From NCBI GenBank assembly GCA_007095785.1, contig SFBL01000022.1:1-48573 (forward strand): a DNA stretch of 48,573 bases. Direction: 5' to 3'. The position numbers and the translations under genes were made by a program. The notes under the pieces were generated by a model. That model was not told the DNA's origin. It did not search any database and was given only the letters and a program-made list of their open reading frames with translations. Each line of letters begins with the position of its first letter. The stretch's first letter is position 1. Positions 1 through 48,573 of this stretch are shown one piece after another. Source of the stretch: Microcystis aeruginosa Ma_SC_T_19800800_S464 (lineage in GTDB: Bacteria > Cyanobacteriota > Cyanobacteriia > Cyanobacteriales > Microcystaceae).

Positions 1-200
1 GTAAAGAAACTGGTCAAACTAATCATATTGAAAGATTAAATAATACCTTTCGACAAAGGATTTCTCGGCTGGTGAGAGAGAGTCTATCTTTCTCTAAAAA
101 AATGGAGAATCACGTTGGGTAGTCCTTTGGTATTTTATCCATGACTACAATGCACAGCAAAGCAAAGGATTAAGCCGCCATCACTACTACCGAATCACCA
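1..200 (+). pseudogene. IS1-family transposase 3' remnant
   Basis: Translation of the plus strand gives the C-terminal part of an IS1-type (InsB-like) transposase: a [18 protein letters not shown] stretch, then [13 protein letters not shown], an in-frame stop, and shifted downstream codons. A second decayed copy of the same 3' end lies at about 32450-32640 and aligns with it over roughly 190 bases. The reading frame is broken and the 5' part lies outside the window, so no active transposase is encoded. It abuts the ISAs1-type remnant that starts at about 205. Confidence 0.8.
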
Positions 201-204
201 CCTT

Positions 205-666
205 TACGTGTAATACTAATCCACTTTCTTGACTAAACAATGAGACAAACATGATAAAATTTTGTTGAGCATTGTTAGGATTCTCTAGGGTGTTTTTGAG
301 ACTTTTTCTATCTATATCTAGCCAATTTATATCACCTCTTTGTCCATATTATTGTAATGCCCCTTCATTAAACACTTTTAACAAACTCTGCCATTCAACT
401 CCCATCATTACCCTTCTAATTGTTGAATAGGATGGGACTCTTTCTGGAATTATGTTAAATTCTTGACTGAGCCTGTGCCGATTATTTTTAGCAAACTCTC
501 CTAGTTCTCTATAACCTGAGTATCCTACCATTGTTACCAGTATTATTACTACTAATACTATCCATAAAGGGTGTCTTTTTCCTTTATCTTTCCGAAAGTC
601 CTTGACTTGTTTTAGTTTTTCTATTAAGATCAACATATATTTGAAAGGTTGGCGGTCACTTCTCAT
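205..666 (-). pseudogene. ISAs1-family transposase remnant (N-terminal part)
   Basis: The open part (349-666) encodes 105 residues typical of the DDE_Tnp_1-associated N-terminal domain of ISAs1 transposases: VKDFRKDKGKRHPLW, GYSGYRELGEFAKNNR and VPSYSTIRRVM. It ends at a TAA, but the same frame continues with recognisable ISAs1 sequence (DINWLDIDRKSLKN, then MFVSLFSQESGLVLHVK) to about position 205, where it meets the IS1 remnant. In the usual family motif DGKSLRG the glycine is replaced here (DRKSLKN). The in-frame stop and missing catalytic C-terminus show a dead element. Confidence 0.8.
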
Positions 667-780
667 TTTACCTGATAGTGATCGCTTTTACTTTTGATAT
701 TCTGATGGGAGAATGAAACAGCCCTACCGACGTCGGGGGGGCAAGGGGGGGGAGCTAAACTGTCGGCAAGTTGTTGCAAT

Positions 781-1248
781 GGCTATGTATTTTTAGACCA
801 TCTAAGTTGGGATAACTTCAATGAATCTGGGGACTTGAAAGAACAAATAGAAGAATTTAAGCGTTATACGGGCTTCTATCCTGAATCCGTTCATGTAGAC
901 AAAATTTATCGGACGCGGGAGAATCGAGCCTATTGTCGAGAAAGAGGTATTAGAATGAGCGGCCCCCCTTTAGGAAGACCGCCGGCAAATATTAGTAAAG
1001 AAAAGAAAAAACAAGCTCTTGAAGATGAAAGAATTCGTAATGCTATTGAAGGGAAATTTGGTCAAGCAAAAAGAAGATTTAACCTCAATCGAGTGATGGC
1101 AAAACTTCCCTCAACTTCTCAAACAGCCATTTCTGTCACTTTTTTGGTTATCAATCTTTCTACCCTGCTTCGGCAGGTTTTGTGCCTTTTTTTGTGCTTT
1201 TTTCGAGAAAGAACAAATTTTCTCCTGTTTTCTCCCCTTTGCTATTAA
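781..1248 (+). pseudogene. IS5-like transposase, C-terminal fragment
   Basis: The frame is already open at 781 (GYVFLDHLSWDNFNES), upstream of the only possible TTG start at 835, and runs to a stop at 1246-1248. It carries the C-terminal half of a DDE transposase of the IS5/IS1182-like type: ESVHVDKIYRTRENR, RMSGPPLGRPP, and the glutamate-containing signature AIEGKFGQAKRRFNL, followed by a hydrophobic tail (VTFLVINLSTLLRQ). The N-terminal domain and the first catalytic aspartates are absent and a poly-G tract (about 734-752) precedes it, so this is a 5'-truncated, inactive copy. Confidence 0.75.
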
Positions 1249-1340
1249 TAGAAGTTATATTTTCTCTGAATTATCTCAACAAAAACTTATCTTCTCAATT
1301 GGCTTGAATAATCAATTATCTTTCTCCTGCTGCCCCCTTA

Positions 1341-1357
1341 CTTTTTCAGCAAGCCCT
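1341..1357. repeat. Isolated MITE end
   Basis: The sequence CTTTTTCAGCAAGCCCT matches the terminal inverted repeat of the MITE-like family described at 1385-1613. It lies about 28 bases before that element in opposite orientation. No partner end is seen upstream, so it is probably a leftover end of a decayed copy. Confidence 0.5.
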
Positions 1358-1384
1358 AATTATTAGAGTGATCCATGTTTATTT

Positions 1385-1613
1385 AGGGCTTGCTGAATAA
1401 TGGTAAAACCCTTTTAAAATAAAGCTTTTGACCTGTTAAAGTCCAATGTTCATGCTGCGAAAATAGGATTGGGACTTTCAAAAACCTTGCATTATCCTTC
1501 TTGTAGTACATCGCTTGGTACAAAAAACAAGGGCAACAAAGCCTGAAACGACCGGCTCCTGACTCGGAGACTCCTGACTCCTACCCCCAGGAAAAACTTT
1601 TTCAGCAGACCCT
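1385..1613. repeat. MITE-like element, copy 1 (diverged interior)
   Basis: The element starts with AGGGCTTGCTGAA and ends with TTCAGCAGACCCT, imperfect terminal inverted repeats of a family found five times in this window. It is flanked on both sides by ATTT (1381-1384 and 1614-1617), a possible 4-bp target-site duplication. The right end carries the family's CCCAGGAAAAACTTTTTC block, but the interior differs from the copies at 15.7, 17.1 and 43.3 kb. No open reading frame lies inside. Confidence 0.65.
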
Positions 1614-1648
1614 ATTTAGGTTAAAGAGAACAATAAAACTAGCGATCG

Positions 1649-2157
1649 ATGCGCGTGATCAGTAAAGTTAAATTACGAGAGTTTTGGGAACGTCACTCGG
1701 ACGCGGAAGACGCTCTGAGCGATTGGTATAACTTCGCTAGTAAGGCTAACTGGAAAAATTTAGTAGAGGTTCAAGGTCGCTTGCAGTATCAACCGAAACC
1801 GATTAATAACTCCCAAGAATACGAGCGATTTTTAAGCATAATTGAAGGGATGATGTCACGGGAGTTAAGCAATGACGAAGGACTATTATTTGATTTACTG
1901 GTCTTATTAGTGGAAGAATACGAGCGGAAACATTATCCGATCGCCCGAACAAATCCTACCGCTACCTTAGAATCTTTACTTGATGAATTCGAGATCGATA
2001 GGGAGTGTCTTATCGATATTTTCGGCGATCGGGATAGGGTAGAATCGGTGATGCTGGGGAAACAGGCGATCGCCCCTCTCAAGCCGAGTCTCTAGCCGAA
2101 TTTTTTAATCGCTTAAGTGCGAAACTGGCGTTAAGCGCCCGTGATTTTCTCTTGTAG
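1649..2157 (+). pseudogene. Chimeric HigB-HigA toxin-antitoxin ORF with a frameshift
   Basis: The open frame 1649-2095 encodes 148 residues. Residues 1-42 (MRVISKVKLREFWERHSDAE, then ANWKNLVEVQ) match the N-terminal half of HigB-type mRNA-interferase toxins. From about residue 46 the sequence reads as a HigA antitoxin (NSQEYERFLSIIEGMM, LLVLLVEEYERKHYPI, and a helix-turn-helix ending RVESVMLGKQAI). The toxin's C-terminal half is missing, as after an in-frame deletion. At the C run near 2072-2076 the frame is lost: one extra C would continue into SQAESLAEFFNRLSAKLALS and stop at 2155-2157, the expected HigA C-terminus. A HIP1 octamer sits at the shift. The start at 1649 follows another CGATCG and has no strong ribosome-binding site. 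Toxicity is unlikely; residual DNA binding is possible. Confidence 0.75.
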
Positions 2158-2288
2158 CCTCGCTTTTCCTTCGGGAACCATATAACAAATCCTTACTTTC
2201 TTCAGAGCTTAGATTAATTAAGATAATGTTACAAAACTTTATGAAAAAGGCGTAGTATGATAATTTACGCCAGTAAAGCGAACACAAT

Positions 2289-2294
2289 AAGGAG
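2289..2294 (+). promoter_or_regulatory. Ribosome-binding site of crtR
   Basis: AAGGAG lies 11 bases before the ATG at 2306 and supports that start over other upstream codons. The overlapping open frame at 2257-2466 has no comparable site. Confidence 0.6.
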
Positions 2295-2305
2295 CAACAC
2301 CCATA

Positions 2306-3199
2306 ATGCAGTCGGCCGAGATGTTGCTGACAGTCCCCAAAGAGTATTTAAAAGCACCGGGGGGCTTCAACCCAAACGTTACCATGTTTTTCAGTGCCTT
2401 GAGTCTAATAACCCTATCTACCTGTGGCTATTGGCTATGGTCCTGGCCGGACTGGATTTGTTTTAGTGCTAATGTCCTCGCTTTACATTTATCGGGGACA
2501 GTTATCCACGATGCCTCTCATAATTCTGCCCATAGGAATCGGGTATTTAATGCTATTTTAGGTCATGGCAGTGCTTTAATGCTCGGTTTTGCCTTCCCGG
2601 TCTTCACTAGAGTCCATTTACAGCACCACGCTCACGTTAACGATCCCGAAAATGATCCGGATCATTTTGTCTCCACTGGTGGCCCTTTGTGGATGATTGC
2701 GGCCAGATTTTTTTATCACGAAATCTTCTTTTTTAAGCGGCAACTCTGGCGAAAATACGAACTGCTGGAATGGTTCCTCAGTCGTCTTTTTGTTGCTACC
2801 ATAGTCATCGTCGCCTGTCAATACGGTTTTATCAGCTATGTGATGAATTTTTGGTTTGTTCCCGCTTTAGTGGTGGGAATTGCCCTCGGTTTATTTTTTG
2901 ATTATCTTCCCCATCGTCCTTTCCAGGAGCGTAATCGTTGGAAAAATGCCCGAGTTTACCCCAGTCCCCTGTTAAATCTGCTGATTTTAGGGCAGAATTA
3001 TCATCTCGTGCATCATCTTTGGCCGTCGATTCCCTGGTACAAATACCAACCGGCATACTATGCCACTAAACCGCTTTTAGACGCAAAAGAGTGTGAACAG
3101 TCTTTAGGCCTACTGCAAGGTAAGAATTTCTGGAGTTTCCTCTACGATGTCTTCCTAGGGATTCGTTTTCACTCCCATTCTTCTAAATCTAGCTCATAG
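2306..3199 (+). CDS. crtR: Beta-carotene hydroxylase CrtR
   Basis: The 297-residue protein is a membrane di-iron hydroxylase of the fatty-acid desaturase superfamily. Cyanobacterial CrtR adds 3-hydroxyl groups to beta-ionone rings, giving zeaxanthin and related xanthophylls. All histidine boxes are visible: HDASH (residues 68-72), a further His at 76, HLQHH (104-108), a DYLPHRPF motif with His203, and HLVHH (233-237). Hydrophobic stretches around 25-65, 85-100 and 160-200 fit membrane helices between the boxes, with both termini cytoplasmic. Length matches the family (about 300). AAGGAG precedes the ATG. The gene is monocistronic by spacing: the HigBA chimera lies upstream and a small secreted-protein gene begins about 95 bases downstream. 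Confidence 0.9.
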   Translation: MQSAEMLLTVPKEYLKAPGGFNPNVTMFFSALSLITLSTCGYWLWSWPDWICFSANVLALHLSGTVIHDASHNSAHRNRVFNAILGHGSALMLGFAFPVFTRVHLQHHAHVNDPENDPDHFVSTGGPLWMIAARFFYHEIFFFKRQLWRKYELLEWFLSRLFVATIVIVACQYGFISYVMNFWFVPALVVGIALGLFFDYLPHRPFQERNRWKNARVYPSPLLNLLILGQNYHLVHHLWPSIPWYKYQPAYYATKPLLDAKECEQSLGLLQGKNFWSFLYDVFLGIRFHSHSSKSSS

Positions 3200-3282
3200 C
3201 AGTTATCGTAATGGTGAGGTACAAGGTTTTCGTTTTGGGGAGTCGGTATCTGTACTGGTTTTGTTGTCAACTTGATTTTTTG

Positions 3283-3289
3283 AAGGAGG
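3283..3289 (+). promoter_or_regulatory. Ribosome-binding site deciding the start at 3295
   Basis: AAGGAGG lies 5 bases before the ATG at 3295, a near-perfect Shine-Dalgarno sequence. It indicates that translation starts there and not at the upstream in-frame ATG at 3211. Confidence 0.75.
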
Positions 3290-3294
3290 ATTTT

Positions 3295-3612
3295 ATGGGT
3301 CAACATTGGGGAAAAGCCTTAATTTTAACAACAACTTTCTTGACAATTAACATCAATTATGCTAGGTCTTTAACCTTTGGTGAGGCCGTTGGTATTGGAG
3401 CGGGGGCCCTGTTAATCAACCGGGTGGTACAGGATAATAGACAACGTTATCGATTTGTGCCACCAGAGCAAGAATTTCAGCGCGGACTAGAGGACGGTTT
3501 TAACTTTGCCCGCTATGACAATCCGCGCAATTCCAGAGACTACGATGACGGTTTTATCGAGGGACGAAGACGGCGGGAGTCGGGTTGGTCCAGTCCTAAC
3601 CGGAGAAGTTAA
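3295..3612 (+). CDS. Small secreted protein of unknown function
   Basis: The protein has 105 residues. A short basic N-terminus and a hydrophobic stretch (ALILTTTFLTININYARS) form a likely signal peptide ending near residue 24. A glycine-rich segment (GEAVGIGAGALLINRVV) follows, then a polar, arginine- and tyrosine-rich C-terminus with two similar repeats around residues 62-92 (EFQRGLEDGFNFARYDN, then SRDYDDGFIEGRRRR). No enzyme motif is recognised. The strong Shine-Dalgarno sequence decides the start. The stop codon at 3610-3612 directly abuts the stop of the convergent gene at 3613, leaving no intergenic base. Confidence 0.7.
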   Translation: MGQHWGKALILTTTFLTININYARSLTFGEAVGIGAGALLINRVVQDNRQRYRFVPPEQEFQRGLEDGFNFARYDNPRNSRDYDDGFIEGRRRRESGWSSPNRRS

Positions 3613-4167
3613 TTATTTTTTGGGTCTGCGTCCCACTTCGGCGGTTTCTTGAATGGAAAATATCCTCAATTTGCCGTCGATGGGAGCGACTTTAGCCACT
3701 GCTTCCGATGCAACTATATAGTTATCACCCTCGGTATTGGTAATATTGACTACCCGCTCGCGAGTGATTATCGCCATCTCGTCACTAGCAAGAATATCCA
3801 CATCCCAATTCTCAGAAAGAACCTCTATACTTTTAATATTTTTGTAGGATTCCTCTAAAAATATTTTATGTTCCGTGATACCATCTAACTCAAAAATTTC
3901 GGTACTAGCATCGGTTTTAATGGTCAATTGCGAGGAAATAAACGGGGCATAGTGTTTGAGGATTAGGGCGATATTTTTATCTTTAATAGCGGTTTCAATG
4001 TCTTGAATCATTGCTTTAATTTCCGCTTCACTGATTTTTTGTCCCCCATCGCGATTACTCGATTGTTTTACCGGCACTATCGAGGGGTTAGCATGGACAA
4101 AAGGGGGGGAGATGCTGGGGAGAAAGGATAAACCGAGCAATAGAACAATTAATTGGGGAGAACGCAT
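3613..4167 (-). CDS. Secreted protein with NTF2/SnoaL-like fold
   Basis: The 184-residue product begins with a signal peptide (LIVLLLGLSFLPSISPPFVHA, cleavage likely after residue 26). The mature part starts with a helical segment (EAEIKAMIQDIETAIKDKN, ILKHYAPF) and continues with alternating beta strands (WDVDILASDEMAIITRERVV), the pattern of periplasmic NTF2-like/SnoaL-like proteins in which a cone-shaped sheet binds small ligands. The fold is inferred from this layout, with no catalytic residues evident. Its 3' end abuts the convergent small secreted-protein gene with zero spacing. Confidence 0.65.
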   Translation of the reverse strand: MRSPQLIVLLLGLSFLPSISPPFVHANPSIVPVKQSSNRDGGQKISEAEIKAMIQDIETAIKDKNIALILKHYAPFISSQLTIKTDASTEIFELDGITEHKIFLEESYKNIKSIEVLSENWDVDILASDEMAIITRERVVNITNTEGDNYIVASEAVAKVAPIDGKLRIFSIQETAEVGRRPKK

Positions 4168-4229
4168 AATTTAATAAACTTGGTAAATTCAACCCGAATC
4201 ATAGCATTTTCTCGTTACCGAATAAATCC

Positions 4230-4300
4230 TCAAGGTGAAAGTCCCTAGTTAGGGAAGCTAAGAGAGCAAAATTATGGCTGTGCAAAGTCTAGGTTGATCC
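4230..4300 (-). other. Unassigned structured-looking segment
   Basis: Between xthA and the NTF2-like gene lies AAGGTGAAAGTCCCTAGTT, followed by AGGGAAGCTAAGAGAGC. CCCTA/TAGGG forms a short palindrome. The GTGAAAGTCC wording resembles pieces of structured RNAs seen near mobile introns or transposon ends, but too little remains to name it. Strand is uncertain. Confidence 0.2.
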
Positions 4301-4301
4301 T

Positions 4302-5105
4302 TCAGCTATTTTTGCTTGATATTTCCAGAATAACAGGGGTATGATCGCTAGGTTTTTCTTGTTTTCTGGGTTCTCGATCGATCAGACAATTAACGGCTTT
4401 TTCGTATAGCTGAGGAGTTAAATAAAGATGATCAATTCGCCAACCTCGGTTACGAGCAAAACCACCGCTGCGATAATCCCACCAACTATAATGTCCTGCT
4501 GCCGAGGTGAATTTTCTAAAGGCATCTTGTAAACCAATTTCTAAGACCTTTTCTAAAGCTTCTCTTTCTTTAGCTGAAGACATAATATGATTTTCTTTGC
4601 CTTTGGGATCATAAATATCTTTATCTTCTAAGGCAATATTAAAATCTCCGCAGATACATAATTCTTGGGGTTGAGAATTAATTATTTTATCTAGATATTT
4701 CCTAAGAGTTTCTAACCATTTAAGCTTATAAATATATTTATCACTATCTAGGGAAGAACCATTAGGAACGTAGAGATTAATAATCCGAATATCGCCGATT
4801 ACTCCAGTAATTAAACGTTTTTGTTCGTCTAGTTCTCCCGTTAAATTTTCGCCGATAATGGGACTAAATCCCACAGTGATATCGTCCAGGGGTTTCTGGC
4901 TAAAAATCGCTACACCATTATAGGATTTTTGTCCAGAAATATAGAGATGATAACCCAAAGATTCAAAAGCTTCTCTGGGAAAATCTCGATCGATTACCTT
5001 AGTTTCTTGCAAACATAAAACCTCAACGGGATTGAGTTGTAACCAGTTAATTACCTGCTCTTGTCGGCTGCGAATCGAGTTGACATTCCATGTGGCGATT
5101 TTCAT
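4302..5105 (-). CDS. xthA: Exodeoxyribonuclease III
   Basis: The product (267 residues) is a class II AP endonuclease/3'-5' exonuclease that cuts DNA 5' to abasic sites and removes blocked 3' ends in base-excision repair. The expected motifs occur in order: MKIATWNVNSIRSR at the N-terminus (metal-coordinating Asn), LCLQETKV (catalytic Glu), LYVPNGSS, ICGDFNIA (Asp/Asn), RNRGWRIDHLYL, and the C-terminal SDHTPVIL (catalytic Asp-His). I chose the ATG at 5105 because the family begins exactly at MKIATWN; a longer in-frame extension to 5168 would overlap cpcT. cpcT ends 22 bases upstream, so the two may be cotranscribed, although their functions are unrelated. Confidence 0.93.
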   Translation of the reverse strand: MKIATWNVNSIRSRQEQVINWLQLNPVEVLCLQETKVIDRDFPREAFESLGYHLYISGQKSYNGVAIFSQKPLDDITVGFSPIIGENLTGELDEQKRLITGVIGDIRIINLYVPNGSSLDSDKYIYKLKWLETLRKYLDKIINSQPQELCICGDFNIALEDKDIYDPKGKENHIMSSAKEREALEKVLEIGLQDAFRKFTSAAGHYSWWDYRSGGFARNRGWRIDHLYLTPQLYEKAVNCLIDREPRKQEKPSDHTPVILEISSKNS

Positions 5106-5127
5106 AGCTAAAAACCGAGAATTTTTC

Positions 5128-5712
5128 TCACACTTCCTCAGCAAAACTACTGCGACGCACAAACTCAAAGGGACCGGCGATCGAACCCCAGACTAATTGA
5201 TCGGTTTCGGGATCTAAACCGCGATCAACGCTAATTAATCCCTGTTCACTAATTTCAAAACTATTATCTAAATAAGTCATTTTATCTTTGCGAAAGATTA
5301 AACATTGTTTCCCCGGTTTCACCACCCCTTTAAAACTGTTACCTGTCCAAGTTACATTCATATCACAACCCGGCATCGGTTCTAATAGGTCTAAGCTGAG
5401 ATTTTTGAGACGTTGGGGTTCTCTAGAAGCACCAAAAAAGTTAGCTTCCTCTTTAACTTTAAAGTTTTCTAGTTCAATATGGTCATCGACTACCGATAAT
5501 TTAAATACTCGCAAACGATAGGGAGTATTGAGCATAAAATCGTAGGCCTGCTCTAAAAATAAACTGGTTCCCTTCAGTAATTCATCGGGTAAAGGACGCA
5601 TACACACGCGAATATGGGCAAAAAAAGGCGGATTAGCAAAAGCTTGTTCTTGATTACTAAAATCCGCCGCCATCCAGCGTGCTAGGGTTTTTATATCCGT
5701 GGAATGAGTCAT
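5128..5712 (-). CDS. cpcT: CpcT/CpeT-type phycobiliprotein lyase
   Basis: The 194-residue protein matches the T-type bilin lyases, small beta-barrel (calycin-like) proteins. CpcT attaches phycocyanobilin to Cys-153 of the phycocyanin beta subunit. Characteristic segments are LARWMAADFSNQEQAFANPP, FAHIRVCMRPLP, SLFLEQAYDF, PYRLRVFKL, MPGCDMNVTWTG and the C-terminal LVWGSIAGPFEFVRR. Length is normal for the family. The assignment to the CpcT rather than the CpeT branch is inferred from the presumed phycocyanin-based antenna; no phycoerythrin genes are seen. rplI lies upstream on the same strand about 100 bases away, and xthA follows closely. Confidence 0.85.
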   Translation of the reverse strand: MTHSTDIKTLARWMAADFSNQEQAFANPPFFAHIRVCMRPLPDELLKGTSLFLEQAYDFMLNTPYRLRVFKLSVVDDHIELENFKVKEEANFFGASREPQRLKNLSLDLLEPMPGCDMNVTWTGNSFKGVVKPGKQCLIFRKDKMTYLDNSFEISEQGLISVDRGLDPETDQLVWGSIAGPFEFVRRSSFAEEV

Positions 5713-5811
5713 AATTTTTGAGATGTGAATGGCTATTAGCTAGCAGCCATTAGCTAGTTAATCGCTCTGATAAATTTTCACTGATTACTGATAACTATGC
5801 CCCGACAATTG

Positions 5812-6270
5812 TTATTGTGCAATTACTTTAATTTCGATATCGGCATTAACTTCGGGATGGAGTTTGACTTGTACTTTATAGACTCCCAATTGACCGATAT
5901 CGGGGACGGTAATACCACGGCGATCGATTTCTAATTTAGCATTTTCTAGAATAACCGTAGCCACATCTTGACTGGTGACAGTACCGAAAATCGCCTCGTT
6001 TTCACCCACCTGTTTAGGGATGGTGTAGGGACTGAGTTTTTCGATCGCAGTTTTTCTGGTTTCTGCTTCTTGTTTTTCAGCGAGGAGACGTTGACGCTCT
6101 TTTTCTTTCCTAAATTCTGCCTGTTTCATCGCACCCTTGGTGGCTAAAACGGCCACACCTTGGGGGATAAGGTAATTGCGTGCATAACCGGGGGCCACTT
6201 CCACCACATCGCCATTTTCACCCAATTTGCTGACTTTTTGATTGAGGATAACCTGCATTCGTTTCGCCAT
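5812..6270 (-). CDS. rplI: 50S ribosomal protein L9
   Basis: The 152-residue protein shows the L9 signature at the N-terminal RNA-binding domain (VILNQKVSKLGENGDVVEV, then APGYARNYLIPQGVA), a long connecting helix rich in Lys/Glu/Arg (about 40-80: FRKEKERQRLLAEKQEAE), and the C-terminal 23S-binding domain ending in VHPE-like KLHPEVNADIEIKVIAQ. It binds 23S rRNA at the L1 stalk base and helps keep the reading frame. Length is typical (about 150). The preceding leader has no clear regulatory structure. It is followed by cpcT on the same strand. Confidence 0.97.
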   Translation of the reverse strand: MAKRMQVILNQKVSKLGENGDVVEVAPGYARNYLIPQGVAVLATKGAMKQAEFRKEKERQRLLAEKQEAETRKTAIEKLSPYTIPKQVGENEAIFGTVTSQDVATVILENAKLEIDRRGITVPDIGQLGVYKVQVKLHPEVNADIEIKVIAQ

Positions 6271-6339
6271 GATCTTGACCTAAAACAATAGTTCCAAAAC
6301 CTTTATCATACCATGCAATCGTCAAGTCTTGATCACAAG

Positions 6340-6687
6340 TTAATTATTGCCAGCGGCGATTATTTGGGTTAATAGGGGACCGATTGCCTGAAAGGCCGAG
6401 GGTAAAACCGCTACGGTGGTGGCTGCGATAATAATTGTCGTGGCTAATCTCAGCACTTTCTCGGAGGCTTTTTCGTAGGTGTCAAATTTATAGTCGAGTT
6501 TGTCTAATCTTTGGTCTATTTCCTGAAACCGTTGCCCCATAGCATCAAAACGTTGGTCTATTTCCTCAAAACGTTGGTCTATCGCCTCAAAACGTTGATC
6601 TATCGCCTCAAAACGTTGATTTACTGCTATTTGGAAGCTTTTCAATTCGTTGAGAACATCGGTTAGGGTGGGTTCTTGGGTGGACAT
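6340..6687 (-). CDS. Coiled-coil protein with C-terminal membrane segment
   Basis: The product (115 residues from the ATG at 6687) has a short N-terminal helix (LTDVLNELKSFQIAVNQ), four near-perfect seven-residue repeats of the type RFEAIDQ (residues 26-53) continuing as a coiled coil, and a hydrophobic C-terminus (LATTIIIAATTVAVLPS) able to span a membrane. ATG 6687 is preferred over 6720 because CAGGTG lies just upstream. The repeats are also repeated at DNA level. The architecture resembles the unrelated-looking protein at 8904-9224 and small coiled-coil/TM proteins common near cyanobacterial toxin-antitoxin loci. Function is unknown. Confidence 0.65.
   Translation of the reverse strand: MSTQEPTLTDVLNELKSFQIAVNQRFEAIDQRFEAIDQRFEEIDQRFDAMGQRFQEIDQRLDKLDYKFDTYEKASEKVLRLATTIIIAATTVAVLPSAFQAIGPLLTQIIAAGNN
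6525..6620 (-). repeat. 21-bp coding tandem repeat
   Basis: Units of 21 bases reading TATCGCCTCAAAACGTTG with minor changes occur in tandem, each encoding one RFEAIDQ-like heptad. Variation is mostly third-position (TTT/TTC for the glutamate-side codons and GAC/GAT). Slippage in such a repeat would lengthen or shorten the coiled coil by whole heptads. Confidence 0.7.
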
Positions 6688-6720
6688 GGTGACACCTGGG
6701 GTAATTTGAGTGCCTAGCAA

Positions 6721-6904
6721 AACGCCAATTCAAGTCTGAATCGCATCACTGTCTAATCTACCTTCATAGAGTACCTAATTTGGGATAGGATAGTCAAGAC
6801 ATTTTCGCAGACGATTGTTAATCAAGTTTACGGATATTTCTATCTCCTCTAGCCTCAGCATTTTAAAATTCGTCCTCTTGGGAAAGAATTGTCTTAATAG
6901 TCCA
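6721..6904. other. Intergenic stretch without recognised features
   Basis: AT-rich sequence between the coiled-coil gene and the antitoxin remnant. I see no open frame with a ribosome-binding site, no RNA gene and no clear repeat in it. Confidence 0.4.
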
Positions 6905-6908
6905 GATG

Positions 6909-7030
6909 ATATGTTTATTTAATCTTCAAAATTTTTCTGGCTACTTCGTCATCAATAGGACTTTTTTCTAATTCTAATTTACCCCCTGGATTATTGGAAT
7001 AATAACGTTGTTTGGTGTGTATTCATATTA
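6909..7030 (-). pseudogene. Fragment of a duplicated HigA-type antitoxin gene
   Basis: This stretch is a decayed copy of part of the antitoxin gene at 7530-7835. Shared blocks are TTCATATTAACTCCTGAAAA (start codon and ribosome-binding region), the ELEK segment, and CTGGCTACTTCGTCATCAAT (encoding IDDEVARKI). In this copy, codons after MNTHQT run into a stop, then LELEKSPIDDEVARKI is found in another frame before a second stop. About 55 bases present in the intact copy are deleted. It shows that the antitoxin locus was duplicated and then eroded. Confidence 0.7.
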
Positions 7031-7097
7031 ACTCCTGAAAATAGGTGTGTAATTCGGGATTCTTGGCAAAGTTTCATTTGTAAACGCTATAGTTCTA

Positions 7098-7244
7098 TCA
7101 GAACCCTAATTTTAGCTGGTTAACGCACTGGGTTGTAATAAATTGTTGATTGATTAATTTTTGGAATTGTTTTTTTGCCAATGGGTGAAGTGAGTCGTTT
7201 TTATTAGCAAGAGCCAGCCAGAAACCAGGATCAACAATGATCAT
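7098..7244 (-). pseudogene. Truncated PIN-domain (VapC-like) toxin
   Basis: The frame starts with MIIVDPGFWLALANKND, the first strand and helix of a PIN domain with the first catalytic aspartate (D5), and continues to FITTQCVNQLKLGF before a stop after 48 residues. PIN toxins normally have about 130 residues and need three or four acidic residues, so this is a remnant without nuclease activity. Its ATG overlaps the end of the antitoxin gene at 7231-7479 (AAATATGATCATTG), the translational coupling usual in toxin-antitoxin operons. The remaining C-terminus has been lost. Confidence 0.7.
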
Positions 7245-7479
7245 ATTTTTGCTTAAGTTCACTTGTTAAATAGGTTTTATAGTTTTGCGAAAGGTCTGGT
7301 TTAGCCTCTATAAAACCGATAAAGTCAGACCAATCTTCTGTTCCCTGCTTTTTCATTTCCTGTTGCTTGAGAGAATATCGTTTTTTTAGAATATCTACAA
7401 GTTTAAGAATAGTCTGTTGTGCGTCGAGGGGAAGGGACGCAATATCTTCTTGAATTGTTTCTAGGTTTATCATTGTCAT
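7231..7479 (-). CDS. Antitoxin of a VapBC-like pair (partner truncated)
   Basis: The 82-residue protein has an N-terminal helical segment (LETIQEDIASLPLDAQQTIL) typical of a family of small cyanobacterial antitoxins with the P-x-x-x-Q motif, and a polar C-terminus (EDWSDFIGFIEAKPDLSQNY) that would contact the toxin. The C-terminal segment ESKP-like in this family follows a W-S-x-F-I-G pattern, which is seen here as WSDFIGFIEAKPDL. Its last codons overlap the start of the truncated PIN gene. Since that toxin is broken, the antitoxin is probably a relic or an anti-addiction module. A second start two residues in (MINLE) is possible. Confidence 0.65.
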   Translation of the reverse strand: MTMINLETIQEDIASLPLDAQQTILKLVDILKKRYSLKQQEMKKQGTEDWSDFIGFIEAKPDLSQNYKTYLTSELKQKYDHC

Positions 7480-7529
7480 TGTTTAAATGCGCAACAGCTT
7501 ATTCTCATTGTAGCAAATTACTGAAACAA

Positions 7530-7835
7530 TTAGGCTGAAACTAATTCAAATTTAACCTTTATTTTTAGAGCTGTAGCGATGAGATTTAATAGCAAAAAAG
7601 AGTTTCCTTCATAGTCAGCATTTTCTAAGGCTTCAATAATAGATTCATCAGCATTAATTAATTCCGCTAAAGCTTTTGTTGAAAGATGATATGTTTCCTT
7701 AATCTTAAATATTTTTCTGGCTACTTCGTCATCAATACGAGCCTTTTCTAATTCTAATTGACGTTCTGTATTATTAGCATAATAACGTTGGTAAATAATT
7801 TGTAAGCCATCGGCTGTCCTTTGGTATGTATTCAT
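7530..7835 (-). CDS. Orphan HigA-type HTH antitoxin
   Basis: The 101-residue product carries a helix-turn-helix of the XRE/HigA type (residues about 55-95: KETYHLSTKALAELINADES, IIEALENADYEGNS, then LLLNLIATALKIKVKFEL). Its C-terminal half is clearly related to the antitoxin at 10225-10521 (IEDIEDADYQDNP). I chose ATG 7835 because TCAGGAGTTAAT precedes it; the longer frame to 7880 lacks a site. A HigB-like toxin would normally be encoded just upstream, as at 10514-10906, but none is present, so the gene appears orphaned. Confidence 0.7.
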   Translation of the reverse strand: MNTYQRTADGLQIIYQRYYANNTERQLELEKARIDDEVARKIFKIKETYHLSTKALAELINADESIIEALENADYEGNSFLLLNLIATALKIKVKFELVSA

Positions 7836-8087
7836 ATTAACTCCTGAAAATATAGCGTTTCCTGTTCGCAAGAGGTACATTATCGATGTTAAAAAGCTTA
7901 ATTAGCAAAGGGTTAAGTGTGCCACCCAGGTGTGAGAACCGCTATAAGTGTGTAATTTGGAACAAGGGAAGGGAAATCTAACCTTGTAATTAAACCAGGT
8001 TCGTTGTCGATGCTCTAGCCCAATTTTCCCCAGAAGTTGGCGAGAGGAGCGCAACAACAAACCTTGTAATCAAACCAATCTTATCCT

Positions 8088-8113
8088 AGGTTGGGTTTCG
8101 TTCCTCAACCCAA
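8088..8113. repeat. Hairpin repeat overlapping the PIN gene 3' end
   Basis: TTGGGTT (8091-8097) pairs with AACCCAA (8107-8113) around TCGTTCCTC. This short palindrome is of a type scattered through cyanobacterial genomes. It supplies the last codons and the stop of the toxin gene on the minus strand and could end its transcript, though a clear T-run is missing. Confidence 0.5.
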
Positions 8114-8530
8114 TCTACAGATTACTAAAAATTGTTGATAAGTAACAATTTTAGTTATTCCAAATTGTTGCAAAATTAATAAATCTTGATCGCCTGTAAT
8201 TAAAAAATCAGCTTGACTATCTTTGGCTAAGGCTAAAAGGTAGTTATCTTTAGCGTCTCTACAGATATTAATTTTTGATTTAGTCTCAATACATAACCCA
8301 ATTATGCTTAAAAGTTCAAGTAACTCTTGAACTTTACTTTGGGGAAAATGCTTTTGTAATTTTGGTCTTTTGGTAACAAGGTTAATTTCATTAAGTAGCT
8401 GTGGAGAAAAAATCGGCACAAGAGTTTTTTCAATCAGTAGATATTTTAAACTGGCTAACTGTTTACCAATAAGAAAGCTAATCCAAAGGTTAGTATCAAT
8501 AATAACTTTAATCGGTGGCTTGTTGTCCAT
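8105..8530 (-). CDS. PIN-domain toxin (type II TA)
   Basis: The 141-residue protein is a PIN-family ribonuclease toxin of the cyanobacterial 'PIN component' type. The acidic residues that bind the catalytic metal are in place: D12 in VIIDTNLWISFL, E48 in SPQLLNEI, D92/D95 in CRDAKDNYLLALA, and D114/D116 in ITGDQDLL. Such toxins cut RNA when freed from their antitoxin. Its start overlaps the upstream antitoxin gene by 23 bases, indicating translational coupling. The last residues (CRLG) are encoded by the hairpin repeat at 8088-8113, suggesting that a repeat replaced or extended the original C-terminus. It appears intact. Confidence 0.85.
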   Translation of the reverse strand: MDNKPPIKVIIDTNLWISFLIGKQLASLKYLLIEKTLVPIFSPQLLNEINLVTKRPKLQKHFPQSKVQELLELLSIIGLCIETKSKINICRDAKDNYLLALAKDSQADFLITGDQDLLILQQFGITKIVTYQQFLVICRLG

Positions 8531-8744
8531 AAATTTCAGCCCTAACTTCCTCCACTTCTTCGGTAATTGTCTCTAGGGAAAGCTCATCAGTTTTAAAGGT
8601 TTCTAAAAGTTGGGTTAATTTGTGATTTAAAGTTTCTTTTTCGAGTTCTTTACTGAGTTGTATTTTGTCACTTTCTGGGAGTTGTTTAACCAAATCTAAA
8701 ATCTGGTCAAAGTTTAAGGTTAGTTGGTAAGTTTTTTGGTTCAT
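8508..8744 (-). CDS. Antitoxin partner of the PIN toxin
   Basis: The 78-residue protein is the first gene of the pair. The N-terminal part (YQLTLNFDQILDLVKQLPES, DKIQLSKELEKE) resembles the small helical antitoxins encoded before PIN toxins in cyanobacteria, with the conserved QLP..DK...L.KEL pattern. The C-terminal part (ETITEEVEEVRAEIYGQQ) is acidic and likely wraps around the toxin's active site. The 23-base overlap with the toxin gene and the order antitoxin-toxin are standard for type II systems. Autoregulation is likely but no operator is evident. Confidence 0.75.
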   Translation of the reverse strand: MNQKTYQLTLNFDQILDLVKQLPESDKIQLSKELEKETLNHKLTQLLETFKTDELSLETITEEVEEVRAEIYGQQATD

Positions 8745-8768
8745 TTTCTCAAATTATTGTTTATTGAT

Positions 8769-8850
8769 AAAAAACCTGAGATTGTTATATTCTACAAATT
8801 ACAAGTTTTTGCACGAGAGAGCCACGCCCCACCCACCAATTATATCATTC
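8769..8850 (-). pseudogene. 3' remnant of a second GUN4-type gene
   Basis: Read on the minus strand, this stretch encodes WLSRAKTCNL and a stop (at about 8791), matching the C-terminus of the caspase-GUN4 protein at 11165 (FSRLKACNL). The next 20 or so bases after the stop (AATATAACAATCTCAGG) are identical in both places. So about 50 bases at 8769-8819 match 11142-11193. The most economical reading is that a duplicated GUN4-containing gene stood here and only its 3' end survives. Confidence 0.6.
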
Positions 8851-8867
8851 ATTCTGCCTGAATATCA

Positions 8868-8890
8868 AACAGGAACTAGAAACCTGTTCC
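8868..8890. repeat. Short palindromic repeat, copy 1
   Basis: AACAGGAACTAGAAACCTGTT forms a stem of six base pairs (AACAGG/CCTGTT). A near copy (ACAGGAACTAGAAGCCTGT) lies at 10001-10019. Both lie just outside small toxin-antitoxin or coiled-coil genes. Confidence 0.5.
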
Positions 8891-8903
8891 GCGGCAGTGG
8901 GAG

Positions 8904-9224
8904 CTAGGGGTTGCTAACAGGGGGAACAGTGATGACAAAGCGGATGACAGTTCCGATAACTGCTGTTGCCAAGATGGTGATTAATGCCCAAATTTGGGCT
9001 TTCTGGGAGCCTTTAATCTCTTTTAAATCACCTTGTAAGGTGTTGAATTCTCCCTGTAATGCCTTGAGGTCTCCCTTGACTTCGGCCTCGAATCTGACTT
9101 GAACAATCTTCATGTCTGTGACATCTTTCTGGAGCGCGTCTAGCTTCTGATTGGTCTCTTTAAGATTCTGATTAATCTGGTCTAGGATTTTTCCTAAATC
9201 GGTTTCGATGGTGGGGCCGCTCAT
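8904..9224 (-). CDS. Coiled-coil protein with C-terminal membrane segment
   Basis: The 106-residue product is helical throughout. Residues 10-75 form heptads (ILDQINQNLKETNQKLDALQ, LKALQGEFNTLQGDLKEIKG), followed by a transmembrane segment (IWALITILATAVIGTVIRFV, residues 79-98). The same layout occurs in the protein at 6340-6687, so the two may belong to one loose family of tail-anchored coiled-coil proteins. GGGGCCGCTCATGGG surrounds the ATG at 9224; upstream, AGGAGT lies 7 bases before the start. A 40-residue gene ends 11 bases upstream and is probably in the same operon. Function unknown. Confidence 0.65.
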   Translation of the reverse strand: MSGPTIETDLGKILDQINQNLKETNQKLDALQKDVTDMKIVQVRFEAEVKGDLKALQGEFNTLQGDLKEIKGSQKAQIWALITILATAVIGTVIRFVITVPPVSNP

Positions 9225-9235
9225 GGGTTAGACTC

Positions 9236-9358
9236 CTAATTAATTGGTGCTGTTGTTTCCGACTTAGATTTCAGTGTTTGAACAAATTGTAAAACTTTTT
9301 GTTGCTTTTCCGGTGTCAGTTTTCGCCATTGTTCAAGTAGTTCTTCTTCTTTACCCAT
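9236..9358 (-). CDS. Small helical protein (40 residues)
   Basis: A short frame encodes MGKEEELLEQWRKLTPEKQQ followed by VLQFVQTLKSKSETT. The ...LTPEKQQKVLQFVQTL pattern resembles the N-terminal helices of small cyanobacterial antitoxin-like proteins (DUF2281 type). GCGAGGT precedes the ATG. The 11-base gap to the coiled-coil gene suggests a two-gene operon. Its small size makes it uncertain, but the sequence is coherent and the end fits the neighbour. Confidence 0.5.
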   Translation of the reverse strand: MGKEEELLEQWRKLTPEKQQKVLQFVQTLKSKSETTAPIN

Positions 9359-9503
9359 AAATACCTCGCTCTTCAATTATAAATTGTTTGGTTTTGAGCG
9401 AGGCTAATTGACCACAAAGCCACAGAGGACAGAAAAATCATATCATTTTTGGTTTGCGGTGGACGTTGTAGAATAGAGAAAACCTACTGCGCTGATAGAT
9501 ACC

Positions 9504-9734
9504 ATGCCCTCGACCGCTATTACCACGATCATCAAGATGGTTGAGTCCCTGCCTGATGAGCTTCAAGAACAGTTAGTAGAGTACGTTCGAGCTTATATTG
9601 CAGAAATTGAAGAAGAAAAACGATGGGATCAGTCGTTTAAACAGACGAAGAATAATCTAGTCGCAGCAGCTCGAAAAGCCAAAGAAGAGATTGCGGCAGG
9701 ATTGTCCGCACCGATGGATTATGAGCAGCTATGA
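9504..9734 (+). CDS. Antitoxin of a RelE/ParE-type pair
   Basis: The 76-residue protein is helical: an N-terminal segment (ITTIIKMVESLPDELQEQLV, YVRAYIAEIEEEKRW) and a charged C-terminus (LVAAARKAKEEIAAGLSAPM) ending in MDYEQL. This matches a family of small cyanobacterial antitoxins encoded immediately before RelE/ParE-like toxins. The stop codon overlaps the toxin's start by four bases (ATGA), which ensures coupled translation. It is on the plus strand, opposite to the neighbouring pairs. Confidence 0.75.
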   Translation: MPSTAITTIIKMVESLPDELQEQLVEYVRAYIAEIEEEKRWDQSFKQTKNNLVAAARKAKEEIAAGLSAPMDYEQL

Positions 9735-9994
9735 ATTCCGCAACATTGCCTTCATTTTGGCAGAAGTATTGCGACTTGAAGCCAGCAGTCAAAGCCGGAG
9801 CCAGAAAAGCATATCGGTTATGGGTGGAGAATCCGTTTCATCCATCGTTACATTTTAAGTGTATTGACAGCGACGAAGATATTTGGTCAGTGCGTGTAAC
9901 GAAGAGTCATCGAGCTTTGGGAGTGCTGTCAGGGGATACAGTGACCTGGTTTTGGATTGGCGATCATGATGAGTACGAAAAGTTTTATTCGTAA
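9731..9994 (+). CDS. RelE/ParE-superfamily toxin
   Basis: The 87-residue protein has the compact alpha-beta layout of RelE-fold toxins: helices at residues 8-33 (FWQKYCDLKPAVKAGARKAY), then strands LHFKCID, IWSVRVTKSHRALGVL, and VTWFWIGDHDEYEKFY. The SVRVTKSHRALG strand and the WIGDHDEYEKFY C-terminus are hallmarks of a common cyanobacterial family. RelE-fold toxins either cut ribosome-bound mRNA or, for ParE, target gyrase; the sequence does not decide between these. The four-base overlap with the antitoxin gene supports a functional pair, and the frame is intact. Confidence 0.8.
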   Translation: MNSATLPSFWQKYCDLKPAVKAGARKAYRLWVENPFHPSLHFKCIDSDEDIWSVRVTKSHRALGVLSGDTVTWFWIGDHDEYEKFYS

Positions 9995-10000
9995 AACACA

Positions 10001-10019
10001 GGAACTAGAAGCCTGTTAC
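10001..10019. repeat. Short palindromic repeat, copy 2
   Basis: ACAGGAACTAGAAGCCTGT matches the repeat at 8868-8890 and lies 6 bases after the toxin gene's stop codon, where it could fold as a weak 3' hairpin. Confidence 0.5.
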
Positions 10020-10116
10020 TAGGGAAAGATTGCTACGGGGGGATATTCGGTAGCAGTTAAATAATCATAATAAAAACCACTCCACACACAGAGGACACAG
10101 TAGCGGCTCTTGTCGG

Positions 10117-10222
10117 GTGCGTTAGTAATAGCATAACGCAGCAATTTTCTTAAGATGGTGCGTTACGGCGCAATCATAGTTTAATTATTAACAAATTTCC
10201 TTTAAATACGCGCAAACACGCA
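10117..10222. repeat. Inverted-repeat segment (GGGTGCGT ... ACGCACCC)
   Basis: The segment begins GGGTGCGTTA and ends AACACGCACCC, with an internal AGCATAACGCAGC and GGTGCGTTACGGCGC. These nested inverted repeats resemble non-autonomous palindromic elements common in cyanobacterial intergenic DNA. The right end lies at the 3' end of the antitoxin gene at 10225. Confidence 0.5.
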
Positions 10223-10224
10223 CC

Positions 10225-10521
10225 CTACAAGCTACTAACAAGGCTCATTTTGACTCGTTGATTAAGGGCAGTGGCAATTTTTTGTAGCATTATTAGGGGA
10301 TTGTCTTGATAGTCAGCGTCTTCTATATCTTCAATAACGGATTGCTCAACATGGATTAGGTCGGCTAGTTGTTGTTGAGTTAATCCAGCATTCATACGAG
10401 CGTCATAAATCAATTGTGCGATTTCTGAGTTGAGGGATTCTAGGGCAATTTGTTCTTTGATTGTGGGATCGTCTGCAATCATTTGGTGAATGATTTTTAC
10501 GGCATCTGTGGTTTTAGGCAT
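10225..10521 (-). CDS. HigA-type HTH antitoxin
   Basis: The 98-residue antitoxin has an N-terminal toxin-binding part (VKIIHQMIADDPTIKEQIAL) and an XRE-type helix-turn-helix (residues about 43-95: RMNAGLTQQQLADLIHVEQS, VIEDIEDADYQDNP, LQKIATALNQRVKMSL). It binds its own promoter in known HigBA systems. The gene follows the toxin and overlaps it by 8 bases, the reversed order (toxin first) typical of this family. It is a paralogue of the orphan antitoxin at 7530-7835. Confidence 0.85.
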   Translation of the reverse strand: MPKTTDAVKIIHQMIADDPTIKEQIALESLNSEIAQLIYDARMNAGLTQQQLADLIHVEQSVIEDIEDADYQDNPLIMLQKIATALNQRVKMSLVSSL

Positions 10522-10906
10522 TGTTTATTTCTCCTTGATAAGTATGAAGTTCTGGATTTTGTTTAAATTGTGCTTTTCTTTGGATAATTCTCTCGATGTC
10601 TTGTGAGGGAACGGCGGAAGTTTTTTTGATAAGAGCATGACCAATAATTGCTATATTTTGACCATGATAAAAATAGAGGATTCGATATTGTATGGTTCCC
10701 TGTTTGGCTCTAAGCTCCCAGATATCATTTCTGAGATGATCGGCAGCAGGGCGGCGCAGTTCATGACCTTGTGCGGCAAGTTGTTCGATTTTGGTTATAC
10801 ATTTGGCAAATCCTTTTTTATCAGTTTTGAGTAATTTCTGAAGCCACTCAACAACAGGTGAGATGCCTTCTGCTTCTTGATAAAAGATGATTTTTGTCTT
10901 TGGCAC
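10514..10906 (-). CDS. HigB/Gp49-family toxin
   Basis: The 130-residue protein belongs to the phage-derived Gp49-like/HigB family with a RelE fold. Visible segments are GISPVVEWLQKLLKTDKKGF, CITKIEQLAAQGHELRRPA, the conserved HLRNDIWELRAKQGTIQYRI strand pair, and LYFYHGQNIAIIGHALIKK. The C-terminal helical extension (IERIIQRKAQFKQNPE) is usual for this group. These toxins cleave mRNA in the ribosomal A site. The ATG at 10906 starts MPKTKIIFYQEA. Its end overlaps the HigA-type gene by 8 bases, and the pair appears intact. Confidence 0.85.
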   Translation of the reverse strand: MPKTKIIFYQEAEGISPVVEWLQKLLKTDKKGFAKCITKIEQLAAQGHELRRPAADHLRNDIWELRAKQGTIQYRILYFYHGQNIAIIGHALIKKTSAVPSQDIERIIQRKAQFKQNPELHTYQGEINNA

Positions 10907-11141
10907 GTTTCTTTTTAAATAGTATGCGATGAAAAATCAATAAATGTAATCAGGTGATGGTGATGGGTATCGAATTGCTGGATAGCTCATAACCTCGTTG
11001 AAAAGAATTATGCGATCGCCCCTTGTTTATCCCCTAAATTAAACTTAGAAATTCCGCGATAATAGACATCAACATCGTTAAGTATCGAGTTCCCCAAAAG
11101 CTGATGTTTCCGTGAGCAAACCCCCTAAAATTAGACTTAAC

Positions 11142-11193
11142 AAAAAACCTGAGATTGTTATATTCTACAGGTTACAAGCTTTTAAACGAGAGA
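11142..11193. repeat. About 50-bp direct repeat shared with 8769-8819
   Basis: AAAAAACCTGAGATTGTTATATTCTAC and the following bases to CGAGAGA are nearly the same as at 8769-8819. The segment covers the last codons and the 3' flank of the caspase-GUN4 gene. The other copy is read as the remains of a second such gene. Confidence 0.65.
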
Positions 11194-12607
11194 ATGCACC
11201 AGAGAAGGATTCCCATATTAACCAAATACCATTCCTCCACCCAAGATAATAGCGATCCCTCTCCACACTACCCGCGGGCAGGTGCGCCTTGGGGGCTTCA
11301 TCACTATAGGTAAGGTCAGAACTATACAACCAACTCCCTCCTTTTCTCCAGCCGACGCGATCGCCGAACTTGTTCCACACTTCCCCATTATACTCTCTCG
11401 TGCCACGGAGACTCTCATAGATTTCTTTCTGAACGCTGAAGCCGAATTTACCTTTACTAGCTGACACCCAAAGCTGGTCAATCATGCGTAAATCTTCACA
11501 GGAAAAGTTATCAATATCTTCATATCTGAACCACCCTTCCTCTTCCCTCTTAGCAGCTTGACGCATCGCCCTAGTTGTTTCCTCATCTGCTTCTTTCCAT
11601 TTCCCTGCTGCTAGTAGGTCTCGCAGATTGGTATAATTCACTCCTGTTGACCTCGATATAAGAGTAGTTCCCGGCTTGAGGAAAGGTGAAGGGGTCGGTT
11701 TTGGCGTTGGTACAACAGCAATAGATGGGCTAGGGTTAGGAACAGGTGGGCTAGTCACAATAGGAGAGGTTGTTTCAGTTTTTTGATTAAAAGCAAATTC
11801 TCCTATTAAAGAAGATGAAGTCCAAGGAACTTGATAATCATTAGTATCTTTAGCAACATCAGAGCGTACTTTTCGCAGCATTAAATCCACTTCCATATTG
11901 GGAGTTTTAATATATTTCAATAAATAAGAAGTAAATAACCCATTACGTCCAGTACCATCACTAGCGACTTTTCCCGGTGCAGTGGCAAAAGCAATTAAAG
12001 TTCCTGATACTGCTTGTAATGGTGCTGTTAATCCCCTGCTAGATGAACGCCAAAATTTACGAAAAGGATTATCTCGACAAGCATCTAAAATCACAATATT
12101 AATTCGATTACCCGCACCTTCCATTCTTCCTAGTATTTTCCCCAAAGGCATTGACTCATACTCAACATCTTTTTCAGCTTTAATATGAGCATTAACAGGA
12201 ATGAGATAATTTTCTCCTTCTACCTCCATTCCATGACCTGCATAATAAAATAAACCGACGTAACCTTGATTAATTCGAGTGGTAAACTGATCGAGAGCAT
12301 CATCCATTTGTCGTTTAGAAGAATCCTTGAGCAAAATTACCTCAAAACCTAATTCCTTCAAAGCATTAGCCATATCTGTGGCATCATTAAGCGGTGTATC
12401 AAGCTTACCAACTTGGTAATTTGCATTGCCAATCACTAACGCGATCCTTTTCTGCTGTTGTGTGTTTGGACGATTTTGGGGGACAGCGTAATTGATGCCC
12501 TTAAACGGCAAAAATTTGCCTCGCTCAGGAGACATCCACATCGCAACACTTAGGATAGTTGTTGTGATGATTAAATAACCCAGAAGTTTAAGACGAGAGA
12601 TAGACAT
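11165..12607 (-). CDS. Membrane-anchored orthocaspase with C-terminal GUN4 domain
   Basis: The 480-residue protein has an N-terminal membrane anchor or signal (residues 8-25, LLGYLIITTTILSVAMWM), a caspase-like peptidase C14 domain (about 53-275) and, after a proline-rich linker (280-312), a GUN4 domain (about 326-450). The His-Cys dyad is visible: H125 in YYAGHG and C177 in LDACRDNPF. RIALVIGNANY starts the domain as in other orthocaspases. GUN4 domains bind tetrapyrroles in chlorophyll synthesis; here LRDLLAAGKWKEADEET, CEDLRMIDQLWV and FGDRVGWRKGG are present. The fused domain may act as a sensor (inference). Orthocaspases cleave after basic residues and are linked to stress and cell death. 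The gene lies 3 bases after its upstream neighbour, so the two form an operon. Confidence 0.85.
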   Translation of the reverse strand: MSISRLKLLGYLIITTTILSVAMWMSPERGKFLPFKGINYAVPQNRPNTQQQKRIALVIGNANYQVGKLDTPLNDATDMANALKELGFEVILLKDSSKRQMDDALDQFTTRINQGYVGLFYYAGHGMEVEGENYLIPVNAHIKAEKDVEYESMPLGKILGRMEGAGNRINIVILDACRDNPFRKFWRSSSRGLTAPLQAVSGTLIAFATAPGKVASDGTGRNGLFTSYLLKYIKTPNMEVDLMLRKVRSDVAKDTNDYQVPWTSSSLIGEFAFNQKTETTSPIVTSPPVPNPSPSIAVVPTPKPTPSPFLKPGTTLISRSTGVNYTNLRDLLAAGKWKEADEETTRAMRQAAKREEEGWFRYEDIDNFSCEDLRMIDQLWVSASKGKFGFSVQKEIYESLRGTREYNGEVWNKFGDRVGWRKGGSWLYSSDLTYSDEAPKAHLPAGSVERDRYYLGWRNGIWLIWESFSGAFSRLKACNL

Positions 12608-12610
12608 AAT

Positions 12611-13138
12611 TTATTTTTTGGGCATAGTAAAGGCTTCTAAAGTCATTTTTTGAGGCGAGTTAAAACTAATTTTAGATAGTACATGAACCTTGTCCTTGAT
12701 ATTAAGTAGCTTTCGTAATTCTTCAGGTGTTAATACCCTATTTAAGTTGACTTTAGCCGACTGGGGAGGATTTTGTAACCTTAAAGCCGTGACAGGAACT
12801 CCTGGCCAAGTTTTAACATAACCTCGGATACGAGAAGGAAGAGGTTCACCCTCAATCCAGACATCTCCTTCAAATTCTATCGATTTAATTTGATTCAGAG
12901 GAACCGTTTCTGAATCACCCCCCGCCGACAGTCTCAAACTTGCCTGATTAAAAGCTGTTAACCGTCCCGTCAGAGGATTTCCCCGCTTGAGTACCACCGT
13001 CGCCTTATCCGGTACAGCCACCTCTAACGCCGTTTCCTGACTGCGGACAGAACCCTGAAGCCATTCTAACCGCCTATCGCTTGCTACTCCCAGCAACAGC
13101 AAAGAGAAAATACTCCCCCGCAAAATAGCTTTCATCAT
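12611..13138 (-). CDS. Secreted protein cotranscribed with the orthocaspase
   Basis: The 175-residue product starts with a signal peptide (AILRGSIFSLLLLGVASD). A small beta domain follows, with the pattern VVLKRGNPLTGRLTAFNQ, ASLRLSAGG, VPLNQIKSIEF (residues 47-91), similar to the SH3/LSm-like barrels of some cyanobacterial periplasmic proteins. The C-terminal half (YVKTWPGVPVTALRLQNPP, LNRVLTPEELRKLL) is unassigned. Only three bases separate its stop from the caspase gene, so the products probably act together in the periplasm or at the membrane. ATG at 13135 (MKAIL) is an alternative start. No family is recognised with confidence. Confidence 0.6.
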   Translation of the reverse strand: MMKAILRGSIFSLLLLGVASDRRLEWLQGSVRSQETALEVAVPDKATVVLKRGNPLTGRLTAFNQASLRLSAGGDSETVPLNQIKSIEFEGDVWIEGEPLPSRIRGYVKTWPGVPVTALRLQNPPQSAKVNLNRVLTPEELRKLLNIKDKVHVLSKISFNSPQKMTLEAFTMPKK

Positions 13139-13227
13139 CCGACTTAACCCCTCAATATCGAAATAAATAAGAGATGATAGAATTTTAACATCTCCTTTTT
13201 CACTTCAACCATCCCAAGCAGTTTGTC

Positions 13228-14034
13228 ATGACTGATCCCGACAATTCCTCAGAATTTAATCCTCTCGGTAAACTAATTAGTGTATTGGTTTTATTAGCCG
13301 CTGCTCTTTACTTTACCGGCTGGATTTATCGCTGGGCATACTTTAGCTTTTTTTACCTCGAAGTTACGACTCTGAGTCTTCCTAACGAATCCTTTTATTT
13401 TGCCGCTTTTCAAACATTTTTTGGAGACCTTTGGGCAATTCCTAGAAAAATCCTATTTTTATTGGTGATTATAGGTGCTACTGTCATCACCTTTGCTGGG
13501 CAAAGATGGCTAATAAAATATCTGAAAAGATTACCGATTGCTTTGAGTAAATCCCAAGCTAAGATCGTTAATTTTTTATCATCCCTATTGAATGAATTTA
13601 TTATCGTTATTTTTGTACTGATGGCTCTTTTTTGGCTGGCAACCTGGCAAGCAAAAGATGATGCTTGGAAAGATGCTGTTAATGAAACTTCTTCTTTACC
13701 GATTGTCACGATTGTTATGCCTCAAGATGCCAGTTTAGGACGAAAACTTAATAATCCTTTAGAAAGTCGTTCCACAAAAACTAACCTACCTAATTTTAGG
13801 ATTATCGGCGATCTTCAATCCTACAAACGTTTATTAGATAACGAACTTAATGATATTAGTAACCCTGATAAACCGAGAATTTGGCGACTGTTGCTCAAAG
13901 GCAATGGTTATTCCTATATTTTCCCAGCGTTACCAAAAAAAGAAGCTAAATTAACCTTTCCGGTTGTGATGGTTTATGAAAGAGATAATGGCGTTCAATT
14001 GACAATTCTTAATTCTTCCCTCTCCCAACCCTAG
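13228..14034 (+). CDS. Three-helix membrane protein, unknown function
   Basis: The 268-residue protein has three likely transmembrane segments: residues 13-37 (LISVLVLLAAALYFTGWIYR), 70-90 (KILFLLVIIGATVITFAGQR) and 112-132 (NEFIIVIFVLMALFWLATW), followed by a soluble region of about 135 residues with strand-rich segments (LPIVTIVMPQDAS, ATFPVVMVYERDNG-like). It is divergent from the caspase operon with 89 bases between the starts, so the promoter regions are shared. No catalytic motif is seen. The location next to caspase and AAA genes suggests a role in the same process, but this is only context. Confidence 0.6.
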   Translation: MTDPDNSSEFNPLGKLISVLVLLAAALYFTGWIYRWAYFSFFYLEVTTLSLPNESFYFAAFQTFFGDLWAIPRKILFLLVIIGATVITFAGQRWLIKYLKRLPIALSKSQAKIVNFLSSLLNEFIIVIFVLMALFWLATWQAKDDAWKDAVNETSSLPIVTIVMPQDASLGRKLNNPLESRSTKTNLPNFRIIGDLQSYKRLLDNELNDISNPDKPRIWRLLLKGNGYSYIFPALPKKEAKLTFPVVMVYERDNGVQLTILNSSLSQP

Positions 14035-14041
14035 CATCTAA

Positions 14042-14063
14042 AACATAGAATGTATTCTATGTT
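14042..14063. terminator. Palindromic hairpin between convergent genes
   Basis: AACATAGAAT and ATTCTATGTT are exact inverse copies separated by GT. They lie 8 bases after the membrane-protein gene and before the convergent AAA gene's stop. It may act as a bidirectional transcription barrier, although no T-run follows. Confidence 0.45.
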
Positions 14064-14088
14064 AGCCGAGCGCCTAACGGACTAGAAA

Positions 14089-15513
14089 TTACATGGCATA
14101 GCGACTTTTTCTGGAATTATCAAAGTGAGCAAGCGTAATTTTTTTGGCGAGGAGAGAAGTTTTTTTAGGCAAAAAAACAGAACGTTGCCGGAAATATTCG
14201 CCAAAATATTGACGGTAGAGAGGACAACTCACTCGGCAAAATTTACCTTGTCGGTGAATCAGTCCGAGACTTTCTAGGTGAAAAGCTGCCATTAAATCAA
14301 TTTCTATGTCTTTTTCTGCCATCACCACCTTAGCAAAGATAGCCGCTAAATTGCCCTTTAAGTATTGCAGATGCGAAAGTAAACGTTTAAGATGATCTGC
14401 AAAAATATTATTTTCCTCCTTAATCGAATTAGCGAGAATGGTTTCTAGGGTACAATTGCCCCGAACAACATGATAGCAAGCAAGACGAATTAAATAGGGA
14501 TTACCACCTAGAAATATCCGTAATTTTTCGGAGTCAAAATTCTGATCTAATCCCTGTCTTAGGCTTAATTCTCGTACTTGTGCGCTGGTAAAATTAGGCA
14601 ATTCGATCGGTAGGCCAAGACTAAAAGGAGATTGATAGGTATCTGAGGTTTTATCAAGCTCCTGTGCAGGGGAATAGGCAACAATTAAACGTAATTTTTG
14701 CCAGAGGGGTTTGTTTTTGCCTTCCTCATGCCACAGGTGCAGAATACTAAAAAATTCTTCCCTTAGCTGTGGATAGGATAAAAGATATTCAAGATCATCA
14801 AAGGCAATCACTAAAGGGCGATCGAGATGGGAGAGAATATGCTTTTCTAGATAGATTTTACAGTTAATTTTACCCCCCAAGAAGTCATCCCAATCCTCTG
14901 GGAGATGATTGTCTAAATCTAACTGGCGACTAATACTAACACAAAGCCAACGCAGCCAGTGATTTAAGTCTTGAAAAATTGATCTTTCTGCTAACCGAAA
15001 ACTGAAATAAAGTGTATGGTATTGCTGTTGTTGTGCATGATTAATAATTCTGGTTATCAGGGAAGTTTTTCCCATTTTTCTGGCCGCGTTAATCCGGATA
15101 AGACTACCCCCGCGCAATATCTCTTGATAACAAGTCTGTTCTAGATTGTTTCTGTTAATATAAAAGGGGGAATCGAGGGGGACTTGTCCCTCTGGTAACT
15201 CAGGCAATAGTTGAGGATTAATAGTATTAGTTTCTGGTAGGTTAGGACAATAATAATCGCTATTTTCTAAAGTTAAATTAAAAGCTTGAAAACAATGTTT
15301 TAGGGTTTGTTTATCCACTCCCGATTCACAAGCAAATACCTTCATCAGAGTATCTACCCCTAAAAGAGTTTTTTCGCTGAGGACTTCTAGGGTGAAACGA
15401 TAACCGCAATTATCCCGATATTCCGCTTCTTGTTTAGCAGTAAGTAATTTTTCTAGTCCCGTGGGGGTGAGGATAACCCCGCGTCTGCGGCGCTGTTTTT
15501 CTGGTTTTTCCAT
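14089..15513 (-). CDS. HTH-AAA NTPase (AAA_35, vMAP-type N-terminus)
   Basis: The 474-residue protein begins with a helix-turn-helix domain of the vWA-MoxR-associated type (RRRRGVILTPTGLEKLLTAK, LSEKTLLGVDTLMKVFACES, GVDKQTLKHCFQAFNLTLE; residues 7-85). After a linker comes an AAA_35-like P-loop NTPase: PFYINRNNLEQTC, a Walker A segment NAARKMGKTSLITR (about 155-168), SFRLAERSIFQDLNHWLRWL, and Walker B LVIAFDDLEYL. The C-terminal part is a winged-helix region (LGGNPYLIRLACYHVV; FHLESLGLIHRQGKFCRV). Such proteins are abundant in filamentous and unicellular cyanobacteria, often near caspases and other conflict genes. ATG 15513 is chosen since the family starts at the RRRG segment; an upstream ATG at 15549 lacks support. 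Confidence 0.75.
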   Translation of the reverse strand: MEKPEKQRRRRGVILTPTGLEKLLTAKQEAEYRDNCGYRFTLEVLSEKTLLGVDTLMKVFACESGVDKQTLKHCFQAFNLTLENSDYYCPNLPETNTINPQLLPELPEGQVPLDSPFYINRNNLEQTCYQEILRGGSLIRINAARKMGKTSLITRIINHAQQQQYHTLYFSFRLAERSIFQDLNHWLRWLCVSISRQLDLDNHLPEDWDDFLGGKINCKIYLEKHILSHLDRPLVIAFDDLEYLLSYPQLREEFFSILHLWHEEGKNKPLWQKLRLIVAYSPAQELDKTSDTYQSPFSLGLPIELPNFTSAQVRELSLRQGLDQNFDSEKLRIFLGGNPYLIRLACYHVVRGNCTLETILANSIKEENNIFADHLKRLLSHLQYLKGNLAAIFAKVVMAEKDIEIDLMAAFHLESLGLIHRQGKFCRVSCPLYRQYFGEYFRQRSVFLPKKTSLLAKKITLAHFDNSRKSRYAM

Positions 15514-15650
15514 GATAGTTTTTCCCTGTCCTGAACTCAAACTCTGCACCCCTAGAGGTTTTGAGTTTCCTATAGACTTATCCTCAACAGGGAAACAATC
15601 GATTCCGTAATTTTACTGGTTTAGCTATGGAGAAGCTAGGGAAAATAACT

Positions 15651-15828
15651 AGGGTTTGCTGAAAAAGTTTTTCGTGGGGGTAGGGTGTGGGGTGTGGGGT
15701 TTTAGCCATTTTCAGAGAAAAAGTCCCTGAATTTTCCCCCTGATCCCTCCAATGGCTGGCACTTTTTGATTTCAAAAAAGCCTAAAAGTATTATCCAACA
15801 AGGTTTTTAGATTTATTCAGTCAACCCT
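15651..15828. repeat. MITE-like element, copy 2
   Basis: Terminal inverted repeats AGGGTTTGCTGAA and TTCAGTCAACCCT enclose about 180 bases. The interior has a GTGGGGT repeat, then a conserved block (AAAAAGTCCCTGAATTTT; GGCACTTTTTGATTTC) and a segment near the right end (AAGGTTTTTAGATTTATTCAG), matching the copies at 17104 and 43250. Flanks are AACT and AACC, so the 4-bp duplication is imperfect. No transposase is encoded. Confidence 0.75.
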
Positions 15829-15884
15829 AACCAGACCACTTATTTTCTTCCCCGTCTGAGTTATTTCTGGGATAGGGGTAAATC

Positions 15885-16232
15885 TTAGCCTACCTGCTGA
15901 CGATAGCTATTCATTTCTAGGCTATCTTCCCCATAAAGATCCTCAATGTGTTCATGACAGCAATCGATCGCAAATTGCTCAAATTCCCCCGGTTCAATTT
16001 GATACATTTTGCCAAAAATATCGGGTTGAACACGACAAAATTCTGGTCTTTGGTCATAAATGGTACAGAGACGGGTTTGGCGATCGAAGTTTATACACCA
16101 ACCATCTTCCCCCACCATGCTGAGATATTGACTTAATTGTGCGGGAGTAAGATATTCTTCTAAGTCAGGACGCTCATCGGGATTTAGTTGACAACAAGCT
16201 CCACAATTCTTAATACATTTCCAATTGGCCAT
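15885..16232 (-). CDS. YkgJ-family cysteine-cluster protein
   Basis: The 115-residue protein has the eight-cysteine pattern of YkgJ/UPF0153-type putative zinc or iron-sulfur proteins: WKCIKNCGACC at residues 4-14, GWCINF, RLCTIY and PEFCRV in the middle, then CC in AIDCCHEH. ATG 16232 is preferred because the family begins with MANWKC; the longer frame to 16289 would add 19 unlikely residues. Function in the family is not established, but roles in metal-centre handling are discussed. It lies between a MITE and tRNA-Val. Confidence 0.75.
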   Translation of the reverse strand: MANWKCIKNCGACCQLNPDERPDLEEYLTPAQLSQYLSMVGEDGWCINFDRQTRLCTIYDQRPEFCRVQPDIFGKMYQIEPGEFEQFAIDCCHEHIEDLYGEDSLEMNSYRQQVG

Positions 16233-16388
16233 ATAACCAGTGTGCCACGATGAGTTAATCCTAGTACCTATTGACCAGCTTACCAGCAATTAGTCCCAAT
16301 TCTGCCTGCCAGCAGCAATTCCCCTCAATAGTCTTAATTTTAATCTGTGATCGGGAGTGAAAGCTTGACGAGCAAAGACGGGAACAAA

Positions 16389-16460
16389 TGGGCGTTGTAA
16401 GGGTCGAACTTACGGCATCCTGCTTGTAAGGCAGGCGCTCTACCACTGAGCTAAACGCCC
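16389..16460 (-). tRNA. tRNA-Val (anticodon UAC)
   Basis: The minus strand reads GGGCGTTTAGCTCAGTGGTA and folds into a full cloverleaf: acceptor GGGCGTT/AACGCCC, D-arm with AGCTCAGTGGTAGAGC, anticodon stem CCTGC/GCAGG enclosing CTTACAA (anticodon UAC), and a T-arm with GTTCGAC. The discriminator base is A. The 3' CCA is not encoded, as is usual in cyanobacteria. Length is 72 bases. Confidence 0.95.
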
Positions 16461-16541
16461 GAATCAATTTCGCACTTTCTCAGCATAACATATATTTTTA
16501 AAAAAGTATATTATTTTTTTGAGCGAGTTAATTTTTTTCCG

Positions 16542-17078
16542 ATGCCCTCTGGTCGAACTCACGATCGCATTACCCTAATTTTGCTGCCACCGATTGCGGG
16601 GGCGAGTTTTTTGGTCAGTGGCAGTGGTAAATTAACCCTGTTACTCTTGGCCAGTTATTTGTTTAGCGGATTCCTGTTTGGGCCAGATCTTGACATCCAC
16701 TCGGTACAATACAAACGTTGGGGTTATCTGCGCTGGTTGTGGCTACCCTATCGTTCCATGATCCGTCATCGCGGTTGGTTATCCCACGGTTTCTTGATCG
16801 GCACAATTTTTCGGTTATTTTATCTTGCTAGTTTTTTTTTACTAGCGGCGATCGTGATCATCCCGATCCTGCAAAGTTTCTGGGGTATAGACTGGGATTG
16901 GCGACTGTGGCCGCAGCAAGCGATCGCATTATGGCAACAGTATCCCCGGGTAGCGATCTCTATTTTCCTGGGTTTAGAATTAGGAGCGATGAGTCATAGT
17001 TGTAGTGATTGGATCGGATCGGCCTATAAACGTTCTCGAAAAGTGGCTCAAAAACCGGTAAAAAAGAAAAAACGTTAA
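16542..17078 (+). CDS. Putative metal-binding membrane protein (DUF2227)
   Basis: The 178-residue protein begins with PSGRTHDRIT and has a set of conserved His/Asp residues: H7, GPDLDIHS (D49, D51, H53), RHRGWLSHG and MSHSCSDW near the C-terminus. This pattern defines DUF2227, a family annotated as putative metal-binding membrane proteins. Hydrophobic stretches at about 10-47, 84-110 and 138-150 are membrane helices. The C-terminus is strongly basic (RSRKVAQKPVKKKKR). The enzyme reaction, if any, is unknown. It precedes a MITE insertion. Confidence 0.8.
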   Translation: MPSGRTHDRITLILLPPIAGASFLVSGSGKLTLLLLASYLFSGFLFGPDLDIHSVQYKRWGYLRWLWLPYRSMIRHRGWLSHGFLIGTIFRLFYLASFFLLAAIVIIPILQSFWGIDWDWRLWPQQAIALWQQYPRVAISIFLGLELGAMSHSCSDWIGSAYKRSRKVAQKPVKKKKR

Positions 17079-17103
17079 TAGTCCCCGTCCACAATTTCTA
17101 ATT

Positions 17104-17313
17104 AGGGTTTGCGGCAAAAAGTTTTTCGGTGGTGGTAGGGTGTGGGGTGTGGGGTGTAGGGTGTAGGGTTTTAGCGATTTTGAGGGGGTCAATTACCTAA
17201 TTTTCAGGGAAAAAGTACCTGAAGCCGATCACTTCCAGATCTGGTACTTTTTGATTGACAAAAAGTCTAAAAGTCTTACCCAATAAGATTTTTAGATTTA
17301 TTCAGCAAACCCT
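17104..17313. repeat. MITE-like element, copy 3
   Basis: AGGGTTTGCGGCAAAAAG opens the element and TTATTCAGCAAACCCT closes it. It is bounded on both sides by AATT (17100-17103 and 17314-17317), a clear 4-bp duplication. Including the flank, CTAATTAGGGTTTGC and GCAAACCCTAATTAG are exact inverse copies. Inside is a GTGGGGT tandem repeat and the family's common core. The last bases overlap the stop codon of the GT39-like gene. Confidence 0.8.
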
Positions 17314-18832
17314 AATTAGCCTTACTTTGATATTCTTGCCAAGTTTTGGGACTGATAAAGAGAGTTCCTTTTTCTTGCTGGTCGGGAAACTGGATATAAT
17401 TTTTCTCTAAATAATCCTTGAGTTTTGGTGATTGCAGAAAGTCCTTTTCAAATCGATAGAGAAAAACCAAATCGGGCTGTCTTTTTTCGATGACTTCTAG
17501 GATAAAATCTCCATCAAGATTCTGATTGATAAATCTCTTTCTGGTGATAACGGCAGTTTCTGGGGGTGTTTTCAAGAAATATTGATATATGTAGTGAGGA
17601 TTGTCGGTTAACAGAAGTTTATCAGAGTTTTTAAATTTTTCAAACACAGCTTCTGCTAAAAGAGGTTTATACCTTTTATTAAATTGAACGTAGGCATTAA
17701 TTGCCGGATCACGATTGGTGATTATTCTCAAGGTATTAAAGATCAATTGACCAGAAAGGGGCAGAAAAATTAGCATTTTAAGCATTAATCCTCTGGTTAT
17801 TTTGCGATTTTGCCTAAATTCTGCGAGACTATCAGTAATTTTTAACTGTTCGACAAACAAGGCAATTATCCAAACGGCAGGAATAATTAAATGGATATAA
17901 TAATAAGGCCAAATTGGTGCGACTGTAGCAAATCTGAACAGATTAGAACCTAACCAGACCAACGGCGGTAAAAGTGGTATTATATTGCGAGTAAAAACCA
18001 TCGCTATAATAGCGATGGCTGTCACGATTAGATAAATTGGTTCGTGTTGTAGGGCGCTTTGTAAGAGATTCAATAAGGTGAGATTTTCTTGAGCGAAACT
18101 AGCGGCAACACTGACATGAGATTTAATGATATTTTCGTAGGAAAAAGGAAAAATAGTCAGGGAACCCAAGACAAAGACTAAAACGACAGCGACTGACCAA
18201 ATAACAATATCAATAATTCTTTTAATAAAACTATTCTGTTGATTGAGAAAAATAATTAAAGCTACAGTTGGGATAATAGTAATGCCTGAAAGTTTAATTT
18301 GCAGGGAAAAAACAAAGGCAATAGCACTGAGTAAATACAGCCCATACTTAAGCTTACCTTTGGATTGAAGGGCTTTAAAGATAATAAAAATACTTAAGAT
18401 TGTAAAAAAAAGTGCGGGTAACTCCCGCAACATTGTCGTTGACAGGGTAATATACACTAGACAGGTTGAGAGAATAAATACCGATAAACAAGAGGCCAAT
18501 ATTCCGCAATTAACTCTCAGAATTAGATAAAAAATTCCTAACATAATTGTGGATAAAGAAAGCACCATAAGGCGGGCAGCAGGGAGACTAAAACCAGTGA
18601 AATTTAACCAAGTATTTAATAGTAGAGATAAACCTGATAGATGATCGTGCCAAACTTGTTCGTAGAGACGATAACCTTGTTTAGTAACGTAGGCAAGTAC
18701 CATGGCCACCGCTTCATCAAAATTAAGGATATAGGGATAATGAAGCGGGACTTTCCAGAAAACAATCCCCAGAAAAAAAACAGCAATGGTAATTAATGCC
18801 ATTAAATCAAAACGATAAGATTTCTTATTCAT
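17312..18832 (-). CDS. GT39-like integral membrane glycosyltransferase
   Basis: The 506-residue protein has about ten or eleven hydrophobic segments. An acidic loop after the first helix has the diagnostic ILNFDEAVAMVL, with DE in the place of the catalytic Asp-Glu of protein-mannosyltransferase/ArnT-type enzymes, and WHDHLSGLSLLLNTWLNF (cf. DHPPG). The C-terminal 110 residues are soluble (LLTDNPHYIYQYFLKTPPE). These enzymes transfer sugars from polyprenyl-phosphate donors to lipids or proteins on the outer side of the membrane. The acceptor is unknown. The stop codon TAG is formed at the boundary of the MITE copy, so the natural C-terminus may have been shortened or slightly altered. The gene stands alone. 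Confidence 0.7.
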   Translation of the reverse strand: MNKKSYRFDLMALITIAVFFLGIVFWKVPLHYPYILNFDEAVAMVLAYVTKQGYRLYEQVWHDHLSGLSLLLNTWLNFTGFSLPAARLMVLSLSTIMLGIFYLILRVNCGILASCLSVFILSTCLVYITLSTTMLRELPALFFTILSIFIIFKALQSKGKLKYGLYLLSAIAFVFSLQIKLSGITIIPTVALIIFLNQQNSFIKRIIDIVIWSVAVVLVFVLGSLTIFPFSYENIIKSHVSVAASFAQENLTLLNLLQSALQHEPIYLIVTAIAIIAMVFTRNIIPLLPPLVWLGSNLFRFATVAPIWPYYYIHLIIPAVWIIALFVEQLKITDSLAEFRQNRKITRGLMLKMLIFLPLSGQLIFNTLRIITNRDPAINAYVQFNKRYKPLLAEAVFEKFKNSDKLLLTDNPHYIYQYFLKTPPETAVITRKRFINQNLDGDFILEVIEKRQPDLVFLYRFEKDFLQSPKLKDYLEKNYIQFPDQQEKGTLFISPKTWQEYQSKAN

Positions 18833-18910
18833 AACTTTTTCTGGACAAGAATTGCTGCGTATCTTATCACAGATCGAGACATCAGTTATGGATTAAAAAA
18901 GATAAAAAGA

Positions 18911-19723
18911 TTACTTTTCGGAACTACGCCCTAAATCTTTAGATCTATGATAGGCCGCCACTACTGCCTCGATAATAGTCGATCGAAAAGAGCCTTTTTC
19001 TAATTGTCTCACCCCGGCAATCGTCGTTCCCCCAGGGCTAGTGACGCGATCCTTTAATTCTGCCGGGTGTAGGGGCGAATCTTTTAATAGGGCTGCCGTC
19101 CCTAAAACCGTTTCTAGAGCCAATTGAGACGCAATCGCTCGCGGTAATCCGGCCGCCACACCACCATCACTTAAAGCTTCCACCATCAAGGCCACAAATG
19201 CCGGGCCCGATCCCGATAATCCCGTTACCGCGTCCATCAAAGCTTCGGGAACTTCCACCACCGACCCGACCGCAGCAAAAATATCTCTGGCTACGGCCAG
19301 ATGTTCCGGTTCCGCATGACGACCGGGTGCGATCGCTGTAACCCCTTGTCCCACCGTGGCGGGGGTATTGGGCATCGTCCGGATCACGGGGCGATCGGGA
19401 AAGCCCATTTCTAAGCGATTGAGGGTAACTCCCGCTAAAATCGAGATAATTAGGGGTTTTTCGGGTATTCCCAGCAAACTATTCACTACTTGCTCTAAAA
19501 TTTGCGGTTTTATCGCTAAGATTAACACCTCAGTTGCTCTAGCGGCTTCCCGGTTATCCTCACTGACTTGTACTCCGTAGGTATTAACCCAAAAGTTGCG
19601 CCGTTGGGATTGGGGTTCACTGACTAACACCGTTTCGGGACTATAAATATTTTTTTTTAATAAACGGCTGAGAATGGCCTCGGCCATCACTCCACCGCCA
19701 ATAATTCCTAAACGAATAGACAC
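18911..19723 (-). CDS. proC: Pyrroline-5-carboxylate reductase
   Basis: The 270-residue enzyme reduces pyrroline-5-carboxylate to proline with NAD(P)H, the last step of proline synthesis. The N-terminal dinucleotide fold has LGIIGGGVMAEAIL. LILAIKPQIL follows. The C-terminal dimer domain has the family signature (VTGLSGSGPAFVALMVEALS, residues about 160-190; LKDRVTSPGGTTIAGVRQLE). Length is typical. It follows sepF by about 130 bases on the same strand, an order (pipY, sepF, proC) seen in many bacteria. Confidence 0.95.
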   Translation of the reverse strand: MSIRLGIIGGGVMAEAILSRLLKKNIYSPETVLVSEPQSQRRNFWVNTYGVQVSEDNREAARATEVLILAIKPQILEQVVNSLLGIPEKPLIISILAGVTLNRLEMGFPDRPVIRTMPNTPATVGQGVTAIAPGRHAEPEHLAVARDIFAAVGSVVEVPEALMDAVTGLSGSGPAFVALMVEALSDGGVAAGLPRAIASQLALETVLGTAALLKDSPLHPAELKDRVTSPGGTTIAGVRQLEKGSFRSTIIEAVVAAYHRSKDLGRSSEK

Positions 19724-19855
19724 AGTATTATTTAAAGTAAAAAGTAAACAGAAAAAAAGGCAGATTTAGAGGTATTACCCCCAAAAAAACGCATCCTCTC
19801 GAGAATCGATCGATTTCTAGCTTCGACAAACTTAACGAGAGGACTATGGGAGGAT

Positions 19856-20428
19856 TCATTGAGCTAATCGACTGCTTTCGGCTCCCCAAGCAGGTGCGGG
19901 GGAAACGGGACGAGCCATTTTCGGGTTGTCGGTGATATCGTGAATAGTTCCGGAAAGGGTGCTAACTTTAACGCAGCTGGGGGTAAATAGGAAAATACTC
20001 TCACCGATGCGTTCTTGATGACCATCAATCGCGTAAGTGCCACCGGCGACAAAATCCACGGCTCTTTGTGCTTCTTCGGGATCCATGACGTTGAGGTTTA
20101 AAACCACCGATTTGCGTTCTCTCAGGGTTTGGATAACTTGGGGCATTTCCTCGAAGGAATGGGGCTCGATCACGACTACTTCTGCATTATTGTTGTTAAT
20201 ACCTGGCATACCGATCACGTTGCTTCTGTTGAGTCCCATAGATGTGGCTGTACTGAGATTTAAAGGTTCGCGTTGACGACGATTGAGGGGGTCTTCTTCT
20301 TCGTTTTGATCCCTATCTTGGGGGGAGGACTTTTCCCAGTTCATTTCTTCGTAGTCGGTTTCGTCTTCGTCTTCCGGTTGTTCGGAGATACCGACAAAAT
20401 CTTTGAGCTTGGTAAAAATGTTGTTCAC
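19856..20428 (-). CDS. sepF: Cell-division protein SepF
   Basis: The 190-residue protein has an N-terminal amphipathic segment ([15 protein letters not shown]) for membrane binding, an acidic linker ([16 protein letters not shown]) and the conserved beta-alpha core ([51 protein letters not shown]). SepF (Cdv2 in cyanobacteria) polymerises and aligns or anchors FtsZ at the Z-ring. The C-terminal tail after the core is longer than in Bacillus, as usual in cyanobacteria. It lies upstream of proC and downstream of pipY on the same strand. Confidence 0.93.
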
Positions 20429-20761
20429 AGTCTAATGTCCTTCAAAAGATTTTTTTGGGTGGTCTTGTCTAGAGTCGGGGTTATTTATTAGCCTTTAACA
20501 ATTCTTGCTCTCATTTGGTACAGGGGAACTATTTTGTTAAGGGTTCGTCATTTTAGTCGTCTGGAGGCAGCGGTTAGTTCCCTCTTTTCAGTTATCAGTT
20601 ATCAGTTATCAGTTATCAGGGGATAGTTTTCAGGGATTGGGAAAAAGTCAATTCCTCATTTCTAACCACCAGTTTCCAGACTGAACGCTGTAATTTTAAG
20701 ATATACTATCACCAATTATTAATTTTTCTAGGGGTTTTTTCTGTAAATTTACGCCGATGGT
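20429..20761. other. Intergenic stretch with a heptamer array
   Basis: Between sepF and pipY. It contains four tandem CAGTTAT units (20589-20616) and TTTTTTCTG-rich sequence. No gene is seen. Confidence 0.5.
20589..20616. repeat. Short tandem heptamer repeat (CAGTTAT x4)
   Basis: Four uninterrupted CAGTTAT units. The reverse complement is a rotation of CTGATAA, so it belongs to the same family as the arrays at 22103 and 45346, in opposite orientation. Confidence 0.75.
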
Positions 20762-21421
20762 TCAGTAAATGCGCTCACCAAAGATGCCAGTTCCCACCCG
20801 GATCAAAGTGGCTCCGGCCTTGACGGCCAGAGGATAATCGTTAGACATCCCCATGGATAGATGGGGCAGGCGTAAACTAGAGCTATTCTCGATTATTTGG
20901 GCTAAATCGCCAGTTTTTTCAAAGGCGGCTAACTTTTCCCCAGCGGATAATCCCTGGGGCAGAATTGTCATCAAACCTTGAATTTTTAGCTGTTGACAGT
21001 TGACTAAAGCGGGAATATCTGCTAGGAGTTCGGCCGTGTCCCAACCGAACTTATCGGGATCGGGGACAACTTTCACCTGTAGCAAAACTTGGGGATTAAT
21101 CTCTAATTCCCCGGCCAGGCGATCGAGTCTTTGGGCTAATTTTAAACTATCGAGGGAATGGATTAAATCAAAAGATTCTAGGACTTTGCGGGCTTTATTT
21201 GCCTGTAGATGCCCGATAAAGTGCCAAAAAATACCTGGGAGGTCTTTTAGTTCTTGCTGCTTCGAGATTGCTTCCTGTAGCTTACTTTCAGCAAAATCTC
21301 TCACTCCTGCTTGGTAAGCTTGACGGATATAATCGCTCGATACCTGTTTACTGACGGCAATCAGACGCGTGCAGGGGGGTAGGGTAAGACGGATGGACTC
21401 GATACGACTAGCGATCGTCAT
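20762..21421 (-). CDS. pipY: PLP-binding protein PipY (YggS/PLPBP family)
   Basis: The 219-residue protein is a single-domain TIM-barrel relative of alanine racemase N-terminal domain. It binds pyridoxal phosphate through the lysine in RLIAVSKQ (K25) and has the motif WHFIGHLQANKA and the C-terminal LSMGMSNDYPLAVKAGATLI, VRVGTGIFG-like RVGTGIFGERIY. The family keeps vitamin B6 and amino-acid pools in balance and has no known enzymatic turnover. In cyanobacteria pipX and pipY form an operon; here they are 3 bases apart. Confidence 0.93.
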   Translation of the reverse strand: MTIASRIESIRLTLPPCTRLIAVSKQVSSDYIRQAYQAGVRDFAESKLQEAISKQQELKDLPGIFWHFIGHLQANKARKVLESFDLIHSLDSLKLAQRLDRLAGELEINPQVLLQVKVVPDPDKFGWDTAELLADIPALVNCQQLKIQGLMTILPQGLSAGEKLAAFEKTGDLAQIIENSSSLRLPHLSMGMSNDYPLAVKAGATLIRVGTGIFGERIY

Positions 21422-21424
21422 GAA

Positions 21425-21697
21425 CTAGACTGAAAAGGTTTGTTGATAAGTTTGGTTGAGACTGTTAAATTCTTGCACATTACTGACCCGTCGCAAATTC
21501 CGCAGCCGGTTTTCCACTAAAAGACGAGCATCGGAACGACTAATCGGATCGAACGAGACTTTTTTGGGTCCCACCGTCACCAGAAAAAAAAGACGTTGGG
21601 CATAAAGAGTGGTAAATAATTCCCGATGTTCTTCTAATAGACACACTCTGTATAATAGACCGAAAGTAGGATGATTGAGATAGGTTTCGTTACTCAT
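21425..21697 (-). CDS. pipX: PII-interacting protein X
   Basis: The 90-residue protein is unique to cyanobacteria. It bridges the nitrogen sensor PII and the transcription factor NtcA: it co-activates NtcA when nitrogen is scarce and is bound by PII otherwise. The N-terminal Tudor-like domain (TYLNHPTFGLLYRVCLLEEH, LFTTLYAQRLFFLV, FDPISRSDARLLVE) and two C-terminal helices (VENRLRNLRRV; QEFNSLNQTYQQTF) are complete. It is directly followed by pipY. The upstream intergenic region shared with ndhB is long (506 bases). Confidence 0.95.
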   Translation of the reverse strand: MSNETYLNHPTFGLLYRVCLLEEHRELFTTLYAQRLFFLVTVGPKKVSFDPISRSDARLLVENRLRNLRRVSNVQEFNSLNQTYQQTFSV

Positions 21698-21901
21698 TCA
21701 AGCGATCGCTAAAGGAAAAGGATGGAGCGAACTAGAAAGTTTTTCCACAACAAAATCAAGCGGATGGCTCAAAAACAATTGATTTTTCGAGGGTTTCCCT
21801 AGCTTGATTTTACCAGAATCCTTCAATGACAACTAACGATGCCAGTCTATGTCATGATTTCCTGAGTTTTCACTTTTTCCCTGTTAACGTGGATACATTT
21901 C

Positions 21902-21918
21902 GGTGACAACTTGTCACC
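21902..21918. promoter_or_regulatory. Perfect palindrome, possible operator
   Basis: GGTGACAA, C, TTGTCACC: exact dyad symmetry with a one-base centre, in the divergent region between pipX and ndhB. Such a site could bind a dimeric regulator. The factor is unknown. Its spacing from the ndhB start (about 285 bases) allows control of either gene. Confidence 0.45.
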
Positions 21919-22102
21919 ACCAGAAATTATCTCAGCTGCAAAAATCAAAGATTTTCCCTTTGCAGAGGAGACTCCGAGACAGGAGGATAAAAAAGACAAG
22001 AGAGAACTAAACTAAGGATAAAAACTAAGATTATCTCAAATTTATCTCGTTTTTTAGAAATTTTAACCCAATAGCGGCGATCAATGCCCTAAAAACTCAC
22101 AC

Positions 22103-22144
22103 CTGATCACTGATAACTGATAACTGATCGCTGATCGCTGATCA
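22103..22144. repeat. CTGATNN heptamer array (6 units)
   Basis: Six tandem heptamers: CTGATCA, CTGATAA, CTGATAA, CTGATCG, CTGATCG, CTGATCA. They lie 60 bases upstream of ndhB, in the presumed 5' leader. Confidence 0.8.
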
Positions 22145-22203
22145 AATGCCCTAAGCTTGTATTAAGCCTTTTTTAACTTCAAATTCCTTTAACCTCAATC
22201 AAT

Positions 22204-23745
22204 ATGGATTTTTCTAGTCTTGTTGCCAGTCAGCTAAACGCCGGCGTTATCTGGCCCGAAGGAATCCTGATTATTACCCTGATGGTCATTTTAATCGGCG
22301 ATTTAATCGTGGGACGGAGTGCCAGAAGTTGGCTGCCCTACGTTGCGATCGCTGGTCTGCTCGCTGCTGTGGTTGCTCTCTACTTTACCTGGGACAATCC
22401 GAAACCGGTGGCTTTTTTAGGGGCTTTTGAGGGGGATAATCTCAGTATCGTCTTTAGGGGGATTATTGCCCTTTCTACCGCCTCCACAGTGCTGATGTCG
22501 GTGCGTTATGTGGAACAAGCGGGAACCTCCCTAGCGGAATTTTTAGCCATTATGCTCACTGCGACTATCGGGGGAATGTTCCTATCCGGCTCTAGTGAAT
22601 TGGTGATGATCTTCATCTCCCTAGAAATGCTCAGTATTTCCTCCTATCTAATGACTGGTTACATGAAGCGGGATCCTCGATCGAACGAGGCCGCTTTAAA
22701 ATACCTGTTAATTGGAGCTTCTAGTTCAGCGATTTTCCTCTATGGTGTTTCCCTTCTCTACGGTTTATCCGGAGGTGAAACCAGTTTAAGTGCCATTGCC
22801 CAAAAATTAACCTCTGTTAACGGTGGTCAGTCCCTGGCCTTAGCAATATCATTAGTTTTTGTGATTGCCGGTATCGCCTTCAAAATTTCGGCGGTTCCCT
22901 TTCACCAGTGGACTCCTGATGTGTACGAAGGTTCACCCACTCCCGTGGTCGCTTTCCTCTCGGTGGGTTCCAAAGCGGCGGGTTTTGCCCTAGCAATTCG
23001 CCTATTAGTGACGGTTTTCGGTCTAGTCAGCGAACAATGGCGGTTTATCTTCATCGCTCTAGCCATTTTGAGCATGATCCTCGGCAACGTGGTTGCCTTG
23101 GCCCAAACTAGCATGAAACGGATGTTAGCCTATTCCTCGATCGGTCAGGCGGGTTTTGTCATGATTGGTTTAACCGCCGGTACTGACGCGGGTTACTCTA
23201 GCATGATTTTCTATCTGTTAATTTACCTGTTCATGAACCTAGGGGCTTTTGCCTGTGTGATTCTCTTTGCTCTCAGAACTGGAACCGATCAGATCGCTGA
23301 GTATTCGGGACTCTACCAGAAGGATCCACTGCTAACCCTCTGTTTAAGCATCTGTCTCCTCTCTTTGGGTGGAATTCCGCCTCTAGCGGGCTTCTTTGGT
23401 AAGATTTATCTATTCTGGGCCGGTTGGCAAGCGGGACTTTATGCCCTCGTCCTCGTTGGTTTAGTCACCAGTGTGGCCTCGATTTACTACTATATCCGTG
23501 TGGTCAAAATGATGGTGGTCAAGGAACCCCAAGAGATGTCCGATGCGGTGAAAAATTACCCCGTTATCAATTGGACTCTTACCGGGATGCGTCCCCTACA
23601 GGTGGGTATTGTCCTCTCCCTAGTGGCGACTTCCCTGGCCGGCATCCTTTCCAATCCTCTCTTTACCCTAGCGACGGATTCCGTCACCACTACCCCCATC
23701 CTGCAATCGGCAGCCCTGGTGACGCACATTTCCCGAGCGAATTGA
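22204..23745 (+). CDS. ndhB: NAD(P)H-quinone oxidoreductase subunit 2 (NdhB)
   Basis: The 513-residue protein is the NuoN-like proton-pumping subunit of the thylakoid NDH-1 complex, used in respiration and photosystem I cyclic electron flow. It starts with [20 protein letters not shown], as in other cyanobacterial NdhB, and has about 14 membrane segments. The antiporter-like core shows [45 protein letters not shown] (the conserved lysine and the discontinuous helix) and [16 protein letters not shown] two-hairpin region with a T-run follows the stop. The gene is transcribed away from pipX. Confidence 0.97.
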
Positions 23746-23781
23746 GAATCCTGGTCGATTTATCCCAGGGATTCTAGTCCT

Positions 23782-23821
23782 GTCTTAAGGTTGGGATAAA
23801 TCAACCACCTTAAGACTTTTT
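23782..23821 (+). terminator. Intrinsic terminator of ndhB
   Basis: GTCTTAAGG (23782-23790) pairs with CCTTAAGAC (23808-23816), followed by TTTTT. A weaker hairpin GAATCC...GGATTC precedes it (about 23746-23775). The T-run fits termination of ndhB and helps isolate it from the convergent restriction-modification genes. Confidence 0.75.
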
Positions 23822-23844
23822 CTAAGCTTAACCTGCTTTTTGCT

Positions 23845-25908
23845 TTACTCAAATTGGCCAAGTAAAAGACTCATTTCGTTAACAACATTCTCACTTGCTT
23901 TTAACGCTTCTTTTCTAATTGCTTGAATTTCAGCCATACTTTTTGCTATTCTCTGCTGTTCAGATTTGGGGGGAATAGGGACTAAAACTTTTGACAAATC
24001 ATCTACTAAAATAGTAGGAATCGCATGACCTGTCATGTACCTTTTAATCTGACGCAAAAAAAAGTCTGTTCGCATATATACTAATAAAAACAAAGGCTCG
24101 ACTCCCTGAATATTTCTTAATACTGAAAATCCATTTGAGCAAATTGCTCCGTCTTCATCTTCCGTGATTAGGGCTGTTGCTTGGCGTGGTGTTCCTGTAC
24201 TTGCTCCTGAAATTGCTGTAATAATATCGCCTTTGTACAATTTATATGTTGCGCGAGATGGAGCTTGATGTGCTTTGATTATTTGTTGAGAAACAACTTG
24301 CATTGTACGATAATCAACATCGGCAATAGCGATATATCTAATTTCACTATCTTTGGCTAAACGAAAATCAGCTGAATCTCTCAAAATATCGGCAATTTCA
24401 GCTAAAGGTTTCGCTCCAATAGATTTTAGATGTTCTAATAATTTTTGGTCATTGGGTAAATAATGTTCGGCATCCAGTCTCGAATTGAGCAGGGTATTCT
24501 TAACTGTATAAATACAATCGCTGTTTTGTGCAAATTCGCCATTGATAAATGACCTAAAAGATTGAGAAATATCATCTATATCATCGTCAACTATTGGCAA
24601 ACCTGATTTTGTTCGGGCTATAACTCCCGACTCGTTGCGCTTATATATTGTTTGTCCTTTAACGTCATAGCCTATTTTTTTGATTTGTGCCATAAAACAA
24701 GAATCATTGTCTGCTGGTAATTTTTGAACTACCAAAAGTGATGTCTTGATTCCAGTGCCGTAGGGTACAAAGGCTTCCGGCGGTATGGAAACAACACCTA
24801 ATATTTTTGTTTGGGAGCGCAACCAATGCCGAATCGGTCCATTAGAGATATTTTGTAATAAACCATCGGGCAGAATAATCGCCATGCGTCCACCTGCCCG
24901 CAATAATTTTATAGATTTCTCAATAAATAAAATATCGGGCGACTGACCCGCTAAAACGGTTGGGGAAACTTGCCAACTATTGGACGCTGATTTATGCCAT
25001 TTCCTGGCGAGAAGATATGATTGAAGAATTTTCTGGTCTTCTACTTTGCCTTTATTTCCGAAAGGAGGATTGGTCAAGATAACATCAAAGGAATTATTTA
25101 ATTTTTGATCTTCGATAAGTGCATTAGTGCAGATAATTTCTGAACCTGTGCCACCTTCAAAAACTAAACGAATCATTCCCGAAAGGGCGACATCAGGATT
25201 AAATTCAATTCCTGTAATACTTTCTTGCACAAAACTTGCTATATTGAACTCTGGATTATTTTGTCGAACATGGTTGATTGCTTGAATTAAAAAACCACCA
25301 CTTCCGCAAGCAGGGTCGATAATTTTTTCGTTTGGTTTGGGGTCTATCATTTCAACCGCAAGGCGGACAATTGGGTGAGGGGTAAAAAATTCTCCCCTAT
25401 CTCCACGCTGGTGTCTATTTACAAAAGTCTGAAAGGCTTCCCCTTTTATATCGCCAGATGTTTTAGTTAAATTAATGTACTGTAACCTGCCTACAATATA
25501 AGCAAGAGTCAAAGGTTTTAACTTGAATGTGTCATCGGTGAAAAATCCCCGATAATGATTCTTGATGGAGGTAAATAATTGACTGAGACGCGACATAAAT
25601 TCATCGGACTTATTTGCTCCGATGGCTTTATATTCACTTGCTGTAACGCCAAAATTTACAGATTGCTTGGCAGATTTTTCATCATGAAGTTTGATGATGA
25701 TTAGTTTAACCATCTCGTGAAAAATCTTGTCTTTGAGCATTCCTTCGTTGGCGTAAATATAATTATGGCACTCTTCAAAAACTGCGGAAAGATTGTTAGA
25801 AGGTCGTAATTCCTGAATTTGCGGGAGTTTTTCAGGTAACAGGCTATCTTCGGAAAATAACAATCCTTGCTCTTTCATTTTTCCAGTTTGCTGCTGTCTT
25901 CTGTCCAT
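23845..25908 (-). CDS. N6-adenine methyltransferase fused to a specificity domain (M-S fusion)
   Basis: The 687-residue protein combines an HsdM-like gamma-type adenine methyltransferase with a C-terminal HsdS-like target-recognition domain. The N-terminal helical part (about 40-165) is followed by RGDRGEFFTPHPIVRLAVE, motif I DPACGSGGF (198-206) and motif IV NPPF (280-283). From about residue 480 the sequence turns to a recognition domain: ILRDSADFRLAKDSEIRYIA, LYKGDIITAISG, and the end motif VPIPPKSEQQRIA. Only one recognition domain is present, so the target is probably either a short non-bipartite sequence or is read by a dimer (inference). There is no translocase domain. The upstream nuclease gene ends 3 bases before the ATG, so they form an operon. 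Alternative start: residue 11 (MKEQGLL). Confidence 0.85.
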   Translation of the reverse strand: MDRRQQQTGKMKEQGLLFSEDSLLPEKLPQIQELRPSNNLSAVFEECHNYIYANEGMLKDKIFHEMVKLIIIKLHDEKSAKQSVNFGVTASEYKAIGANKSDEFMSRLSQLFTSIKNHYRGFFTDDTFKLKPLTLAYIVGRLQYINLTKTSGDIKGEAFQTFVNRHQRGDRGEFFTPHPIVRLAVEMIDPKPNEKIIDPACGSGGFLIQAINHVRQNNPEFNIASFVQESITGIEFNPDVALSGMIRLVFEGGTGSEIICTNALIEDQKLNNSFDVILTNPPFGNKGKVEDQKILQSYLLARKWHKSASNSWQVSPTVLAGQSPDILFIEKSIKLLRAGGRMAIILPDGLLQNISNGPIRHWLRSQTKILGVVSIPPEAFVPYGTGIKTSLLVVQKLPADNDSCFMAQIKKIGYDVKGQTIYKRNESGVIARTKSGLPIVDDDIDDISQSFRSFINGEFAQNSDCIYTVKNTLLNSRLDAEHYLPNDQKLLEHLKSIGAKPLAEIADILRDSADFRLAKDSEIRYIAIADVDYRTMQVVSQQIIKAHQAPSRATYKLYKGDIITAISGASTGTPRQATALITEDEDGAICSNGFSVLRNIQGVEPLFLLVYMRTDFFLRQIKRYMTGHAIPTILVDDLSKVLVPIPPKSEQQRIAKSMAEIQAIRKEALKASENVVNEMSLLLGQFE

Positions 25909-25911
25909 TTG

Positions 25912-26886
25912 TTACAACTCTCCATTTGCTTCTTCTGTAATTAAATATCTATTATCAACCTGCATTTCGTCTTCTTTGACACTATCTTTCTCCTTCAATG
26001 TTTGGTAAACATCATTTAGATTTTCATACCAGTCATCAGTGATACTTAATCTTGCGTTGCCAGATTCATCAGTAAACACAAACCCCATGATGTAATTTTG
26101 CTGTAAGTGATTTTCATCCTCACCAGATGATTCTAGGTGTTGGGGGTTGGCAAAAAGAAATTTATGCTCTGAATACCGAAGAAAAATGTCAATCGAAATA
26201 ACGTTAAATTCATCTTTTCGAGGCGTTGCTTGAGTTCTGTTGCTTGAAGCAGATTTGCCAGAAACAAAGTGAGTTTCCAAGACCCGAATTTTTGACATAA
26301 CATAATTGAGGCGGCTGTCAAATAACGCATTTACTTCTTCTCTTGAAAGATGCTTCAATGCCTTTACTGCGCGTGATTTGGCCGTTTCTCGTTGTGGGTT
26401 GTAGTTTTGAATTTCTTCATATTCATAAATGGTTGTTGAAAATTCATCTTGAAACTTTGGCAATTCTCGATGTATCCATTCGATAACTTGTTCTTCGATG
26501 TTGCCATTCTGGTCAATCCAATCAATTTTTCCAGAATGTGCAATGAGAAAAATTTTTAATTTCTCGAAGTTGTACAATTTATGCCACTTTTCAGAATTTG
26601 ACTTTACACCTTTAGATTCCACAACATACCAAAGATTAGATTCTGGTTTGCGAAAATAAAAATCTCCATGGTGATTTGGGTGCTTCCTACCTTCCCATTT
26701 TTCACGAATTCGTTTAACTTCAAATCCATATTCTTCTTCAAGTTTCTTTTTTAGCAACAACTCCGTGATTGAACCACTGACATATCCCTGTGCATTAGGG
26801 CTGTGCTTTAATGCTTCAAGAAAAATTTCTAAATTAGTCTTAAATACTCGGTGAACAAAATTAGTCAATCGTTCAAAAATGGTCAT
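25912..26886 (-). CDS. Putative PD-(D/E)XK restriction endonuclease
   Basis: The 324-residue protein has a nuclease core near the N-terminus: a helix with E42 (SGSITELLLKKKLEEEY), then HGDFYFRK with D75, and WYVVESKGV with E90 and K92. The spacing D-x14-E-x-K fits the PD-(D/E)XK superfamily. The first half also contains FEVKRIREKWEGRKHPNHHG, a basic stretch before the catalytic strand. The C-terminal half (RAVKALKHLSREEVNALFDS; LETHFVSGKSASS) is unassigned and may interact with the methyltransferase or DNA. It is the first gene of the operon. No SF2 helicase motifs (as in HsdR) are present. The endonuclease role is inferred from motif and context. Confidence 0.6.
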   Translation of the reverse strand: MTIFERLTNFVHRVFKTNLEIFLEALKHSPNAQGYVSGSITELLLKKKLEEEYGFEVKRIREKWEGRKHPNHHGDFYFRKPESNLWYVVESKGVKSNSEKWHKLYNFEKLKIFLIAHSGKIDWIDQNGNIEEQVIEWIHRELPKFQDEFSTTIYEYEEIQNYNPQRETAKSRAVKALKHLSREEVNALFDSRLNYVMSKIRVLETHFVSGKSASSNRTQATPRKDEFNVISIDIFLRYSEHKFLFANPQHLESSGEDENHLQQNYIMGFVFTDESGNARLSITDDWYENLNDVYQTLKEKDSVKEDEMQVDNRYLITEEANGEL

Positions 26887-27213
26887 ATTTTCGTCTTGTA
26901 TTGTTGAGAAAAACCTTCCCAGAGTTGAATAGATAGAATATTTTTAGCCTCGACTGCATTCCTAGTAAACCAGTCTTTTAGTGGACAGAGATAATCGCTA
27001 TCTTGATTAAACAAGAACTTGCCACTATACCTGATTATAGAATATAAATTAGAGTATGTCAAGAGATAAAAAATTCAGTTTAATGTTAACCAAAGTGAGT
27101 AAAAAAAGCTTAGAGATTGTTGATGACAGAAATTCGGAGCATCTTTCAATTTGACAACGCCTATTGTTTAGCCTTTTGATCAGGTGGGTGACACTCACCT
27201 GACTTATTTTTAG
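26887..27213. other. Intergenic stretch upstream of the nuclease gene
   Basis: AT-rich DNA between the restriction-modification operon and ychF. Apart from the hairpin at 27180-27202 I see no gene, repeat or RNA. It should contain the operon's promoter. Confidence 0.45.
27180..27202 (-). terminator. Hairpin after ychF
   Basis: TCAGGTG (27180-27186) pairs with CACCTGA (27196-27202). It lies 11 bases past the ychF stop codon on the minus strand. The T-run (TTATTTTT) is on the plus-strand side, so termination in the ychF direction would rely on the stem alone. Confidence 0.45.
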
Positions 27214-28305
27214 CTATACATTAAAACGGAATAGTAAAACATCACCTTCTTGAACAATGTATTCCTTGCCTTCACTTCTGACTAAACCTTTTTCTTTAGC
27301 AGCGCTCATCGTGCCACTATTAACTAAATCCTGATAAGACACAGTTTCCGCACGAATAAAACCCCGTTCAAAATCCGAGTGAATAACTCCGGCTGCCTGG
27401 GGTGCTTTCATACCGGAAATAATCGTCCATGCACGGGTTTCTTGGGGACCGGTGGTGAGATAGGTACGCAGTCCTAATAACTCGTAGGTAGCTTGAATTA
27501 AAGATTTTAATCCCCCTTCTTCTACTCCTAAAGAACCGAGAAAATCTTTTCTTTCTTCTTCCGATAATTCCACTAATTCCGATTCCACTTGAGCAGAAAC
27601 GATCACAACTTTGGCCTGTTCCTGTTGGGCAATTTGACGGACACTTTCTACCCAATTATTACCCGTGGCCAGATCATCTTCGCTAACATTAGCCGCATAA
27701 ATAATCGGTTTACGACTCAATAAACCGAGATTTTTAATTAACTCTTCTTCCTCTTTGCTTAAATCCACTTTTCGCGCCGAAATACCGTCATTAAGACAAA
27801 TTAGGATTTTTTCAAGGATAGCCAATTCTTCGGCGGCTTCCTTGCTATTTTTCGCCTGTTTGCGTAAACGTTCCACCCGCTTCTCCACCTGTCCCAAATC
27901 CGCTAAAGCTAACTCTAGATTAATCACCTCGATATCCCGGGCCGGATCCACAGAACCGGAAACATGAATAATATCATCATTATCAAAACAGCGCACCACG
28001 TGAACGATTGCGTCCACTTCCCGGATATTAGCCAAAAATTGATTACCCAATCCTTCCCCCCGACTCGCACCCTTGACTAATCCGGCGATATCGACAAATT
28101 CAATCCGCGTCGGCACGATTTTCTCGGAATTAGAGATTTTAGCCAAAACCTCCAGACGTTCATCGGGGACGGATACCACACCTACATTCGGTTCAATGGT
28201 ACAAAAGGGGAAATTAGCGGCCTCGGCCTTGGCATTAGCCACGAGAGCGTTAAATAGGGTCGATTTCCCCACATTTGGCAGTCCCACGATTCCAGCTTTT
28301 AACAT
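27214..28305 (-). CDS. ychF: Redox-regulated ATPase/GTPase YchF
   Basis: The 363-residue protein is an Obg-family P-loop NTPase that binds ribosomes and prefers ATP in characterised members. G1 is GLPNVGKSTLF at residues 8-18, followed by FCTIEPNVG, the G3 segment DIAGLVKGASRGEGLGN, and YAANVSE in the G4 region (NxxE instead of NKxD, the reason for ATP use). The C-terminal TGS domain (LRTYLTTGPQETRAWTI, IHSDFERGFIRAETVSYQDL) is intact. I chose the ATG at 28305, which gives the family start MLKAGIVGLPNVGKS; an ORF extension to 28341 is not expected. Confidence 0.95.
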   Translation of the reverse strand: MLKAGIVGLPNVGKSTLFNALVANAKAEAANFPFCTIEPNVGVVSVPDERLEVLAKISNSEKIVPTRIEFVDIAGLVKGASRGEGLGNQFLANIREVDAIVHVVRCFDNDDIIHVSGSVDPARDIEVINLELALADLGQVEKRVERLRKQAKNSKEAAEELAILEKILICLNDGISARKVDLSKEEEELIKNLGLLSRKPIIYAANVSEDDLATGNNWVESVRQIAQQEQAKVVIVSAQVESELVELSEEERKDFLGSLGVEEGGLKSLIQATYELLGLRTYLTTGPQETRAWTIISGMKAPQAAGVIHSDFERGFIRAETVSYQDLVNSGTMSAAKEKGLVRSEGKEYIVQEGDVLLFRFNV

Positions 28306-28412
28306 AAAAATTGCTTGATAAACATCATCCCGACCTCTCACTATATCAGGCAGCCTCTCGTTTTTGTAAATCCGGTTGAGGAGAAAAACTGTGGATAGTC
28401 AACAGCTTGGTT

Positions 28413-28590
28413 AGGGTTTGCTGAAAAAATTTTTCCTGGAGGTAGGAGACTCCGATTCAGGATTCAGGAGACAGGATTCAGGAGACAGGAGATTATTTTT
28501 ATTTATTCTCCCCATTTCCCCATTTCCCCACTTCCCCACACCCCACACCCCACACCCCACACCCCACAAAAAACTTATTTAGCAAACCCT
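28413..28590. repeat. MITE-like element, copy 4 (with internal tandem repeats)
   Basis: AGGGTTTGCTGAAAAAAT at the left and TTATTTAGCAAACCCT at the right are terminal inverted repeats of the family. Inside are tandem GATTCAGGAGACAG units and a CACACCC tandem (CCCACACCCCACACCCCAC), replacing the core found in copies 2, 3 and 5. Flanking 4-mers (GGTT, AGTT) do not match, so the duplication is lost or absent. Confidence 0.65.
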
Positions 28591-28866
28591 AGTTAACATT
28601 TATTCAAGTTCCTTAACTAAAAGTAGGGGAGATTTTACAAGAGATTGCGAGAATGGGATGTAATGCTTGAGACTGAGTTAGGGTGAAAAGTAGGAAAGAA
28701 GACACTTGTAGCACTAGACAAAATTCCAGCAAGACAGGCCTTTCACTTCTAACTACGTCCTGAGAGTAATTTTCAGTGCTATGACAGTATATTTCCTAGG
28801 GCGATCGAGTGTAAATATCGTCCCATCGCCACAACTAATCACTAAATCATTGTTGGGGGTATCTGT
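28591..28866. other. Upstream region of the EF-G-like gene
   Basis: About 275 bases with no supported gene. GCGATCG lies near 28800 and TTGGGGGT precedes the ATG. The promoter must lie here, but no box is clear. Confidence 0.4.
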
Positions 28867-30900
28867 ATGAATCAAAGTATCGGAGCAAACACCCGTAATG
28901 TGGCCCTTGTCGGCCCCTACTCCAGTGGAAAAACCTCCTTACTGGAAAGTTTACTTTTCGTCACAGGAGCGATCACCAGAAAAGGCAAAATCAGCGATCG
29001 CAATACCGTCGGTGATAGTTCCACCCAAGCGCGGGATCGACAGATGAGTGTAGAAGTTTCCGTTGCCCATAGTCAATACCAAGACCTAAATTTTACCTTT
29101 CTCGATTGCCCCGGTTCGATCGAATTTGCCAGTGAACCCTATAATGCCCTCGTCGGGGCCGGTGCTGCTATTATCGTTTGTGAACCGGTAGTCGATCGAG
29201 TTCTCACCCTAGCTCCCTTGCTAAAATTCCTCGATGATTGGGAAATTCCGCATCTAATCTTCATCAACAAGATGGATCGCTGTAATAGTCACTTTAACGA
29301 AGTCCTACAAGCTCTCAAATCCGTTTCTAGTCGTCCCCTCGTTCCCCAGCAATATCCCATCCGTCAGAACAACGAAATTATCGGATTCATCGATTTAATC
29401 AACGAACAGGCTTATCATTACCATGCTAACAGTCCCGCCGACCCTGTAGCTTTACCCGACCACCTCAAGGAAGAAGAACAGAGCGCTCGACAAGAAATGC
29501 TAGAAACGATCGCCGAATTTGACGATCATCTTTTAGAAGAACTCCTCGAAGATATTAACCCCTCCCGGGAAGAAATTCTCCAAGACTTAAAACAAGAACT
29601 GGGAGCCGATCAGATAGTACCCGTGTTCTTCGGTATGGCGGAACGGGACTATGGTGTGCGTCATCTCCTCACCGCTTTAGTGGAAGAAGCACCGGCCCCG
29701 ACAATTACTGCCAACCGTCGCGGCCTCGATCCCAGTGCGGATGGGGATGCGGTGGTACAAATCCTCAAAACCTATTTTACTCCCCAGGGCGGTCGCCTGT
29801 CCCTAGGGCGAATCTGGCAGGGAACCCTTAACGATGGCATGGCCTTGAACGGTGTGCGGATTGGTGGTATCTATCGTCTCATGGGACAACAACAACAACC
29901 CCTACAGCAAGCACAAGCGGGGGAAATTGTCGCCATCGGTCGTTTGGAGGGAATCGGCACCGGAGATGTGGTTAGCAGCGGCAGTCAAAAACCCGACCTT
30001 CCCAGAGGATTACAGCTTAAACCCGTCTTTGCTCTCGCTATTGCCGCTGCAAATCGCAAGGATGAAGTTAAATTAAGTTCAGCTTTGACGAAACTGATCG
30101 AAGAAGATCCTTCCCTCTACTGGGAACAACACGGCGATACTAAAGAAGTGATTCTTTGGGGACAGGGAGAAATTCATCTGCAAGTGGCCCTCGATCGCCT
30201 AGCGCGGAAGTATAATTTACCGATGACCACCCATTTACCCCAAGTTCCCTACAAGGAAACGATCAAAACCAGTACCAAATCCCACGGACGTTATAAACAT
30301 CAAACCGGCGGCCACGGTGCTTTTGGTGATGTGTATCTCGATATTAAACCCTTGGCCCGGGGGGAAGGTTTCCAATTCCATGAAAGCATTGTCGGTGGTG
30401 TTGTCCCCAAACAGTATATCCCCGGGGTGGAAACGGGAGTGCGGGAATATCTCGGTCATGGTCCGTTGGGTTTCCCCGTGGTGGATATCGATGTTACTCT
30501 CACCGATGGTTCCTATCACAGTGTCGATAGTTCCGAACAAGCTTTTAAACAAGCGGCCCGTCTAGCGATGACGGAGGGACTGCCTAAATGTCATCCGGTC
30601 TTATTAGAACCGATTCTATCGGTGACGGTTCTCGCTCCCTCAGAATACACCGCCAAGGTTTTACAGTTAATCAGTGGTAAACGCGGTCAAATTCAGGGTT
30701 TTGAAGCTTCTGAGGAGTGGAAAGGTTGGGATCAGATAACGACCTATCTCCCCCAAGCGGAAATGCACGATTTCATCGTTGATTTGCGTTCTTTGACTAT
30801 GGGGGTTGGTTTCTTCCAGTGGGATGAGGATCACCTGCAAGAAGTGCCGGATAAACTGCGCGATGGGGTTTTAGCTATGCAGGGTAATGGTAACAAGTAA
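28867..30900 (+). CDS. EF-G-like translational GTPase (non-canonical FusA paralogue)
   Basis: The 677-residue protein has the five-domain layout of elongation factor G. G1 is ALVGPYSSGKTSLLES (canonical EF-G: AHIDAGKTT), G3 is FLDCPGS (usually DTPGH), and G4 is FINKMDR. Domain II carries GRIWQGTLNDGMALNGVRIG; domain IV has GGHGAFGDVYLDIKPL and the C-terminal domain ends VLAPSEYTAKVLQLISGKRG, which contains the tRNA-mimicking elements. The altered G1 and G3 and the lack of the usual switch I sequence place it with the EF-G-like 'EF-G2' group, not with the canonical fusA of the str operon. Likely roles are ribosome recycling or stress translation, not known here. A terminator follows. Confidence 0.85.
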   Translation: MNQSIGANTRNVALVGPYSSGKTSLLESLLFVTGAITRKGKISDRNTVGDSSTQARDRQMSVEVSVAHSQYQDLNFTFLDCPGSIEFASEPYNALVGAGAAIIVCEPVVDRVLTLAPLLKFLDDWEIPHLIFINKMDRCNSHFNEVLQALKSVSSRPLVPQQYPIRQNNEIIGFIDLINEQAYHYHANSPADPVALPDHLKEEEQSARQEMLETIAEFDDHLLEELLEDINPSREEILQDLKQELGADQIVPVFFGMAERDYGVRHLLTALVEEAPAPTITANRRGLDPSADGDAVVQILKTYFTPQGGRLSLGRIWQGTLNDGMALNGVRIGGIYRLMGQQQQPLQQAQAGEIVAIGRLEGIGTGDVVSSGSQKPDLPRGLQLKPVFALAIAAANRKDEVKLSSALTKLIEEDPSLYWEQHGDTKEVILWGQGEIHLQVALDRLARKYNLPMTTHLPQVPYKETIKTSTKSHGRYKHQTGGHGAFGDVYLDIKPLARGEGFQFHESIVGGVVPKQYIPGVETGVREYLGHGPLGFPVVDIDVTLTDGSYHSVDSSEQAFKQAARLAMTEGLPKCHPVLLEPILSVTVLAPSEYTAKVLQLISGKRGQIQGFEASEEWKGWDQITTYLPQAEMHDFIVDLRSLTMGVGFFQWDEDHLQEVPDKLRDGVLAMQGNGNK

Positions 30901-30941
30901 AGTATTCTTGGCTGTCACTAAAGTAGAGGGATAAATTAGCA

Positions 30942-30978
30942 AGAGATGGGCTTTTATTGGCTCATCTCTCCCTTTTTT
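30942..30978 (+). terminator. Intrinsic terminator after the EF-G-like gene
   Basis: AGAGATGGGC (30942-30951) pairs with GCTCATCTCT (30960-30969, one G-U pair) around an 8-base loop, followed by CCCTTTTTT. It is a strong Rho-independent terminator 41 bases after the stop codon. Confidence 0.85.
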
Positions 30979-31062
30979 GGCAAAAAATGACAGAAGGGTT
31001 CGATAAGATTATCCTAGTGCTATACTGCCCCAAATTAGTCTCGGAATTCTCAACTTAACGCC

Positions 31063-32298
31063 ATGAATTTATCTAACCTGATCTTAGTCGCCCTCGGTGC
31101 AGGAATTGTTTTCGGTGCGCTGCTGAATGGCTTTTTTCCCGCGCTAATCCTACCCTTAGATAACTATATTCTTGCGCCAGTGGGACAGGTTTTTCTGCGC
31201 TTAATTCAATTTGTGGTGGTTCCGATCGTTTTTTCTTCCCTTATTTTAGGATTAACCCGGGTACAGAATGCGGCGCGGATCGGTAGATATTTACTCAGAT
31301 TGATGACTGGCTATCTGCTAACCAGTACACTTGCTCTGTTAATCGGCATGGCGACGGCGTTGCTATTAAAACCGGGGATAGGTTTAGAGGGATTTGCCAC
31401 TAATGCCGCCATGACCACTAATGCACCGGTATCCTTGAGAGATTGGCTAATTAGTTTGATTCCGGTTAATCCCCTAGAAGCTCTTACCGGGGGCAATCTT
31501 TTACAGGTAATCGTGACGGGAGTTTTATTTAGTATCGGCATCGGACTGGCCAAAGAAGGGGCAAAACCTTTTATTCTCTTGATAGACAGTCTTTATCTAA
31601 TTAGCGAGAGAATCCTCTCGGTGATTCTTTATATTGCCCCTTTGGGAGTATTTGCCCTGATTGCTTCGGTTATCGCCACCCAGGGATTAGAATTAGTGGC
31701 GAGACTTTTTTTCTATGTTTTTGGTCTGTTTTTGGCTAGTGCCTTGATGATTGGGGTGTATGTTTTGCTCCTTTTTGCCCTCAAAGGAGAACCTCGACGC
31801 TTTTTTGCTTCTTTATCGGAATCTTTATCCTTAGCTTTCGGTACTGCTAGTTCTAACGCCGCTTTACCCGTAGTTTTGCGGGAAATTCAAGAATACGGTT
31901 TACCCGAAGATATTGCCAGTTTCGCTATTCCCTTGGGAACGGTACTAAAACGCGATGGTTCGGCAATTTTACAGGGATTTAATGCTCTTTTTATCGCTCA
32001 GGTCTATGGAGTTCCTTTAAGTCCCTCTTTGTTATTAGCGATCGCATTGAGTGGTTTATTGGTTTCTTTTAGTACCCCGGGGGTTCCGGGCAGCGCATTA
32101 ATTACCATGACTACCGTATTATCGGCGGCGGGTTTACCATTAGAGGGAGTGGCTTTAGTTGCAGGGGTCGATCGCTTGACCGATGGCTTTAAAACCGTAT
32201 TAAATGTGATCGGTAATACAGTTAATGCCATTCTGCTCAATTACTGGGAATTAGGAGAAAAGGAAAAATCCCTAGAATCAAAGGTAGTGATTCGATAG
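31063..32298 (+). CDS. Dicarboxylate/amino-acid:cation symporter (GltP-like)
   Basis: The 411-residue protein is a DAACS (glutamate/aspartate/dicarboxylate) transporter with eight membrane segments and two hairpin loops. Diagnostic segments are QVFLRLIQFVVVPIVFSSL, the serine-rich hairpin SLAFGTASSNAALPVVL (the SSSS-like motif is ASSN here), and the substrate-loop region PLGTVLKRDGSAILQGFNAL with FSTPGVPGSALITM. In the family, Na+ or H+ coupling depends on the NMDGT motif; here KRDGSA stands in its place. The substrate is uncertain; the divergent 'NMDGT' motif may point to a non-glutamate substrate. It lies between a terminator and the IS1 remnant. Confidence 0.85.
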   Translation: MNLSNLILVALGAGIVFGALLNGFFPALILPLDNYILAPVGQVFLRLIQFVVVPIVFSSLILGLTRVQNAARIGRYLLRLMTGYLLTSTLALLIGMATALLLKPGIGLEGFATNAAMTTNAPVSLRDWLISLIPVNPLEALTGGNLLQVIVTGVLFSIGIGLAKEGAKPFILLIDSLYLISERILSVILYIAPLGVFALIASVIATQGLELVARLFFYVFGLFLASALMIGVYVLLLFALKGEPRRFFASLSESLSLAFGTASSNAALPVVLREIQEYGLPEDIASFAIPLGTVLKRDGSAILQGFNALFIAQVYGVPLSPSLLLAIALSGLLVSFSTPGVPGSALITMTTVLSAAGLPLEGVALVAGVDRLTDGFKTVLNVIGNTVNAILLNYWELGEKEKSLESKVVIR

Positions 32299-32449
32299 TA
32301 TTGGTAGTCTGAGAAGCTTATATGGCAAGGATAAGGTAGAATATTAACTAATATAAGATTTTGCCAAATTTACCCTCCTAAATCAGCATTTCCATGACTA
32401 GCCTTTTGGCATTGCTCTTTTTCTACTTTTTAGTATTTGTGTATGGGGG

Positions 32450-32645
32450 AAGTCCAGAAATAATACCCTCCGACAAAGCATTCCTCGATTGGTCAGAAAG
32501 AGTCTCTCTTTTTCTGGAAATGTAGAGAATCACATTGGGGCTATTTGGTACTTTATTCATGACTACAATGCCGGAGAAAGCAAGGGTTTGAGCTATCACC
32601 ACCACAATCAAATCACTACCAAGATAACTCGCCAATGTTATACTA
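32450..32645 (+). pseudogene. IS1-family transposase 3' remnant, copy 2
   Basis: The sequence aligns with 1-200. It encodes SIPRLVRKSLSFSGNVENHI, GAIWYFIHDYNAG, then a shifted frame (GLSYHHHNQITTKITRQC). Premature stops and frame shifts make it inactive. Its right edge lies 30 bases before the start of the glycan cluster's first gene, so the insertion may have brought or disrupted a promoter there. Confidence 0.8.
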
Positions 32646-32675
32646 TTTCTGGAGTTGCCAACGAACGAGTAGCCG

Positions 32676-34322
32676 ATGAAAATTATCCAGCTTAACACCT
32701 ACGACATCGATGGGGGGGCAGCTAGGGCTGCCTATCGGTTACACCGGGGACTAATTGAGATTGGGCAAAAGTCCCGCTTGCTGACAACTTCCAAGCGATC
32801 ACGCGATGAAACCGTCTCCCTCCTATCTCCTCAACCGCGAACAGGAGAAAGCGACAGTGACTATCTTTCTCTCATCCAAAAGCACTATATCAGTGCCAAT
32901 CGAACGCCCCTGTCCAACACGCTGTTTTCTCTGCCCTATCCAGGACTTGACCTGACTCAATTGCAAGACATCCTGGCGGCAGATATTATTAACCTGCACT
33001 GGATCGCCCATTTCCAATCTCCAGTTACTCTCAAGAAGCTGCTCGACTTGGGAAAACCAGTTGTCTGGACGCTCCATGATATGTGGGCTTTCACTGGTGG
33101 GTGTCACTATGCCTCCGGCTGTAACCAATACCAGGAGGATTGCACTAACTGTCCTCAACTAGCGCAAGATCACTATCATCTAGCCTCCGCTATTTTAAAA
33201 GATAAATTAGACCGATTAACTCATGCGAACTTAACCATCGTGACTCCTAGCCGGTGGTTGGCGGGATTGGCGAGAAATAGCCGCCTGTTTCAACATCATC
33301 GTGTCGAGGTGATCCCCTATTCCCTAGAGACAAATATATTCATCCCATTAGGGAAAGCGACCGCGAAACAGCGTTTGGGTATCGCTCCCGATACGATGAC
33401 TCTTCTCGCTGGTGCTGGGGATGGTAACGAGCGCCGGAAAGGATTTTCTGAGTTATTGCAAGCTCTGGAAATTTGCGGCGAAGACGATCGCTGGCGGGAT
33501 ATCGTAAAAACGGGACGGGTGACACTCCTGTGTTTCGGAAACCCGAACGAGCGATTACACTCTCTTGACCTACCAGTGGTTTTTCTCGGCCGTATCACTT
33601 CCGACGAGAAATTGAGAGAGATTTATTCTGCGGCCGATCTTTTTATCCTGCCTTCTCTAGAGGATAATTTACCGAACACCCTGTTAGAGTCTATGAGTTG
33701 CGGGACTCCAGTTATCGCTTTTCCCGTGGGAGGTATTCCCGATATCGTCGAGAATGGCGTTACTGGTCGGATACTGTCCACGATCAATCCAAAGGAAATG
33801 GCCCAGGCGATTATCGAGTGTGCGGGCGATCAGGCGTTATGCTGGCAGATGGGGAAAAAAAGTCGTCAGGTCATGGAAAGCAATCACGCCCTTCCGGTAC
33901 AGGCCAAGCACTATCTAGATCTCTATCGGGATTTGCTGGAGAACCAATCCGTGGAGGACGGGAGAGCGATATTTGATGTTTGGGGGGATGTTTTGGTTGC
34001 TCCCGTTCCCGTAGAGCTTACTAGGGGAGCGAACTTCGAGCGAATTTTCCCGCTATTGGTCTTGGAATCGCTCCGGGACGAACTGGCCGGATTAAGGGAA
34101 CAACTAGCCCGAACCGAGGGAGAATTAGAGATTTCCCGAACGGTAACGGGGCAAACGCAGGCCGCGTTAAGTGAGGCTCGAATCGAGTTGGAACGCACGC
34201 AGAAAGAATTAGGGCGGGTGCGGGGGCGAGTTCTCGCGATGGAAACGAGTAAGTTCTGGCGGTTTAGGTCGTTGTGGTTCCAGTTCAAGCGGGCGCTAGG
34301 ACTGACGACCGAACTAGATTAA
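32676..34322 (+). CDS. GT4 glycosyltransferase with coiled coil and shared C-terminal tail
   Basis: The 548-residue protein has a complete GT-B fold. The N-terminal domain begins KIIQLNTYDIDGGAARAAYR and contains WTLHDMWAFTGGCHYA and a four-cysteine patch (CNQYQEDCTNCPQ). The C-terminal domain has the nucleotide-sugar motif FILPSLEDNLPNTLLESMSC (E-x7-E) and FPVGGIPDIVENG. From about residue 455 there is a coiled coil (LREQLARTEGELEISR; ARIELERTQKELGRVRG) and then a 30-residue basic-aromatic tail with AMETSKFWRFRSLWFQFK (34230-34319) that also ends two unrelated proteins in this cluster. This enzyme type builds capsular or colanic-acid-like polysaccharides. It is divergent in strand from galE downstream. 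Confidence 0.85.
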   Translation: MKIIQLNTYDIDGGAARAAYRLHRGLIEIGQKSRLLTTSKRSRDETVSLLSPQPRTGESDSDYLSLIQKHYISANRTPLSNTLFSLPYPGLDLTQLQDILAADIINLHWIAHFQSPVTLKKLLDLGKPVVWTLHDMWAFTGGCHYASGCNQYQEDCTNCPQLAQDHYHLASAILKDKLDRLTHANLTIVTPSRWLAGLARNSRLFQHHRVEVIPYSLETNIFIPLGKATAKQRLGIAPDTMTLLAGAGDGNERRKGFSELLQALEICGEDDRWRDIVKTGRVTLLCFGNPNERLHSLDLPVVFLGRITSDEKLREIYSAADLFILPSLEDNLPNTLLESMSCGTPVIAFPVGGIPDIVENGVTGRILSTINPKEMAQAIIECAGDQALCWQMGKKSRQVMESNHALPVQAKHYLDLYRDLLENQSVEDGRAIFDVWGDVLVAPVPVELTRGANFERIFPLLVLESLRDELAGLREQLARTEGELEISRTVTGQTQAALSEARIELERTQKELGRVRGRVLAMETSKFWRFRSLWFQFKRALGLTTELD

Positions 34323-34330
34323 CGATCGCT

Positions 34331-35338
34331 CTAAGGTGATAATGTACCGTGCCTTTTCTGATGCCATCGCCAAGCATCGGCGATAATCGTCGAGAGGTGA
34401 TGGTGTTGTGGTTGCCAACCGAGCAGGGTTCTAGCTCTCTCGCCGCTACCGACCAGGATCGGCGGATCGCCTATCCTGCGATCGCCCTCGATGACGGGAA
34501 TCTCTCTACCGGTGATCGTTCGAGCGGTCTCGATCACTTCCCGCACGGAAAATCCGCAACCGTTACCGAGATTAAAAATATCCGAGCGATTCTCGGCGAG
34601 AAGATAGCGTAGGCCGAGGTGGTGAGCTTGGGCGAGGTCGGTGACGTGAATATAATCCCGGATACAGGTACCGTCCGGAGTGGGGTAATCGGTTCCGTAG
34701 ACGGCGATCGCTTTTCTCTTTCCTAGGGCGGTTAGGAGAACTAGGGGAATCAGATGGGGTTCCGGATCGTGATCTTCTCCCAGATTGGCTTCGGCAGAAG
34801 CTCCCGCGGCGTTGAAATAGCGGAATATCAACGATTTTAGTCCGTAGGCACGATCGAAATCGCGGAGAATTCGCTCGACCATCAATTTACTCGCCCCGTA
34901 GGGGTTGATCGGTCGTTGGGGATGGTTTTCTAGAATGGGGACGATATCGGGCACGCCGTAGGTGGCGCAGGTGGAGGAGAAAACGATTTTTTTCACGTTC
35001 GCCGCTATCATCGCTTCTAACAGCGTCAGGGTACCGAGGACATTATTACGGTAATATTTGGCAGGATCGCCCACGGATTCGCCCACGTAGGCGTAGGCGG
35101 CGAAGTGCATGACGGCGGTGATATCGTGGGTCTTGAAGAGTCGATCGAGGAGGGGGCGATCGGCGAGGTCGCCGATGACGAGGGGAACTTTGAGAACGGT
35201 ATCGACAAACTCGCGGTGTCCGTAAATTAAATTGTCTAAAACAACAACTTTGTAGCCTTCTCGTTGTAAGGATAAGATGATATGAGAGCCGATATATCCT
35301 GCTCCGCCCGTTACTAAAATTGTTTGAGCTTGATTCAT
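34331..35338 (-). CDS. galE: UDP-glucose 4-epimerase
   Basis: The 335-residue enzyme interconverts UDP-glucose and UDP-galactose (or the N-acetyl sugars) using bound NAD+. The dinucleotide site is VTGGAGYIGSHIIL; the catalytic SxxxxYxxxK segment is seen as SSTCATYG and NPYGASKLMVERIL; the C-terminal part has GTCIRDYIHVTDLAQAHHLG and FNLGNGCGFSVREVI, all typical. It would supply galactose units to the neighbouring glycosyltransferases. Base composition is richer in G+C than the genes just upstream. Its ATG overlaps the stop of the small upstream gene as TAATG, so translation is probably coupled. Confidence 0.93.
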   Translation of the reverse strand: MNQAQTILVTGGAGYIGSHIILSLQREGYKVVVLDNLIYGHREFVDTVLKVPLVIGDLADRPLLDRLFKTHDITAVMHFAAYAYVGESVGDPAKYYRNNVLGTLTLLEAMIAANVKKIVFSSTCATYGVPDIVPILENHPQRPINPYGASKLMVERILRDFDRAYGLKSLIFRYFNAAGASAEANLGEDHDPEPHLIPLVLLTALGKRKAIAVYGTDYPTPDGTCIRDYIHVTDLAQAHHLGLRYLLAENRSDIFNLGNGCGFSVREVIETARTITGREIPVIEGDRRIGDPPILVGSGERARTLLGWQPQHHHLSTIIADAWRWHQKRHGTLSP

Positions 35339-35598
35339 TAGCTAAAATTACCTTTTATATTTTCGTAAAATTTTAGGATTTGCGCATTAACAAAAATAGC
35401 TGGAGCACCAATAGGAAGATAATTATACCAATTATCATCTTTTGCAAATTTTCCAAATAAGAAATGTTGACTCCGAAACCAACCATCAATATCAAAATAA
35501 TTGATAGGTAGGCAAAAAGCAACAACTAAACCAAAAATTAGACTAATAATAACAAATAATATATCTAATTTTTTAGACTCAGATAACTGTATTTTCAT
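35338..35598 (-). CDS. Small membrane protein, possibly the N-terminal part of a longer one
   Basis: The 86-residue product has one hydrophobic segment at residues 12-32 (ILFVIISLIFGLVVAFCLPI), preceded by a short basic/polar end and followed by IDGWFRSQHFLFGKF and PAIFVNAQILKFYEN. No family is recognised; the layout resembles the first membrane helix and loop of a polytopic glycosyltransferase, cut short. It overlaps galE by one base (TAATG), suggesting coupling. AT content is higher than in galE. No good ribosome-binding site precedes the ATG. Confidence 0.45.
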   Translation of the reverse strand: MKIQLSESKKLDILFVIISLIFGLVVAFCLPINYFDIDGWFRSQHFLFGKFAKDDNWYNYLPIGAPAIFVNAQILKFYENIKGNFS

Positions 35599-35638
35599 GT
35601 TAATACAACCATGAATAGGTTAATGACAACATCAGGCT

Positions 35639-37240
35639 TTAGATTCTAAGTAAATTATCTATAATTTTTAGATCGTTATCTTCAGTGACGATCCCTAAAC
35701 TTGCTATCGATTCAAATTCTTTTCTCGCTCGCTCTACATCACCTAAATGAATATAAAGCATAATTTTAGATGCCATAATATTAGGTTTCGCTTCTTGAGG
35801 GACTATCTGAATTGAATACTCAAAGGCTTTATTAATTTCGTCTGGAGAAAAATCTTGAAATGAATAGGTTTGTCGAAAAAATTCTTGAGGAATTTCTTTG
35901 TCGTATCTAAATATCATAGAACTAGAAGGTACATACTTAATTGGTGAGAAATAATCTTTTAGTCTATACATTATCAAGTGAATCCAAGAAGTGTAATAAT
36001 GAACAAAGTCTTGATGTTGAATTATCGAAACATTGGGAATCAAGAATGGAAAAAAATCTTGCAAGATACTGTTTGTTAATTCCCAAGATTTCATAGCATT
36101 GATAACTAAAAATTCTATCGGTAAATTTTGAGACCATTTTAATCTTGTTAAATCACCAGGGTAAACTTTGATCTGCTTTTCCCAAGGCTTAGTTTGCTCC
36201 AGAAAATCAGCTAGAAAACTATCACCTTCTCTATATTTATTTTCTAGTGAAGTTCCCTTAACGCAAGGCTCCATCCAAGATTCCCATATAAAAATGTCAT
36301 AAGCGTGAATGCAAACTCTATCTTGTTCTATTGTAGAGTTTTCTTTCAATCCTAAAACTAATGGGATAGTTAGCGATCCTAACCAGCAACCTAAATCTAC
36401 TATCTCTCCCCGTCCCGTATAACTATTTTTTGCGTATTCCTGTAAGTATTTACGTTCAAAGGCAGAAGTCATACCGACCAAATATGACATTTCATGCTCA
36501 GGCTCTGAAGAGGATAGATCGACTGGCAGAAGGGGAATAAAATAGGGCATATGCCTTGCTTGAGAATTATTCCAGCCATAGGAATTCACTTTATCATTGA
36601 GAAAATAGGATGGAAAAAACGTGAGATCGGCTTGCTCGAAAGATTGTTGCTCTCGGAAGCAACTGTCGCTAAACCATCGATCGGTGACTATAGTATCGTT
36701 AGCCTCGTAAACCCACTCGAAACATCCGTGAATAGTGACACCGATAATACAGTTTGCGGGCAGAACTCCCGCTCGCTTCGCTTGAATGGTATGGTAGCCA
36801 AAACCATTGACATCGGGAAATTCTATATAAATCGAGGTTTCTGGAAAAGAAGCCGCTAGAGCTTGAATGAAAAACAAGCAACAGATACTCTGATAGGTAA
36901 AGTAAAAATCGGATTCAGCTATTTCTATCATAGAGAGGTGGAAGGGTTGAAGATTGGCAATATCCTCGACCTCGCTGGTGGAGAAAATATTTTTAAGGGC
37001 GGGTATATTAGACTCTCCTTGATATTTTTCTTCGGATTGGCAGAGTAGTAAAATAGTATGCCAATTAGCTTCCTTTAACTTTTTACTCAAGGCCGTGTAA
37101 TAGGTACCGATTCCGCCGTTCTTCGAGAATCCCTCGTACTCGTTCGTGGCCAATATCGCAACCTTTTCAGGCGCGGTCTCTCCAAAAAGAGAGCGACAAC
37201 GAGGCTTGATCGAGGGAATTAACATTTTATCGGCTATCAT
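35639..37240 (-). CDS. Fusion: GT-B N-terminal-like domain plus methyltransferase-like domain
   Basis: The 533-residue protein has two parts. Residues about 25-233 (KVAILATNEYEGFSKNGGIG, YIEFPDVNGFGYHTIQAKRA, WVYEAND, TFFPSYFLNDKVNSYGW) form a GT4/GT5-type N-terminal Rossmann half with the GGIGTYY loop that in GT-B enzymes binds the acceptor. No C-terminal nucleotide-sugar half follows. Residues about 260-460 look like a class I methyltransferase (GEIVDLGCWLGSLTIPLVL as motif I, VCIHAYDIFIWES, LPIEFLVINAMKSWEL), and the end resembles a short helical repeat (IMLYIHLGDVERARKEFESI). AGGA precedes the ATG. A homologous half-GT domain ends the next gene upstream, in a different fusion. Confidence 0.6.
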   Translation of the reverse strand: MIADKMLIPSIKPRCRSLFGETAPEKVAILATNEYEGFSKNGGIGTYYTALSKKLKEANWHTILLLCQSEEKYQGESNIPALKNIFSTSEVEDIANLQPFHLSMIEIAESDFYFTYQSICCLFFIQALAASFPETSIYIEFPDVNGFGYHTIQAKRAGVLPANCIIGVTIHGCFEWVYEANDTIVTDRWFSDSCFREQQSFEQADLTFFPSYFLNDKVNSYGWNNSQARHMPYFIPLLPVDLSSSEPEHEMSYLVGMTSAFERKYLQEYAKNSYTGRGEIVDLGCWLGSLTIPLVLGLKENSTIEQDRVCIHAYDIFIWESWMEPCVKGTSLENKYREGDSFLADFLEQTKPWEKQIKVYPGDLTRLKWSQNLPIEFLVINAMKSWELTNSILQDFFPFLIPNVSIIQHQDFVHYYTSWIHLIMYRLKDYFSPIKYVPSSSMIFRYDKEIPQEFFRQTYSFQDFSPDEINKAFEYSIQIVPQEAKPNIMASKIMLYIHLGDVERARKEFESIASLGIVTEDNDLKIIDNLLRI

Positions 37241-37278
37241 AATTAGTTCCTATTTATAGTTAGCTTATACTTATCGAA

Positions 37279-38937
37279 TTAAACCATCGGTATGTAATTA
37301 GGCAGATGGGCCGCGTTATCGGTATGCCATCCGTAAGTATCTACTTTAGACTTGAGGGTGTAGGAAGGAAAAAAAGCGAGATCTGCCTCTTCAAAGGAAA
37401 TTTGCTCGAAATTATACACTTTCCATAAGCTCTCAAGATTACTTCGTTCGTTAGTGTATTTCTCATTCGCTTCATGCACCCACTCATGACCGCTGTGCAT
37501 GGTTACTCCTATCTGGCAATTGTCCATAAGACATCCTGCCCGCTTGGCCTGTATCGTTCGATAACCTAGCCCCGACATTTCGGGAAATTCAACGTAAACT
37601 TTGGAATTGGGAAATTGATTGAGAATCGCCTGCACGAAAAAGAAACAGCAATAACTTTGGTAATCGTACCAGTTTCCCCAGACAGGGGATAAAAGTGAGA
37701 AGTGGTTCGCTCGCATATCTAAAATCCTTCGGATTTCAGAAGTCAAAAAAATATTCTGTAGTTCTGGATAATTCGACGGATCGTTCAATATTGTCTCGTA
37801 ATCACAGAGTATTAAAATAACAGACCATCCCTGTTTGAACAGCTTTTTTGCTAGATTTTTATAATAAGTTCCCACGCCACCATTTTTAAAGATACCCTCG
37901 TATTCGGAAGTGGCTAATACGGCTACTTTTTCGGAAGCGACTCGCAATAAAATTTTTTGAACTTCGGACTGAAAAAACACGGTATGGTTTTCTCCGATTA
38001 CCGAATCCGATGCCCCTGTTTTAGGAAAGGAAGAAATTTCAAGCGGACGCGGATTTGGTATAGACAGGAGCGGAGCCTTATCATAGAGAGTGAAGGTATC
38101 CGAATCGTTTACTCGCACTCTAAATTCCCCCTCGCACGGCAAAATATGAAGCCGACCATCTTGATAGCCGTAGGTAAAACGATTATTGGCGGAGATAAAA
38201 ACATCACCCGCACGATGGAGGGGTTGACCGCTACGGGGGCAGGCCAACAAGGGAAAGAACCATTCTGACGAGTCTAGCCGAGCGGAGGCTTCAAAGTAAT
38301 GAGCCGGCGCAGGTTTCTCTACGCCGGGTTTCCGAACGATCACGTATTCTGTATTGTTTGTGTTCGGAGAGTTTTTACCTAGAATTCTACCTAGGGATAA
38401 TTGCCGCAGTAGACTATACCAGAAAGGCCAGGTAATTTTCTGGGGCACATTGACCTGTAAATATTCCCATAAAAGCCAGGCCAGAGTCTGGCCGAAGTGA
38501 TGGGCCGAGCGGGTTTCTACTATCTCGAAACCTGCGTATTCCATCAGCTCGACCAATCCGTTACCCGTGAATCGAACGAAATCGTAAGGGCAAGCGTGGC
38601 GAGGTTGTAGGAAAGGAACCGCAATCACCCCGTACCCTCCCGACCGCAGAACTCGATAAAATTCTCCCACAACGATCCAAGCGTACCGGGTATGTTCTAA
38701 TACTGCGATACTGACGAGCGCGTCCACGGATTCATCTAGTAGGGGAATACGATGTAGATCAGCCACAATATCCGGGTCGTTTTCTGGAACGATATCGATA
38801 TTTAAATCTTTCTGCCCGAGTTGGACGCTTCTACTGCCCGAACCAGCGTTAAGGACAATTCCCTGAAAATATTTCATAAAAGGAGCCAGTTCCTCGGAAA
38901 GGGAAGGCCAGACCAGAGGGTATTTAAATATGTCCAT
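37279..38937 (-). CDS. Fusion: methyltransferase, Trm112-like segment, GT-B N-terminal-like domain
   Basis: From ATG 38937 (GGGA six bases before it) the protein has 552 residues. Residues 1-210 are a class I methyltransferase (GIVLNAGSGSRSVQ; VDALVSIAVLEHTRYAW; RVLRSGGYGVIAVPFLQPR). About 220-290 contain LLACPRSGQPLHRAG and YQDGRLHILPC, a Trm112-like segment that in related proteins helps methyltransferases; only one of the usual Cys pairs is left here. Residues about 344-552 are the same half-GT domain as in the gene at 35639 (KVAVLATSEYEGIFKNGGVG; YVEFPEMSGLGYRTIQAKRA; FFPSYTLKSKVDTYGWH), and the protein stops just where a GT-B linker should begin (NYIPMV). The ORF could start upstream at 39000 or 38949. 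Confidence 0.6.
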   Translation of the reverse strand: MDIFKYPLVWPSLSEELAPFMKYFQGIVLNAGSGSRSVQLGQKDLNIDIVPENDPDIVADLHRIPLLDESVDALVSIAVLEHTRYAWIVVGEFYRVLRSGGYGVIAVPFLQPRHACPYDFVRFTGNGLVELMEYAGFEIVETRSAHHFGQTLAWLLWEYLQVNVPQKITWPFWYSLLRQLSLGRILGKNSPNTNNTEYVIVRKPGVEKPAPAHYFEASARLDSSEWFFPLLACPRSGQPLHRAGDVFISANNRFTYGYQDGRLHILPCEGEFRVRVNDSDTFTLYDKAPLLSIPNPRPLEISSFPKTGASDSVIGENHTVFFQSEVQKILLRVASEKVAVLATSEYEGIFKNGGVGTYYKNLAKKLFKQGWSVILILCDYETILNDPSNYPELQNIFLTSEIRRILDMRANHFSLLSPVWGNWYDYQSYCCFFFVQAILNQFPNSKVYVEFPEMSGLGYRTIQAKRAGCLMDNCQIGVTMHSGHEWVHEANEKYTNERSNLESLWKVYNFEQISFEEADLAFFPSYTLKSKVDTYGWHTDNAAHLPNYIPMV

Positions 38938-39177
38938 GTAATATCCCATCACGCATATTTTGTCACTTTTGTAAGCCTGGAGATGAAAATAGATTATCAC
39001 ACACTTGTAATTTTTTATCTCTCCCCCGACAGATATCTAATCCGCTAAAGTTCCTAATCGTGACTTAAGGGTCTTCGGTAGCGAAACTTATTTGCCCAAG
39101 TGTAATGCACCTAAACGCGGTGGACTTTGGACGGTCTTGGCGGAGCCAAGACCGTTAATCATGTAGATGCGCCATGT

Positions 39178-40431
39178 TTACTCTTTGTTTCCCAGACCGA
39201 GGGTTCGCTTAAACTGAAACCAGCTTTTTCTTAGCTTCCAGAATTTACTACTTTCCATGGCTTCGATCCGTTCTTGCGCCTGCGATAGATGCTCTTGATA
39301 ATGTTCGTGAGAGTTCTTTAAATCTAGCAGTTCGGCCTGTAACTGTTCCGTCCGAACCTGATTGCGGTATAACTCGGCCTTGGTCGCTTCTAGTTGTGAC
39401 TGGCTGTAGTTCAGTTCAGCCGTCGACTGTTCTAGATGCGACCGGCTCTCGTTCAGTTCGGTTCTGGTGGCTTCCAGTTGCGACCGGCTCTCGTTCAGTT
39501 CGGCCGTCGACTGTTCTAGCTGATCGCTTGTATTATCTAGATTGCGGTGCGCTAGGGAAAGTTCGCTCTGGCTATTTTCTAAATCGGAGCGGATTTGTTC
39601 CATAGAGCCGAGAGCTAACATGATGGAGCGCATCGGTGTCTGAGAGAAAGCCACGGAATTGCCCAAGCGATCCGGTTCGATCCCGGCAACAACAAAATAA
39701 CCGTCCGCGTTTTCGATCGAAGAAACATCCTCTATATACTCTCTTTCAAAGAAGTTGTCTGGTAAAGGTTGTTTATAAGAATCAAATAAAGCCGACTTTC
39801 CTCCCAACCGAACAGGTAGTAAAAGACAACTACCGAGAACCGTATGCTGTCCGAAAAAAACGCCCTCACCGAAAATGCTAAGGAACAGATCGCGGAACTC
39901 GTTAAATCTAAATTTATGAAGATGAAACTCGCTAATCCAAGGAGTTACCCGATAATCATTCGGGCAGGACATAAATATCTGTCCACCTGGCTTTAATAGT
40001 CTTCTGATTTCGCTCAGGAAGACTTTAGGGTGGGGTAGGTGTTCGATCGTCTCGAAAGAAACAATCACATCGAAGGAATGATCCGCTAGTTCTGGCACCG
40101 ATTGTGCATCCGCAATAATGTACTCGATAGCGGGATGAGCGTGAAACTGTAGCGCGTGTTCGATCGCCTGTCGATCTATATCGACCCCGACTACCCGTTC
40201 GGCTCCCTGTAGAGCCATAAAATGGGAGCCGTAACCACTGCCACAGGTGATATCGAGAACTTTTTTTCCCTGAATGAAGGGGCAGACAAAGCCGTACCGA
40301 ACTAAATGCTCGATATTGCCCCAACTTAGATCTACTCCCGTCGCCGCCATAATGTGGCGCTCGCCAGTGAATTCGAGTTCTGGGGAATCCTGCTGACCCG
40401 ATGTTCCCACTTTCTGATTTTCTGGTTCCAT
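39178..40431 (-). CDS. Methyltransferase with coiled coil and shared C-terminal tail
   Basis: The 417-residue protein is a class I SAM-dependent methyltransferase: VLDITCGSGYGSHFMAL (motif I), VVGVDIDRQAIEHA (acidic end of strand 2), SFDVIVSFETIEHLP, and RLLKPGGQIFMSCPN. From about residue 280 a long coiled coil follows, with 14-residue units such as ELNESRSQLEATRT and ELNESRSHLEQSTA repeated at DNA level (about 39380-39510). The last 29 residues (39181-39267) carry the tail AMESSKFWKLRKSWFQFK shared with two glycosyltransferases in this cluster. It probably methylates sugars of the surface glycan, inferred from context. Confidence 0.8.
   Translation of the reverse strand: MEPENQKVGTSGQQDSPELEFTGERHIMAATGVDLSWGNIEHLVRYGFVCPFIQGKKVLDITCGSGYGSHFMALQGAERVVGVDIDRQAIEHALQFHAHPAIEYIIADAQSVPELADHSFDVIVSFETIEHLPHPKVFLSEIRRLLKPGGQIFMSCPNDYRVTPWISEFHLHKFRFNEFRDLFLSIFGEGVFFGQHTVLGSCLLLPVRLGGKSALFDSYKQPLPDNFFEREYIEDVSSIENADGYFVVAGIEPDRLGNSVAFSQTPMRSIMLALGSMEQIRSDLENSQSELSLAHRNLDNTSDQLEQSTAELNESRSQLEATRTELNESRSHLEQSTAELNYSQSQLEATKAELYRNQVRTEQLQAELLDLKNSHEHYQEHLSQAQERIEAMESSKFWKLRKSWFQFKRTLGLGNKE
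39380..39520 (-). repeat. Coding direct repeats in the coiled coil
   Basis: The blocks GTTCAGTTCGG, CGACCGGCTCTCGTTCAG and GTCGACTGTTCTAG recur at roughly 42- and 84-base steps, encoding the repeated ELNESRS and LEQSTA segments. They allow changes in coiled-coil length by unequal recombination. Confidence 0.65.
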
Positions 40432-41005
40432 ATCGCTATCGGAGGATAAATTCTATCAATATTTTCTTTTCACTCTCGTCTCGGTCTTTTCCCTCGGAAA
40501 GGGTTCCGAAGGCGGCATCCCTCGATATGCCTATTTTTCGAAGGATTCAGGGCTCTTCTCGACTTTGTGTGATAATTTTTGCTTATGTAAGTTTAAATGC
40601 TTACTGGGCAAGACTTTTAGGACTATTTTGAAAGAAGAAACTATCAGTATAGACCTCGTTTCCACACAGAAACCAGAAGAGCCGATTCAGGTCGTCGGAC
40701 GCGGAGAAACCCGAGTTTAGACAACTATACCGTTTCTCTTGCCCTTACGGCCGATTCGGCGACGGTTCACGAGTTATGGGGAAAAGTGATTTTCGCCTCA
40801 TCTGGTCGCGGGCGATCAAACTACCGAGAGGAGGCAACTTTTTCGGGAGCGGGTAGTCTGACAGATCGATCAACGTTCCCAAAGTTCACTGCTGCCCATA
40901 TAATTATCACCATTGGATATTTCCTAAAAGCTCTCGACTTTTTCGGAGAATTATTCTAAACATTTCCAAGAACCCTCTATCGTTTTTGCCTTAACTATTA
41001 CTATT
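40432..41005. other. 574-base stretch between divergent genes
   Basis: No recognised gene. The frame of the following glycosyltransferase is open upstream of its ATG from 40928 (KLSTFSENYSKHFQEPS) but has no start codon or ribosome-binding site. G+C content resembles the neighbouring genes, so part may be decayed coding DNA. See the inversion finding. Confidence 0.4.
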
Positions 41006-42688
41006 ATGGATGAAATAAACACGATCGGGATCGATAGTAACAGTACGGAGTGTCTTACTGGTTCGGACTCTCGGAAAGCTAAACCTATCGAGGCCTCGGA
41101 TCGAAAAATCCCGATTGTTTTTTTCGGCCGTCTCGAAGAAAGAAAAGGACTGCGCACTTTTGTTGAAGCACTCCAGTGTCTCGACTCGTCTTTACAGCAA
41201 AAACTCAAAATTACATTTTTAGGAAAAGTTGTTCCGCTCTATTCGGCCGAGTTATGCCATCTGAATAGCCAACAATACATCGAGCGCGAACTGAAAGATC
41301 GGGTTTCCTACGAGATTGTCTCGAACCTGTATAGCGCCCAAGCGATCCAGTATATTCGCGACCTCGATCACCCGATCGTCTGTCTTACCAGTCCCGAAGA
41401 AAATTTTCCCAATACCGCTCTAGAAATGGGACAGCTTCCCGTCAACCTCGTGGTTTCCGATACGGGAGGCTTTCGCGAAACCCTACAACTGGTAAACCGG
41501 CAATCGGGACTCTATTGGTTTAAACCGAAAGATGCCGATTCGCTGGCCCTGATGATCTCTAAAGCCGCGCTCGATTATCCGCGAAGCCCCACCGTTTCCA
41601 GCCGCGCCGAGCTAGAGCGGGTGAACCAAGATCTACTCGCAAAAAAACTCGAACATATCGAACAAGCGTTCCTGCGGGCCGTTACTCCCGACGAATCTCC
41701 TTTACCCAAGATCACGATCGCGATCCCCTATTACAATCAGGGAAAACTTCTTCCCGATTGTTTGGCAAGAATAGAAGCGCAAACCTACGCGAACGTGGAA
41801 GTGATCGTAGTAGATGACGGCTCGACCGAAGAATACAGCCGAGATCTATTCGATCGCTACAGTTCTCTCTTGCCGAACTGCCAGTTTATCCGGCTAGAAA
41901 CCCGACAAGGTTTAGGATCGGTTCGCAACTTCGCAGTCGCGCAATCGACTGGGGACTATTTTCTTGCTATCGATCCCCACGTCTTGTTAATGCCTTTTGC
42001 CCTAGAAAAATTCGCCGAGGCAGCCTGTCGATCAGGTGCCGCTATTGTCACCTGTCCCAGAAAAGAAGTGGGCGCAGTGGAACGGCTCGTAAATTTCCCC
42101 GGCGGGTCTCTGCCGGTTTTACTCCAATCAAACGTTTACGGACAGGGCTGTCATTTATTTTCCTTACCTTTATTGAAAAAGTTCCAACAGACCGAGAGCA
42201 AGGATATCCGCACTCAGTCTTGGGAAACGATCGCTGCTGCGGTAGTGATCGGGGAAAAAATTATCACCTATCCCTATCCTCTCTACGAGTACCGAGTGAC
42301 CGCGGAAACGGGAAATATCGATCAACCCCATCCCCGAGAGCAGTATTCTCTCCGTCAATATCTAGCGAAAATCCCCCCGGCTCAATGGTCGCCCCGACAG
42401 ATTTATATGTTATTAACGGCTATCCAGCAACTACAAAACAGTCCGCCCGTGGAAGAAGAAGCTCACTCGCGAATAGCGGCGTTACAGTTCGAGAATCACG
42501 CTTTACACGCAGAGATATCCAAATTACGGTCGCAGATCGCTGTTTTACAGCCTGAAATAGAACGGATAGCCAATGAAGCGCATATTGCAAAAGAGCGAGT
42601 TAACGCAATGGAAACGAGCAAATTCTGGAAATTGCGGAGTCGTTGGTTCCATATCAAGCGTGCGGTGGGCTTGCCCACAAGCGAGTGA
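41006..42688 (+). CDS. Bifunctional glycosyltransferase (GT4 C-terminal half plus GT2) with coiled coil and shared tail
   Basis: The 560-residue protein starts with only the C-terminal half of a GT-B enzyme (residues 35-225: PIVFFGRLEERKGLRTFVEA; CLTSPEENFPNTALEMGQ with the E-x7-E-type motif; SDTGGFRETL). A complete GT2 (GT-A) domain follows (234-450: KITIAIPYYNQGKLL, EVIVVDDGSTEEYSRD, RLETRQGLGSVRNFAV). The usual DxD metal motif is represented only by AIDPHVLL. A coiled coil (about 470-530) and a 29-residue tail AMETSKFWKLRSRWFHIK (42599-42685) end the protein. The GT-B N-terminal half is missing and no ribosome-binding site precedes the ATG, suggesting that the gene lost its 5' part. Confidence 0.7.
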   Translation: MDEINTIGIDSNSTECLTGSDSRKAKPIEASDRKIPIVFFGRLEERKGLRTFVEALQCLDSSLQQKLKITFLGKVVPLYSAELCHLNSQQYIERELKDRVSYEIVSNLYSAQAIQYIRDLDHPIVCLTSPEENFPNTALEMGQLPVNLVVSDTGGFRETLQLVNRQSGLYWFKPKDADSLALMISKAALDYPRSPTVSSRAELERVNQDLLAKKLEHIEQAFLRAVTPDESPLPKITIAIPYYNQGKLLPDCLARIEAQTYANVEVIVVDDGSTEEYSRDLFDRYSSLLPNCQFIRLETRQGLGSVRNFAVAQSTGDYFLAIDPHVLLMPFALEKFAEAACRSGAAIVTCPRKEVGAVERLVNFPGGSLPVLLQSNVYGQGCHLFSLPLLKKFQQTESKDIRTQSWETIAAAVVIGEKIITYPYPLYEYRVTAETGNIDQPHPREQYSLRQYLAKIPPAQWSPRQIYMLLTAIQQLQNSPPVEEEAHSRIAALQFENHALHAEISKLRSQIAVLQPEIERIANEAHIAKERVNAMETSKFWKLRSRWFHIKRAVGLPTSE

Positions 42689-42864
42689 TCATGACTTCTG
42701 GACGACAACCCACCATGCACGGGATTCCCGATCGAGCATAGGAATTTTGGCGTTGCTGATTTTAAGTACAAATTCTCCTCTAGGCAATTCTTAAAACCCA
42801 GGACTAGGCTAACTTGTGGATACGATGCACAATTAGCATTGATATCCTGTTTCGGCAATGCCAA

Positions 42865-43035
42865 AAAGTTAATCTGGAAGAGGCCTGTAGACAAGTTCAA
42901 GATTTTCAGCAGTCTCAACGGCAACAACTTCAGGAGGAACTCGCTCGTACAGAACAAGCTCTAGAGGAAACCAAGCAAGAAATTGCCGCCATGAAAACCA
43001 GTAAATTCCTGAAACTGAAAGCTATATTCTCCTAA
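42865..43035 (+). pseudogene. 3' fragment of another coiled-coil/tail gene
   Basis: The frame, open from about 42814 to 43035, encodes a coiled coil (LEEACRQVQDFQQSQRQQLQ, LARTEQALEETKQEIA) and then AMKTSKFLKLKAIFS, a cut-short version of the C-terminal tail found on three enzymes of this cluster (tail part 42982-43032). No catalytic domain precedes it, and the last half of the tail is missing. It is best seen as the leftover end of a deleted glycan-cluster gene. Confidence 0.65.
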
Positions 43036-43249
43036 AATTTTCCTAAACTGTCCCTAGACTGATGATTTCCTCCTTTCCCCTCCCCAGTTCCTTAAACTAC
43101 AGTCGCATCCGTCTCGACATCCGTTGATATGAATGCTCTCCCCATAGAGAAAAAAAATCAGGCTCCCTATCGTTCTCCACATCCCCGTCCAATGCACGCT
43201 TGCGGTCATGATGGCGACACAGCGATCGCTGTTGGTACGGCATCTACTT
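43036..43249. other. Stretch without a supported gene
   Basis: About 210 bases between the fragment above and a MITE. The minus strand has a short open frame (RHHDRKRALDGDVENDRE), of coding-like composition, but it matches no family I recognise and one end lies in the MITE. A HIP1 octamer lies at 43222. Confidence 0.3.
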
Positions 43250-43449
43250 GGGGTTGGCTGAATAAATCTAAAAACCTTGTTGGATAAGGCTTTGAGACTT
43301 TTTTCCCTCAAAAAGTGCCGACCATTGGAGTGATCGGGGGTAAAATTCAGGTACTTTTTCCCTGAAAATTAGGTAACTGACTACCTCAAAATCGGTAAAA
43401 CCCTACACCCCACACTCTGCCCCCAGGAAAAACTTTTTCAGCAGACCCC
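43250..43449. repeat. MITE-like element, copy 5 (reverse orientation)
   Basis: GGGGTTGGCTGAATAAAT at the left and TTTTTCAGCAGACCCC at the right form imperfect terminal inverted repeats. The interior matches copies 2 and 3 reversed (AAAAAGTGCCGACCATTG; CCTGAAAATTAGGTAACTGA; GGTAAAACCCTACACCCC). No direct duplication is evident at the ends, and the element cuts into a short open frame on its right side. Confidence 0.75.
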
Positions 43450-43577
43450 GCATAACACAAAATAAGCATCTTGTCAAGGGGTCTGTAAAAATTATTTTCC
43501 AACCAGCGGAAGAAAGGCCAGGCGGTGCTAAAGCGATGATTGCGGCGGTAGTCGTCAAAAATAGGATGTGGAGTCAA
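43450..43577 (-). pseudogene. Truncated ORF of unknown function
   Basis: A frame starting at 43577 reads MTPHPIFDDYRRNHRFSTAW, then PFFRWLENNFYRPLDKML, and runs into the MITE at 43449. The composition looks coding and the N-terminus looks native, but I do not recognise the family; a transposase or a small cyanobacterial protein are both possible. The MITE removed everything after about 43 residues. Confidence 0.35.
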
Positions 43578-43753
43578 CTATTAGCTGTTTTGCCCCCTAT
43601 TATCGTCGATAATAACAAGTCTGACAATTTATCTGACCCTCACCTGACCACGGCCGAACCCTCGTAGAAGTTGGACAAGGGGCAAAGTTTAATAGGGAAT
43701 CACTGAATAGGCCGCCAGCTTGTTAGAGTATTGGGAGTAATTTTGAGCGAGCG

Positions 43754-45142
43754 ATGATACTACAGCCTTTCCTTTCTTCCGCTTGGAGTCCTAATCTTCC
43801 CCTGTTAGCCTCGGCAGCTACAGCCGAAACTGCTGATAGTGCCTTAGTTTTAGCCTGCGTGCTGCTGAGTTTGACCGTTATTTATTTCGCCTGTAAACTG
43901 GGGGGGGAAATATGCGTCCGATTCAACTTGCCTCCAGTGTTAGGAGAATTAGTCGGTGGCGTGATTATCGGGGTTTCTGCCCTAAAATTACTGGTTTTTC
44001 CAGAAGGAGGGGCGGGATTCGAGGATTCTTTGCTAATTCATTTCCTAGAATCCACTTCCCCCCTCACCCCAGAGCAATCTCCCGCCGTTTTTAGTGCTGC
44101 CAGTGAGGTAATTTCCGTCCTCTCGGAATTGGGGGTAATTATCCTGCTGTTTGAGATCGGTTTAGAATCGGACTTGCAGGAATTAATTCGCGTCGGTCCA
44201 CAGGCAGCTGCTGTGGCAGTGGTGGGGGTTGCGGTTCCCTTTTTGGTGGGTACTTTGGGTTTAATCTATATTTTCCATCTGGCCACCATTCCCGCTATTT
44301 TTGCCGGGGCAGCTCTAACCGCTACCAGCATCGGCATTACCGCCAAGGTTTTAGCAGAAATAGGGAAGTTATCGGCGAAAGAAGGTCAAATTATTATCGG
44401 GGCTGCGGTTCTCGATGATATTCTCGGTATTATCGTTCTCGCTGTCGTTGCTTCTTTGGTGAAGACTGGAGAAGTGCAGATTAGCAAAGTAATTTATCTA
44501 GTTATTAGTTCTAGCGCTTTTGTGATCGGGGCGATCCTGATCGGTCGTTTTTTAAGCCCCTTTTACGTTCAATTAGTTAATAGCATGAAAACTAGGGGAC
44601 AATTACTCTTAGTTTCCCTAATTTTCGCCTTTATTCTTGCCTATATTGCCCAAGTTATCCAATTAGAAGCGATTCTCGGTTCCTTTGCTGCGGGCCTAGT
44701 CCTAGCGGAAACGGAAAAGCGCTCGGAATTGGCAGCACAAGTGTTCCCGATCGCCGATTTATTCGTACCGATATTTTTCGTCTGTGTGGGGGCAAAAACC
44801 GATTTAAGTGTCCTTAATCCCGCTATTCCCAGCAATCGAGAAGGATTAGTCTTGGCCGCTTTCCTAATTGTCGTCGCTATTTTGGGTAAAGTGGTGACGG
44901 GGTTAGCCGTTTTCAGCCAGGAAAAACTCAATCGCTTGGCGATCGGAGTTGGCATGATTCCCCGGGGTGAAGTGGGTTTAGTCTTTGCCGGAGTCGGGGC
45001 TGCTAGTGGCGCTTTATCCCCCGCTACCGATGCGGCGATTATTATGATGGTGATCTCGACTACCTTTATCGCTCCGCCCCTGTTAAGGTTAGTATTTAAA
45101 GAACCCACCGCCAGCCCTCAATCAGTGAGCAGTGAGCAGTGA
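43754..45142 (+). CDS. nhaS3: Na+/H+ antiporter, NhaS3-like (CPA2)
   Basis: The 462-residue protein is a CPA2 cation:proton antiporter with about 12 membrane helices. The paired aspartates of the ion site are in GAAVLDDILGIIVLAVV; other family segments are LPPVLGELVGGVIIGVSAL, ELGVIILLFEIGLESDLQEL and GVGMIPRGEVGLVFAG. Length and sequence pattern fit Synechocystis NhaS3, which sits in thylakoids and is needed for Na+/K+ homeostasis. The symbol is assigned by resemblance. An N-terminal extension of about 30 residues precedes the first helix. The last codons (SVSSEQ) come from the CAGTGAG repeat array, so the C-terminus is shaped by that repeat. Confidence 0.8.
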   Translation: MILQPFLSSAWSPNLPLLASAATAETADSALVLACVLLSLTVIYFACKLGGEICVRFNLPPVLGELVGGVIIGVSALKLLVFPEGGAGFEDSLLIHFLESTSPLTPEQSPAVFSAASEVISVLSELGVIILLFEIGLESDLQELIRVGPQAAAVAVVGVAVPFLVGTLGLIYIFHLATIPAIFAGAALTATSIGITAKVLAEIGKLSAKEGQIIIGAAVLDDILGIIVLAVVASLVKTGEVQISKVIYLVISSSAFVIGAILIGRFLSPFYVQLVNSMKTRGQLLLVSLIFAFILAYIAQVIQLEAILGSFAAGLVLAETEKRSELAAQVFPIADLFVPIFFVCVGAKTDLSVLNPAIPSNREGLVLAAFLIVVAILGKVVTGLAVFSQEKLNRLAIGVGMIPRGEVGLVFAGVGAASGALSPATDAAIIMMVISTTFIAPPLLRLVFKEPTASPQSVSSEQ

Positions 45143-45185
45143 GCAGTTACCAGTGGCAGTGTTAAGTTACCAGTAGCAGTGTTAA
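45123..45185. repeat. CAGTGAG / CAGT-type tandem repeats
   Basis: Units CAGTGAG (three times) are followed by CAGTTAC, CAGTGGCAGTGTTAAGTTAC and CAGTAGCAGTGTTAAG, the last two being direct copies of a 22-base unit. The array begins inside the antiporter gene. Confidence 0.7.
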
Positions 45186-45577
45186 GTGGCACTAACAGTG
45201 CCGTCTTTTCATTGATAACAAGGGCCGAATCTAAATCCTAATTTGTTAAGCTAAAAGCTTTGATGGACTTAGTTTCTAACCTTATTTTTAGGTAGGAGAA
45301 TTGCCAGATTCTTTTTTGGAGCCTCTTGCCTATTACCTTCAGAAGCTGATAACTGATGACTGATGACTGATCACTGATCACTGATCACTGATAACTGATT
45401 ACTGATTACTGATTACTGATCAGAAACATAGCAGACCGTGTCAACGTCCCATAAGCTTGTTTTTATTGATAGTCATTCTCAGGGCATTAACGGAGCTATG
45501 GATGGCCAAAAATCGACAAAATAGTCCATTTTTACCGAAAAAAGGTAATTGATAACTGAGCAACGGGAGCATCGATC
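45143..45577. other. Intergenic stretch with repeats upstream of the amidase
   Basis: 435 bases, mostly repeat arrays (45123-45185 and 45346-45422). The remaining part contains CATAAGCTTGTTTTTATTG and GGGAG just before the GTG start of the amidase. No gene is seen. Confidence 0.5.
45346..45422. repeat. CTGATNN heptamer array (11 units)
   Basis: Eleven contiguous heptamers: CTGATAA, two CTGATGA, three CTGATCA, CTGATAA, three CTGATTA and CTGATCA. The first five bases are constant and the last two vary. It is the longest array of this family in the window. Confidence 0.85.
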
Positions 45578-47476
45578 GTGAGATTTCATTGGTTATTCCT
45601 AAGCGCATTAACTTGGTTGCTGGTGGCGGCCCCTGCTTGGGCAGGCAAGCTCGTCTTTTGGCGATTCGACACCAATGAGAATCGTCTGGTGTTCACCACC
45701 GACAATCGAGTGCAACCGCGAGCGCAAATGATCACTAACCCCACCAGGATCGTGATCGATCTGCCCGGGATCAAGTTAGGGCAACCCAATATTAACAGGC
45801 CTATTAGCAATATCATCAGAAGTGTCCGTATCGGTCAATTTGATGCGGAAACTACCCGTTTAGTGATTGAATTAGCCCCCGGCTACACCGTCGATCCTCA
45901 ACAGGTAAAAATTCGGGGAATTTCGCCCACTCAATGGACAGTGGAATTGCCGGAACCCCAACCGATTACTGAGCAAACAGAACCACCCGTCACCCCCGAT
46001 CCCACACCTCCCCCCGATCGCGGTTCCACCCGTCCCACTCCCCCACCTCCAGTTAGCCGGACGGACAACAACGATGATTTTCAGGTCACTCGCAATGGTC
46101 TTTTTGTCCGTTTAGAGCAAAATGGTGATGAGCGATCGATCCGCAGTCAACGCAGCCGGGACGGCAAAAAAATCGAATTTGAATTACCCGGCGCCACTTT
46201 ACCCAGCAGTCTCACCGGTCAAACTCTCCCCGTCAATCGCTATGGGGTCGGTGATATTCAATTCAGTCAGACTGCCAATCAAAGGGCTAAGATTTCCCTG
46301 AGCGTTAATAGAGATAGTCCCGATTGGCAAGCTCTCTATAGTCGTTTTGGTGGCTTGGTTTTACTGCCTAGGGGCGGCATGAGTTCTGTGGATAATATCT
46401 CCTCACCTCCCCCCACTCAGGCCAGCAATCCCACTCCCCGTCCCAATAATCCCCCCGCGAAAACTGCCAATAATCCCCCTTCTAGCAATCGTTTGGCCAC
46501 GATCTCCTCGATCGATCTGACGGGTAGTAATGATCGCCTGTTAATTCGTGCGGATTCACCCCTAAAAGCTAACGGCAGTGTTAACCGGGATGGGGTCTAT
46601 GAACTACGCATCGAAAATGCTAAGTTAGCCGAGTCTTTTCGTGGTCCGCGCTTCGGTCGCAATAGTCCTATCTATCAATTGCGGGTACGTCAGGAAAGCA
46701 CCAATAGGGTGCTGATTTTGGTACAGACCGCAGCAGGATTTCAATTAGGTCAACTCAATCAATCCGATAGTCAAACCCTAGCCCTAGAATTGCTCTCCTC
46801 CCGCAATTCTAGCCCCGTTTCTCAGGTTCCTGACTCCACCACTATACCTGTTCCTTTACCCGCCAATACGGGGCCATTTAACCCACCGCCGCGCCCCTCT
46901 AATCCCACTCCTAATCCCCCCCAACAACGCAATGGCCGCTTTCTAGTGGTTATAGATCCGGGCCATGGTGGTAAGGATCCGGGCGCGATCGGAATTGGTG
47001 GCCTTCAGGAAAAAAACGTAATTCTGCCCATTTCCCTAGAAGTTACCCGCATTCTGCAACAACAGGGCATCGATGTGCGTCTCACCAGAGATAGCGATTT
47101 TTTTGTCACCCTGCAAGGGCGCACGGATATGGCTAACCGGATCGATGCCGATCTATTTGTCAGTATCCACGCTAACTCTATGGGGAAAGCACGACCGGAT
47201 GTCAACGGCATAGAGGTGTATTACTTTGGTGATCGCCGTTTGTCGGACACCATCCATCGCAATATTGTCCGCAGTATCGATATGCGCGATCGGGGTGTGC
47301 GTCGGGCCCGTTTCTATGTGCTGAGAACCTCGAAAATGCCCTCTACCCTCGTGGAAGTGGGTTACGTCACCGGCGCTGAGGATGCTCCTAAATTAGCCAA
47401 TGCCAACTTTCAACGACAAATGGCGGCGGCGATCGCAGGAGGGATTATTGAATATATTCAACGAAATCTCCGTTAA
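45578..47476 (+). CDS. N-acetylmuramoyl-L-alanine amidase with AMIN domain
   Basis: The 632-residue protein has a signal peptide (LFLSALTWLLVAAPAWA), an AMIN domain (residues 25-120; ENRLVFTTDNRVQPRAQM, RIVIDLPG, IRSVRIGQFDAETTRLVIEL) that targets the septum or peptidoglycan, proline-rich linkers around a second AMIN-like segment, and a C-terminal amidase_3 domain (about 450-630). Zinc-ligand motifs are VVIDPGHGGKDPGAIG (His), LQEKNV (Glu), SIHANS (His) and LVEVGYVTG (catalytic Glu). The enzyme cuts the amide between MurNAc and the stem peptide during cell separation. Translation starts at GTG 45578 with GGGAG eight bases before. murI follows 97 bases later on the same strand. Confidence 0.9.
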   Translation: MRFHWLFLSALTWLLVAAPAWAGKLVFWRFDTNENRLVFTTDNRVQPRAQMITNPTRIVIDLPGIKLGQPNINRPISNIIRSVRIGQFDAETTRLVIELAPGYTVDPQQVKIRGISPTQWTVELPEPQPITEQTEPPVTPDPTPPPDRGSTRPTPPPPVSRTDNNDDFQVTRNGLFVRLEQNGDERSIRSQRSRDGKKIEFELPGATLPSSLTGQTLPVNRYGVGDIQFSQTANQRAKISLSVNRDSPDWQALYSRFGGLVLLPRGGMSSVDNISSPPPTQASNPTPRPNNPPAKTANNPPSSNRLATISSIDLTGSNDRLLIRADSPLKANGSVNRDGVYELRIENAKLAESFRGPRFGRNSPIYQLRVRQESTNRVLILVQTAAGFQLGQLNQSDSQTLALELLSSRNSSPVSQVPDSTTIPVPLPANTGPFNPPPRPSNPTPNPPQQRNGRFLVVIDPGHGGKDPGAIGIGGLQEKNVILPISLEVTRILQQQGIDVRLTRDSDFFVTLQGRTDMANRIDADLFVSIHANSMGKARPDVNGIEVYYFGDRRLSDTIHRNIVRSIDMRDRGVRRARFYVLRTSKMPSTLVEVGYVTGAEDAPKLANANFQRQMAAAIAGGIIEYIQRNLR

Positions 47477-47573
47477 TGATTAAATCATTGGAGCATTAGT
47501 TTACCAATCAAAAAATCCGTGTTTTAATATCATCAAATAAAGCTATTTTAGATCAGCGTTTTCCTCGATATCT

Positions 47574-48386
47574 ATGAGAGAATCACAACTTAGTCCGATT
47601 GGTGTGTTTGATAGTGGTGTGGGTGGACTGACCGTTTTAAGGGAGTTGTATAAACAACTGCCCCAAGAATCAATTCTCTATTTCGCTGATACCGCTAGAC
47701 TTCCCTACGGAACTCGTTCTAAAGGGGAAATTATCGAATTTGTCCGGGAAATTCTCACTTGGATGGGCGAGCGCCGGGTGAAAATGGTGATTATGGCCTG
47801 TAATACCAGTTCCGCCTTGGCTTTAGAAGAAGTACAGGCCGAATTTAAAGATTTACCAATTTTGGGGGTAATTTTACCCGGGGCAAAAACTGCCGTTAAA
47901 CAAGGAAAGCGCATTGGGGTGATTTCTACCCCGGCTACGGCTAAAAGTAATGCCTATAAACAAGCCATTCAAGAAATCGATCCTACTGCCCAAGTTTGGC
48001 AAATTCCCTGTCCTGAGTTTGTCCCTTTAATCGAAGCTAACCGCATTTTTGACCCCTACACCACGCAGGTGGCTAGGGAATATCTTCAGCCTTTACTGGC
48101 AGAAAATATTGATACTCTGGTCTATGGTTGTACCCATTATCGCCATCTTTCCCCAGTTTTACGTCGTCTTTTACCTAGTTCCGTGCGCTTGGTAGATCCC
48201 GCCGCTGCCGTTGTCCGAGCGGCGGAAAAAGAATTAGAATTATTAGGTCTAAAAAATCCCGAAACATCCCTTCCTACTAACTTCGCAGTTAGCGGTGATC
48301 CTGATACTTTTGCCCGTTTATCTCGTCAATGGCTAGGTTTTTCCCCTACGGTAGAAAAGGTTTATTTACCCGTCCCCGTTTTATAA
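47574..48386 (+). CDS. murI: Glutamate racemase
   Basis: The 270-residue enzyme converts L- to D-glutamate for peptidoglycan stem peptides without a cofactor. The two catalytic cysteines lie in MACNTSSALALE and YGCTHYRHL; the N-terminal IGVFDSGVGGLTVLRELY, YFADTARLPYG and VLRRLLP-type segments are typical. Length is normal. The amidase gene immediately upstream on the same strand also serves peptidoglycan, so a shared transcript is plausible. Confidence 0.95.
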   Translation: MRESQLSPIGVFDSGVGGLTVLRELYKQLPQESILYFADTARLPYGTRSKGEIIEFVREILTWMGERRVKMVIMACNTSSALALEEVQAEFKDLPILGVILPGAKTAVKQGKRIGVISTPATAKSNAYKQAIQEIDPTAQVWQIPCPEFVPLIEANRIFDPYTTQVAREYLQPLLAENIDTLVYGCTHYRHLSPVLRRLLPSSVRLVDPAAAVVRAAEKELELLGLKNPETSLPTNFAVSGDPDTFARLSRQWLGFSPTVEKVYLPVPVL

Positions 48387-48458
48387 CCGTTAGGGACTTG
48401 CGTATTAATAAATTACCATCTAGACTAGAGAAGCAACTTGTTACTCCCAATCTCAACT

Positions 48459-48573
48459 ATGGTAACTGAACTGACTGAAAAAATCAAATCAAGCTTGAAA
48501 GATGCGGCAAAAAAGCTGACAGGTTTTAAGAAAAGGGCTTTTATGGCGCAAGTAACTATAGACTATTTTAACT
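48459..48573 (+). mobile_element. Start of an ISAzo13-like transposase gene (cut by the window end)
   Basis: The last 115 bases encode MVTELTEKIKSSLKDAAKKL, then TGFKKRAFMAQVTIDYFN, matching the N-terminus of ISAzo13-family transposases. The frame is open to the end of the window. The left end of the element probably lies near 48390-48410 (GGGACTTGCGTATTAA), shortly after murI. Completeness cannot be judged. Confidence 0.7.

Follow-up and report, generated by a model that had tools for sequence, protein, structure and literature searches.

Coiled-coil enzymes of ABC-exported glycans

Short elements shared by many unrelated proteins are familiar from PEP-CTERM, a C-terminal sorting tag. Closer in setting to the element described here is WbdD of E. 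coli O8/O9/O9a and K. pneumoniae, the coiled-coil chain terminator of an ABC-exported O antigen. Its C-terminal region associates with the membrane and with the protein WbdA (PMC3447403, PMC3482155, PMC6286764). WbdD is a trimer, and the helix shown to drive trimerisation comprises residues 459-473, far from the segment considered below (PMC3482155). A construct of residues 1-600, including the motif SRSWRMT at 592-598, is reported to be purifiable in large amounts (PMC3447403); thus, the first part of this segment does not itself fix WbdD to the membrane. In K. pneumoniae O7 ORF6 and O12 WbbB, a terminator, a coiled coil and glycosyltransferase (GT) modules are joined in one chain (PMC11231755).

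One tail on three enzymes of a Microcystis glycan island

The window (the whole stretch of 48,573 nucleotides from Microcystis aeruginosa that was analysed) encodes three proteins that close with a coiled coil and a common tail of about 30 residues, in the positions given by the preliminary description. The first is a GT4 glycosyltransferase of 548 aa (32676-34322, forward strand; PF13692, PF00534 and PF13439), with tail GRVLAMETSKFWRFRSLWFQFKRALGLTTELD at 34224-34319. The second, a class I methyltransferase of 417 aa with a long coiled coil (39178-40431, reverse strand; PF08241, E 1e-23), has its tail at 39181-39273, and the third (41006-42688, forward strand, 560 aa; PF00535, E 7e-27, and PF00534, E 1.5e-11) ends in ERVNAMETSKFWKLRSRWFHIKRAVGLPTSE at 42593-42685. 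A profile built from these window tails matches them with E-values of 4.7e-21 (at 34224-34313), 4.5e-21 and 1.7e-22, respectively. Judged by its PF08241 domain alone, the methyltransferase may be a sugar-modifying enzyme of the terminator type; the other two carriers are GTs. The third protein had been described as a GT4/GT2 fusion. The GT2 part stands, but of a GT-B enzyme the GT4 part retains the C-terminal half alone, and homologous N-halves occur in two neighbouring genes.

Alignment of the three tails gives 15 invariant columns, R..AME.SKFW..R..WF..KR..GL. The pattern AMExSKFWKLR proposed earlier therefore needs amendment at its end, as the GT4 copy reads AMETSKFWRFR. The catalytic domains are unrelated, as had been claimed: in a filtered blastp of the complete proteins against one another at E <= 1e-5, alignments are confined to the coiled-coil and tail ends (E 1e-10 to 3e-14, 42-81 residues, 35-57% identity). 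Where two tails have the same residue, they use the same codon in just 9/18, 11/20 and 7/18 cases for the three pairs, which does not support a recent DNA exchange among them. With a profile of the three tails, one more complete copy comes to light elsewhere in this genome, on a GT2 of contig C148 (E 1.8e-7); the next-best match, at E 0.009, was judged to be chance.

The coiled coils are not equally clear. An AlphaFold2 model of the methyltransferase (based on 18 sequences, mean pLDDT 69) predicts an extended single helix after the catalytic domain, residues 265-393 (39253-39639, reverse strand; pLDDT 72-86 from residue 291 and 42-61 before it), then a break at the serine pair 394-395 and a short helix at 396-410 (pLDDT 72-74). 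By a Pro/GG/NG rule, the run free of helix breakers before the tail is 62 residues in the GT4 (approximately 34062-34229, forward strand) and only 18 in the GT4/GT2 protein, both weaker cases than the methyltransferase. Residues 463-510 of the GT4 have a weak coiled-coil Pfam match (E 0.051), and tailed homologues of this enzyme occur at loci L046, L109 and L121.

Three further genes of the island, each on the reverse strand, lie among the tailed ones: a UDP-glucose 4-epimerase (galE, 34331-35338; TIGR01179, E 1e-133) without a tail, and two genes in which no tail was found. From Pfam matches and homology, the product of 35639-37240 combines a GT-B N-half with a second domain; that of 37279-39000 joins a methyltransferase domain to a GT-B N-half (PF08241, PF08323), and the two are homologous over 222 aa (49.6%). 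Homologues of the 35639-37240 product do carry tails (locus L038, 7085-8248; locus L043, 6356-7510).

The preliminary description also listed a shortened fourth copy. The short tail is present (about 42982-43032); however, it is not a separate tail gene but part of a 3' stub (42863-43060, forward strand), left over from a methyltransferase gene whose longer frame is still open in a congener. The stub has 95.5% DNA identity to positions 2247-2445 of congener locus L060. There, these positions close an open frame of 581 aa that encodes a methyltransferase domain and has the same short AMKTSKFLKLKAIFS at its end. Because the congener's open frame ends in this way, the short tail predates the truncation. 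The stub marks where the replaced glycan island ends. The older tail gene remains there only from inside its coiled coil onward.

Spread of the tail, its relatives and its exporter linkage

The tail is present in 80 of 386 sampled genomes of the cyanobacterial phylum. Its carriers include GT2 and GT4 enzymes, several types of methyltransferase, sulfotransferases and one radical-SAM/aminotransferase protein; it is thus a true module on unrelated enzymes, as the proposal of an exchanged module anticipated, and is not confined to one lineage of homologous full-length proteins. The tail is mostly C-terminal and at times lies between modules. To call it C-terminal is therefore correct for the usual case, but in 47 of 233 tail proteins over 20 residues separate it from the end. 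The extreme C-terminal position typical of PEP-CTERM is thus not a constant trait of the tail, which also differs from PEP-CTERM in lacking a long hydrophobic stretch and in being preceded by a coiled coil. One protein with an internal tail (locus L072, 5000-8296) has the order methyltransferase, coiled coil, tail, GT2, GT4, the module order of ORF6 and WbbB.

Among the matches listed (at most 25 families per protein), no Pfam or NCBIfam family is specific to the tail, so that it does not appear there as part of a named domain. Weak matches to generic coiled-coil families (e.g., Fez1, CCDC22, ATG14) extend into it. No solved structure with the tail was found, the best match (E 1.9, a gamma-tubulin ring protein) being judged to be chance, and the words SKFWKLR, SSKFWK, TSKFWK and four of SWRxT type were not found in print in the literature searched, in which the architecture led to a single paper, on Klebsiella. 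The tail is the best-conserved stretch of 18 aligned methyltransferases. Among 84 tails, those within one genome are slightly more alike than those from different genomes (0.533 vs 0.501, a difference reached by 10 of 2000 label shuffles).

The preliminary description suggested that the tag is undescribed. This is too strong, since in both position and pattern the tail has a plausible counterpart among known proteins, at the foot of WbdD's coiled coil. WbdD, like the tail methyltransferases, has a methyltransferase, a coiled coil and then a segment rich in Trp and basic residues at the coiled-coil base, and like many tail genes it lies immediately after an ABC ATPase gene. Both share the core [IM]..[IL]..S[RK].W[RK] in the same heptad phase, with the motif SRSW[RK].T in WbdD corresponding to SKFWKLRxxWF in Cyanobacteria. 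Unlike the tail, the WbdD segment is followed by about 85-115 further residues, and in O9 there is a kinase domain. The cyanobacterial tail, in contrast, also occurs on GTs and sulfotransferases, often several times per cluster, and is usually the end of the protein.

Similar segments, S.SW[RK].T.P.R at the coiled-coil base, occur in plasmid-borne glycan enzymes of Proteobacteria: Rhizobium CB3171 and CB3060, Pseudomonas BYT-5, Pantoea dispersa and E. coli KTa005. The carriers are unrelated (pyruvyltransferase-GT4, methyltransferase-RgpF, methyltransferase, an annotated GT and, in CB3171, methyltransferase-GT2, as judged by eye), and the Pseudomonas, Pantoea and KTa005 genes immediately follow an ABC ATPase gene; both Rhizobium records lack annotation. 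Unlike the cyanobacterial tail, these segments are mostly internal, and their relation to it is suggestive only. Searching plasmids with the cyanobacterial tail returned a single record at E <= 10, of Nostoc. The Pantoea plasmid match has an E of 8, but its segment is clear on translation; Photobacterium and Methylorubrum matches, also at E 8, were judged to be chance and excluded from the proteobacterial set. Profile-profile comparison of the tail with seven proteobacterial sequences (KTa005 included, Pantoea left out) gives E 8e-4 and a probability of 25, a level that 3 of 200 column-permuted controls reach; heptads were counted in six proteobacterial sequences, without KTa005. The likeness is no more than suggestive of homology between the WbdD segment and the tail; WbdD does not match the tail profile significantly (0.4 bits).

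The tail is linked to the Wzm/Wzt ABC exporter. In profile searches, Wzm or Wzt was found in 26/54 and 46/79 tail loci, against 1/40 control GT2 loci. The profiles themselves were built from tail loci, and loci depend on one another, as a genome may supply several and some genomes contribute to both sets; the fetched stretch holds no exporter in the other 28/54 and 33/79. A Wzm-like protein is encoded in 40/41 tail genomes and 42/153 others, and such co-occurrence counts are confounded by relatedness and genome size. Of the 24 strong Wzt_C domains (>= 80 bits) in tail genomes, 18 have a tail no farther than 5 kb away, whereas none of 28 weaker ones has a tail within 15 kb. The gene directly 3' of wzt carries a tail in 49/71 cases in tail loci; Arthrospira sp. 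PCC 9108 (locus L107) is one genome with tailed genes next to wzt. Among 20 Wzt loci without a near tail, one (L221) has the variant ENTRTWKLRSYW (E 1.8e-4), and nothing convincing was found in the other 19. The window holds no exporter adjoining its tails; the Wzm-Wzt pair of this genome is on another contig, C184.

A candidate membrane-proximal foot

Six residues (S-3, K-2, F-1, W0, R+3 and W+6) are each kept in 203-210 of 211 distinct tails, and the mean net charge of the tail is +5.6, compared with -0.9 in the preceding stalk. The earlier argument that basic and aromatic residues are spaced as on one side of an amphipathic helix proved weak, as the hydrophobic moment of the tails (0.314) hardly exceeds that of shuffled tails (0.293, sd 0.0096). 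The helical signal sits instead in the conservation pattern, which has a period of 100 degrees at positions +1 to +15 (167 of 20000 permutations as high), weaker at 0 to 13 (460/20000) and not significant at -3 to +15 (1640/20000). Heptads run in phase with the tail: at the two core phases the LIVMF fraction reaches 0.66 and 0.39, compared with 0.09-0.19 at the others. Invariant tail residues lie past the last heptad, after the predicted break.

Modularity, spread, a fixed heptad register and linkage to the exporter are thus properties observed in this analysis. We consider the chances about even that the tail serves a coiled-coil stalk as its membrane-proximal foot and gathers enzymes for Wzm/Wzt-exported glycans. 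Each tailed enzyme would oligomerise via its coiled coil, and the stalk helix is predicted to break at the invariant Ser at its end. The short Trp-rich, strongly basic helix that follows (KFWKLRxxWFxLKK) would rest against the cytoplasmic membrane from inside the cell and dock on a common partner there. If the foot is interchangeable, unrelated GTs, methyltransferases and sulfotransferases may be gathered in one assembly that would build, modify and end a surface polysaccharide exported by Wzm/Wzt. The likely analogue is the C-terminal end of WbdD of E. coli O9a, although here the foot would be on several enzymes and not on the terminator alone. The link to Wzm/Wzt and the WbdD parallel make a docking or membrane-surface role, as first suggested, plausible. 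Against the foot, the exactness of side-chain conservation exceeds what lipid binding needs; the window lacks an adjoining exporter, as does the fetched stretch of about half of the tail loci.

That same exactness (identical side chains at -3, -2, -1, 0, 3 and 6 in 203 or more of the 211 tails) would suit a short helical peptide that does not itself touch lipid and is recognised by a single conserved partner, e.g., a polymerase subunit or the exporter. We regard this protein dock as possible, if on the doubtful side. Exporter linkage and the slightly greater likeness of tails within genomes agree with it, but the high positive charge and Trp content fit lipid too, and the candidate partner Wzm is also found in genomes without the tail. 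Purified WbdD 1-600 contains the first part of a similar segment (PMC3447403), and the trimerising helix lies elsewhere (PMC3482155); these observations speak somewhat for a protein dock and against the foot, an ancient shared foot and a cap. Such a cap would end the coiled coil and set its register or strand number with no docking role. The fixed phase between coiled coil and tail fits this, as does the trimeric state of WbdD, despite its distant driving helix, but the place of the invariant residues, past the last heptad and the predicted break, speaks against it, as does the preference for exporter loci, which one would not expect of a cap, and we think it improbable. Finally, the segment could be an idle relic or recombination handle that persists because genes break and join there, as the remnant at the island edge might indicate. 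This is very hard to reconcile with its standing as the best-kept stretch of the methyltransferases, or with agreement of only 7-11 of 18-20 codons at identical residues, since a DNA handle would keep its DNA, and we give it almost no weight.

Returning to the foot, a broader reading is that an ancient exchangeable foot common to Proteobacteria and Cyanobacteria decides membership of the machine that makes ABC-exported glycans, and that Cyanobacteria made of it a general address carried by many enzymes. We put this forward tentatively, as something that may be true rather than probably is. If so, pathway membership would be readable from a 30-residue segment. Few ABC-exported glycan systems are known in detail for how their enzymes are held together, and the 30-residue tail would offer a handle for studying how enzymes dock on the membrane and form complexes and how chain length is controlled. 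Coiled-coil proteins that lack an assigned function in cyanobacterial polysaccharide clusters would become easier to annotate. Should the foot be real, sequence alone would predict which cyanobacterial enzymes share one assembly.

Tailed proteins of the window

The three window proteins and their tails of about 30 residues are present as the preliminary description gave them (open reading frames and tail alignment): a GT4 protein (32676-34322, forward strand), a methyltransferase (39178-40431, reverse strand) and a fusion of a GT4 C-half with GT2 (41006-42688, forward strand). Domain matches assign the catalytic parts to GT4, to class I methyltransferases and to a GT-B C-half fused to GT2. Full-length blastp comparisons between the three proteins (E <= 1e-5) align only the coiled-coil and tail ends. 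Thus, the catalytic parts are unrelated, as had been claimed. A profile of the three tails located one further full copy in this genome, borne by a GT2 protein that contig C148 encodes, and a larger tail profile recovered the same four full copies plus a short fragment.

The shortened fourth copy is indeed a short tail on a gene fragment, which we identified as a methyltransferase gene reduced to its 3' stub. A congener (G097) has the same short tail at the end of an open 581-aa frame, and the DNA beyond this frame is shared with the window; 42863-43246 and 43453-45143 of the window match the congener locus L060 at 96-97%. At this island edge (window 42863-45143, L060 368-2445) the window retains only the last ~170 bases of the methyltransferase frame. 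We infer that the window island displaced the greater part of an older tail gene.

A GT-B enzyme appears to be split in the window (37279-42688), with homologous N-halves in 37279-39000 and 35639-37240, and 41006-42688 beginning at the C-half. One genome encodes a stand-alone 244-aa GT-B N-half (G187; L046 6962-11207), and in Aphanocapsa lilacina (L121 3673-6099) N-half, C-half and GT2 plus tail are joined in one 809-aa protein. Other fusions in the window join a GUN4 domain to a caspase-like peptidase domain (11168-12607) and a type I specificity domain to an N6-adenine DNA methylase domain (23848-25908).

Carriers and distribution in Cyanobacteria

The three-tail profile matched 41 of 194 phylum genomes (E <= 1e-3). 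A 43-tail profile matched 80 of 386 genomes and 47 of 142 genera, a genome count that may be low, as at most 20 candidates were scored per genome. Pattern matches across 84,980 species genomes numbered 401; 330 were confirmed, and the best 79 of the 330 confirmed loci all read as cyanobacterial by their record titles. No printed occurrence of the tail's motif words was found in the literature searched. The 41 tail genomes encode 1 to 5 tails each, against 14 to 54 strong GT2 matches in the 25 of them that were searched; therefore, the tail singles out only a few enzymes.

The first set comprised 88 proteins with 89 tails (E <= 0.1), of which 69 finish within 15 residues of the C-terminus and 20 are internal. 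Of the 233 tail proteins at all loci together, 186 have it terminally and 47 internally, with some counted twice because named contigs duplicate genomes already included. The parts flanking the tail form 21 unconnected blastp clusters, the largest (60 parts) linked through GT domains. Pfam was run on 20 representatives, 19 of which are tail carriers at the E <= 0.1 cut-off (L060 2275-4017 is not). The families identified include GT4, GT2, Methyltransf_24, FkbM, TylF and Sulfotransfer_1 (the last on a protein of locus L041 that has only the tail's first half). The window methyltransferase and locus L072 add Methyltransf_11 and _23; in L072, an internal tail separates a methyltransferase-coiled-coil part from GT2 and GT4 modules. 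One 1616-aa tail protein (L061 6478-11325) combines Sulfotransfer_3, radical SAM, SPASM and class III aminotransferase domains. Among the 19 tail-carrying representatives, four had no match at E 0.001 and three had coiled-coil matches only. The tail sits on non-homologous glycosyltransferase, methyltransferase and sulfotransferase carriers across the phylum, and it is a real phylum-wide module on surface-glycan enzymes. A 1058-aa protein (L050 5547-8720) ends in two tandem tails.

Association with the Wzm/Wzt exporter

The Wzt_C domain (PF14524) of the ABC glycan exporter ATPase is present in 31 of the 41 tail genomes versus 23 of the 153 others. Tail genomes have 24 strong Wzt_C domains (>= 80 bits), 18 of them no more than 5 kb from a tail, and 28 weaker ones, none of which comes within 15 kb. 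Counted from the tails, 32 of 85, in 18 of the 41 genomes, are within 15 kb of Wzt_C. When 622 open frames from the surroundings of tails were clustered, an ABC ATPase (27 loci) and an ABC-2 permease (24 loci) were the commonest tail-less families. Profiles of these, derived from the tail loci themselves, match at fixed cut-offs in 26 of 54 tail loci and 46 of 79 named tail loci, versus 1 of 40 controls taken at GT2 genes elsewhere in these genomes (controls hand-picked from the listed strongest GT2 matches away from tails; loci not independent). By the larger profile, 53 of the 54 tail loci and none of the 40 controls hold a tail. Of 71 genes directly 3' of wzt at these tail loci, 49 bear a tail, a few genomes entering the count twice. 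Among tail genomes, 40 of 41 encode a Wzm-like protein (E <= 1e-25), versus 42 of 153 others, raw counts uncorrected for relatedness, with at least five of the 153 (G014, G033, G045, G060, G151) having a tail by the larger profile. The tail is statistically tied to ABC-exported pathways.

Counting against this link, no exporter was identified among ten further window proteins scanned. The genome's only close Wzm and Wzt are 69-71% identical to the pair adjoining a tail gene in G072; they occupy one end of a separate contig of 8.2 kb. On plasmid pC052_D of Nostoc sp. C052 (L235), a tailed GT2-GT4 protein has an ABC exporter and a sulfotransferase as neighbours, and because these adjoin on a plasmid, the set may travel.

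Tail, stalk and the WbdD parallel

Numbered from the conserved tryptophan (W0), residues S-3, K-2, F-1, W0, R+3 and W+6 are each kept in 203 to 210 of 211 distinct tails; positions +4, +5, +8, +11 and +12 are variable. Conservation over +1 to +15 is most strongly periodic at 100 degrees per residue, with 167 of 20000 permutations as high (460 for 0 to 13 and 1640 for -3 to +15). The helical signal lies in this period; the amphipathic helix proposed earlier is weak when judged by hydrophobic moment, which slightly exceeds that of shuffles (0.314 vs 0.293, sd 0.0096). The preceding stalk has a heptad pattern in fixed phase to the tail; uninterrupted by helix breakers, it extends over 8-273 residues (median 62, quartiles 33 and 125, n = 217). 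Across 18 aligned methyltransferases, no stretch is better conserved than the tail. An AlphaFold2 model of the window methyltransferase, built with these 18 sequences, has a single helix at 265-393, a break at serines 394-395 and a second helix at 396-410; with a mean pLDDT of 69 for the whole model and 72-74 around the break and second helix, the break is taken as a prediction only.

Immediately after wzt, E. coli HS encodes a coiled-coil methyltransferase of 708 aa, taken to be the chain terminator WbdD, for which PMC3482155 gives 708 residues. The base of its coiled coil reads IEKIHRSRSWRMT (W at 595), and the corresponding segments are MADLHNSRSWRIT in an O8-type protein and IAKIHYSRSWKMT in K. 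pneumoniae WbdD. Short queries of a plasmid collection found similar segments in glycan enzymes of other kinds from Rhizobium, Pseudomonas, E. coli KTa005 and Pantoea (single matches weak, E 0.2 to 8), the last three each encoded directly 3' of an ABC ATPase gene. Heptad phase relative to the tryptophan is that of the cyanobacterial tails (6 sequences). Hhalign of seven proteobacterial segments against the 211 tails, both trimmed at the tryptophan by hand, gave an in-register match of 13 columns (E 7.8e-4, probability 25); 3 of 200 column-permuted controls scored as high. The tail profile gives WbdD 0.4 bits only, its search of both E. coli stretches leaves WbdD outside the 12 best frames, and a cyanobacterial tail as query retrieved no proteobacterial plasmid at E <= 10 from the collection. 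WbdD segment and tail are alike in place and pattern (coiled-coil base, heptad phase to the tryptophan, gene directly after wzt) and may be homologous.

Published work (PMC3447403, PMC3482155, PMC6286764, PMC5082667, PMC11231755) describes full-length WbdD as hard to purify and 1-600 as purifiable, with a C-terminal amphipathic helix placing WbdD on the membrane and a C-terminal region recruiting the polymerase WbdA. As SRSWRMT (592-598) falls inside the purifiable 1-600 construct, the known membrane contact is probably located after it.

The proposed membrane-surface or docking device is plausible and gains from the exporter tie and the WbdD parallel. On the best reading, the tail would be a docking foot that closes a coiled-coil stalk close to the membrane and acts as the end of WbdD does, and the target of this putative docking would be lipid, a partner protein or both.
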